Made by a program: the position numbers and the translations under genes. A DNA stretch of 35,464 nucleotides, taken from the NCBI GenBank assembly GCA_017519145.1, contig JAFWTA010000016.1, forward strand, positions 1 to 35,464, written 5' to 3'. Of this stretch, positions 1 through 35,464 are shown one piece after another. The DNA is from Ruminococcus sp. GTDB lineage: Bacteria > Bacillota > Clostridia > Oscillospirales > Ruminococcaceae. Position 1 is the stretch's first letter. Each line of letters begins with the position of its first letter. The notes beneath the pieces were generated by a model that was given only the letters and a program-made list of their open reading frames with translations, ran no database searches and was not told the origin of the DNA.

Positions 1-343
1 TCCTTTTCTTTGTCAATACCTTTTTGAAAATTTTCTGCAATTTATTTTTTGTCATCCTCTTCTTCGTTCCGCTCCCACGCTGCGCCAGCAGGCTTACTGT
101 TTGCGTCCCCTCGAGGCGACTTAATTATTATAGCACGATGATGAGCTTTTGTCAACTAAAAAAGAAGCGGTTGAATACTCTGCTTTTTATCTAATATGAC
201 TCCATATGCTTCCTCATATAACGCACGCTGCTGCCTTACATTACTCCGTTCCTTACTGATCCCTTTGCAGTCTCCGGGCGAAGGCTTCTGAGATGATCAT
301 AGAGCACGAACAGCTCCGCCGACTCTTATCTCTTTCATTCCCA
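1..343. other. Intergenic region at left edge with outward promoter(s)
   Basis: I see no convincing gene in this stretch. It holds a consensus promoter reading left (see 127-155). Nearer the edge is a second perfect -35 hexamer on the minus strand (TTGACA, complement of 11-16), whose -10 would lie outside the window. The part between about 160 and 340, downstream of the minus-strand gene ending at 344, contains only very short open frames and no clear terminator. A weak A/T-flanked inverted repeat near 160-195 could end transcription from the right, but the stem is poor. Confidence 0.6.
127..155 (-). promoter_or_regulatory. Consensus sigma-A promoter firing out of the window
   Basis: On the minus strand the -35 hexamer is TTGACA (complement of 150-155) and the -10 is TATAAT (complement of 127-132), with a 17-bp spacer. 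Both match the consensus fully. A second TTGACA lies 130 bp downstream at 11-16. A tandem of perfect promoters ahead of a long leader is typical of stable RNA operons in Firmicutes, so an rRNA or tRNA operon to the left is a reasonable guess, but the target is not visible. Confidence 0.8.
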
Positions 344-760
344 TTACTTCACCAGCAGAAATCTCAGCGCAAATATGACTGCCATGACCACCAGCGCTGC
401 CGTAATAGTTATATGCCTGCTGACATCTGCCTCAAATTTGAACTTTTTCGGGTCCTTGGGATCGCAGAGTATCAGGTGGGTGGAGCCTATTTTCAAAGGC
501 TGGGTATAGGCTGCACTGTCCTTCTCCTCATATACCCTGCCATTCACCTCATAGTGCAGAGTATGGGTATAATGGCTGACCCGCTTGGCAGTCACTATAA
601 TATAGCTGAAAACACCTGCTCTTTTCGTGACTGCCGCTGCGTCAGTCACCTCAGCCTTTGCTATCACGCCGAACTTCTTATAATACAGAAGCCGCGCAAG
701 ATAAACTCCTCCTGCAAGAGCGATAATGCCGCCAACGCAGGCAAGTATGATGTCTCTCAT
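344..760 (-). CDS. DUF3592-like two-TM membrane protein
   Basis: This is a 138-residue protein with an N-terminal membrane helix (about residues 4-26), a soluble middle, and a C-terminal helix (about 117-136). The middle part has the pattern of DUF3592 proteins: a Tyr/His-rich strand followed by YEVNGRVYEEKD, then a Gly-containing turn and CDPKDPKKFKF. The function of that family is unknown. It is the last gene of a three-gene minus-strand group (with 776-1303 and 1342-1884) downstream of the argF terminator. The family assignment rests on sequence pattern only. Confidence 0.65.
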   Translation of the reverse strand: MRDIILACVGGIIALAGGVYLARLLYYKKFGVIAKAEVTDAAAVTKRAGVFSYIIVTAKRVSHYTHTLHYEVNGRVYEEKDSAAYTQPLKIGSTHLILCDPKDPKKFKFEADVSRHITITAALVVMAVIFALRFLLVK

Positions 761-775
761 GTTTCACCTCATTTA

Positions 776-1303
776 TCAGAATATGCCTTCATCACTTTCC
801 ACCATGCCCCTTGCCTTGTTCGGGTACATCGCTTCGGCATATCTGTATATTTTCATCAGATCAATATTCTCGGTATCGCCGCTTATCAGCTTATTGAGCG
901 TTTTCACATCGACGTTGACATTTAATCCTGTCTCGTCTTTCCAGTCGTCTTTCATGACCACAAACAGAATATCAAGGGTATATACCGTACCCCCTCTTGC
1001 ACGGTGAGGCCGTACACTGTAACAGAAGCTCTCAGTCTTTGCAAGGTCTATCTCCCAGCTGTAAAACAGCCATATACACCTGATAACGCCGTCGTCCCCA
1101 AGCTTTACCAGTGTTTTTGTCGAGCCCACCGCCACCAGCAGCACTACACCGACTGCCATTCCCGCTAAACTGCCCACCAGTGCATAGTCCGTCATCTTTT
1201 CATTGTAAGAAAGACACATCGGCAGCAGCCACAGTCCGAAAAACAGCACCACCGTTATCGCCATTATCATTGGCGGTATGTATTTTATCCTTAATGTTTT
1301 CAT
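776..1303 (-). CDS. Two-TM membrane protein, paralogue of 1342-1884
   Basis: This is a 175-residue protein. I chose the ATG at 1303 because a G-rich ribosome binding site (GGGGGT) sits about 7 bases upstream; the in-frame ATG at 1318 is itself part of that site. Two membrane helices lie at roughly residues 10-30 and 40-60, followed by a strand-rich cytosolic domain. The C-terminus has an IYRYAEAMYP segment matching VYRFLEEKYP of the next upstream gene, so the two are diverged duplicates. The layout of two helices and then a beta domain is like bacterial PH-like proteins. I do not recognise a specific function. Confidence 0.65.
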   Translation of the reverse strand: MKTLRIKYIPPMIMAITVVLFFGLWLLPMCLSYNEKMTDYALVGSLAGMAVGVVLLVAVGSTKTLVKLGDDGVIRCIWLFYSWEIDLAKTESFCYSVRPHRARGGTVYTLDILFVVMKDDWKDETGLNVNVDVKTLNKLISGDTENIDLMKIYRYAEAMYPNKARGMVESDEGIF

Positions 1304-1341
1304 AAATGATACCCCCATATCATCAGTTAAAGCCCCTATGC

Positions 1342-1884
1342 TTACCTCATATTCAGCATACCGCCTGCCTTTTCGGGATATTTCTCCTCAAGGAATCGGT
1401 ATACATCCGCAAGGGGAAGGCTCCCCTTGTAGTCGCCGTGCTTTATATCCAGCTGACTCACATTCAGTACATCGTTTATACGCTTTCTGCGCCTGATACC
1501 GAAAAGTCCCGTCTGCTCAAAGCTCAGCTCCATGGCAGAAGCTCTGCCATCAAGGCTGCGTTCAAGATTTTCCGTGAAGTATATCATTTCGCAGCGGAAT
1601 TGTGTGACTTTTTCCATTCTTACCCTGTTGTGCCTGCAAAAGCCCCACCAGTCCACTTCGTTTTCGTCGTATCGGACAGTCCTTTTGAAGTACAGATTTA
1701 TTCCGCGGCGTCCCAGCGCCACTATGAGCACCACGGGCATGAACACCGCAAACAGCAGTATCATCGGCAGAACGGGTATATCCATCATTATAGACAATAT
1801 CAGCACAGCTATCAGCGGAAGCTCCAGCCCAAACATTTTCCATACAAAGCCTGTTATCACAGACTCAACTTTAACTTTTTTCAT
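1342..1884 (-). CDS. Two-TM membrane protein, paralogue of 776-1303
   Basis: This is a 180-residue protein with hydrophobic segments at about residues 22-38 and 40-58, then a soluble domain rich in beta strands. It ends in VYRFLEEKYPEKAGGM, shared in pattern with its downstream neighbour. An AGGAG site lies 5-6 bases before the ATG. The start lies only about 20 bp beyond the argF terminator, so either it relies on read-through of that terminator or its promoter is hidden in the 3' end of argF. The function is unknown; a PH-like membrane-associated fold is only a possibility. Confidence 0.65.
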   Translation of the reverse strand: MKKVKVESVITGFVWKMFGLELPLIAVLILSIMMDIPVLPMILLFAVFMPVVLIVALGRRGINLYFKRTVRYDENEVDWWGFCRHNRVRMEKVTQFRCEMIYFTENLERSLDGRASAMELSFEQTGLFGIRRRKRINDVLNVSQLDIKHGDYKGSLPLADVYRFLEEKYPEKAGGMLNMR

Positions 1885-1904
1885 TTTTCTCCTATATCAT
1901 TTGC

Positions 1905-1935
1905 AAAAAGCGGACAGCCCGTAAACTGTCCGCTT
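1905..1935 (-). terminator. Rho-independent terminator after argF
   Basis: A 10-bp perfect stem (AAGCGGACAG, complement arm 926-935, and CTGTCCGCTT, complement arm 908-917) closes an 8-base loop. A run of five T follows on the minus strand. It lies 53 bp after the argF stop and 21 bp before the next start. Confidence 0.88.
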
Positions 1936-1987
1936 GAATTTACCCCTTTGCGCAGGATGTACCCTGCATATATACGTCTTTGGCGGC

Positions 1988-2896
1988 TCAGTCTGCCATG
2001 AGCTTTACCATTACAGCCTTCTGAGCGTGGAGACGGTTCTCGGCTTCCTCGAAGATCTCGTTTGCGTGAGACTCGAATACCTTCTCTGTGATCTCCTCCT
2101 CGCGGTGGGCAGGGAGGCAGTGGAGCACCATAGCGTCTGCATGAGCCTGAGCCATGAGCTCGTCGTTGATCTGGTAGCCTGCGAAAGCCTTCTTACGCTT
2201 CTCAGCTTCACCCTCCTGACCCATGGAAGCCCATACGTCCGTGATGAGAACGTCTGCATCCTTTGCAGCGACCACAGGAGAATTTGTCATCTCGAACTTG
2301 TCGCCGTACTTAGCAGCAAACTCCAGTATCTCAACAGGGGGCTGATAGTCGTCGGGGCAGGCGATGGAAACGCTCATGCCCACCTTCAGGCAGCCTACGA
2401 TAAGAGAATTAGCCATATTGTTTCCGTCACCGATGAAGCACATCTTCAGTCCGTCAAAGCTTCCCTTGAACTCGCGGATAGTCATAAGGTCAGCCAGTAC
2501 CTGACAGGGGTGACAGAAATCGGTAAGTCCGTTGATTATCGGGATAGAGCCGTACTGAGCGAGGTCCTCAACTTCCTTCTGCTCAAAGGTACGGATCATG
2601 ATTCCGTCAAGGTAGCGCGAGAGAACTCGTGCTGTGTCCTGAACGGGCTCTCCGCGTCCGATCTGGAGATCGTTTGAGGAGAGGAACAGCGGATATCCGC
2701 CCAGCTGATACATACCTGTCTCGAATGAGACACGGGTACGGGTAGAAGCCTTCTGGAATATCATTCCGAGGGTCTTGCCCTTGAGGTGGGGATGTGGGAT
2801 ACCGTGCTTCAGCTCGTACTTGAGCTGATCTGCAAGATTGAGTATGTCTATGATCTCGTCTGTGCTGAGATCCAGCATTTTAAGTAAGTGTTTCAT
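1988..2896 (-). CDS. argF: Ornithine carbamoyltransferase
   Basis: It makes citrulline from ornithine and carbamoyl phosphate, the sixth step of arginine synthesis, in the cytosol. The 302-residue length is normal. The carbamoyl-phosphate motif STRTR is at residues 51-55, HPCQ at 129-132, the ornithine-binding SMG loop at 224-226, and the catalytic HCLP at 259-262. HCLP plus the SMG loop fits ornithine rather than acetylornithine or putrescine as substrate. The start has an AAAGGA site 8 bases upstream. It is the last arg gene of the argD-argF unit and is followed by a strong terminator. An anabolic role is clear from the neighbours. Confidence 0.96.
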   Translation of the reverse strand: MKHLLKMLDLSTDEIIDILNLADQLKYELKHGIPHPHLKGKTLGMIFQKASTRTRVSFETGMYQLGGYPLFLSSNDLQIGRGEPVQDTARVLSRYLDGIMIRTFEQKEVEDLAQYGSIPIINGLTDFCHPCQVLADLMTIREFKGSFDGLKMCFIGDGNNMANSLIVGCLKVGMSVSIACPDDYQPPVEILEFAAKYGDKFEMTNSPVVAAKDADVLITDVWASMGQEGEAEKRKKAFAGYQINDELMAQAHADAMVLHCLPAHREEEITEKVFESHANEIFEEAENRLHAQKAVMVKLMAD

Positions 2897-2926
2897 AATA
2901 TTTATCCTTTCAAGAATTCGGTCTGT

Positions 2927-3391
2927 TTACTTGTTCATCTCTCCGAAGGCTTTGTCGATAGCCACGGCAAAAAGAGGGATGTAATCGTCAAAGGCGGTGT
3001 TCTCTATCTCTATACTGTACTGGAACTCGCCGTTCACACCAGAAAGAGTATGGATATGACCGACGCTGGTGCCGTTTCTGAATATCTCAAATTCCTTTCT
3101 GTCCTTGCTTCTGAGCTCAAATGAGAACTCCTTGCCTCTTGCCACGATGGTGGGGTCGAGGAAGAGCGACTTGCACTCCATGGAAAGGAACACATTATCG
3201 TTGAGTATTATGGTAAAGCCCGGCTTTTTGTCGTCGCCTGTCTGAACGAGAGTATAAAGGTTATAATAGTTGCTTGCGTCCATGAGATTATATCTCGAAC
3301 CGAAGCCTTTTTTCTTGACGCTGTATAAGACTTTGCCCGTCTTGTCAGTGGCTACATATTTGTTGCCCTTGCCTGTTACCTGCAGCTCCAT
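2927..3391 (-). CDS. Tubby/LURP-one-like small protein (tentative)
   Basis: This is a soluble protein of 154 residues with no membrane helix. The alternation of short strands (KYVATDKTGKVLYSV, YTLVQTGDD, KEFEIFRNGTSVGHI) resembles the beta-barrel Tubby-like/LURP-one-related fold of YxjI-type bacterial proteins, but this is only a pattern match. An ATG at 3397 overlaps the argD stop (ATGA) and leaves just one base after the GGAGG site. The ATG at 3391 has 7 bases of spacing and is the better start. It is translationally linked to argD and lies between argD and argF, with no evident link to arginine. Confidence 0.6.
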   Translation of the reverse strand: MELQVTGKGNKYVATDKTGKVLYSVKKKGFGSRYNLMDASNYYNLYTLVQTGDDKKPGFTIILNDNVFLSMECKSLFLDPTIVARGKEFSFELRSKDRKEFEIFRNGTSVGHIHTLSGVNGEFQYSIEIENTAFDDYIPLFAVAIDKAFGEMNK

Positions 3392-3393
3392 AA

Positions 3394-4563
3394 TCATTCC
3401 TCCAGTATCTCTATCAGAATTTTCAGTCCGTCCTTCAGTTCATCGTAGGAAATAGTCAGCGGCGGGAGGAGCCTTACCTTCTCCTTTGCGGTGAGTATGA
3501 GCAGTCCCTTTTCAAGAGCCTTTGCAGCCACATCGTGAGCATCCTTGGTCTTCAGCGTAATGCCTATCATGAGACCAAGCCCGCTTATGCCTGCGACCTC
3601 GCTGCACTTCTCAAGCTCGCTCTTTATGAACTCTGCCTTTTTGCCGACCTCATCGAGGAAGCCGTCGCTCTCTACCCTGTCAAGAACAGCCAGACCGCCT
3701 GCACAGGCAATGGGGTTGCCGCCGAATGTTGAGCCGTGAGTACCTGCTGTCAGGACTCCGCTGCACTTTTCGTTCACAAGGCAGGCACCCATGGGGACGC
3801 CGCCTGCGATACCCTTTGCAAGTGTGGTGATATCAGCCTTTTTGCCGAAGTGGTCTCCTGCGAGGAATTTACCTGTACGTCCCACACCTGTCTGCACCTC
3901 ATCGGCGATGACTAAGATATCCTTGGGAGCGCAGAGGTCATAGACCGCATCAACGAACTCCTTATCGAGGGTATTGACGCCGCCCTCGCCCTGAATGTAC
4001 TCCAGCATCACCGCACATACCGACTTGTCCTCAAGCTTGGCTTTAAGGTCGCCGATGTCATTTGCGGTAACATTCACGAAGCCTTCTACGAACGGAAAGA
4101 AGTAATTGTGGAACACATCCTGTCCCGTAGCGGAAAGGGTAGCGATAGTCCTGCCGTGGAAGGAATTTACAAGGGTTATTATAGTATGTCTGCCCTTGCC
4201 GTATTTATCGAAGCTGTATTTCCTTGCCACCTTGATAGCGCACTCATTTGCCTCGGCACCGCTGTTACAGAAGAATACCGACTTATAGCCCGATACATTG
4301 CAGAGCCTGTCGGCGAAATCCGCCTGAACCGCCGTATAGTAGTAGTTTGAACTGTGCTGGAGGGTACGGACCTGAGCACATACCGCATCAGCCCATTTAT
4401 CGTCGCAGTAACCGAGGGAATTAGTACCGATGCCGCTTCCGAAGTCGATGTATTCCCTGCCGTTTTCGTCCTTGCAGCGCCTTCCGCTTCCCTTTTCCAT
4501 TACCAGCGGATAGCGTCCGTAGGACTGCATAACGTGCGAATTGAATTTATCTATGGTATTCAT
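3394..4563 (-). CDS. argD: Acetylornithine aminotransferase
   Basis: This PLP enzyme converts N-acetylglutamate semialdehyde plus glutamate to N-acetylornithine. It has 389 residues, the usual length. Visible motifs are NSGAEA at 100-105 (phosphate binding), DEVQTGVGRTG from 221, and the Schiff-base lysine in TTLAKGIAGGVP at K250. AAGGAGG lies 5 bases before the ATG. Its own promoter lies at 4615-4644, so argD, the Tubby-like gene and argF can be made separately from the upstream argB unit. Other class-III aminotransferases (ornithine or succinylornithine) look alike, but the context settles the call. Confidence 0.95.
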   Translation of the reverse strand: MNTIDKFNSHVMQSYGRYPLVMEKGSGRRCKDENGREYIDFGSGIGTNSLGYCDDKWADAVCAQVRTLQHSSNYYYTAVQADFADRLCNVSGYKSVFFCNSGAEANECAIKVARKYSFDKYGKGRHTIITLVNSFHGRTIATLSATGQDVFHNYFFPFVEGFVNVTANDIGDLKAKLEDKSVCAVMLEYIQGEGGVNTLDKEFVDAVYDLCAPKDILVIADEVQTGVGRTGKFLAGDHFGKKADITTLAKGIAGGVPMGACLVNEKCSGVLTAGTHGSTFGGNPIACAGGLAVLDRVESDGFLDEVGKKAEFIKSELEKCSEVAGISGLGLMIGITLKTKDAHDVAAKALEKGLLILTAKEKVRLLPPLTISYDELKDGLKILIEILEE

Positions 4564-4614
4564 AAAGTCCTCCTTATGGCAGACTGCCTATCGGACTTTT
4601 TCAGACACACTATT

Positions 4615-4644
4615 ATTATAACGCTGAAAGGCAGTCAAAATCAA
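4615..4644 (-). promoter_or_regulatory. Promoter for argD-argF
   Basis: On the minus strand, -35 TTGATT (complement of 4639-4644) and -10 TATAAT (complement of 4615-4620) are 18 bp apart. An inverted repeat, GACTGCCT at 4582-4589 and AGGCAGTC at 4629-4636, brackets the -10 box and could be an operator. A second TATAAT-like box on the same strand (complement of 4658-4663) lacks a good -35. Confidence 0.6.
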
Positions 4645-4709
4645 TCTTTGAAGTTTTATTATAAGTAAATTTTTTGTATACAAGTAAATTATTTTATGAG
4701 AAGCAATCC

Positions 4710-5576
4710 TCACACGAACTGTGTGCCGATGCCCTCGTTGGAAAGTATCTCGATAAGGATAGAGTGAGGAACTCTTCCGTCGATGATGACTGTCTTGCTC
4801 ACGCCGCGTCTGACAGCCTCAACACAGCAGTCTATCTTGGGTATCATGCCGCCCGAGATTATGCCCTGTCTCTTCAGGAAGGGCACCTCGCTGACATTTA
4901 CCTCGGGGATAAGTGTGGACGGGTCGTCCTTATCGCGGAGAAGTCCGGCGATATCGGTCATGAGGATGAGGTTCTCCGCACCCAGCTCAGCGGCAATTCT
5001 TGCAGCAGCCGTATCCGCATTGATATTATATGTGTTGCCCTCCTCATCGGTGGCAACTGTTGCGATAACGGGGATATTTCCGTTTGCAAGAGCGTCTGTG
5101 ATGGGCTTGGTGTTGACCTTTGTTATCTCGCCGACCCAGCCGAGGTCCTGACCGCCGTCGGTCTTTTTCTTTTCAGCCATGAGCATCTCGCCGTCGATAC
5201 CGCAGAGTCCCACAGCACTGCCCTTGTGCTGAGCCAGAAGCTGTACCAGCTCCTTGTTGACCTTGCCGGAGAGCACCATCTTTACCACATCAACAGTGGC
5301 GTCATCGGTATATCTGAGACCGTTGACAAATCTGCTCTCGATATTGAGCTTTTTGAGCATATCGCTTATCTCCGGGCCGCCGCCGTGTACAAGAACTACC
5401 TTTACGCCGACCAGTGAAAGGAGGACGATATCTGTCATTACAGCGTCCTTGAGCTCCTTGTTGGTCATGGCGTTTCCGCCGTACTTGATAACGAGTATCT
5501 TGTTGTTATACTTCTGTATATACGGCAGGGCGTCTATAAGCACCTGTGACTTCTCGTTATTTGATATCTTTTCCAT
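4710..5576 (-). CDS. argB: N-acetylglutamate kinase
   Basis: It phosphorylates N-acetylglutamate with ATP, the second step of the pathway. The 288-residue protein has the glycine-rich KYGGNAM (31-37), VHGGGPEI (64-71) and the lysine-containing SGGMIPKI near the C-terminus. It carries an N-terminal helix of about 25 residues before the kinase core and ends in GIGTQFV. These two features are known from the hexameric, arginine-inhibited form of the enzyme. With ArgJ recycling acetyl groups, this kinase would be the expected feedback point. AAAGGA lies just ahead of the ATG. The next upstream gene ends 25 bp away. Confidence 0.95.
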   Translation of the reverse strand: MEKISNNEKSQVLIDALPYIQKYNNKILVIKYGGNAMTNKELKDAVMTDIVLLSLVGVKVVLVHGGGPEISDMLKKLNIESRFVNGLRYTDDATVDVVKMVLSGKVNKELVQLLAQHKGSAVGLCGIDGEMLMAEKKKTDGGQDLGWVGEITKVNTKPITDALANGNIPVIATVATDEEGNTYNINADTAAARIAAELGAENLILMTDIAGLLRDKDDPSTLIPEVNVSEVPFLKRQGIISGGMIPKIDCCVEAVRRGVSKTVIIDGRVPHSILIEILSNEGIGTQFV

Positions 5577-5601
5577 TTTCCTTTACTCCCTTTATGTGAA
5601 T

Positions 5602-6213
5602 TTAAGCCTGTCCCGACTTATATTTTATGAAAGCCTGATCTATCAGATACTTCAGCTTTTGCGGATCATCGGACTCCAGCCAATAATTTGCTATTATCCC
5701 ACGAGGATAATGCTCCTCTGTCCTGATCTGTACTCCGCCTTTATTGTCCTTGCCTATCGTATAGGTAACATTTGTGATATTGTCATAAGATATCTGTTCA
5801 AATTTGCCGTAAATAAGAGTCATGATCCGTCTGCTTGTAACAGCAACATCTTTGCCGGGGAAATTCTTTACAAGCTTTACTACGATAAATACACCGAACG
5901 TTATTACTATCACAGGGATTATCCAGATCAAAACCGAACCATCCCAGACAGCATCCGGCGATATTACTTCTTTGTATCCAAGAAAGAATGTAAATCCTAC
6001 CGCGGCTACAATGAGCGTGATCACGATCTCCGCTGCCTTGAAAATACCTTTCCTGTGCATACCTTCTATTGGAAGAGGCGCATTTCCCTTGCCCTTGCCC
6101 TGAACGTACAATATCTGCTCGCCCTCTTCAAGATAGGGAGCAAACTCCTCCTCAAGGAACTCACGGCTCGCATAAGCCTCGTCAGAACTATTATAATAAT
6201 CTTTTTCCGACAT
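5602..6213 (-). CDS. Bacterial PH-like membrane protein
   Basis: This is a 203-residue protein. It has an acidic N-terminus, the segment YLEEGEQILYVQG at about 27-39, two membrane helices (about 58-78 and 93-113), and then a beta-rich domain starting at VAVTSRRIMTLIYGKFEQI. The order matches bacterial PH-domain (bPH) proteins, in which the AVTxRRI strand opens the domain. The biochemical role is unknown. It is one of four relatives in a row between argJ and argB (with 6249-6971, 6989-7699 and 7776-8324), and the start has GAGAGG 7 bases upstream. It lacks the Cys/His repeat of its two upstream neighbours. Confidence 0.7.
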   Translation of the reverse strand: MSEKDYYNSSDEAYASREFLEEEFAPYLEEGEQILYVQGKGKGNAPLPIEGMHRKGIFKAAEIVITLIVAAVGFTFFLGYKEVISPDAVWDGSVLIWIIPVIVITFGVFIVVKLVKNFPGKDVAVTSRRIMTLIYGKFEQISYDNITNVTYTIGKDNKGGVQIRTEEHYPRGIIANYWLESDDPQKLKYLIDQAFIKYKSGQA

Positions 6214-6248
6214 AGCGTTGCCTCTCTTTCACAGAGCGTTTGTGGTCA

Positions 6249-6971
6249 TTATCTTCTCGGGGCATTTGCGCCGCGTATGGCATCCGTGAGTATCCTGCTG
6301 ACTCTTTCAGGATCGTGGATCTTGCCGATACGCACGGGCACAGAGTCTCCGTACCGGCTCCTCATGTTGTTATTTTCAAACTGAACATATCCGACACCAT
6401 TCCTCTGCGAGGTATAACTGACATTTCCCAGCGCCCTCAGATGAAAATTGGTAGGTCTTCCGCCGTGGAGCACTATCACTCTTATATCGGTAATGGCAAA
6501 GAGCGCGTCAAATGTTCCCGCAAGGGCGAGCGCCGAAATAACGATGATGATTATGCCTATAACCGAAAGTACACAGGTCAGTACACCCACTATAGTCAAG
6601 ATGATCCCGACGATGAGTCCTATGACTGCACCTTTCTTTGAAGACGTGGGATCACCCTTAGGCGCAGGACAGTTCTTATCGTGACCGCCTACCCAGAGAA
6701 TATGCTCATTTGCCGTAAGGAACGGCATGAACTGTCTTTCTATGGCAGCATAGTTGTCGTAGGGCAGCTGCTCGTAGTCAGCGTCTGCATAGGTCTGTTC
6801 ATGGCTGTGATCGCACTCTCTTACGTCGTTGATATTGCCGTAAGACTGTTCGTGACTGTGGTCACATTCCGTTCTGTATTCATGAGAGGGAGCTACATAA
6901 TCGTCATCGTATTTCGAGGCATACTGTTCGTTATATTCATCGTAGTCCTCAGTTTTCTTCCTTCCGAACAC
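6249..6971 (-). CDS. Bacterial PH-like membrane protein with CDHSHEQ repeats
   Basis: This is a 240-residue protein starting at a GTG, with an AGGCGGTG site upstream. The first 65 residues are hydrophilic and rich in Asp/Tyr/His. They hold two copies of a 17-residue repeat with CDHSHEQ at 36-42 and 53-59. FLTANEHILWVGG follows, then two adjacent hydrophobic segments (about 113-160) and a PH-like domain opening with FAITDIRVIVLHGG. The regular Cys-His pairs could bind a metal, which is inference. It is a recent duplicate of 6989-7699: the N-terminal region is nearly identical even as DNA, while the C-terminal domain has diverged. Confidence 0.7.
   Translation of the reverse strand: MFGRKKTEDYDEYNEQYASKYDDDYVAPSHEYRTECDHSHEQSYGNINDVRECDHSHEQTYADADYEQLPYDNYAAIERQFMPFLTANEHILWVGGHDKNCPAPKGDPTSSKKGAVIGLIVGIILTIVGVLTCVLSVIGIIIIVISALALAGTFDALFAITDIRVIVLHGGRPTNFHLRALGNVSYTSQRNGVGYVQFENNNMRSRYGDSVPVRIGKIHDPERVSRILTDAIRGANAPRR
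6874..6925. repeat. 52-bp direct repeat shared with 7602-7653
   Basis: These 52 bases are identical to 7602-7653. They encode the same N-terminal segment (SKYDDDYVAPSHEY region) of two neighbouring bPH-like genes. Flanking sequence is also similar but has substitutions. This marks a recent tandem gene duplication or gene conversion limited to the 5' ends. Confidence 0.85.
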
Positions 6972-6988
6972 GCTGACACCGCCTTTCG

Positions 6989-7699
6989 CTACATTTTATT
7001 GATACGGGCTCCAACAGAGGCGTCCTCGATTATACGCTGTACTCTGGGAGCGTCACTGATCTTGTACATTGTGAAGATCCTCGTTTTATCTCTGCTGCAC
7101 GGGGAACTGTTTACGGGAAAATCCAGATTCAGCTTCAGCAAGCCGTCTGACGTGCCGAGCCTGCTGACATATTGTATCCAGCCGAGCGGGATGGAGATGT
7201 TTTTGCCGCCCTGCACGGCTATTACCCTGATATCGGTAACAGCGTAGGCATAGCGCTTTTCCAGTACCATCAAGCATATCCCCAATGTCAGGATCAAGAC
7301 ACCAAGCATACTCATCCACATTGTGATAAAATCGCCGAACAGGAACATCACCAATCCTGCCACAAGCAGTTTCGTTCCCATGCCGCTTCTTCGACTGAAG
7401 GCTTTGATGGTGCCGCCTGCCCAGAGCAGGTGCTCATTGGGAGCCAGCAGTTTTTCCATGCTGTTTTCGAGGCTGACACGCTTATCGTAGGGCTTCTGCT
7501 CCGTGTCTGCGTCCTCGTAGGTCTGTTCGTGACTGTGATCGCACTCTCTGACCTCGTTTATATCGCTGTATGACTGCTCGTGACTGTGGTCACATTCCTC
7601 CCTGTATTCATGAGAGGGAGCTACATAATCGTCATCGTATTTCGAGGCATACTTCTCGTTATAGTCTTCGTAGTCCTCGTTGTTTTTTTTGCCGAACAT
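6989..7699 (-). CDS. Bacterial PH-like membrane protein with CDHSHEQ repeats
   Basis: This is a 236-residue paralogue of 6249-6971 with the same layout. The N-terminal acidic/Tyr-rich segment carries CDHSHEQ at residues 36-42 and 53-59, followed by LLAPNEHLLWAGG. Two hydrophobic helices (about 113-147) precede the PH-like strand YAVTDIRVIAVQGGK. The ATG is preceded by AGGTGAG. A stretch of 52 bases (7602-7653) is identical to 6874-6925 in the neighbour. The function is unknown. The position inside the arginine cluster suggests co-transcription only, not a role in arginine synthesis. Confidence 0.7.
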   Translation of the reverse strand: MFGKKNNEDYEDYNEKYASKYDDDYVAPSHEYREECDHSHEQSYSDINEVRECDHSHEQTYEDADTEQKPYDKRVSLENSMEKLLAPNEHLLWAGGTIKAFSRRSGMGTKLLVAGLVMFLFGDFITMWMSMLGVLILTLGICLMVLEKRYAYAVTDIRVIAVQGGKNISIPLGWIQYVSRLGTSDGLLKLNLDFPVNSSPCSRDKTRIFTMYKISDAPRVQRIIEDASVGARINKM

Positions 7700-7775
7700 C
7701 TGCTCACCTGCCCCAATTCTTTTATACGATCACCTGACGGAATTTCTCAGAAAGCTCATAGCTATCGGCATAATA

Positions 7776-8324
7776 TCACCACTGCTGCCAGCGCTCGATC
7801 TCTTCCTGCTTTTTACGGGTCTTTGCCACAACATCTGTCTTCTCTTTCAATATATCCCTGACCGTTTCAGCGTCTTCCACATCATACATGGTCTGGGACT
7901 GCATCTCCGGCTTATTGGTTTTTCTTAAATTAAGGACCACATCAGCCTTGCCGCTTTTTTTCTTCTTCGTGACATACACGCTGCTTACAGCGCCGTAATC
8001 CAGTATCTTGTATGTGGAGCGATGGAATAAAAGTATCCTCTTATCAGTAAGTATATAGCTCTTCGGCCACTCCAGCGAAACAGCTGCCGCCAGCAGCCAT
8101 GAGCCCAGTATTGTCAGGACAATGATAATATTTTCATTGATCCTGAAGTCAACAAATCTCAGCAGACCTATTCCAAGCAGAGGGAACACCACAGCAAACG
8201 GAAGCAGTAATTCCAGCCTCAGATGAGGGCTTTTGCTGCCATTTGTATTGCTCCAGAGAACTCTTTCATCGTCATCAAGGTATTGCTCATACTCTGTTTC
8301 GATGATATCGCCGTTAGCTGCCAT
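7776..8324 (-). CDS. Bacterial PH-like membrane protein
   Basis: This 182-residue protein is the first of the four bPH-like genes after argJ, 31 bp from the argJ stop. An upstream in-frame GTG (8333) is possible, but AGGGTG lies at the right distance from the ATG at 8324. It has YLDDDERVLWSN near the N-terminus, two membrane helices (about 38-56 and 65-85), then the PH-like YILTDKRILLFHRSTYKI strand. A charged, possibly helical tail ends in ERWQQW. It shares the E-(Q/H/R)-x-LW motif with the other three but has no CDHSHEQ repeat. The function is unknown. Confidence 0.7.
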   Translation of the reverse strand: MAANGDIIETEYEQYLDDDERVLWSNTNGSKSPHLRLELLLPFAVVFPLLGIGLLRFVDFRINENIIIVLTILGSWLLAAAVSLEWPKSYILTDKRILLFHRSTYKILDYGAVSSVYVTKKKKSGKADVVLNLRKTNKPEMQSQTMYDVEDAETVRDILKEKTDVVAKTRKKQEEIERWQQW

Positions 8325-8355
8325 ACATATCACCCTGTTTCCCGAAAGAAATGTA

Positions 8356-9651
8356 TCAGCTTCTGTAATCGCCGTTTATCTTGACATAGTCATAGGTAAG
8401 GTCGCAGCCCCATGTGATAGCCTTGCCTTTGCCGTCGCCCATTGAGATGAGGATCTTGATCTCCTCCTCCTTGAGTATCCTCTTGGCGATCTCCTCGGAG
8501 AACTCGATAACGCAGCCCTTGCGTCCCAGCGGGATAACTCCGCCCTCAGAAGCCATTTCCACGTCTACCTTATTGATATCAAAATCGGCATCGGAATAGC
8601 CCAGTGCGCAGTAGATACGTCCTGCGTTGGCGTCCTCGCCGAAGATCATAGCCTTTATGAGGCTGGATGTAACGACTGACTTTGCTACCTTTTCTGCGAT
8701 CTCATCGGTCTCTGCACCTCTTACAGCGCACTCGATGAGCTTTGTAGCGCCCTCGCCGTCCCTTGCCATCATTCTTGCAAGGTTCATCATTATAGCGTAG
8801 AGAGCGTGTCTGAACTTCTCATACTCTCCGTCCTCTGAGGTAACAGGCTTGTTGCCTGCCTCGCCCGAAGCCATAATGCATACCATATCGTTTGTGGAGG
8901 TGTCTCCGTCAACGCTTGCACGGTTGAGAGTTACCTTGACGATGTCGCTGAGAGCCAGCTGTATCATCTCGGGAGAGATATCGGCGTCTGTGGTAAGGAA
9001 GGTAAGAGTGGTAGCCATATTGGGGTGGATCATTCCGCTTCCCTTGAGCATACCGCCCATGGTGCAGATCTTTCCGCCCAGCTCGAACTGAACAGCTATC
9101 TCCTTCTCGCGGGTATCGGTGGTCATGATAGCCTCAAGAGCTCTCTTGTTGCCGTCGTAGGTAAGACCTCCTGCAAGGTCGTCCATAGCGTTTGCGATGG
9201 GCTCGATGGGGAGCACCTGACCGATAACGCCTGTGGAAGCCACGATAACGTCGTTCTCGTCGATGCCCAGAGCCTTTGCAGCCAGCTGACACATCTTTGT
9301 TGCCTTCTCAACGCCGTCGGGGTTGCAGGTGTTTGCATTTACCGAGTTAACGATAACAGCCTTAGCCTTTCCGTCCTTGATATGCTCCTTTGTTACAAGT
9401 ATGGGAGCTCCCTTCACCTTGTTTGTGGTATATACGGCAGCAGCGCTGCACATCTTGTCTGCAACTATAAGCGCAAGGTCGTTTTTCTTCTTGGCTGAGG
9501 GAAGTGCGTTGTTTGCAGCGGCATTTGCCTCATCCATATCATTCAGGGGCTTGTGAGCAAGACCGCACTGTACGCCGTTGGCTCTGAAGCCCTTTGCAGC
9601 GCACACGCCTCCCTCAACAAAAGTGATACCCTTTACATCAACAAGCTTCAT
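8356..9651 (-). CDS. argJ: Glutamate N-acetyltransferase / amino-acid acetyltransferase
   Basis: ArgJ moves the acetyl group from N-acetylornithine to glutamate, closing the cyclic pathway; many members also acetylate glutamate from acetyl-CoA. The 431-residue precursor contains KGSGMIHPNMATTL at 203-216. Self-cleavage is expected before T214, which becomes the nucleophile of the beta chain. The ATG at 9651 has AAGGAGG 9 bases upstream and overlaps the end of the preceding gene by 14 bp, so translation is probably coupled. Compared with typical ArgJ there is an extra stretch of about 20 residues around 32-56 (AHKPLNDMDE to SAKKK) near the N-terminus. Confidence 0.95.
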   Translation of the reverse strand: MKLVDVKGITFVEGGVCAAKGFRANGVQCGLAHKPLNDMDEANAAANNALPSAKKKNDLALIVADKMCSAAAVYTTNKVKGAPILVTKEHIKDGKAKAVIVNSVNANTCNPDGVEKATKMCQLAAKALGIDENDVIVASTGVIGQVLPIEPIANAMDDLAGGLTYDGNKRALEAIMTTDTREKEIAVQFELGGKICTMGGMLKGSGMIHPNMATTLTFLTTDADISPEMIQLALSDIVKVTLNRASVDGDTSTNDMVCIMASGEAGNKPVTSEDGEYEKFRHALYAIMMNLARMMARDGEGATKLIECAVRGAETDEIAEKVAKSVVTSSLIKAMIFGEDANAGRIYCALGYSDADFDINKVDVEMASEGGVIPLGRKGCVIEFSEEIAKRILKEEEIKILISMGDGKGKAITWGCDLTYDYVKINGDYRS

Positions 9652-10066
9652 GCTCTGTTTCCTCCTTGATCTTCTTTGCGAATTTCGCAACTATGTCCAT
9701 ATATTCCTCTTTTGCCTGCTCGCAGTCCCAGCAGTGGGACTTTGCCAAGAGGGCAGCGTTCTCAAGAACGGGCTCTACCTGATGATAGTAGAGCTTCAGA
9801 TATTTCTCCTTGCCCATAAAGAGGTTGTACATCAGCTGTCCCTCGAACATCTCGCCGATGAAGGGGTCATCGCTGAGCATTTCGATGGCTCTCTTTATCG
9901 CCACCTTCGAGCATATCTTCTGGCGCAGCATACGGCTTACGTCAGAAACATTGAGCTGATCCTTTGTTTTTTCCATGATAGTGTTGAACCACTCATCCAC
10001 GGTATAGTCGATACCGTCATCCTCAATAAGATCATATTCATAGATCTCTCTAAGTTTTTTACTCAT
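9638..10066 (-). CDS. CdiI-immunity-like small protein (tentative)
   Basis: This is a 142-residue soluble, mainly helical acidic protein. The middle segment, LNVSDVSRMLRQKICSKVA then AIEMLSDDPFIGEMFEGQL, has the pattern of contact-dependent growth inhibition immunity proteins (an LtxxDxxRxLxQ helix, then a helix, then a D-P-x-x-GExxEG turn). This is recalled family knowledge, not a search result. A GGGGGG ribosome site lies 7 bases before the ATG. The gene sits between argC (28 bp upstream) and argJ (overlapping 14 bp). No toxin gene is nearby, so an orphan immunity gene or an unrelated helical protein are both possible. Confidence 0.55.
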   Translation of the reverse strand: MSKKLREIYEYDLIEDDGIDYTVDEWFNTIMEKTKDQLNVSDVSRMLRQKICSKVAIKRAIEMLSDDPFIGEMFEGQLMYNLFMGKEKYLKLYYHQVEPVLENAALLAKSHCWDCEQAKEEYMDIVAKFAKKIKEETEHEAC

Positions 10067-10093
10067 TTTTATTCCCCCCGATATGAAAACATA

Positions 10094-11047
10094 TCATATT
10101 AAACCTGTTGTCTCGTCGATACCCATCATTATGTTGAGGCACTGAACGGCAGCGCCGCTTGCGCCCTTGCCAAGATTGTCAAGACGCGAGCAGAGGAGTA
10201 TCTGCTCATCGTTTCCGAAAACGAATACCTGCATTTTGTTCTGTCCGCTGAGAGTATTTGATGCAAGGAAGAAGCTCTTCTGCTCATCTGCGGACATAAG
10301 AGGCATTACCTCTATCATGTTTGCGCCTGAGTAATGTTTCTTATACATCTCATGTACCTGCCGGGCAGTGACCTTTTTGTCAAGCATTCTCGTCTGGAGT
10401 GGAACGCTTACCACCATGCCGCTGTAATAGTCGCAGACCATGGGATTGAACATGGGAGTGTAGGTGAGTCCCGAAACAGCCTTCATCTCGGGCAGGTGCT
10501 TATGCTGCTGAGAGAGTGCGTACTGACGGGGGCTGTTGAACTCATAGGGCTTATCATCGCCCTCGTATACTGCGATAGCCTTCTTGCCTGCTCCGCTGTA
10601 GCCCGATGTGGCATAGGCGAATACGGGGAAGTCCGCAGGGATCATGCCGCTGCTTACCAGAGGATAAACTATGGAAGCAAAGCCGCTTGCATAGCAGCCC
10701 GGAACAGCAACTCTGTTTGAGGTCTCTATCTTTGCTCTGTGAGCGGCAGAGAGTTCCGGGAAGCCGTAAGCCCAGTCGGGATTGGTGCGGTGAGCCGTAG
10801 ATGCGTCGATGATGCGGACATGGTCGTTATCCTTGTCAATAAAGGACACAGCCTCTATGGAAGCAGCATCGGGCAGGCAGAGGAAAACATAGTCTGCACT
10901 GTTTATAAGTCTTGCACGCTCGGCAGGGTCCTTTCTCAGCTCCTCGCTGATCTTCATGATCTCAACGTCGTTTCTTCCCTTGAAACGCTCCTGTATCTTG
11001 AGACCTGTGGTACCTTCCTGACCGTCTATATATACTTTAACTGACAT
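10094..11047 (-). CDS. argC: N-acetyl-gamma-glutamyl-phosphate reductase (short type)
   Basis: It reduces N-acetylglutamyl phosphate to the semialdehyde with NADPH. The ATG at 11047 is chosen because GGAGG lies 8 bases upstream; the frame stays open further upstream without a start signal. The 317-residue product is the short (type 2) form. The catalytic cysteine is C118 in AVPGCYASG, the N-terminal nucleotide-binding segment is VYIDGQEGTTG (5-15), and the C-terminus has NLGKGASGAAVQ. The gene is followed 28 bp later by the CdiI-like gene. Confidence 0.95.
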   Translation of the reverse strand: MSVKVYIDGQEGTTGLKIQERFKGRNDVEIMKISEELRKDPAERARLINSADYVFLCLPDAASIEAVSFIDKDNDHVRIIDASTAHRTNPDWAYGFPELSAAHRAKIETSNRVAVPGCYASGFASIVYPLVSSGMIPADFPVFAYATSGYSGAGKKAIAVYEGDDKPYEFNSPRQYALSQQHKHLPEMKAVSGLTYTPMFNPMVCDYYSGMVVSVPLQTRMLDKKVTARQVHEMYKKHYSGANMIEVMPLMSADEQKSFFLASNTLSGQNKMQVFVFGNDEQILLCSRLDNLGKGASGAAVQCLNIMMGIDETTGLI

Positions 11048-11182
11048 TGTTTTTTCCTCCGTTTTCATGTCTTTCATAGTGGGCGTCTTTATTTGCGAAG
11101 CGCCTGTAGTATTCGGGTAGGCTGTCCCCCTGATCGGGTACGCCGCGCTCATCAGGCTTCTAACAGCTAAGGGCTAAAAAGC

Positions 11183-11431
11183 TCACTTCCTGCGCTTGCT
11201 GACCTTTCTGTCATACTTTGCCTGCTTGGGATCCTTGGTGTCGGACTTGTCCTCTATCATGGAGTGCCATACACTGACTCCGAGGGTAATAATAACTATA
11301 AGAGCGAACCAGAATATATGGGCACTGGGTATAACTGCCACCCACAGTCCCATTACCAGCTCACCTATCCCCCAGATAACGCCCATGAGGATAGTGAGAC
11401 CGATAGTAAAGGTTATATCCTTTTTCTTCAT
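11183..11431 (-). CDS. Small two-TM membrane protein
   Basis: This is an 82-residue protein. Two hydrophobic helices (about 8-30 and 37-57) are followed by a highly charged tail ending in SKRRK. Its start lies one base after the argH stop (TGATATG) and has no clear ribosome site, so translation would depend on re-initiation after argH. The position between argH and argC and the intact frame support a real gene. I do not recognise the family. Confidence 0.6.
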   Translation of the reverse strand: MKKKDITFTIGLTILMGVIWGIGELVMGLWVAVIPSAHIFWFALIVIITLGVSVWHSMIEDKSDTKDPKQAKYDRKVSKRRK

Positions 11432-11432
11432 A

Positions 11433-12812
11433 TCAGAGACCCAGTGCCTTCTCCGCCAGAGCTATCTGCTCCTTTACAGCGTCAGGTGAGGGACCTCCCT
11501 CTGACTTTCGCTCGCGGACGCAGGTATCAAGGCTTATAGCCTCGTAAACGTCCTCGGTAAAGAGTTCTGTCATAGCCTGATAGTCCTCAAGAGGAAGTGT
11601 CTCGAGAGTGAGTCCCTTTTCGATGCACTGAGCAACGAGGGTTCCTGTTATCTTGTAAGCGTCACGGAAGGGCATACCCTTCTTTACGAGGTAGTCTGCG
11701 CAGTCCGTAGCGTTTATGAAGCCCTTTGCGGCAGCGTGTCTCATGTTGTCCTTGAGTACGCGCATAGTTGCCAGCATGGGAGTGAATGTCTTTACGCAGA
11801 GCTTCACGTTGTCAACGGCGTCGAATATAGCCTCCTTGTCCTCCTGCATATCCTTGTTGTAAGCAAGGGGAAGTCCCTTCATCATGGTGAGGAGGGTCAT
11901 GAGGTCGCCGTTCACTCTGCCTGTTTTTCCGCGGATAAGCTCCGTAACATCGGGGTTCTTCTTCTGGGGCATTATGGAGGAGCCTGTTGCAAAGGCATCG
12001 TCAAGCTCCACGAACTTGAACTCCCATGAGCACCAGAGGATTATTTCCTCGGAAAAACGTGAGAGATGTGTCATCAGCAGTGACAGAGCGCAGCCCAGCT
12101 CAACGCAGTAGTCCCTGTCGGAAACGCCGTCAAGGCTGTTGGGCATGGGAGCCGTAAAGCCGAGGAGCTCCGAGGTCTGCTTTCTGTTGGTCTTATATGT
12201 AGTACCTGCAAGAGCGCCGCTGCCAAGGGGGCAGTAATTCATTCTCTTTGCGGTATCCTGAAGTCTTTCCATATCGCGGAGGAGCATCCACACATACGCC
12301 ATGAGGTGATGAGCGAGTGTGATGGGCTGAGCGCGCTGTAAATGAGTATATCCGGGCATTATGGTCTCGGTGTGATCCTTAGCCATATTCACCAGAGTAA
12401 CAGCAAGCTCCTTCACCATAGCATATATCTCGTCTATCTCATCGCGGAGGTAGAGTCTCAGGTCAACTGCCACCTGATCGTTTCTTGAACGTGAGGTGTG
12501 GAGTCTCTTTCCAACGTCACCGAGACGCTTTGTAAGCTCAGCCTCAACGAACATATGGATATCCTCGGCGTTGGGGTCAAGCTCCAGCTTGCCGCTGTCG
12601 ATATCGGCGAGGATGCCCTTGAGCCCCTCGATGATAGTGAGACTGTCCTCCTTGGTGATAATGCCGCAGTCTCCCAGCATTGTTGCGTGGGCTATACTGC
12701 CCTGTATATCGTGACGGTACATACGTCCGTCAAAGGCTATTGAAGAATTGAAAGCGTTGACGCCTGCGTCCACCTGCTTTGAAAATCTTCCTGCCCACAT
12801 CATATCTGCCAT
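11433..12812 (-). CDS. argH: Argininosuccinate lyase
   Basis: It splits argininosuccinate into arginine and fumarate, the last step. The 459-residue length is usual. The fumarase-superfamily signature GSSIMPQKKNPD is at 277-288, with the catalytic Ser in that mobile loop. TSRSRNDQ (107-113) and TPGYTHLQRAQP-like IMPGYTHLQRAQP (151-163) are also present. AAAGGAG lies 8 bases before the ATG. The GNAT gene ends 13 bp upstream, so they share a transcript. Confidence 0.96.
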   Translation of the reverse strand: MADMMWAGRFSKQVDAGVNAFNSSIAFDGRMYRHDIQGSIAHATMLGDCGIITKEDSLTIIEGLKGILADIDSGKLELDPNAEDIHMFVEAELTKRLGDVGKRLHTSRSRNDQVAVDLRLYLRDEIDEIYAMVKELAVTLVNMAKDHTETIMPGYTHLQRAQPITLAHHLMAYVWMLLRDMERLQDTAKRMNYCPLGSGALAGTTYKTNRKQTSELLGFTAPMPNSLDGVSDRDYCVELGCALSLLMTHLSRFSEEIILWCSWEFKFVELDDAFATGSSIMPQKKNPDVTELIRGKTGRVNGDLMTLLTMMKGLPLAYNKDMQEDKEAIFDAVDNVKLCVKTFTPMLATMRVLKDNMRHAAAKGFINATDCADYLVKKGMPFRDAYKITGTLVAQCIEKGLTLETLPLEDYQAMTELFTEDVYEAISLDTCVRERKSEGGPSPDAVKEQIALAEKALGL

Positions 12813-12825
12813 TGCTTTTACTCCT

Positions 12826-13269
12826 TTATGTATCTATTCTCACGATATCTGCGAGAGAAATGTTTCTGTATGTAAGGTCATCTCTTACAGTGAATCCGAC
12901 CTTTTCCCAGAATGCGTTGCCGTTCTCATTTCTTGAAAATACCACCAGTGCGACCTTGTTTATACCGAGCGACTTCAGCGCATTCAATGCCTTGTCAACA
13001 AGCTCGGAGCCTATCCCACGGCGTCTGTAGTCAGGGTTTACAGCCGTATGATAGATGTAGCCTCTTCTTCCGTCATTGCCGGCAATGATAACTCCGGCTA
13101 TGCTGCCGTCTTCTTCTGCAACGAAACAGGTCTCCGGATTTCTTGCGAGGTACTTCTCTATACCCTCTCTTGAATCGTCAAGATTGTTCAGTCCCATTCC
13201 GGCACAGGAAAGCCACAGTGCGCAGACCTTATCGTAGTCGTCGATAGTCATGAGCCTTACGTTCACCAT
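12826..13269 (-). CDS. GNAT N-acetyltransferase, YpeA-like
   Basis: This is a 147-residue GNAT-fold acetyltransferase. The acetyl-CoA binding motif A is YRRRGIGSELVDKAL (about 80-94). The earlier GYIYHTAVNPDYR strand and the C-terminal NAFWEKVGF are also standard. The order (a W-x-x-C segment near 19-23, then CFVAEEDGSIAGVIIAGNDGRRG) resembles E. coli YpeA. The substrate is unknown. The position directly ahead of argH raises the possibility that it makes N-acetylglutamate to prime the cycle, but YpeA-like proteins are not known for that, and this is inference. Confidence 0.8.
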   Translation of the reverse strand: MVNVRLMTIDDYDKVCALWLSCAGMGLNNLDDSREGIEKYLARNPETCFVAEEDGSIAGVIIAGNDGRRGYIYHTAVNPDYRRRGIGSELVDKALNALKSLGINKVALVVFSRNENGNAFWEKVGFTVRDDLTYRNISLADIVRIDT

Positions 13270-13287
13270 GTTATCCCCGCCCTTTTC

Positions 13288-13370
13288 AATTCATAATTCA
13301 TAATGCTCAATTCATAATTATTCGTTCAGCAATGCTTTAATTATGCATTATGCATTATGAATTATGCATT
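13288..13370. repeat. AT-rich inverted-repeat element
   Basis: A 19-bp arm at 13288-13306 (AATTCATAATTCATAATGC) pairs with 13352-13370 with a single mismatch. The 45 bp between them contains further variants of the same ATTCATAATT/ATTATGCAT words. The element resembles small palindromic, MITE-like repeats common in Clostridia. It lies between argG and the GNAT gene. Confidence 0.7.
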
Positions 13371-13384
13371 CTATTAAATCGTAA

Positions 13385-13410
13385 CAGGCAGGAGAAGGCT
13401 CCCCTGCCTG
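13385..13410 (-). terminator. Hairpin after argG
   Basis: CAGGCAGG (13385-13392) pairs with CCTGCCTG (13403-13410), 37 bp after the argG stop. On the minus strand the hairpin is followed by GTTACGATTTAAT, a weak T tract. It is probably a partial terminator separating argG from the GNAT-argH unit; no clear promoter is seen for that unit. Confidence 0.6.
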
Positions 13411-13446
13411 AAACTGATATATACTTATATTGCGGCTGAAAGAGAA

Positions 13447-14682
13447 TTACTTGTTGTTTCTCTTCTTGTCCAGCTGAGCTCTAACCTTGATCGGGAGACC
13501 GAAGAGGTTGATGAAGCCTGCTGCGTCAGCCTGATTGTAAACCTCATCCTCATCGAATGTGGCAACTTCCTCATCGTAGAGAGTATAGGGTGAAGTAACG
13601 CCTGCATTGATGATGTTGCCCTTGTAGAGCTTGAGCTTAACGTCGCCTGTAACTCTCTCCTGAGTCTTGTCAACGAAAGCTGTGAGAGCTTCACGGAGAG
13701 GTGTGTACCACTGACCGTTGTAAACGATGTCAGCGAACTTGATTCCGAGGTACTGCTTTATTCTTGCAGTCTCCTTGTCGAGAGTGATGGTCTCGAGAAC
13801 CTCGTGTGCATGGTAAAGGATAGCACCGCCGGGAGTCTCATAAACGCCTCTTGACTTCATACCAACGAGACGGTTCTCAACGAGATCAGCAAGACCGATA
13901 CCGTTCTCGCCGCCAAGCTTGTTGAGAGCTGATACCATCTCAACGCCGTTGAGTGTCTTGCCGTCCAGCATTGTGGGAACGCCCTTCTCGAAGTGGAGAG
14001 TGATGTATGTGGGCTTGTCGGGAGCGTCGATAGGTGAAACGCCCATTTCAAGGAAGCCCTTCTTCTCGTACTGAGGCTCGTTTGCAGGATCCTCAAGGTC
14101 GAGACCCTCGTGTGAGAGGTGCCAGATGTTCTTGTCCTTGGAGTAGTTTGTCTCTCTGTTTATCTTCAGGGGGATGTTGTGAGCCTCTGCGTAGTCGATC
14201 TCCTCGTCACGGCTCTTGATGTCCCATTCTCTCCAGGGAGCGATGATAGCCATTTCGGGAGCGAACGCCTTGATAGCCAGTTCAAATCTTACCTGATCGT
14301 TGCCCTTACCTGTGCAGCCGTGGCAGATAGCGTCAGCGCCCTCAGCCAGAGCGATCTCAGCGATGCGCTTAGCGATGATGGGACGAGCGAATGATGTACC
14401 CAGCATATATCTGTTCTCATAGATAGCGCCTGCCTGAACTGTGGGGTAAACGTAGTCCTGAATGAACTCCTCCTTGAGGTCTGCGATGATGAGCTTGGAA
14501 GCGCCTGTCTTGATAGCCTTCTCCTCGAGACCGTCAAGCTCTGTGCCCTGTCCTACGTCACCTGAAACAGCGATAACTTCGCAGTTGTTGTAGTTTTCCT
14601 TGAGCCACGGGATGATGATAGATGTATCAAGACCGCCGGAATATGCGAGAACTACCTTTTTGATATCCTTCTTATTAGCCAT
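13447..14682 (-). CDS. argG: Argininosuccinate synthase
   Basis: It joins citrulline and aspartate with ATP to make argininosuccinate. The 411-residue product starts at the ATG at 14682, with AGGAGGT 7 bases upstream; an in-frame ATG at 14718 lacks such a site. The PP-loop ATP motif AYSGGLDTS is at 13-21. [15 protein letters not shown] and the Glu-rich segments that bind citrulline/aspartate are intact. It is the first gene of the arginine cluster and has its own promoter (14743-14770) with ArgR-type boxes upstream. Confidence 0.97.
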
Positions 14683-14742
14683 GGTTATTACCTCCTGAAT
14701 ATTGAGCGCCGCGTACACAGCGCGTATTTGCGATATAACTCT

Positions 14743-14770
14743 ATTATACTACATAAGAAGATAATGTCAA
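14743..14770 (-). promoter_or_regulatory. argG promoter
   Basis: On the minus strand, TTGACA (complement of 14765-14770) and TATAAT (complement of 14743-14748) are separated by 16 bp. The transcript would have a leader of about 55 bases before the argG ATG. Confidence 0.85.
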
Positions 14771-14777
14771 GAGCATT

Positions 14778-14831
14778 TGCATAAATATTCATTTTTGCAG
14801 CAAATATTCACATTTTAGTGAATATTATTCA
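14778..14831. promoter_or_regulatory. ArgR/AhrC-type operator boxes upstream of argG
   Basis: TGCATAAATATTCA at 14778-14791 matches the arginine-repressor box core TGAATWWWWATTCA with one mismatch and lies 7 bp upstream of the -35. A perfect palindrome with arms AATATTCAC (14803-14811) and GTGAATATT (14818-14826) follows. TGAATATTATTCA (14819-14831) is a near-box with a 3-bp rather than 4-bp centre. Placement upstream of -35 would allow activation or looping repression. Binding is inferred from consensus only. Confidence 0.6.
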
Positions 14832-14960
14832 TTTTGTAAGCCCGACGCAATCAGGTAGTGCCAATTTTCATTTTCATTAGTCTCGGAGTGAAAAAGCTTT
14901 GTTAAATCCTGAAGTGTTTTGTATGAAATTACGATTTTTCCGCAGAAGAAGTGATTTAAC

Positions 14961-14989
14961 TTGATATTTTCACGCTTTACGATTATAAT
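14961..14989 (+). promoter_or_regulatory. Promoter for the LDH-like malate dehydrogenase gene
   Basis: TTGATA (14961-14966) and TATAAT (14984-14989) are 17 bp apart. The expected leader is about 78 bases to the ATG at 15074. Confidence 0.82.
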
Positions 14990-15073
14990 TATGTTGTATA
15001 TAGCTCTGCAAAGTGCTGAAGATTAAAGAGAAAAAGGCAGAGTATCCCTAATTTAAGTATGGAGGTCTATATT

Positions 15074-16018
15074 ATGGCTGAAAAGAACGGAACGAAGATA
15101 ACTATACTCGGCGCAGGCAATGTAGGCGCTTCTGTGGCATTCACATTCGCAGTGGCAGGCACCTGTTCTGATATCGTCCTCGTTGACATAAACAAGGCAA
15201 AGGCAAAGGGCGAGGCAATGGATATCCGTCAGGGCGTATCCTTCGGCGAGAACGTCGAGGTATTCGACGGCGGCTATGAGGATGCTAAGGATTCCGATAT
15301 CGTTGTAGTTACTCTCGGACTTGCAAGAAAGCCCGGTCAGACTCGTCTTGACCTTGCTCAGACCAATGTCAATATCATCAAGGAAGTTATGCCTCAGGTG
15401 GCTAAGTATGCTCCCGACGCTATCTACGTCGTTGTCAGCAACCCTGTTGATATACTTACATATACCATACTCAAGTGTACAGACTTAAAGCCCAGTCAGG
15501 TAATCGGCTCGGGTACAGCTCTCGACACCTCACGTCTCCGCTCAATCATCGCAGATCATGTGGGACTCTCTCCCAACAGTATCCACGCTTATGTTTTCGG
15601 TGAGCACGGCGACTCCTCATTCATTCCGTGGTCCATCATGAACATCGCAGGTGTTCCCGTTGATGAGTACTGCGCCGATCAGGATCATGCCGATCTTGAC
15701 GAGGACGAGATCATCGATGAGGTTCGCAAGGCAGGCGCCGAGGTCATCAAGAGAAAGGGCGCTACATTCTACGCTATCGCAATGAGCGTAAACAAGATCT
15801 GTGACACTGTTCTCCGTGACTCAAAGAACATCATCACAGTATCTACAATGATAAATGACAGATACGGTATCAACGACGTATGTCTCAGCCTTCCCTGCGT
15901 TATCGGAAGCAACGGCATCGAGAGAGAGGTCTCTCCCAAGCTGACAGACGCAGAGGTAGAGAAGCTTCAGGCAAGTGCAAAGGCACTCAGAAGCGTTATC
16001 GACCAGCTCGAATTCTGA
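15074..16018 (+). CDS. LDH-scaffold malate dehydrogenase (annotated class: L-lactate/malate dehydrogenase)
   Basis: This is a 314-residue NAD-dependent 2-hydroxyacid dehydrogenase. The ATG at 15074 is chosen because GGAGG at 15061-15065 lies 8 bases upstream; the earlier ATG overlaps that site. It has the Rossmann motif GAGNVGAS (13-20) and D38 for NAD. N123, D151, R154 and the catalytic H178 in GEHGDS are in place. The overall sequence, including GATFYAIA, is of lactate dehydrogenase type. However, the substrate-specificity position (dogfish LDH 102) is R85 in GLARKPGQTR, not Gln, with R91 as the mobile-loop Arg. Arg there selects oxaloacetate/malate. Its partner is malic enzyme 80 bp downstream. 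Confidence 0.85.
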   Translation: MAEKNGTKITILGAGNVGASVAFTFAVAGTCSDIVLVDINKAKAKGEAMDIRQGVSFGENVEVFDGGYEDAKDSDIVVVTLGLARKPGQTRLDLAQTNVNIIKEVMPQVAKYAPDAIYVVVSNPVDILTYTILKCTDLKPSQVIGSGTALDTSRLRSIIADHVGLSPNSIHAYVFGEHGDSSFIPWSIMNIAGVPVDEYCADQDHADLDEDEIIDEVRKAGAEVIKRKGATFYAIAMSVNKICDTVLRDSKNIITVSTMINDRYGINDVCLSLPCVIGSNGIEREVSPKLTDAEVEKLQASAKALRSVIDQLEF

Positions 16019-16043
16019 TCACCGCCTGTATACGCAAATCATC

Positions 16044-16070
16044 GGCGGAGGGCTTAGGTTCTCCGCCTTT
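16044..16070 (+). terminator. Intercistronic hairpin before malic enzyme
   Basis: GGCGGAG (16044-16050) pairs with CTCCGCC (16061-16067), followed by only three T. This is a weak or partial terminator between the dehydrogenase and malic enzyme genes. No separate promoter is evident for the second gene, so read-through with reduced expression or 3'-end protection is likely. Confidence 0.5.
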
Positions 16071-16098
16071 AAACTGTTATAACGAAAGGAATATCTAT

Positions 16099-17274
16099 AT
16101 GAATTACGCAGAAGAATCACTTAAAAAGCACTATGAATGGCAGGGCAAGATCGAAGTTATCTGCCGTGCTCCCCTTGAGACAAGAGACGACCTCTCACTG
16201 GCTTACACTCCCGGTGTTGCACAGCCCTGTCTCGAGATACAGAAGGACGTAGACAAGAGCTATGAGCTCACACGCCGCTCAAACCTTGTTGCAGTTGTTA
16301 CCGACGGTACTGCTGTGCTCGGTCTCGGTGACATCGGACCCGAGGCAGGTATGCCCGTTATGGAGGGCAAGTGCGCTCTGTTCAAGGCATTCGGCGACGT
16401 TGACGCAGTTCCGCTGTGTGTACGCTCCAAGGAAGTTGACGACATCGTCAACACAGTCCGCCTCCTTGCAGGCTCATTCGGCGGCGTAAATCTTGAGGAC
16501 ATCTCCGCTCCCCGCTGCTTCGAGATCGAGAAGAAGCTGAAGGAGTGCTGTGATATCCCGATATTCCACGATGACCAGCACGGTACAGCAGTAGTTACCC
16601 TCGCAGCTATGCTCAACGCCCTCAAGGTAGTAGGCAAGAAGCTGGACGAGATCAGAGTAGTTACCAGCGGCGCAGGTGCAGCAGGTATCGCTATCATCAA
16701 GCTCCTCATCTCCATGGGTCTCAAGGACGTTGTTCTCTGTGACAGAAACGGAGCTATCTACAAGGGACGTCCCGAGGGCATGAACCCCATGAAGGACGAA
16801 ATGGCTGAGATCACAAACCAGCAGATGAGAAAGGGCAGCCTTGAAGAAGTTATCAAGGGCGCAGATGTGTTCATCGGCGTATCAGCTCCCGGCTGCGTAA
16901 CTCCCGAGATGGTAAAGAGCATGGCTCCCGACCCCATCCTCTTCCCCATGGCTAACCCCACTCCCGAGATCATGCCCGAGGAGGCAAAGGCAGCAGGTGC
17001 CGCAGTAGTGGGCACAGGAAGAAGCGACTTCCCCAACCAGATAAACAACGTACTTGCATTCCCCGGAATTTTCCGCGGAGCTCTTGACGTCCGTGCAAGC
17101 GACATCAACGACGCTATGAAGATAGCTGCTGCAAAGGCTATCGCTTCATTCGTAACAGATGACAAGCTCAGCGCAGACTACATCATCCCCAGCGCACTGG
17201 ACAAGACCGTAGCACAGGCTGTTGCCAAGGCAGTTGCACAGGCTGCAAAGGACACAGGCGTAGCAAGAATATAA
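16099..17274 (+). CDS. Malic enzyme (NAD(P)-dependent, decarboxylating)
   Basis: It converts malate to pyruvate and CO2 with reduction of NAD(P). The ATG at 16099 has AAAGGA 8 bases upstream; the frame is open further upstream but runs over the end of the preceding gene. The 391-residue length is that of the short bacterial enzyme without a phosphotransacetylase domain. VTDGTAVLGLGDIGPEAG, the catalytic-lysine region MPVMEGKCALFKAFG, the metal site FHDDQHGTAVV, and the nucleotide loop GAGAAGIAI are visible. Together with the upstream dehydrogenase it could form the malate shunt. Cofactor preference cannot be read with confidence from the sequence. Confidence 0.93.
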   Translation: MNYAEESLKKHYEWQGKIEVICRAPLETRDDLSLAYTPGVAQPCLEIQKDVDKSYELTRRSNLVAVVTDGTAVLGLGDIGPEAGMPVMEGKCALFKAFGDVDAVPLCVRSKEVDDIVNTVRLLAGSFGGVNLEDISAPRCFEIEKKLKECCDIPIFHDDQHGTAVVTLAAMLNALKVVGKKLDEIRVVTSGAGAAGIAIIKLLISMGLKDVVLCDRNGAIYKGRPEGMNPMKDEMAEITNQQMRKGSLEEVIKGADVFIGVSAPGCVTPEMVKSMAPDPILFPMANPTPEIMPEEAKAAGAAVVGTGRSDFPNQINNVLAFPGIFRGALDVRASDINDAMKIAAAKAIASFVTDDKLSADYIIPSALDKTVAQAVAKAVAQAAKDTGVARI

Positions 17275-17560
17275 GCGGCGAGCCGCCGCTCCCTGTTTCG
17301 CGGTCAAGTTATGTCAGATATGAGCTTTGACTCCGCGTATCCTGTTCTCTGCAAGCGGCACTATATAGTTAGTGAGCCGCCGCTCCCTGTTTCGCGGTCG
17401 AGTTATGTCAGATATGAGCTTTGACCCCGCGTATCCTGCTCTCTGCAAGCGGCACTATATAGTTGGCGAGCCGCCGCAGGCTGTTTCACGGTATAATTAC
17501 AGTAAACAGGTACTTTTATGCCGCGCTGCTTGCTATTTGCAAAAAGATGTGTTATAATTG
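17274..17560. repeat. Array of three 94-bp repeats carrying promoters and hairpins
   Basis: The units begin with GAGCCGCCGC at 17280, 17374 and 17468, exactly 94 bp apart. The first two are nearly identical; the third is diverged in its middle. Each has a GC hairpin (for the first, AGCGGCG-AGC-CGCCGCT, 17274-17290), then TTTCGCGG about 30 bp before CCGCG, and a -10-like box about 84-85 bp from the start. The final unit ends in a perfect promoter. The same family, also with a 94-bp period, occurs at 24809-25000. A partial fourth start (GAGCCG) lies at 17560. Apart from these repeats the 348-bp gap has no gene. Confidence 0.9.
17530..17558 (+). promoter_or_regulatory. Promoter in the last repeat unit, for the SUFU-domain gene
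   Basis: TTGCTA (17530-17535) and TATAAT (17553-17558) are 17 bp apart. The -10 starts 85 bp after the GAGCC of its repeat unit, the same offset as in the copy upstream of potA. Confidence 0.8.
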
Positions 17561-17592
17561 AGCCGTGGAGCGTATTGCTCCGCGGCTTTTGT
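17561..17592 (+). terminator. Terminator overlapping the promoter start region
   Basis: AGCCGTGGAGC (17561-17571) and GCTCCGCGGCT (17577-17587) form an 11-bp stem with one G-T pair and a 5-base loop, followed by TTTTGTT. It should stop transcripts coming from malic enzyme. The promoter at 17530-17558 would start within the left arm, so its own transcript would lack part of the stem. Confidence 0.7.
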
Positions 17593-17622
17593 TAAATGAT
17601 ATAAAGGATCAAGGAGAAACAA

Positions 17623-18705
17623 ATGAGTAAGATAATTTTTGAATCAAGGTCGCCTATATGCGACATCGACGCAGTTATCGAAGAAGACGACAGCACATAC
17701 TATATGTACCTTATGACTGCCCCCGAGACAGGAGTAAAGCTGCTGAAGGCGCTGTGGGTGTGCAACCGCCGCCCGGCTCCCGAAGTGTTCGATCCTCAGT
17801 GTATGAAGGACGGAAAGGCTCCCATGCTCGCAAAGGAGAACCTCTCGCCCATACACCCTGCGGCAGGCATAACTCTCAATCCCGATAAGCTCTCCTGCTA
17901 TTGGTACGACAGCGGCGACTCCGCAGCCATATTCTACGGTGGCAAGCTGCTCTGTGCGATACCGCCCTATGCAGGACTTCACGACTTCCCCGGATTTTCC
18001 GTTTTTGCCAAGGGTCAGACCCGTTATGCGTGGGGAATGCCACAGACTCCCGATTTTACAGAGCGTGCAAAGGGTCTGAAGACTTTCTGGGAGAATATCG
18101 AGGCTGACGACTCATGGCCCGAGATACAGGACGAGTGCCTGAGAGTCATCGAGGAGTTCTACGGCAGCCGGCACGAGAAGTATTACGCCATAGACGGCGG
18201 AAATTTTCCGCCAAAGGCTCTTGCTCAGGGCAGAAAGAACGGAGTTGTTTACGGTATCACTCTCGGCGTCAGCCAGTTCGCAATGCCCCGTTCCGAGATG
18301 GTATTCGGCAGCCACTATAACGACTGCAACCGTATAGAGCTGGGATTTGCCGCACAGGAGCGCCATGAGCCCCTGACACAGATGATGTTCTCGGTAATGT
18401 CCGATGTTGCAAATATGCCGTGGAACGAGCATGACTTTCTCTGGCACGGACACACCTTCGATTTTCCCAATATAAAGGGATTTTCGCAGATCTTACTCAT
18501 CAATCCCGCATACATAGAGGGCATGGAGTGCCCACAGTGGAGAAGATTTCTGGGCAACCGCGTAAATCTTCTGTGGCTGGTGCCCATAACCGCAGAGGAG
18601 TTCAAGGCTCTCAGCGAAAACGGCATCGCGGAAATGATAAAGATATGTGCCGAGCCTCAGAAGCTCCACATATTCGACGGCAGGCCCAAATTCTTACTGA
18701 GATAA
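17623..18705 (+). CDS. Suppressor-of-fused (SUFU) domain protein
   Basis: This is a 360-residue soluble protein. The C-terminal half shows the SUFU pattern: a WxExDF/HGHTF segment (MPWNEHDFLWHGHTF), then LLINPAY, and NLLWLVPITAEEFKAL near the end, which is the most recognisable motif of bacterial SUFU proteins. The N-terminal half, with WVCNRRPAPEVFDPQ and GDSAAIFYGGKLLCAIPPYAG, is less familiar. SUFU proteins occur as immunity proteins in bacterial toxin systems, but no toxin gene is adjacent. AAGGAG lies 6-7 bases before the ATG. The gene has its own promoter and terminator, so it is monocistronic. Confidence 0.8.
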   Translation: MSKIIFESRSPICDIDAVIEEDDSTYYMYLMTAPETGVKLLKALWVCNRRPAPEVFDPQCMKDGKAPMLAKENLSPIHPAAGITLNPDKLSCYWYDSGDSAAIFYGGKLLCAIPPYAGLHDFPGFSVFAKGQTRYAWGMPQTPDFTERAKGLKTFWENIEADDSWPEIQDECLRVIEEFYGSRHEKYYAIDGGNFPPKALAQGRKNGVVYGITLGVSQFAMPRSEMVFGSHYNDCNRIELGFAAQERHEPLTQMMFSVMSDVANMPWNEHDFLWHGHTFDFPNIKGFSQILLINPAYIEGMECPQWRRFLGNRVNLLWLVPITAEEFKALSENGIAEMIKICAEPQKLHIFDGRPKFLLR

Positions 18706-18712
18706 CTCAGCC

Positions 18713-18747
18713 AGCAGTGGCGGCAAGTCTGCCGCCACTGCTTCTTA
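18713..18747 (+). terminator. Terminator after the SUFU gene
   Basis: AGCAGTGGCGGCA (18713-18725) pairs perfectly with TGCCGCCACTGCT (18730-18742) around a 4-base loop. The tail TCTTAATT is only moderately T-rich. It lies 8 bp after the stop codon. Confidence 0.75.
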
Positions 18748-18804
18748 ATTCTGTATACAGGCGCACTGCCTGAGATCACGCATTGCAGCAAAGGGTGATA
18801 TATT

Positions 18805-20004
18805 ATGAGTCTTAACGACACACCGTCCTCGGAGAGAGTCCACATCGGCTTCTTCGGACGGAGAAATGCAGGAAAATCCAGCGTAGTCAACGCTGTTACG
18901 GGGCAGGAGCTGTCTGTGGTATCCGATGTGAAGGGCACCACCACCGACCCCGTCACCAAGGCGATGGAGCTGCTCCCAATAGGCCCCGTGGTGATAATCG
19001 ACACTCCGGGCTTTGACGACGAGGGAGAGCTGGGCGAGCTGAGAGTCCGCAGGACAAAACAGATACTCAACAGAACAGACCTTGCGGTGCTGATAGTTGA
19101 CGGCACCGTGGGGCTCACTGACACCGAGCGCCAGCTCATCGGCATTTTCACGGAAAAGGATATCCCATATCTGACCGTCTACAACAAATCGGATATCGCT
19201 CAGAAGCGCGTCTGTCAGGACAGCGAATTTGAAGTCAGCGCACTTACCGGAGAGAATATCTATGAGCTGAAGGAGCGCATTGCCGCTCTTGCGAAGCTTC
19301 CCTCCGCGGAAAAGCGCATAGTGGGCGACCTGCTCGGTCCCTGTGACATGGTGGTGCTGGTAACGCCCATAGACGCAGCCGCTCCCAAGGGCAGAATGAT
19401 ACTGCCTCAGGTGCAGACTCTCCGCGACGTCCTCGACGCCGACGCAATGGCAGTATTCACCAAGGAGCACCAGCTGGCGGAAACTCTCGGAAAGCTTTCC
19501 GCGCCGCCGAAAATGGTCATAACCGACAGTCAGGCTTTCGCCATGGTCAGCAGAATAGTCCCCGAGGACATTCCCCTGACCTCATTCTCCATACTCATGG
19601 CGCGGTACAAGGGCTTCCTTGAGACCGCCATTAAGGGCGCAGCTGCCATAAGATCCCTTGAGGACGGGGCAAAGGTGCTCATATCCGAGGGCTGTACCCA
19701 TCACCGCCAGTGCGGTGATATCGGCAGCGTAAAGCTGCCTGCGCTGCTGAAAAAGTACACGGGCAGAAATATCGATATCGCCCTCAGCTCGGGACGGGAT
19801 TTCCCCGAGGACCTGTCTCCATACAGCCTTGTGATACACTGCGGCGGCTGTATGCTGGGCGAGCGCGAGATGACCTATCGGCGCAAGACCGCCGAGGATC
19901 AGAACGTGCCTTTCACCAACTACGGTATCGCCATTGCCATGATGAACGGCATACTCAGACGCAGTCTGGGCGTGTTCCCCGACCTTGCAAAGGAGATAGA
20001 ATGA
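18805..20004 (+). CDS. hydF: [FeFe]-hydrogenase H-cluster maturation GTPase HydF
   Basis: HydF is the scaffold on which the 2Fe subcluster is built by HydE and HydG before transfer to the hydrogenase. The 399 residues hold a GTPase domain (GRRNAGKSS at 18-26, GTTTDP 44-49, DTPGFDD 66-72, NKSD 127-130, SALTG 145-149), a dimerisation domain, and a C-terminal Fe-S domain. The latter has ligand cysteines C297 (GCTHHRQC), C303, C346 and C349 (HCGGC). AAGGGTG lies before the ATG. hydE and hydG are not in the window. The stop overlaps the next start by ATGA. Its presence implies an H2-producing or H2-using anaerobe. Confidence 0.95.
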   Translation: MSLNDTPSSERVHIGFFGRRNAGKSSVVNAVTGQELSVVSDVKGTTTDPVTKAMELLPIGPVVIIDTPGFDDEGELGELRVRRTKQILNRTDLAVLIVDGTVGLTDTERQLIGIFTEKDIPYLTVYNKSDIAQKRVCQDSEFEVSALTGENIYELKERIAALAKLPSAEKRIVGDLLGPCDMVVLVTPIDAAAPKGRMILPQVQTLRDVLDADAMAVFTKEHQLAETLGKLSAPPKMVITDSQAFAMVSRIVPEDIPLTSFSILMARYKGFLETAIKGAAAIRSLEDGAKVLISEGCTHHRQCGDIGSVKLPALLKKYTGRNIDIALSSGRDFPEDLSPYSLVIHCGGCMLGEREMTYRRKTAEDQNVPFTNYGIAIAMMNGILRRSLGVFPDLAKEIE

Positions 20005-20405
20005 AAGCGCGGCTCCCTTATATCATCGGATTTTTCCTGCTTTTGGGAGTTGAGGTCTGTATCGGAGTTTTCCGCTTCAACCACTTTATCCGCTCCTACA
20101 TCGGCGATGTCATAGTGGTATGGGTCATATACTGCCTGCTCAGGAGCTTTGTTCCCAAGAGGTTCAATTCCTGCGCAGTCGCCGTGGGGATACTGATATT
20201 CTCCTTTGTGGTGGAGTTCCTCCAGAAGGCACATATCGCCGATATCCTCGGCGTTGAAAATCCGCTGCTCCGCACGCTCATCGGCACCAGCTTTGCCGTG
20301 GAGGACCTGTGGAGCTACGCCGCAGGAACACTTGTAACTATCATCGAGATATGGATATACAGACGGCTCACTGAAAGGAGCAGACATGATACCAAAAAAG
20401 ACTGA
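20001..20405 (+). CDS. DUF2809 family membrane protein
   Basis: This is a 134-residue protein with four probable membrane helices (about 5-22, 32-50, 60-75, 97-118). The RFNHFIRSYIGDVIVVWVIY stretch and the VVEFLQKAHIADILG helix fit DUF2809 proteins (YjgA-like small integral membrane proteins of unknown role). It starts inside the hydF stop (ATGA) and overlaps the following acyltransferase gene by 20 bp. Expression is thus coupled to hydF, though I know of no role in hydrogenase maturation. Confidence 0.8.
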   Translation: MKARLPYIIGFFLLLGVEVCIGVFRFNHFIRSYIGDVIVVWVIYCLLRSFVPKRFNSCAVAVGILIFSFVVEFLQKAHIADILGVENPLLRTLIGTSFAVEDLWSYAAGTLVTIIEIWIYRRLTERSRHDTKKD

Positions 20406-21510
20406 CAAAAGGGACAGCCGACTTACTGCCATTGACGGCATGAAGGGCATCGGCGCCTGTATCATAGCATTTTTCTGGCACTATCAGCACTTCAGGCCGC
20501 AGAACGGCTCTCCCTTTTTCTCGATATTTCCTGTTTCCTACAAAAACGGCTACCTCATGGTGGAGCTGTTCTTCATGCTGTCGGGCTTCGGCATGATGCT
20601 GGGCTACTCCGAAAGAGTCACGGGACACCTCATAAGCTTCCGCGAGTTCATAACAAAGCGGCTCAAAAAGATATACCCGCCGTTCCTGTTCTTCACGGCG
20701 CTGACCATAGTATTGGAGCTGATATACCGTCATCGCTGCGGCGAGACCTTTGTCTACGGGAACTTCGACCTGCAGCATCTGTTCCAGAACCTGCTGCTCA
20801 TGCAGGACGGAGTTTTCGGCACAGACTGGTCCTTTGACGCGCCCTCATGGTGCATAAGCATTTGTATGCTGTGCTATCTGCTGTTCTACCTGATACTCTA
20901 TCACGCTAAAAATGAGCGCCGCGCCTGCTATGTTTTCTTCGGGACCTTTCTCCTCGGCATGGCGATGATACTCTCGAAAAAGGAGCTTCCCCTTTGGAAC
21001 AGCCTTGTTGGCAGAGGAGCCGCCTGCTTCTCGGTGGGAGCCATACTCTTTGAGGTCTACAAATACCGTGAGAAATTCAGGTCACAGCGACTTGGCTATA
21101 TCTGCCTCGGCATAGCTGTGCTGTCATATATTTCGGCAAGGTTCAGACCCGAATTTACAGGCGATGTCACCACAGCCTTTATCCTTGGCACAGCGCCCTC
21201 GCTGATACTTGCAGTGCTGCTCATACCGTGGCTCCGCGCAGTACTGGGCTTCCGCCCCCTTGCAATACTGGGCGAGCTCTCCATCGTGATATACCTTGTA
21301 CACTTCCCCGTACAGTGCGCCATAGCGGTGCTGAACGAGTATATGTCCCTCGGACTCGACTTCTCCACCAAGGCGGTATGGCTCAGCTATGCCGCGGCAG
21401 TTCTCATATCAGCCGCAGTTTACAGATACCTCATCTCCTCGCCTGCGGAAAAGCTCATATGCGGATTCTTCGCAAAGAAAAAGACCGCAGACAGCAAAAA
21501 GACGGCATAA
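20386..21510 (+). CDS. Membrane acyltransferase, family 3 (OafA/YrhL-like)
   Basis: This 374-residue integral membrane protein has about ten helices. The N-terminal segment IDGMKGIGACIIAFFWHYQHF contains the conserved catalytic-type histidine of acyltransferase-3 proteins, and MVELFFMLSGFGMMLGY follows as in that family. A KRLKKIYPP segment carries the cytosolic basic motif. Such enzymes O-acylate sugars or other cell-surface molecules; the acceptor cannot be deduced. It overlaps the DUF2809 gene by 20 bp, making a three-gene unit with hydF. AAGGAG lies in the end of the preceding gene, before the ATG. Confidence 0.85.
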   Translation: MIPKKTDKRDSRLTAIDGMKGIGACIIAFFWHYQHFRPQNGSPFFSIFPVSYKNGYLMVELFFMLSGFGMMLGYSERVTGHLISFREFITKRLKKIYPPFLFFTALTIVLELIYRHRCGETFVYGNFDLQHLFQNLLLMQDGVFGTDWSFDAPSWCISICMLCYLLFYLILYHAKNERRACYVFFGTFLLGMAMILSKKELPLWNSLVGRGAACFSVGAILFEVYKYREKFRSQRLGYICLGIAVLSYISARFRPEFTGDVTTAFILGTAPSLILAVLLIPWLRAVLGFRPLAILGELSIVIYLVHFPVQCAIAVLNEYMSLGLDFSTKAVWLSYAAAVLISAAVYRYLISSPAEKLICGFFAKKKTADSKKTA

Positions 21511-21618
21511 GCAAAAGCGCTCCCATAAGCATATAATGAAAAGAAGCTGTATAAACTCAGCCTCAAAGGCAATACTAAGAACATCAGCTGAAATTCATAA
21601 TATATCGGGAGAATTGAT

Positions 21619-21966
21619 ATGCCAGTCAGAAGAGGAGAAATATATTACGCCGACCTGAGCCCCGTAGTAGGCTCGGAACAGGGCGGCATCAGACCTGTAC
21701 TTATAGTCCAGAACGACGTGGGCAACAGGCACAGTCCCACGGTCATCGCGGCTGCAATAACCAGTCAGCGCGACAAGAACCGACTGCCCACACATATAGA
21801 GGTGCAGGCGGATAAATGCGGTCTCGCCAAGGACAGCATAGTGCTGCTGGAGCAGATCCGCACTATCGACAAGAAGCGGCTCAAGGACAAAATGGGCGAG
21901 CTGGACCTTAACTCCATGAACAAGGTGGACACTGCCCTGTCCATAAGCTTCGGACTTGAAATATGA
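21619..21966 (+). CDS. mazF: MazF/NdoA-type mRNA interferase
   Basis: This is a 115-residue toxin of the PemK/MazF fold. The N-terminal [20 protein letters not shown]-type segment, [18 protein letters not shown] and [13 protein letters not shown] are almost those of Bacillus NdoA (EndoA), which cuts single-stranded RNA at a short specific sequence. No MazE-like antitoxin gene is next to it: the 108 bp upstream contain no open frame of that size. GGGAG precedes the ATG. A terminator follows. In Firmicutes this chromosomal form is often widely conserved, so it is more likely a housekeeping stress interferase than a newly acquired module. Confidence 0.93.
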
Positions 21967-21974
21967 TGAAAAAC

Positions 21975-22008
21975 CGGGATCTTGCTTTGCAAGGTCCCGA
22001 TTTAGTTT
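21975..22008 (+). terminator. Terminator after mazF
   Basis: CGGGATCTTG (21975-21984) pairs with CAAGGTCCCG (21990-21999), with one G-T pair, and is followed by ATTTAGTTT. Confidence 0.75.
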
Positions 22009-22013
22009 ATAGC

Positions 22014-22118
22014 TGAGAGTTCAGAGTTGAAAGCTGTGGAGCCGCCTGCGGCGGCAATATTTAAATACTGTGAACGAAGCGAACACATTGACTCTCCACT
22101 CTCAACTTCCAACTCTCA
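22014..22118. repeat. Palindromic MITE-like element
   Basis: Imperfect inverted arms built of GAGAGTT/AGTTGA words (22014-22040) and their complements (22094-22118) flank a central hairpin, GCCGCC-TGC-GGCGGC, at 22041-22055. The element sits between the converging mazF and P-type ATPase genes. The form suggests a small non-coding mobile repeat; only one copy is in the window. Confidence 0.55.
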
Positions 22119-22129
22119 ACTTAATTAAT

Positions 22130-24742
22130 TCAGATCACCCCGCAGATAACAGGCACGGCAACACTGAAGCCCAGTGCGGTCAGGAGCTGCATCATATCGG
22201 GAGTCACTGTGCTGAACACCACCTGAAGCTGCGGCACCATGACGGCTGCCGCAAGGACAGCCGCGGACAGTGCCGCAGCTCCCACAAGCTTCATATTGCC
22301 GAAGGGATTGAGCCTGAACAGCGACCGCTTCTCGGAGCGGCACTCGAAAACGTGTATCAGCTGTGATACCACAAGGGTGATGAGTGCAGCGGTGCGGCAG
22401 GCTTCAATGGAGCCGCCCATGCGCATGACGGTGCCGAAGCTTCCAAGTGTGGAAAGTCCGATAAGAATACCGCGGAACACTATCCGACGCATGAGTCCCC
22501 CCGAGAAAAAGCCCTCGTCGGAGCGCCTCGGCGGTCGGGACATTATGTCCTTCTCGGGAGGCTCCATGCCGAGGGCGACCGCAGGGAGCCCGTCGGTGAC
22601 AAGGTTCACCAGCAGTATCTGCACGGGCAGCAGCACCACGGGCATTCCCATGAGCAGTCCCAGAAACATGGTCAGCACCTCACCGATATTGCAGGACAGC
22701 AGGTACCGCACGAACTTCCGTATATTGGCATAAACGCAGCGTCCCTGCTCCACGGCGTTCACCAGTGTGGCAAGGTTGTCATCCATGAGGATAACGTCAG
22801 CCGCCTGCTTGGTGACGTCGGTGCCCGTAACTCCCATAGCCACGCCCACATCGGCTTCCTTGACCGCAGGAGCGTCATTGACGCCGTCCCCCGTCATAGT
22901 GACTATCTCGCCGCGGCGGCGGAAGCTGCGGACAATGCGGAGCTTATGCACGGGCTCCACCCTCGCAAACACCGTATATTCGCCGATACAGCGGTCCAGC
23001 TCCTCGTCGGAGAGACAGTCCAGCTCCGCCCCCGTCATAGCCTTGCCGCCTTTGAGCAGTCCTGCCTTTTTAGCAACTGCCACGGCGGTATTTTTATGGT
23101 CTCCCGTTATCATCACCGTCTTTACGGAAGCCGCACTGCACTTGCGGATAGCGGTCTTTGCCTCCTCACGGGGCGGGTCGGTCATGCCTGCAAAGCCGAG
23201 AAATACAAGATCACGGCGCTGAGGGTCAAGTCCCTCCGAGGTGCAGACCGCCAGCGCGAGGACTCTCAAGGCCCTCTGTGACATATCCTCCGCCCTTTCC
23301 GCAAGGCTCCTCCTCATGGCAGCAGTCATAGGCACAGCCTTTCCGCTGCTATCCAGATACATTGAGCACCTCGGCAGCAGCACCTCCTCCGCACCCTTGA
23401 AATAGATACGCTTTTCGCTGCCGCAGACAACGTGTACCGCCATGAAACGGGTCTCGCTGTCAAAGGGGAATTCCCCTATGCTGCGGTATCCTGCGGAAAG
23501 AGACTGCCTTGTGATGCCTGCCTTTGCCGCCGCGATGAGGAGAGCCGCTTCGGTTGGGTCTCCGGTTACGCTCCACTCGCCCTTGCCTGCGAGAGTACCT
23601 CTGTTGCGGCTTTTGGGCGGCTCCTGAGCGCTTATCTCCGCGGTGGAGCACAGGACTCCGCAGCGCAGAGCCGCCGACAGAGCCTTTTCCGTCACGGGAT
23701 TTACTGCGATCTCGCCCTTGGTGACGGCTCCGCTGACCCGATAGCCCATGCCGCTGAAAAGGTATGTATCTTCAGCCGTGGAAAGCTCCGTGACGGTCAT
23801 GCGGTTCTCGGTGATGGTGCCTGTTTTGTCGGAGCATATCACCGAGGTGCAGCCCAGAGTCTCAACGCTGTGGAGCTTGTTCACCAGCGCCTTCTGCTTC
23901 AGCATACGGCTCACTGCCAGTGCAAGGGCGATAGTCACCGTTGCAGGCAGTCCCTCGGGGATAGCGGCAATGGCTATGGTTATGCCCGTCATGAGCATAT
24001 CAAAGACGTTCTCGCCCCGAAGCACACCTGCTCCGAAGACAGCGATGCAGACCACAAGGCAGATGATGGCGACCACCTTGCCCAGCTCACCGAGGCGCTT
24101 CTGTAAGGGAGTGGGCTCCTTGTCGATATCGCGGAGCATCTCCGATATCCTGCCCATCTGGGTAGCCATGCCCGTAGCTATGACCCTTGCGCGGCAGGTA
24201 CCCTTGGTGGCAGAGGCTCCGCAGTAGACGATATTGCTCTTGTTGAGGGAGTTGTCGGTGTCGGACTCATCTCCTGCGGACTTCCCCACCGCCACGGACT
24301 CGCCTGTCAGCAGCGCCTCATCGGAAAAGAAGCCTGCCGCCTTCAGCACAGCGCAGTCCGCAGGGATACGGTCACCTGCTTCGAGCTCGATAACATCACC
24401 CGTCACAAGCTGCGAGGCGTCTATCTCTTTAAGCTTCCCGTCCCTCCAGCATTTTGCGGTGGGCGAGGTCATGGAGCGCAGGGCTTCCAGTGTATTCTCC
24501 GTGCGGTACTCCTGCACGAAGCCCAGTATGGCATTGAGGAGAACAATGAGGATTATAGTCACCGCGTCGGATATCTCCCCGAGGAGCACCGATATCACCG
24601 TAGCTCCCAGAAGTATCATCACCATAACGTCCCTGAACTGCCCGAGGAATATCCTCATGGGACCCGTTCTCCTGCTCTCCCCGAGAGTATTCTCCCCCTG
24701 TGCTTTCAGTCTTTCGGCAGCTTCCTTTTCTGTAAGACCCAT
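22130..24742 (-). CDS. SERCA/PMCA-type calcium-transporting P-type ATPase
   Basis: This 870-residue P2-type pump moves Ca2+ out of the cytosol at the expense of ATP. The ATG at 24742 follows AAAGGGTG. TGES is at 146-149 (actuator), the phosphorylated D305 is in DKTGT, and MTGDGVNDAPA closes the P domain. Calcium ligands of SERCA are conserved: IPEGLP in TM4 (E263), NIGEV in TM5 (Asn and Glu), and NLVTDGLP in TM6 (Asn, Thr, Asp). This supports calcium over H+ or Na+/K+. It stands alone, converging on mazF. Its start faces the potA operon across a repeat-filled gap. Confidence 0.93.
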   Translation of the reverse strand: MGLTEKEAAERLKAQGENTLGESRRTGPMRIFLGQFRDVMVMILLGATVISVLLGEISDAVTIILIVLLNAILGFVQEYRTENTLEALRSMTSPTAKCWRDGKLKEIDASQLVTGDVIELEAGDRIPADCAVLKAAGFFSDEALLTGESVAVGKSAGDESDTDNSLNKSNIVYCGASATKGTCRARVIATGMATQMGRISEMLRDIDKEPTPLQKRLGELGKVVAIICLVVCIAVFGAGVLRGENVFDMLMTGITIAIAAIPEGLPATVTIALALAVSRMLKQKALVNKLHSVETLGCTSVICSDKTGTITENRMTVTELSTAEDTYLFSGMGYRVSGAVTKGEIAVNPVTEKALSAALRCGVLCSTAEISAQEPPKSRNRGTLAGKGEWSVTGDPTEAALLIAAAKAGITRQSLSAGYRSIGEFPFDSETRFMAVHVVCGSEKRIYFKGAEEVLLPRCSMYLDSSGKAVPMTAAMRRSLAERAEDMSQRALRVLALAVCTSEGLDPQRRDLVFLGFAGMTDPPREEAKTAIRKCSAASVKTVMITGDHKNTAVAVAKKAGLLKGGKAMTGAELDCLSDEELDRCIGEYTVFARVEPVHKLRIVRSFRRRGEIVTMTGDGVNDAPAVKEADVGVAMGVTGTDVTKQAADVILMDDNLATLVNAVEQGRCVYANIRKFVRYLLSCNIGEVLTMFLGLLMGMPVVLLPVQILLVNLVTDGLPAVALGMEPPEKDIMSRPPRRSDEGFFSGGLMRRIVFRGILIGLSTLGSFGTVMRMGGSIEACRTAALITLVVSQLIHVFECRSEKRSLFRLNPFGNMKLVGAAALSAAVLAAAVMVPQLQVVFSTVTPDMMQLLTALGFSVAVPVICGVI

Positions 24743-24808
24743 ATTTTCACCCTTTCGCAAGCTTTGTCCTTAAAGGATATGCCTGCCCCTTCGGAATTAT
24801 TCTATGAG

Positions 24809-25000
24809 CGGGGAGCCCCCGCCGGCTGTTTCGCGGCAAAGTTCTTGTGCAGGGCAGCTTTTTCTCCGCGTTTCTTGCTATTTCTTCACTAATGTGCTAT
24901 AAGCGGGGAGCCCCCGCTGCCCTTTTCGCGGCAGAGTTCTTATACACGGCAGTTTTTTCGCCGCGTTTCTTGCTATTAATAAAATAATGTGCTATAATTA
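24809..25000. repeat. Array of two 94-bp promoter-hairpin repeats
   Basis: GCGGGGAGCCCCCGC hairpins lie at 24809-24823 and 24903-24917, 94 bp apart. Each is followed by TTTCGCGG, about 30 bp, CCGCG, and then TTGCTA-17-TATAA(G/T). The first unit's -10 (TATAAG, 24898-24903) abuts the second hairpin. The family is the same as at 17274-17560. There the hairpin is GCGGCG-AGC-CGCCGC, so the stem bases differ in a compensatory way. The 321-bp gap (24743-25063) otherwise holds no gene. Confidence 0.9.
24970..24998 (+). promoter_or_regulatory. Promoter of potABCD in the last repeat unit
   Basis: TTGCTA (24970-24975) and TATAAT (24993-24998) are 17 bp apart, giving a leader of about 58 bases to potA. 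An earlier copy of the promoter (24875-24903, TTGCTA-17-TATAAG) lies in the first unit. Confidence 0.82.
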
Positions 25001-25063
25001 ATCATATTTTATCGGTTATGCAGCTGCACCGTACTTTATCAGAAAAGGAAGGGATCCGGAAAA

Positions 25064-26116
25064 ATGGAAAATATCGTCAGCTTAAAGGATATCATCGTGG
25101 AATTTGAGGAGGGCGAGCGTATCCTCAAAAACATCAGTCTCGACATCAAGGATAAGGAGTTCGTTACCTTTCTCGGGCCTTCGGGCTGCGGAAAGACCAC
25201 CACTCTCCGCATAATCGCAGGATTTCTCGAGCCCACCAGCGGAGATGTGTTCTTCGACGGCAAGCGCATAAACGGAGTTCCGCCCCACAAGCGCAACGTC
25301 AACACCGTATTCCAGCGCTATGCACTTTTCCCCCACCTCAACGTCTATGAGAACATTGCTTTCGGACTCAGAGTCAAGAACACTCCCGAAAAGGAAATAG
25401 TGAAACGCGTAGGAGAAATGCTTGAGCTGGTGAACCTTATGGGCTTTGAGAAGCGCTCCATAAACCGTCTTTCCGGCGGTCAGCAGCAGCGTGTCGCCAT
25501 TGCCCGTGCTCTGGTGAACCACCCCAAGGTGCTCCTCCTTGACGAGCCTCTGGGAGCTCTTGACCTGAAGCTGAGGAAGGAGATGCAGATAGAGCTCCGC
25601 CGCATTCAGCAGGAGCTGGAGCTGACTTTCGTCTACGTTACCCACGATCAGGAGGAAGCTCTCACCATGAGCGACAGCATCGTTGTCATGAACAACGGCT
25701 ATATCCAGCAGATAGGCTCCCCTACGGACATTTACAACGAGCCTGTCAACGCATTCGTTGCCGACTTCATCGGCGAGAGCAACATCGTCAACGGCTGTAT
25801 GCCCGAGGACTGCGTGGTAGAGTTCACGGGACGCCGCTTTGAATGCGTGGACAAGGGCTTTGACCCCAACGAGACCGTTGACGTCGTTATCCGTCCCGAG
25901 GACGTTAAGGTGATCCCTGCGGAAAAAGCCAAGCTGACGGGCATAGTTGAGTCCGTGGTGTTCAAGGGCGTTCACTACGAGATGATAGTTGACGGCGTTG
26001 ACCACAAGTGGGTGATACACTCCACAAAGGCTGAGCCCGTGGGACAGATGATAGGCATGACCTTTGACCCCTTCGATATACATATCATGAAGAAAACGGA
26101 GGACAGTGCAGAATGA
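25064..26116 (+). CDS. potA: Spermidine/putrescine ABC transporter ATP-binding protein
   Basis: This is the ATPase subunit of the polyamine importer. The 350 residues have Walker [10 protein letters not shown] at 38-46, Q-loop Q84, signature LSGGQQQR at 136-143, Walker B LLLDEP at 157-162, the H-loop in YVTHDQEEA, and a C-terminal TOBE regulatory domain ([10 protein letters not shown] onward). It starts the potABCD operon, and its stop overlaps potB by ATGA. Other ABC importers of the CUT family look similar, but the neighbours fix the call. GGAAGGGATCCGG precedes the ATG. Confidence 0.95.
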
Positions 26117-26916
26117 AGCTGAAATATTTCTCCGCTCCCTATCTGGTGTGGATGATCATATTCATACTGGTCCCACTGCTGATGATAGGATTTTTCGCCC
26201 TCACCGACGACAACGGATTTACGCTGAAGTACATCTCCGACGTGGGACAGTATGCAAACATATTCGTCCGCTCAATATGGCTGTCACTTATCGCCACGGC
26301 TATCTGCCTTGTGGTGGCATATCCCGTTTCATTCATACTCTCCCGTATGGAGAAGCACAAGCAGGGCACCATGCTCATGATAGTAATGCTGCCCATGTGG
26401 ATGAACTTCCTCCTGCGAACCTACGCATGGATGACTCTCCTCGGCAACAACGGCATAATCAACCACCTGCTCGGACTTGCGGGACTGGGATCCTACAAGC
26501 TCATAAACACCTCGGGAGCGGTAGTCCTCGGCATGGTCTACAACTACCTGCCCTTTATGATACTGCCGCTGTACTCGGTGATGGTGAAGATAGACCGGTC
26601 ACTGTTTGAAGCGGCGTCCGATCTTGGATGCAGCTCGGGACAGACTCTTTTCCGCGTCATAATCCCACTGAGCGTTCCCGGTATCACCTCCGGCGTCACC
26701 ATGGTATTCGTGCCTGCCATCTCCACATTCATTATTTCCCGTATGCTGGGCGGCGGCTCGAACCTCCTCATAGGCGACCTCATCGAGATGCAGTTCCTCG
26801 GAAACGCCTATAATCCTCACCTTGGCGCAGCTATCTCGCTGGTGCTCATGGTGATAATCCTCGTTATCATGACCGTCATGAATCAGTTCGATCCCGACGA
26901 TCAGGTACTTATGTAA
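26113..26916 (+). CDS. potB: Spermidine/putrescine ABC transporter permease
   Basis: This is a 267-residue inner-membrane permease with about six helices. The EAA loop that docks on PotA reads [20 protein letters not shown], with the usual Gly. [15 protein letters not shown] is typical of PotB. It overlaps potA by four bases and is followed 12 bp later by potC, with GGAGG before that start. Confidence 0.93.
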
Positions 26917-26928
26917 GGAGGCGGCACT

Positions 26929-27729
26929 ATGAAAAAACTCGGAAAACTCTATCTGGTACTGGTGCTGCTGTTCCTGTATGTGCCCATATTCGTGCTCATC
27001 GTGTTCTCATTCAACGAGACCAAGAGCAGAAGCGTTTTCAGCGGCTTTACGCTGGACTGGTACAAGCGCCTGTTCCACAACAGGATAATCATTTCCTCAC
27101 TGATAAACACTATCATAATCGCCTCCATCGCCAGCGTGGTCTCAACAGTTCTGGGAACCCTTGCGGCTATCGGCATAAACAGCATGAGAAAGGTGCCGAA
27201 GGCTGTGGTAATGAACATCACCAATATGCCTATCATCAATCCCGAGATCGTAACGGGTGTTTCACTCATGCTCCTGTTCGTATTCTTCGCCGCAAGAATG
27301 AATCTGGAATTCGGCTTCGTGACCCTGCTCATCGCCCATATAACCTTTGATGTGCCCTATGTCATACTCAATGTAATGCCGAAATTCAATCAGATGGATC
27401 CCCATCTCTATGAAGCCGCACAGGACCTTGGATGCAGTCCCTTCAAGGCATTCCGCAAGGTCGTTCTCCCCGAGATAATGCCCGGCGTTGTCAGCGGCTT
27501 CCTCATGTCATTCACCTACTCGCTGGACGACTTCGTGGTCAGCTACTTCACCACAGGCTCAACCTCACAGACCCTGCCCATAACCATATACTCCATGACC
27601 CGAAGAAAGGTATCCCCCGAGATCAATGCACTTTCCACCCTTATCTTCATCGCTGTCATCATAGTCCTCATAGTTAAGAACGCCATCGAGAACAGAGCGG
27701 CTAAAAAGAGCGGCACAAAGGAGGACTGA
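26929..27729 (+). CDS. potC: Spermidine/putrescine ABC transporter permease
   Basis: This is the second permease, 266 residues and six helices, with the EAA loop EAAQDLGCSPFKAFRKVVLP. The N-terminal YVPIFVLIVFSFNETKS and SLDDFVVSYFTTG segments are characteristic of PotC. GGAGG lies 8 bases before the ATG. potD starts 2 bp after its stop. Confidence 0.94.
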   Translation: MKKLGKLYLVLVLLFLYVPIFVLIVFSFNETKSRSVFSGFTLDWYKRLFHNRIIISSLINTIIIASIASVVSTVLGTLAAIGINSMRKVPKAVVMNITNMPIINPEIVTGVSLMLLFVFFAARMNLEFGFVTLLIAHITFDVPYVILNVMPKFNQMDPHLYEAAQDLGCSPFKAFRKVVLPEIMPGVVSGFLMSFTYSLDDFVVSYFTTGSTSQTLPITIYSMTRRKVSPEINALSTLIFIAVIIVLIVKNAIENRAAKKSGTKED

Positions 27730-27731
27730 AC

Positions 27732-29003
27732 ATGAAAAAGAAGGTATTTTCACTGCTTCTGGCTTCCCTTGTGGGCGTTTCGGCTCTATGGAGCTGTGCA
27801 TCCGACACTGCCGAGGAGGAGGACACCGAGGAGGAGAGCTCCGCTCAGACCCTCACTGTCTCCGACCCCGATTACTACACCCGATTCAAGGGACAGAATA
27901 TCTCCATTAACGTCTATAACTGGGGAGAATACATCTCCACAGGCGCCGACGAGGGAACTCTCGACGTAAACGGCGAATTTGAAAAGCTGACGGGCATAAA
28001 GGTCAACTACACCAACTATGCCACCAACGAGGAACTCTACGCCAAGCTCAAGGGCGGAGCGGCTTCCTATGACGTCATAATCCCCTCCGATTACATGATA
28101 AGCAAGATGATAAAGGAGGGCATGGTGCAGAAGCTGGACATGGACAACATCCCCAACTTCAGCTACATCATGGACAATTTCCGAAATCAGGCATACGACC
28201 CCGCAAATGAGTACTCCGTCCCCTATACATGGGGAACCGTGGGAATAATCTACGATACCACAATGGTGGATATACCCAAGGAGGAAATAGACTGGGACCT
28301 GCTCTGGAACGAGGACTACGCCGACCAGATACTCATGTTCGACAATCCCCGTGACGCCTTCGCCATTGCGGAGATAATGCAGGGCTACTCTCTCAACACC
28401 GAGAACTTCGACGAGCTGGAGGACGCCGCAAACAAGCTGAAAAAGCAGAAGCGCATCGTTCAGGGCTACGTCATGGACGAGGTATTCGACAAAATGGAGG
28501 CAGGCGACGCTCTTATCGCGCCCTACTATGCAGGCGACGCCCTGACTATACTTGAGGGCAACGACTCCCTCGACTTCGTAGTGCCGAAAAGCGGTACCAA
28601 CCTCTTTGTGGACGCCATGTGCATACCCGCTGCCGCAAGACAGAAAGAAGCGGCTGAGATGTACATAAACTTCATGTGCGAGCCCGATATAGCCTTTGCA
28701 AATATCGACTATATCTGCTATTCTACACCTCATCAGGCGGCTTATGATATGCTGGACGACGATGTGAAGAACAGTCCCGTATCCTATCCCGACAGTCAGT
28801 TCATCGCCGACAAGACCACTGTTTTCGTAAACCTGTCCGACGAGGCAAACCTGAAAATGCAGAACCTGTGGACGGACATGAAGTCCGCCGAGGACGAGAA
28901 CTCCAACCGCTGGATAGTCCCCGTATTCCTCATATTCTGCGTCCTGCTCATGATATTCGTCCTCGTAAGGCGCTATATCAGGCGCAAAAAGGATATATTC
29001 TGA
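27732..29003 (+). CDS. potD: Spermidine/putrescine-binding lipoprotein with C-terminal membrane anchor
   Basis: This is the substrate-binding protein of the importer. It has a signal peptide with a lipobox-like ALWSC (Cys at about 22) and an acidic linker. The solute-binding domain contains YNWGEYIS and VPYTWGTVGIIYD, which line the polyamine site in PotD. The 423-residue protein is longer than usual. Its last 30 residues form a hydrophobic helix (about 394-413, VPVFLIFCVLLMIFVLV) followed by RRYIRRKKDIF, that is, a second membrane anchor. It is the last gene of the operon; a hairpin lies just after the stop. Confidence 0.92.
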   Translation: MKKKVFSLLLASLVGVSALWSCASDTAEEEDTEEESSAQTLTVSDPDYYTRFKGQNISINVYNWGEYISTGADEGTLDVNGEFEKLTGIKVNYTNYATNEELYAKLKGGAASYDVIIPSDYMISKMIKEGMVQKLDMDNIPNFSYIMDNFRNQAYDPANEYSVPYTWGTVGIIYDTTMVDIPKEEIDWDLLWNEDYADQILMFDNPRDAFAIAEIMQGYSLNTENFDELEDAANKLKKQKRIVQGYVMDEVFDKMEAGDALIAPYYAGDALTILEGNDSLDFVVPKSGTNLFVDAMCIPAAARQKEAAEMYINFMCEPDIAFANIDYICYSTPHQAAYDMLDDDVKNSPVSYPDSQFIADKTTVFVNLSDEANLKMQNLWTDMKSAEDENSNRWIVPVFLIFCVLLMIFVLVRRYIRRKKDIF

Positions 29004-29021
29004 GGGAGAGCGGTCTCTCCC
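29004..29021 (+). terminator. Hairpin after potD
   Basis: GGGAGAG (29004-29010) pairs with CTCTCCC (29015-29021) over a CGGT tetraloop, immediately after the potD stop. There is no T run, so it may stabilise the 3' end or terminate only weakly. The AEC permease gene 22 bp later may be read through. Confidence 0.5.
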
Positions 29022-29042
29022 CCGTCAAGGTAGTGATAACTT

Positions 29043-29999
29043 TTGTTTCTTAAAAATCTGATGTTCAGCCTCAACGCCACCGTCCCCGTATTCCTGATGA
29101 TGGTGTTCGGCTGGTTCGTCCACAGGATAAAGCTTCTGGACGACAACGCAACATCGCAGATAAATAAATTCGTGTTCCGCACACTGCTCCCTGCCCTGCT
29201 TTTCATGGACCTGTCCACCGCGGACTTCCGCAGGGTATGGGACGGTAAATTCGTCCTTTTCTGTATGGGTGCCACCCTCCTCAGCGTGGGCGTGGCAGTG
29301 GTCTATTCCCTCATTGTGGGAAAGGGCTGCGAAAGGGGCGAGATAATACAGGCGAGCTACCGCAGCAGCGCTGCTGTGCTGGGCATAGCCTTCGTCAACA
29401 ACATCTACGGTCACTCCACTATGGCGGCGCTGATGATAGTGGGAACTGTTCCCCTTTACAACGTCATTGCCGTCACCGCTCTGGCTGTGACCTCTCCCGA
29501 CAAGGACAAGAGCCGCGGAAAGTCAGCTGTGGCACTGAACACGCTGAAAAGCATAGTCACCAACCCCATTATCCTCGGCATTGCCGTGGGAATGATATGG
29601 TCACTGCTGAAAATACCGCAGCCCGTTATACTGTCAAAGTCCGTGACCTATCTGGGGAACATGGCGACTCCCCTGTCCCTTATCGCTCTCGGAGCTTCCT
29701 TCAAATTCGGCGAGGCAAAAGGAAAACTGCCTGTTACATTGGGCATCGCCGCTCTGAAGCTGGTGATGTTCTGCGCCGTATTCCTGCCCGTGGCTGTAAA
29801 GCTGGGCTTCCGCGGCGAAAAGCTCATAGCCATACTGGTAATGCTGGGAAGCGCCACCACGGGAAGCTGCTTCGTCATGGCAAAAAATCTCGGACACAAG
29901 GGCACCATCACCGCCTTTGCGGTCATGCTTACCACCCTGCTCAGCGCCTTTACACTGACGGGCTGGCTGTTCGTGCTGAAAACTCTGGGATACATCTGA
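29043..29999 (+). CDS. AEC-family permease (auxin efflux carrier-like)
   Basis: This 318-residue membrane protein has about ten helices in two halves. VPVFLMMVFGWFVHRIKLLDD at the N-terminus, the inter-half NPIILGIAVGMI, and LSLIALGASF are the standard AEC patterns. Bacterial members export or import organic acids such as malate or malonate; the substrate here is unknown. The start is uncertain: TTG at 29043 with a distant AAGG, or ATG at 29061 without a ribosome site. The TTG keeps the usual N-terminal length. It lies 39 bp after potD and may be co-transcribed, although polyamine transport is not a known AEC role. Confidence 0.85.
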   Translation: MFLKNLMFSLNATVPVFLMMVFGWFVHRIKLLDDNATSQINKFVFRTLLPALLFMDLSTADFRRVWDGKFVLFCMGATLLSVGVAVVYSLIVGKGCERGEIIQASYRSSAAVLGIAFVNNIYGHSTMAALMIVGTVPLYNVIAVTALAVTSPDKDKSRGKSAVALNTLKSIVTNPIILGIAVGMIWSLLKIPQPVILSKSVTYLGNMATPLSLIALGASFKFGEAKGKLPVTLGIAALKLVMFCAVFLPVAVKLGFRGEKLIAILVMLGSATTGSCFVMAKNLGHKGTITAFAVMLTTLLSAFTLTGWLFVLKTLGYI

Positions 30000-30008
30000 C
30001 GGCAGCAC

Positions 30009-30037
30009 TTGCATTCCGCGCCGGAAAGGTGTATAGT
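30009..30037 (+). promoter_or_regulatory. Promoter for the zinc-ribbon membrane protein gene
   Basis: TTGCAT (30009-30014) and TATAGT (30032-30037) are 17 bp apart, followed by an AT-rich leader and AAAGGAGG before the ATG at 30073. Confidence 0.65.
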
Positions 30038-30072
30038 TATATTAAGATATATGGTTTAAAGGAGGACTAATC

Positions 30073-30786
30073 ATGCCATTCTGTACTCAGTGCGGAAGAC
30101 CTCTCGCTGAGGGCGAGACCTGCTCATGCAGGAACAATTCCGCCAATACCACACCACCACCGCCGCAGTCTCAGTATAACAGCTACGGCTATCAGCCCTA
30201 TCAGCAAGGCTATCCGCAGGATCCCTACGGCTACGGTCAGCCCTATCCGCCCTACGCTCAGCAGAAAAAGAGCAATGGCTGGATAATAGGACTGGTCATC
30301 GGAATAGTTCTGCTGTTCGCACTCATAGGCGCAGCCATATTCGTTCCCGCAATGCTGGGATATACCCACAAGTCAAAGCTGATGGAAATAAGAAATGACG
30401 CAAGGACTCTGGCAAATACAGCAAATATGGTCTTGGTGGAAATGGACGAAAAAGGCGCCGACCTGAAGGGGGTATACATAATCAGCTCCGATGAAAAGGA
30501 CAACGTGGCTGTTTCGCTTGATACGGACAAATTCTATACGGAACTCAACAAGTACTTTTCAGACGCGGATAAGTACAAATACTTCATCGTTATCAGGAAC
30601 GGTGCTGTGGAGTACGCTGCAATAGCTGAAAGCTGGACGAAAAAGACCGAGATGATCGGCACATATCCCGTCAACTATAACGATAAGATTCGTCTGTACA
30701 CAAAGGACAATACCCTAAAATTCGGCGATGAGAAAACTACTCTGGACAGTATCTACTGGGCGGCATACGACGAGATATTCAAGTGA
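30073..30786 (+). CDS. Zinc-ribbon / single-TM protein with pilin-like segment
   Basis: This is a 237-residue protein in four parts. It starts with a mini zinc ribbon (FCTQCGRPL with a later CSC, residues 4-19). A Pro/Tyr/Gln-rich linker runs from about 29 to 65, followed by one membrane helix (about 69-95). The C-terminal domain is outside the cell, if the ribbon is inside. The helix and what follows (IGAAIFVPAMLGYTHKSKL, then NDARTLANTANMVL) look like the N-terminal helix of type IV pilin-like proteins, but the pre-pilin cleavage motif is absent. The function is unknown. It has its own promoter and a strong terminator. Confidence 0.7.
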   Translation: MPFCTQCGRPLAEGETCSCRNNSANTTPPPPQSQYNSYGYQPYQQGYPQDPYGYGQPYPPYAQQKKSNGWIIGLVIGIVLLFALIGAAIFVPAMLGYTHKSKLMEIRNDARTLANTANMVLVEMDEKGADLKGVYIISSDEKDNVAVSLDTDKFYTELNKYFSDADKYKYFIVIRNGAVEYAAIAESWTKKTEMIGTYPVNYNDKIRLYTKDNTLKFGDEKTTLDSIYWAAYDEIFK

Positions 30787-30819
30787 TGAACGGCTCCCGC
30801 AACATACTGCCATAAATAA

Positions 30820-30858
30820 AGCCCCGAAGCGGTAATAAAACTGCTTCGGGGCTGTTTT
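30820..30858. terminator. Bidirectional terminator between converging genes
   Basis: AGCCCCGAAGC (30820-30830) pairs perfectly with GCTTCGGGGCT (30843-30853). It is followed by GTTTTTG on the plus strand and by TTTATTTAT on the minus strand. It serves the zinc-ribbon gene and, less strongly, the HAD phosphatase gene. Confidence 0.9.
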
Positions 30859-30866
30859 TGTCTCAT

Positions 30867-31502
30867 TTATTTGTCAAGCTCTTTCATAAGCCCGGGCAGG
30901 TCGCTGAAACGTTCAAGCTCGGGAACAGGCTGGTCTATAGTGCCGAAACCGTAGGCAGCATGGATAAAGTCTATACCTGCCTCCATGGTGGAGTCATAGT
31001 CGCCCTGTATGTCGCCCACATACCACGCCCTGTCAAGTCCGTTCCTGCTGACGATGAGAGCGATATTGCCGCCCTTGCCTTTTAGATTGTTGCCGTAGCA
31101 CTCTATATCGTCGAAATATTTCCCGAAGCCGTAATGCTCCAGAAATGTTTCTATATAGCCGCTCTGGCAGTTGCTTACGATGTAGAGATGATACTTTTTC
31201 TTCAGTCTCGCGAGTGTAGCCTCAAGGTCGGGATAGAGCACTCCGCCGTGCCTGAGGAGATACTGCTGCTCGTTATCGCAGCAGCGGTCGAGAAGCTCCC
31301 TGCGCTCCTCAAGGGGAAGGCTTCCGAAAAGGATATCCGCTATCCTGTCCATGGTAAGTCCCATAACGCCCATAACGTCCTGCTGAGTGATATCGGGGAA
31401 GTCATAGCCCAGCTCTCTTACCTTTTCTGTCCATGATATCGCCACATTCTCCGAGGAGTCCCAGAGTGTACCGTCCATATCGAAAATAATACCTTTTTTC
31501 AT
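30867..31502 (-). CDS. HAD-superfamily hydrolase (phosphatase, subfamily IA)
   Basis: This is a 211-residue HAD phosphatase. Motif I is FDMDGTLWDS (nucleophile D8, acid/base D10), motif II is IVSNC, and motif IV is YVGDIQGDYDS. A helical cap lies between motifs I and II. The type resembles phosphoglycolate phosphatase and other small-molecule phosphatases. It overlaps the glycerol-1-phosphate dehydrogenase-like gene by ATGA and has GGAGGAG before the start. A phosphate ester handled by that enzyme is therefore a possible substrate, which is inference. It is the last gene of the operon that starts at 35197. Confidence 0.85.
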   Translation of the reverse strand: MKKGIIFDMDGTLWDSSENVAISWTEKVRELGYDFPDITQQDVMGVMGLTMDRIADILFGSLPLEERRELLDRCCDNEQQYLLRHGGVLYPDLEATLARLKKKYHLYIVSNCQSGYIETFLEHYGFGKYFDDIECYGNNLKGKGGNIALIVSRNGLDRAWYVGDIQGDYDSTMEAGIDFIHAAYGFGTIDQPVPELERFSDLPGLMKELDK

Positions 31503-32563
31503 TTTCTCTCCTCCATTCTGCTGTATATCTCATCCAGCTGTACTTTATCCTGCTTTATCTCGTCCAGTATGGTTATCCTGCCCGTTCTTACGGTGCGTGC
31601 CTTCTCCCACATATCCGCGAACATATCCTTTGTTATTCCGTAGCTCGCAGGGCTTACGTCCAGACCGTAGGTGCGGAAGAAATCAAGGAGCCCGTCGGGA
31701 GACTGTCCCTGAAAGATGCAGGCAGGTATGCTTCCCAGCGCAACTGCCATACCGTGGGAGATCTTCACCTCGGGGTAATACTCCTCGATGGCGTGGGCAA
31801 AGAGGTGCTCACTGCCGCTGCACGGACGCGATGAGCCTGCTATCTCCATGGCAAGTCCTCCCATTACCAGAGCACGGGAGAGTATCCTTATGAATACGCG
31901 GCTCTTCATGTTTTTCTCGTCGCAGTGATAGACCGAATCGTAGCTCATTCTGCTCAGTGCATATGCAAAGTCGTTCACACGGGTATTGGTCTTTCTTGCG
32001 GAGAGCTTCCAGTCGTAGAGTGCCGTATGCTTTGCGATGGTGTCGCCTATGCCCGAGAGAGTCTGTCCCTCGGGAGCATTTATTATCATGTTGGTATCAA
32101 CGATTATCGCCGTGGGAATGTTGCACTCTATGGTCTTGCGCGCCTTGCCGTAGGTCTCCAGCACCGCAAAGGGCGACGCAAGGGAATCGTTGCTCAGCGA
32201 GGTGGGCATACAGATGTATACCGCCTTGCTGATGTGTGCGGCATACTTGGCGGTGTCGAGGACTCTTCCGCCGCCTATGCCGATTATGACCTTTACGTCC
32301 TCCACACAGACCTTCTTGGCAATGGCAACGGCTTCGTCAAAGCTTGCCTCCTTCATGGCGACTATCTCGGCATTGCCGAAATCGCTGCTTATATCGTTTA
32401 TCTTCTCGCTGTATATGCCTATGAGGAACTCCTCGGAGATAATGATGGTCTTCTGTCCTGTTATCTCGGGGATGTACCGCTGTATTATCTCGTCGGAGCG
32501 AAAAAAAGCGTCCTCCTCCACTGCAAGACATATTGGCAGGTCAAAGCTTGTGTGCAGATTCAT
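31499..32563 (-). CDS. sn-Glycerol-1-phosphate dehydrogenase-like enzyme (AraM/EgsA family)
   Basis: This 354-residue member of the iron-containing alcohol dehydrogenase/glycerol dehydrogenase superfamily shows the glycerol-1-phosphate dehydrogenase pattern. GIGGGRVLDTAKYAA binds NAD. PTSLSNDSLASPFAVL takes the place of PTxxSxDGxxS. SGIGDTIAKHTALYDWKL carries the metal Asp, and SRPCSGSEHLFAH and ISHGMAVALG carry the metal His residues. AraM in Bacillus makes G1P from dihydroxyacetone phosphate for an archaeal-type ether lipid. Whether this one does is not certain, and related enzymes such as 3-dehydroquinate-synthase-like ones exist. It sits between an ABC-2 exporter and a HAD phosphatase. 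Confidence 0.8.
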   Translation of the reverse strand: MNLHTSFDLPICLAVEEDAFFRSDEIIQRYIPEITGQKTIIISEEFLIGIYSEKINDISSDFGNAEIVAMKEASFDEAVAIAKKVCVEDVKVIIGIGGGRVLDTAKYAAHISKAVYICMPTSLSNDSLASPFAVLETYGKARKTIECNIPTAIIVDTNMIINAPEGQTLSGIGDTIAKHTALYDWKLSARKTNTRVNDFAYALSRMSYDSVYHCDEKNMKSRVFIRILSRALVMGGLAMEIAGSSRPCSGSEHLFAHAIEEYYPEVKISHGMAVALGSIPACIFQGQSPDGLLDFFRTYGLDVSPASYGITKDMFADMWEKARTVRTGRITILDEIKQDKVQLDEIYSRMEERK

Positions 32564-32587
32564 GATATCATATCCCTTCTTATTTTT

Positions 32588-33391
32588 TTACGAGCCTGTA
32601 CCGTTGTATTTCATCGCGCCCCTCATCCACAGCTTGTAGCTTAGCCAGAAGAATACCACCGCAATGAGCGGCGACAGCCACGACAGCAGGGGCACCTCGT
32701 CGGGACGAAGCACCACAAGACTGGGATAATAGGCTATAAAGGCTATGGGCAGGAAGAATGTGAATATAAAGCGGAACACAGGACTGAATATGGTTATGGG
32801 GTATTTCGCATAGTCCTTGAAACGTGTCACAAGGTCAAGGATGTAGAATGAATTCTGTATCCAGAAACAGGTTGCAGCCGCAGCATTCTGCATAGCCGCC
32901 ATGACCAGCGACGCCGTAATGAGAAACACTGTCATCTTCAGCAGTATCAGCGGCGTAAAGCCGAGCCCTATCTTCGTCCATGAGTAAATGAGAGTTCCCA
33001 GACCGAAGGCAAGCTGTCCCAGTCCCTTGATGTCAAAGACCTCGGACTGATAGTAGAAGAACAGGTTTATGGGGCGGAAGCAGTACTTTATGAAGTCCCC
33101 AGAATAGACGTACTGTCTCAGGCTCCAGTTGTTGTCAAAGAGGCACTGCACGGGCGTCAGCGCCACAAGTGAAAAGCCGTAGAGGAACAGCATCTCGTAA
33201 TAGCCCCAGCCGTTTATGCTCGGGAAGCTGCGGAACAGTATCCAGAAGCTTACAAAACCCGATATATTGGTGAATATCATGCCGATGGTGGAGATGATGA
33301 AGTCCGCACGATAGCTCATTTTGCTCTTGAGGTCCTGTGCCAGTATCTTTCCGTAGATACGCAGGTAGAAGCCAAGTCCGTTTCTTTTCAT
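32588..33391 (-). CDS. ABC-2 family transporter permease
   Basis: This is a 267-residue membrane protein with about six helices. It is related to the uncharacterised ABC-2 permeases that occur in pairs with a dedicated ATPase (the COG4587/COG3694 type). The N-terminal YRADFIISTIGMIFTNISGFVSFWILF segment and YYPSLVVLRPDEVPLLSWLSP near the C-terminus are typical. It starts 4 bp after the other permease gene, with GGAGG upstream. Together with 33396-34199 it would form the membrane channel of an exporter; the cargo is unknown. Confidence 0.85.
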   Translation of the reverse strand: MKRNGLGFYLRIYGKILAQDLKSKMSYRADFIISTIGMIFTNISGFVSFWILFRSFPSINGWGYYEMLFLYGFSLVALTPVQCLFDNNWSLRQYVYSGDFIKYCFRPINLFFYYQSEVFDIKGLGQLAFGLGTLIYSWTKIGLGFTPLILLKMTVFLITASLVMAAMQNAAAATCFWIQNSFYILDLVTRFKDYAKYPITIFSPVFRFIFTFFLPIAFIAYYPSLVVLRPDEVPLLSWLSPLIAVVFFWLSYKLWMRGAMKYNGTGS

Positions 33392-33395
33392 GTCA

Positions 33396-34199
33396 TCAGC
33401 CTCCGTTCACGGTTATCCTGCGCAGCGATGCCTTCCAGAAAAGCTTGCTTATGACCGTCATGACCACGCACCAGATAAGCTGTATGCCAAGTGTCGTGAC
33501 CAGCTTTTTCGGCTCGGGGTCGGCGTCAAGCAGTATGGAAAGGGGCGCATTGTATATGGACTGGAATGGCAGGCACTCCACTGCGCGGCGGAAGCCATCG
33601 GGGAAAAATGCCAGCGGGATAGTAGCTCCCGACAGCAGGAGAACTATGACCTGCTTCATGATGTTTATTCCCCATATGGACTCGGTATAAAGGCAGATAG
33701 TACCCACGATGAAGTCTATGCTGTAGTTTATGATTATCGCCATGACCACCGAGATGACAAAGCAGAGCAGGTTCAGCCCAAGGTGTACCGCACCGTGAGT
33801 GACCGCGGTCACTACTATGAATGTGGGCAGGAAGGTCATGAAGAAGTTGGTGACAAATGAGCCCGAATATGACCAGAACAGATATGTCCTGTACTTCATG
33901 GGCTTCAGCAGGTCGAGAACTATCTTTCCCGACTGGATAGCGCGTCCTATCTCCCAGACGGCGTACATTTCCATAAAGTTGAACAGCGCCGTGGCAAGCA
34001 CAAGATATATCAGAGTGTCGGAAAAGGTCATGCCGTTGACCACCTTGGTGCCTGCCGAGGCATATATAGCCTTCCACAGGAAGTAGACCACGATGAGGTA
34101 GAGCAGATTTCCCACAACAATTACAAAGGAGCCCAGCCTGAACTGGAGTGCCTCAATTATTCCCGCTCTTGTCAGGGCGAGATATCTTTTCAGCTTCAT
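33396..34199 (-). CDS. ABC-2 family transporter permease
   Basis: This is the second 267-residue ABC-2 permease with six predicted helices. ALTRAGIIEALQFRLGSFVIVVGNLLYLIV begins the membrane part, and GRAIQSGKIVLDLLKPMKY is the cytosolic loop found in this family, where it probably touches the ATPase. The start overlaps the ATPase stop by ATGA and has AGGAGG 7 bases upstream. The pair of permeases is a heterodimer candidate. Confidence 0.85.
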   Translation of the reverse strand: MKLKRYLALTRAGIIEALQFRLGSFVIVVGNLLYLIVVYFLWKAIYASAGTKVVNGMTFSDTLIYLVLATALFNFMEMYAVWEIGRAIQSGKIVLDLLKPMKYRTYLFWSYSGSFVTNFFMTFLPTFIVVTAVTHGAVHLGLNLLCFVISVVMAIIINYSIDFIVGTICLYTESIWGINIMKQVIVLLLSGATIPLAFFPDGFRRAVECLPFQSIYNAPLSILLDADPEPKKLVTTLGIQLIWCVVMTVISKLFWKASLRRITVNGG

Positions 34200-35197
34200 G
34201 ACACGCCCTCCTCGTATATCTTCTTTATGACCTCCTCGGTGGATATCTCCTCAAGCTGCATATCCTTTATCTTGCAGGAGCTTTGCAGCCTGCCGAGAAC
34301 GTCTATGACCTTTGCCTTTTCCTCGTCCACCAGCACCGATATCCACTCATCATCCGCTGATACGGAAAAATCGGGGAGCTCCTTCTGTATACTCTCCGCG
34401 ATCTCCTTCATATCGCCGTCAATGCGTATCTTCAGCGTTCTGTATGAGCCGAAGAAGCCTTTCAGGTGCTCGATGTCGTTGTCATAGAGCATTTTTCCCT
34501 TGTCGATGATGACTATCCGCCTGCATAGCGCGTCAACGTCGCCCATATCGTGAGTGGTGAGTATCACGGTGGTATTCTTTTCCTTGTTGAGAGCGTGGAT
34601 AAGAGTTCTTATCTTTGCCTTCATGGATACATCAAGTCCGATGGTGGGCTCGTCGAGGAAAACTATCTTAGGGTCATGGAGAAATGCCGCAAGGATATCG
34701 CTGAGAGTGCGCTGTCCCAGTGACATCTGGCGCACAGGCTTGTGCAGCAGGGGCTCTATGTCCACCAGCGAACCGTAGAGCTTCATCATGCCATCGTACT
34801 GCTCGTCGCTTATCCGGTAAATATCCTTCAGCAGCCGGAATGACTCTATCAGCGGCAGCGCCCACCACAGCTGGCTGCGCTGTCCGAACACGACGCCTAT
34901 TTTCTGCGCGTTCCTCTCGCGGTTCTTATACGGTGCAGCGCCGTCCACCAGTATCTGTCCCTCAGTCGGCTCAAGAACACCCGTCATCATTTTTATGGTG
35001 GTGGATTTTCCTGCTCCGTTGGGCCCCAGATATCCGACTATCTCGCCCTGCTCAATGCTCATGCTGATGCTGTCCACTGCGCGGACCGTCTTGTAATCAC
35101 GGGAAAACAGGTCCTTTATGCTTCCTTTCAGTCCCTCGCGGCGGTTGAGCACCTTGAATTCCTTGGTAACATCTTTTATCTCGATTATCGCCGGCAT
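34196..35197 (-). CDS. ABC-2 type exporter ATP-binding protein
   Basis: This is a 333-residue ATPase of the COG4586 type that goes with the two following permeases. Walker A is GYLGPNGAGKSTT, the signature is MSLGQRTLSD (an LSGGQ variant), Walker B is IVFLDEPTIGLD, and the H-loop is TTHD. A C-terminal extension of about 100 residues follows. I prefer the ATG at 35197 with GAGAGG upstream. The in-frame ATG at 35236 lies only about 13 bases from the expected transcript start and has no ribosome site. It is the first gene of a five-gene operon (ATPase, two permeases, G1PDH-like, HAD). Confidence 0.88.
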   Translation of the reverse strand: MPAIIEIKDVTKEFKVLNRREGLKGSIKDLFSRDYKTVRAVDSISMSIEQGEIVGYLGPNGAGKSTTIKMMTGVLEPTEGQILVDGAAPYKNRERNAQKIGVVFGQRSQLWWALPLIESFRLLKDIYRISDEQYDGMMKLYGSLVDIEPLLHKPVRQMSLGQRTLSDILAAFLHDPKIVFLDEPTIGLDVSMKAKIRTLIHALNKEKNTTVILTTHDMGDVDALCRRIVIIDKGKMLYDNDIEHLKGFFGSYRTLKIRIDGDMKEIAESIQKELPDFSVSADDEWISVLVDEEKAKVIDVLGRLQSSCKIKDMQLEEISTEEVIKKIYEEGVS

Positions 35198-35255
35198 CTC
35201 TCTATCCTCTCTTTCATTATCCCTCTTTCCTGCCATATCAGGAAAGGAAAAAGAT

Positions 35256-35284
35256 ATTATAGCACAATCTTACGGGCTTGTCAA
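35256..35284 (-). promoter_or_regulatory. Consensus promoter of the ABC-2/G1PDH/HAD operon
   Basis: On the minus strand, TTGACA (complement of 35279-35284) and TATAAT (complement of 35256-35261) are separated by exactly 17 bp. Both hexamers are perfect, implying strong, probably constitutive transcription unless repressed. Confidence 0.88.
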
Positions 35285-35310
35285 GATGTATTTCCCGTTA
35301 TTACGCAATA

Positions 35311-35338
35311 AAAAGCCACTCCCGGGGGAGTGGCTTTT
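35311..35338 (-). terminator. Terminator of the gene at the right edge
   Basis: AAAAGCCACTCCC (35311-35323) pairs perfectly with GGGAGTGGCTTTT (35326-35338). On the minus strand the stem is followed by TTTTTATTG. It lies 9 bp after the stop of the partial gene and insulates it from the ABC-2 operon promoter. Confidence 0.9.
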
Positions 35339-35347
35339 GTTTATGTA

Positions 35348-35464
35348 TCAGCCTTCGTAACGAAGAATGTAGTATATACCCTGATTTACAAGCTGATCGA
35401 ATGTATGAGGGCCGTTATTTCCGCTGAATCCTGAAGAGAACTTGATCCTTCCCGAAGATCCCCA
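35348..35464 (-). CDS. C-terminal fragment of an unknown protein (cut by window edge)
   Basis: The last 38 codons of a minus-strand frame run from the edge to the TGA at 35348-35350, reading WGSSGRIKFSSG at the edge and ending in NQGIYYILRYEG. A perfect terminator 9 bp downstream supports a real gene end. The remnant is too short to place in a family. Confidence 0.65.
   Translation of the reverse strand, partial: WGSSGRIKFSSGFSGNNGPHTFDQLVNQGIYYILRYEG

Follow-up and report, generated by a model that had tools for sequence, protein, structure and literature searches.

A short hairpin element of Ruminococcus that appears to jump into gene start signals, copying the signal on landing so that the gene stays on

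Two short tandem arrays of one repeat, in which a GC-rich hairpin is joined to a sigma-A promoter, stand ahead of two genes in the stretch of DNA analyzed here (the window, 35,464 nt, contig C21 of a 3.17-Mb Ruminococcus genome), and they raised the question of what such a unit is and how it came to lie there. A preliminary description of the window had seen in it either a spreading element that delivers promoters or an array of small-RNA or regulatory units. Rfam covariance models gave no match to the window at their gathering thresholds. Elsewhere in the window, the region ~1988-14718 (-) is presumably an arginine biosynthesis cluster (argF, argD, argB, argJ, argC, argH, argG), judging from its ORFs, and the ORF at 21619-21966 (+) has the look of what we take to be a MazF/PemK-type endoribonuclease toxin.

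Each unit was composed of a core of ~64 bp and ~31 bp of promoter. The core began with hairpin 1 (six pairs, loop AGC) and continued with a spacer, TTTCGCGG, ~28 nt and CCGCG; about 4 nt 3' of this CCGCG stood the promoter part, TTGCTATT-N10-TATGNTATAA. An 8-bp imperfect match between the core ends (GCGGGGAG and CTCCGCGC) was found by eye. All five units of the window lie on the forward strand (+) and belonged to the training set of the covariance model (CM) described below, and their E values are those of training units. In the first array, the 64-bp core of unit A1 (17275..17338; CM match 17275-17367, E 6e-13) contained the hairpin GCGGCG AGC CGCCGC at 17275-17289 and the stem arms CGCGG (17299-17303) and CCGCG (17333-17337), and its degenerate promoter part (17339..17367, CCTGTTCTC...CACTATATAG) was poor as a sigma-A promoter. 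The core of A2 (17369..17432, E 2e-9), with the left hairpin arm decayed to TTAGTG, was also followed by a degenerate promoter part (17433..17461). The core of A3 (17463..17526, E 1e-15) carried the hairpin TTGGCGAGCCGCCGC, its left arm degraded to TTGGCG, and the arms CACGG (17487-17491, instead of CGCGG) and CCGCG (17521-17525); its promoter part (17527..17558), with the -35 TTGCTA (17530-17535), 17 bp and the TG-extended -10 TATAAT (17553-17558), lay where sister species lacking the unit have their native promoter. The gene that follows (17623..18705, +, ATG 17623) was identified by family search as encoding a SUFU-domain protein. The second array consisted of the B1 core (24808..24871, E 1e-18; hairpin GCGGGG AGC CCCCGC at 24808-24822, arms 24832-24836 and 24866-24870), the B1 promoter part (24872..24902), in which TTGCTATT...TATAA continues into the next hairpin (TATAAG), the B2 core (24903..24966, E 2e-18; hairpin 24903-24917, arms 24927-24931 and 24961-24965) and the B2 promoter part (24967..24998; -35 TTGCTA 24970-24975, -10 TATAAT 24993-24998). 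Its downstream gene (25064..26116, +, ATG 25064) encodes a TOBE-domain ATPase of an ABC transporter, which we take to be potA of a spermidine/putrescine-type operon.

Most of what had been reported of the two arrays was borne out: GAGCC recurred with an exact 94-bp period in array 1 (17280, 17374 and 17468), the last units of both arrays carried TTGCTA-17-TATAAT with the -10 85 bp past GAGCC (17468 to 17553; 24908 to 24993), the arrays preceded unrelated genes, and their GC hairpins differed in a compensatory way. Two points required correction, as array 2 was periodic but with 95 bp and not 94 (GAGCC at 24813 and 24908), and the CGCGG/CCGCG arms were kept across the units except for the CACGG of A3. 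A terminator-like hairpin (GCCGTGGAGC/GCTCCGCGGC with TTTTGTT; 17562..17592, +) begins 4 nt past the -10 of A3 (window 17553-17592), and a hairpin resembling it was present in sister genomes both with and without units; either the promoter runs straight into a terminator or the hairpin is a 5' stem-loop.

The units belonged to a large repeat family. The pattern TTTCGCGGN{15,45}CCGCG matched the genome 37 times and its reversed control 4 times, and a promoter pattern with up to two mismatches, which also caught promoters without a core, 88 times against none; hence, the family is not due to chance. A CM built from 25 units yielded at least 63 matches at E<=1e-3 in the same genome, training units included, among the best 150 of 1749 first-look candidates. 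At E<=0.01 it matched 15 of 23 other Ruminococcus genomes, with 1 to 85 matches each (G046 sharing its match coordinates with G009, the 85-match genome; G and L are our labels for genomes and loci, G000 being the genome of the window), and, weakly, 4 of 16 genomes from outside the genus, with one match apiece at E >= 1e-3. A search with the exact pattern across 84,980 species, each represented by a single genome, returned 56 stretches from 15 assemblies, all titled Ruminococcus bar one MAG titled Bacillota that aligned with them; since this pattern is strict, the lack of a match in other species means that no close copy occurs there. Where searched, the family is confined to Ruminococcus, and the many further copies, both in this genome and in its relatives, agreed with the proposal of a spreading family with a kept structure. 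Where an array had an orthologue in one of three genomes, Ruminococcus flavefaciens SAb67 and ND2009 and the MAG USPA_maxbin.103, the flanks were ~83-99% identical. The phage and plasmid collections gave no match to the unit; a viral-contig collection contained one exact-pattern unit (L275, IMGVR_UViG_2799112465_000005, 6815-6888), possibly in a bacterial flank or a Ruminococcus prophage. No account of this Ruminococcus family was found in the open-licence PMC literature. A second abundant and apparently unrelated repeat (GTAGGGGACGGCGTCCTCGACGTCCC-like) was seen at ~590-622 of L128 and in many places across the genus, with many matches of ~27-40 bp, mostly exact or nearly exact.

Both stems of the core were predicted by RNAalifold without guidance. 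In a MAFFT alignment, two-sided changes were counted in 13 cells against 4.9 in shuffles, and the number of pairs showing them (2) was not above that of shuffles (1.4). An alignment fitted to the model, comprising 70 matches (67 distinct) and biased towards the structure, gave 8 of 11 pairs and 45 cells changed on both sides, against 3.0 and 7.2 after shuffling, and all six hairpin pairs were among them, so that the hairpin covariation to be expected of a conserved stem was present in this alignment. When four of the window cores were folded as single-stranded DNA, three formed both stems and A3 did not, the folding being clearly better than that of shuffles only in A1 (z -3.5) and B2 (z -2.1). 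Short, present in many dispersed copies and devoid of coding capacity, the core resembles a MITE.

The organization of the arrays was strongly polar. After removal of overlapping-locus duplicates (166 arrays reduced to 113), 113 distinct arrays of one to five units remained (58, 39, 13, 2 and 1, respectively). Units with unparsable cores were dropped in the comparison of units (170 reduced to 133). The last unit ended in TATAAT in 101/104 cases, and non-last units in TATAAG in 64/66. Multi-unit arrays ending in a promoter numbered 54; in 52 of them the last unit outscored the first, and the first unit was 5'-truncated in 37 and the last in none; when the first unit was full-length, the last still outscored it in 13 of 15. 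Neighbouring units with promoter ends were spaced by 94 or 95 bp in 78 of 90 cases and by 92-96 bp in 88. Arrays with a promoter end numbered 108, of which 92 ran in the same direction as the next called gene, 13 in the opposite one and 3 had no gene called, genes being called by a simple longest-ORF rule; the median distance from -10 to start was 49 nt (90 cases). Fifteen of the 113 arrays lay inside a called ORF, and some such ORFs are probably spurious. Most of these loci had been selected for a good promoter end; 56 loci of set 1 were fetched by a pattern demanding a good unit that ends in TATAA, which biases the set-1 figures for promoter ends and direction accordingly. These data agreed with the earlier statements that copies mostly lie ahead of unrelated genes and that the offset of the -10 is near-constant among them; the downstream genes look unrelated, two having been tested and the others named mostly by the look of their sequences. 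The idea of a small-RNA array was not supported, as an intact -10 was mostly confined to the last unit, and a transcript started from an intermediate unit would begin inside hairpin 1. The 94-95-bp period (sets 1 and 2) corresponds roughly to nine turns of B-DNA; upstream sites would then keep their helical face, which may be a coincidence.

Related genomes differed by whole units. Orthologous arrays of sister genomes differed in unit number (L016 one, L119 two; L018/L129 two, L170 one; L023 two, L121 one; L025 three, L163 four; L017 two, L126 three). The first unit of L129 lacked the hairpin and its second was not a copy of the first; L170 contained only the first of these two units, ending in TATAAT. 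At the site of array 1, which follows a malic-enzyme gene, 11 relatives were read; units were present in G000, G040, G043 and G044, and six of the 11 (G053, G048, G007, G052, G045 and G002) had no units and no profile match, except for a match to the promoter part alone in G053 (E 0.49). Five of the six, all but G002, had a native promoter ahead of this place, with the -10 TATACT in G048. The malic-enzyme gene ends in a stop codon within the letters TATAA, the first core of array 1 begins immediately after them, and there is no visible direct repeat. Hairpin-like remnants past the stop codon were found in G006 (by eye) and G019 (E 0.008), with similar junctions; either the core inserted directly at the stop codon or a later deletion fused two TATAA words.

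Furthermore, the potA gene was matched in 3 of 14 genomes searched, none of the three with a complete unit and two with a clear TATAAT, one of these (G012) showing a weak partial profile match (positions 49-95, E 0.009). At locus L146, all 12 relatives searched lacked the core and had TATAAT at the same place, with at most promoter-part profile matches (E>=0.16). Thus, most relatives that lack a complete unit at the three promoter loci carry a native promoter in its place, which speaks against the proposal that the element delivers promoters.

The same conclusion was reached from a terminator locus, readable in the query genome, SAb67, and in 11 of the 12 genomes searched with it. Cores were found there in the genome of the window (five), SAb67 (one, L128), G043 (two, one truncated), G044 (one), G019 (one), G041 (two), G048 (two) and G053 (one, eroded); G007 had a hairpin-like remnant only, seen by eye, and 3 of the 12 genomes read (G006, G045 and G042) had no core. 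The core of G019 (64 bp) was flanked by perfect 22-bp repeats with a local variant, CACAAGGGCG, in both copies, and that of G044 by a 25-bp perfect repeat, or 33 bp with one mismatch. None of these cores carried a promoter, which shows that the core does not include one. In the genome of the window (contig C47, L175 2070-2511), the five promoterless cores follow each other with a period of about 93-94 bp. Copies of hairpin 1 and the second stem were also observed to start directly past what, by eye, looks like a tRNA 3' end in L007 (~1500), L105 (~1500) and L181 (~2000); no clear direct repeat was seen at L105 and L181.

The origin of the promoter was clearest at L146, where a perfect 31-bp direct repeat spanning -35 to -10 flanks the core with an offset of 95, which leaves 64 bp for the core. 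This repeated promoter occurred in none of the other loci compared; both copies are local sequence, which speaks against promoter delivery at the cleanest insertion and indicates that the promoter is duplicated target. The upstream copy gave a weak profile match (E 0.11, positions 43-94) and might conceivably belong to a very worn older unit. At L221 (G019), a perfect repeat of 22 bp with an offset of 86 again leaves a core of 64 bp. Repeats were also present at L224 (25 bp, perfect), L128 (19) and L180 (16), with 12/14 at L179, so that the repeat length varied by site (31, 25, 22 and about 16-19).

Upstream copies are free to decay, and clear long direct repeats were few, a point against target duplication. 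Among first complete units, at least 15/20 matches between upstream and downstream sequence were obtained in 16/52, against 53/1028 mismatched pairs, and at least 17 in 7/52 against 9/1028. For the 16 units at >=15/20, identity dropped to background past about 29-31 nt, which argues against an eroded whole unit upstream. In the hairpin register, in which first complete units without a found hairpin or too close to a locus end were left out, set 1 gave at least 21/24 matches in 4/43 (1/1806 mismatched pairs), at least 20/24 in 5/43 (12/1806) and at least 18/24 in 6/43 (66/1806), the gap narrowing at the laxer threshold. A second set of loci, fetched as a test of the duplication, gave none of 23 at >=15/20 in the profile register, in which several hairpins were misplaced by the profile; in the hairpin register, at least 18/24 was reached in 2/19 against 2/342 mismatched pairs, and at least 20/24, likewise 21/24, in 1/19 against 0/342. 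TATAA stood directly before the first complete unit in 28/53 of set 1 (profile register, +-3 nt; nearby rate 0.25%), or in 18/43 by hairpin register, and in 4/19 of the second set. Of the 28 TATAA-preceded units, 18 had a TTG -35. The idea that the upstream promoter copy stems from an eroded older unit was rejected, as 3 of the 28 had the look of one and L146 gave the weak match only; among the four best repeats of set 1, L137 had eroded-unit evidence and L032 a core-end-like CGCCCC before the upstream copy. The long duplication is well documented at a few young sites, and we infer it for the rest. Target-site duplications together with empty sites, as known for MITEs, were found at L146 (31 bp) and L221 (22 bp), and are clear at few sites.

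Taken together, the repeat is probably a non-autonomous mobile hairpin with a long target duplication that regenerates the promoter. The mobile part would be the ~64-bp core, GCGG(hairpin)...TTTCGCGG...CCGCGC, inserting in one orientation and preferentially right after the TATAA of a sigma-A -10 (TATAA|T). Insertion would duplicate 22-31 bp of target, which at a promoter amounts to the whole -35 to -10 region, so that the gene would keep its own promoter downstream of the core; such a duplication is much longer than usual for transposons. The upstream copy, ending TATAA|GCGG, would lose the last T of its -10 and decay, and the 94-95-bp period would represent core plus duplicated promoter. Arrays would arise and change as more units are gained, lost or swapped between loci, with the unit nearest the gene retained and those farther upstream eroding. 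Insertion would presumably occur in a single step, with the hairpin recognized as folded DNA by an enzyme acting in trans. In short, the hairpin appears to jump into gene start signals and to copy the signal on landing, and the gene stays on. If so, promoter copying solves the problem that an element meets when it enters essential regulatory DNA, promoter-upstream arrays across Ruminococcus are accounted for, natural promoter rewiring can be studied in bacteria of the gut and rumen, and an integration enzyme yet to be found is pointed to.

A bolder form of this mechanism, which we regard as a tentative possibility with the balance tilted against it, is mobile DNA that targets promoters as such. 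Its machinery, possibly directed by RNA polymerase, would cut both promoter edges, upstream of the -35 on one strand and at the -10 on the opposite strand, to insert the 64-bp folded hairpin, and the promoter copy made each time would render insertion harmless to the gene; repeated rounds would build the polar arrays and displace upstream regulatory sites by ~95 bp, nine turns.

It is rather unlikely that the whole 94-95-bp unit moves, promoter included, entering at TATAA|T with its own promoter. Whole units with their promoter do occur at more than one locus, a point in favour of promoter delivery, and this goes beyond what target duplication alone explains. At the malic-enzyme locus, the last unit, promoter spacer included, differed among genomes whose gene ends are ~95% identical to that of the window; the G044 unit there shared 75 identical nt, ending with TATAA, with a unit that precedes another gene in L164, the two diverging exactly past TATAA; the last unit of L166 equalled an L144 unit, and that of L155 nearly so; L034/L144, L153 and L162 had a common spacer and different cores. 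The underived second unit of L129 points the same way. Units common to different loci imply either recombination within or between loci after insertion or that whole units also move, for which reason this reading keeps some weight. Against it stand the two local promoter copies of L146 (31/31), the native TATAAT in 12/12 relatives without the unit, and the promoterless cores of the terminator locus, where terminator sequence is duplicated instead.

An origin without transposition, in which old promoter-upstream repeats are reshuffled by unequal crossing-over and gene conversion and empty sites are deletions, is considerably less probable still. Adjacent units were indeed alike (mean 0.79 for cores and 0.78 for spacers, against 0.57 and 0.51 for different arrays), and L016 joins the core of L119 unit 1 to the promoter of L119 unit 2; nevertheless, the 12 relatives without a unit at L146 imply as many as 12 precise losses (fewer where a loss was inherited in common), new units such as that of L129 are not derived from their neighbours, and terminator cores are present in some species and absent from others. 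Simple tandem duplication was retained only for later changes of arrays. That the unit is an operator or a transcribed RNA controlling the next gene is very improbable: its structure and its position before genes are kept, mostly in the direction of the next gene, but these genes look unrelated, unit number varies among sisters, the -10 is mostly intact in the last unit only, and cores of the same kind occur at a terminator.

Additionally, several candidate drivers of the favoured mobile hairpin were considered. The logic of IS200/IS605-type elements (Y1 insertion 3' of TATAA) was rejected, as the Y1 transposase (PF01797), present in 5 of 12 genomes, had no match in several unit-bearing ones (no match in G000, G040, G041, G043, G046, G007 and G052). 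IS1634 and Cas1/CRISPR, both prompted by the long repeats, were dropped for the same kind of reason: the IS1634 transposase (NF033559) exceeded the cut-off in 0/14 genomes, with weak sub-cut-off matches in G019 and G045, and Cas1 (PF01867), present in 5/14, had no match in nine, G000 and G046 among them. No parent element with the same ends was found among the own-genome CM matches listed (150 of 1749 candidates scored).

Several known systems share single features with the Ruminococcus repeat. REP/BIME sequences, moved by RAYT (Y1) transposases, and IS200/IS605-derived palindromic elements are short, GC-rich, intergenic and directional hairpins, as is the repeat described here; unlike them, it has long direct repeats, and no Y1 match was obtained in seven of the 12 genomes tested, its own included. 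CRISPR arrays consist of ~30-bp repeats between inserts, with the repeat duplicated at each addition, and repeats of about 30 bp also separate the inserts here; however, these inserts form one homologous family and the own genome had no Cas1 match. RUP, BOX and SPRITE, of pneumococcus, are short palindromic intergenic repeats in a Firmicute, a description that also fits the present family. Of these, RUP and SPRITE are named in PMC10969869. Correia elements and other promoter-bearing bacterial MITEs resemble the unit in being short, non-autonomous and present in many copies upstream of genes with a sigma-70-type promoter (PMC10969869). In Correia elements the promoter belongs to the element (PMC10969869), whereas here, with native promoters at sites without units and local copies at L146, it appears to be the target's own, duplicated. 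Unusually long target duplications, of 16-28 bp, are reported for one subgroup of the IS1202 family in the passages of PMC10132070 on that family; the ISAjo2-type members described there are ~1.5 kb long and coding, with 5'-TGT/ACA-3' ends and 24-26-bp inverted repeats, unlike the 64-bp core, which begins GCGG and ends CGC. Finally, insertion of IS1549 / IS1634 gives long direct repeats of variable length (8-514 bp), according to the portion of PMC2266710 that deals with them, and in the length and variability of its repeats the Ruminococcus element is like these.
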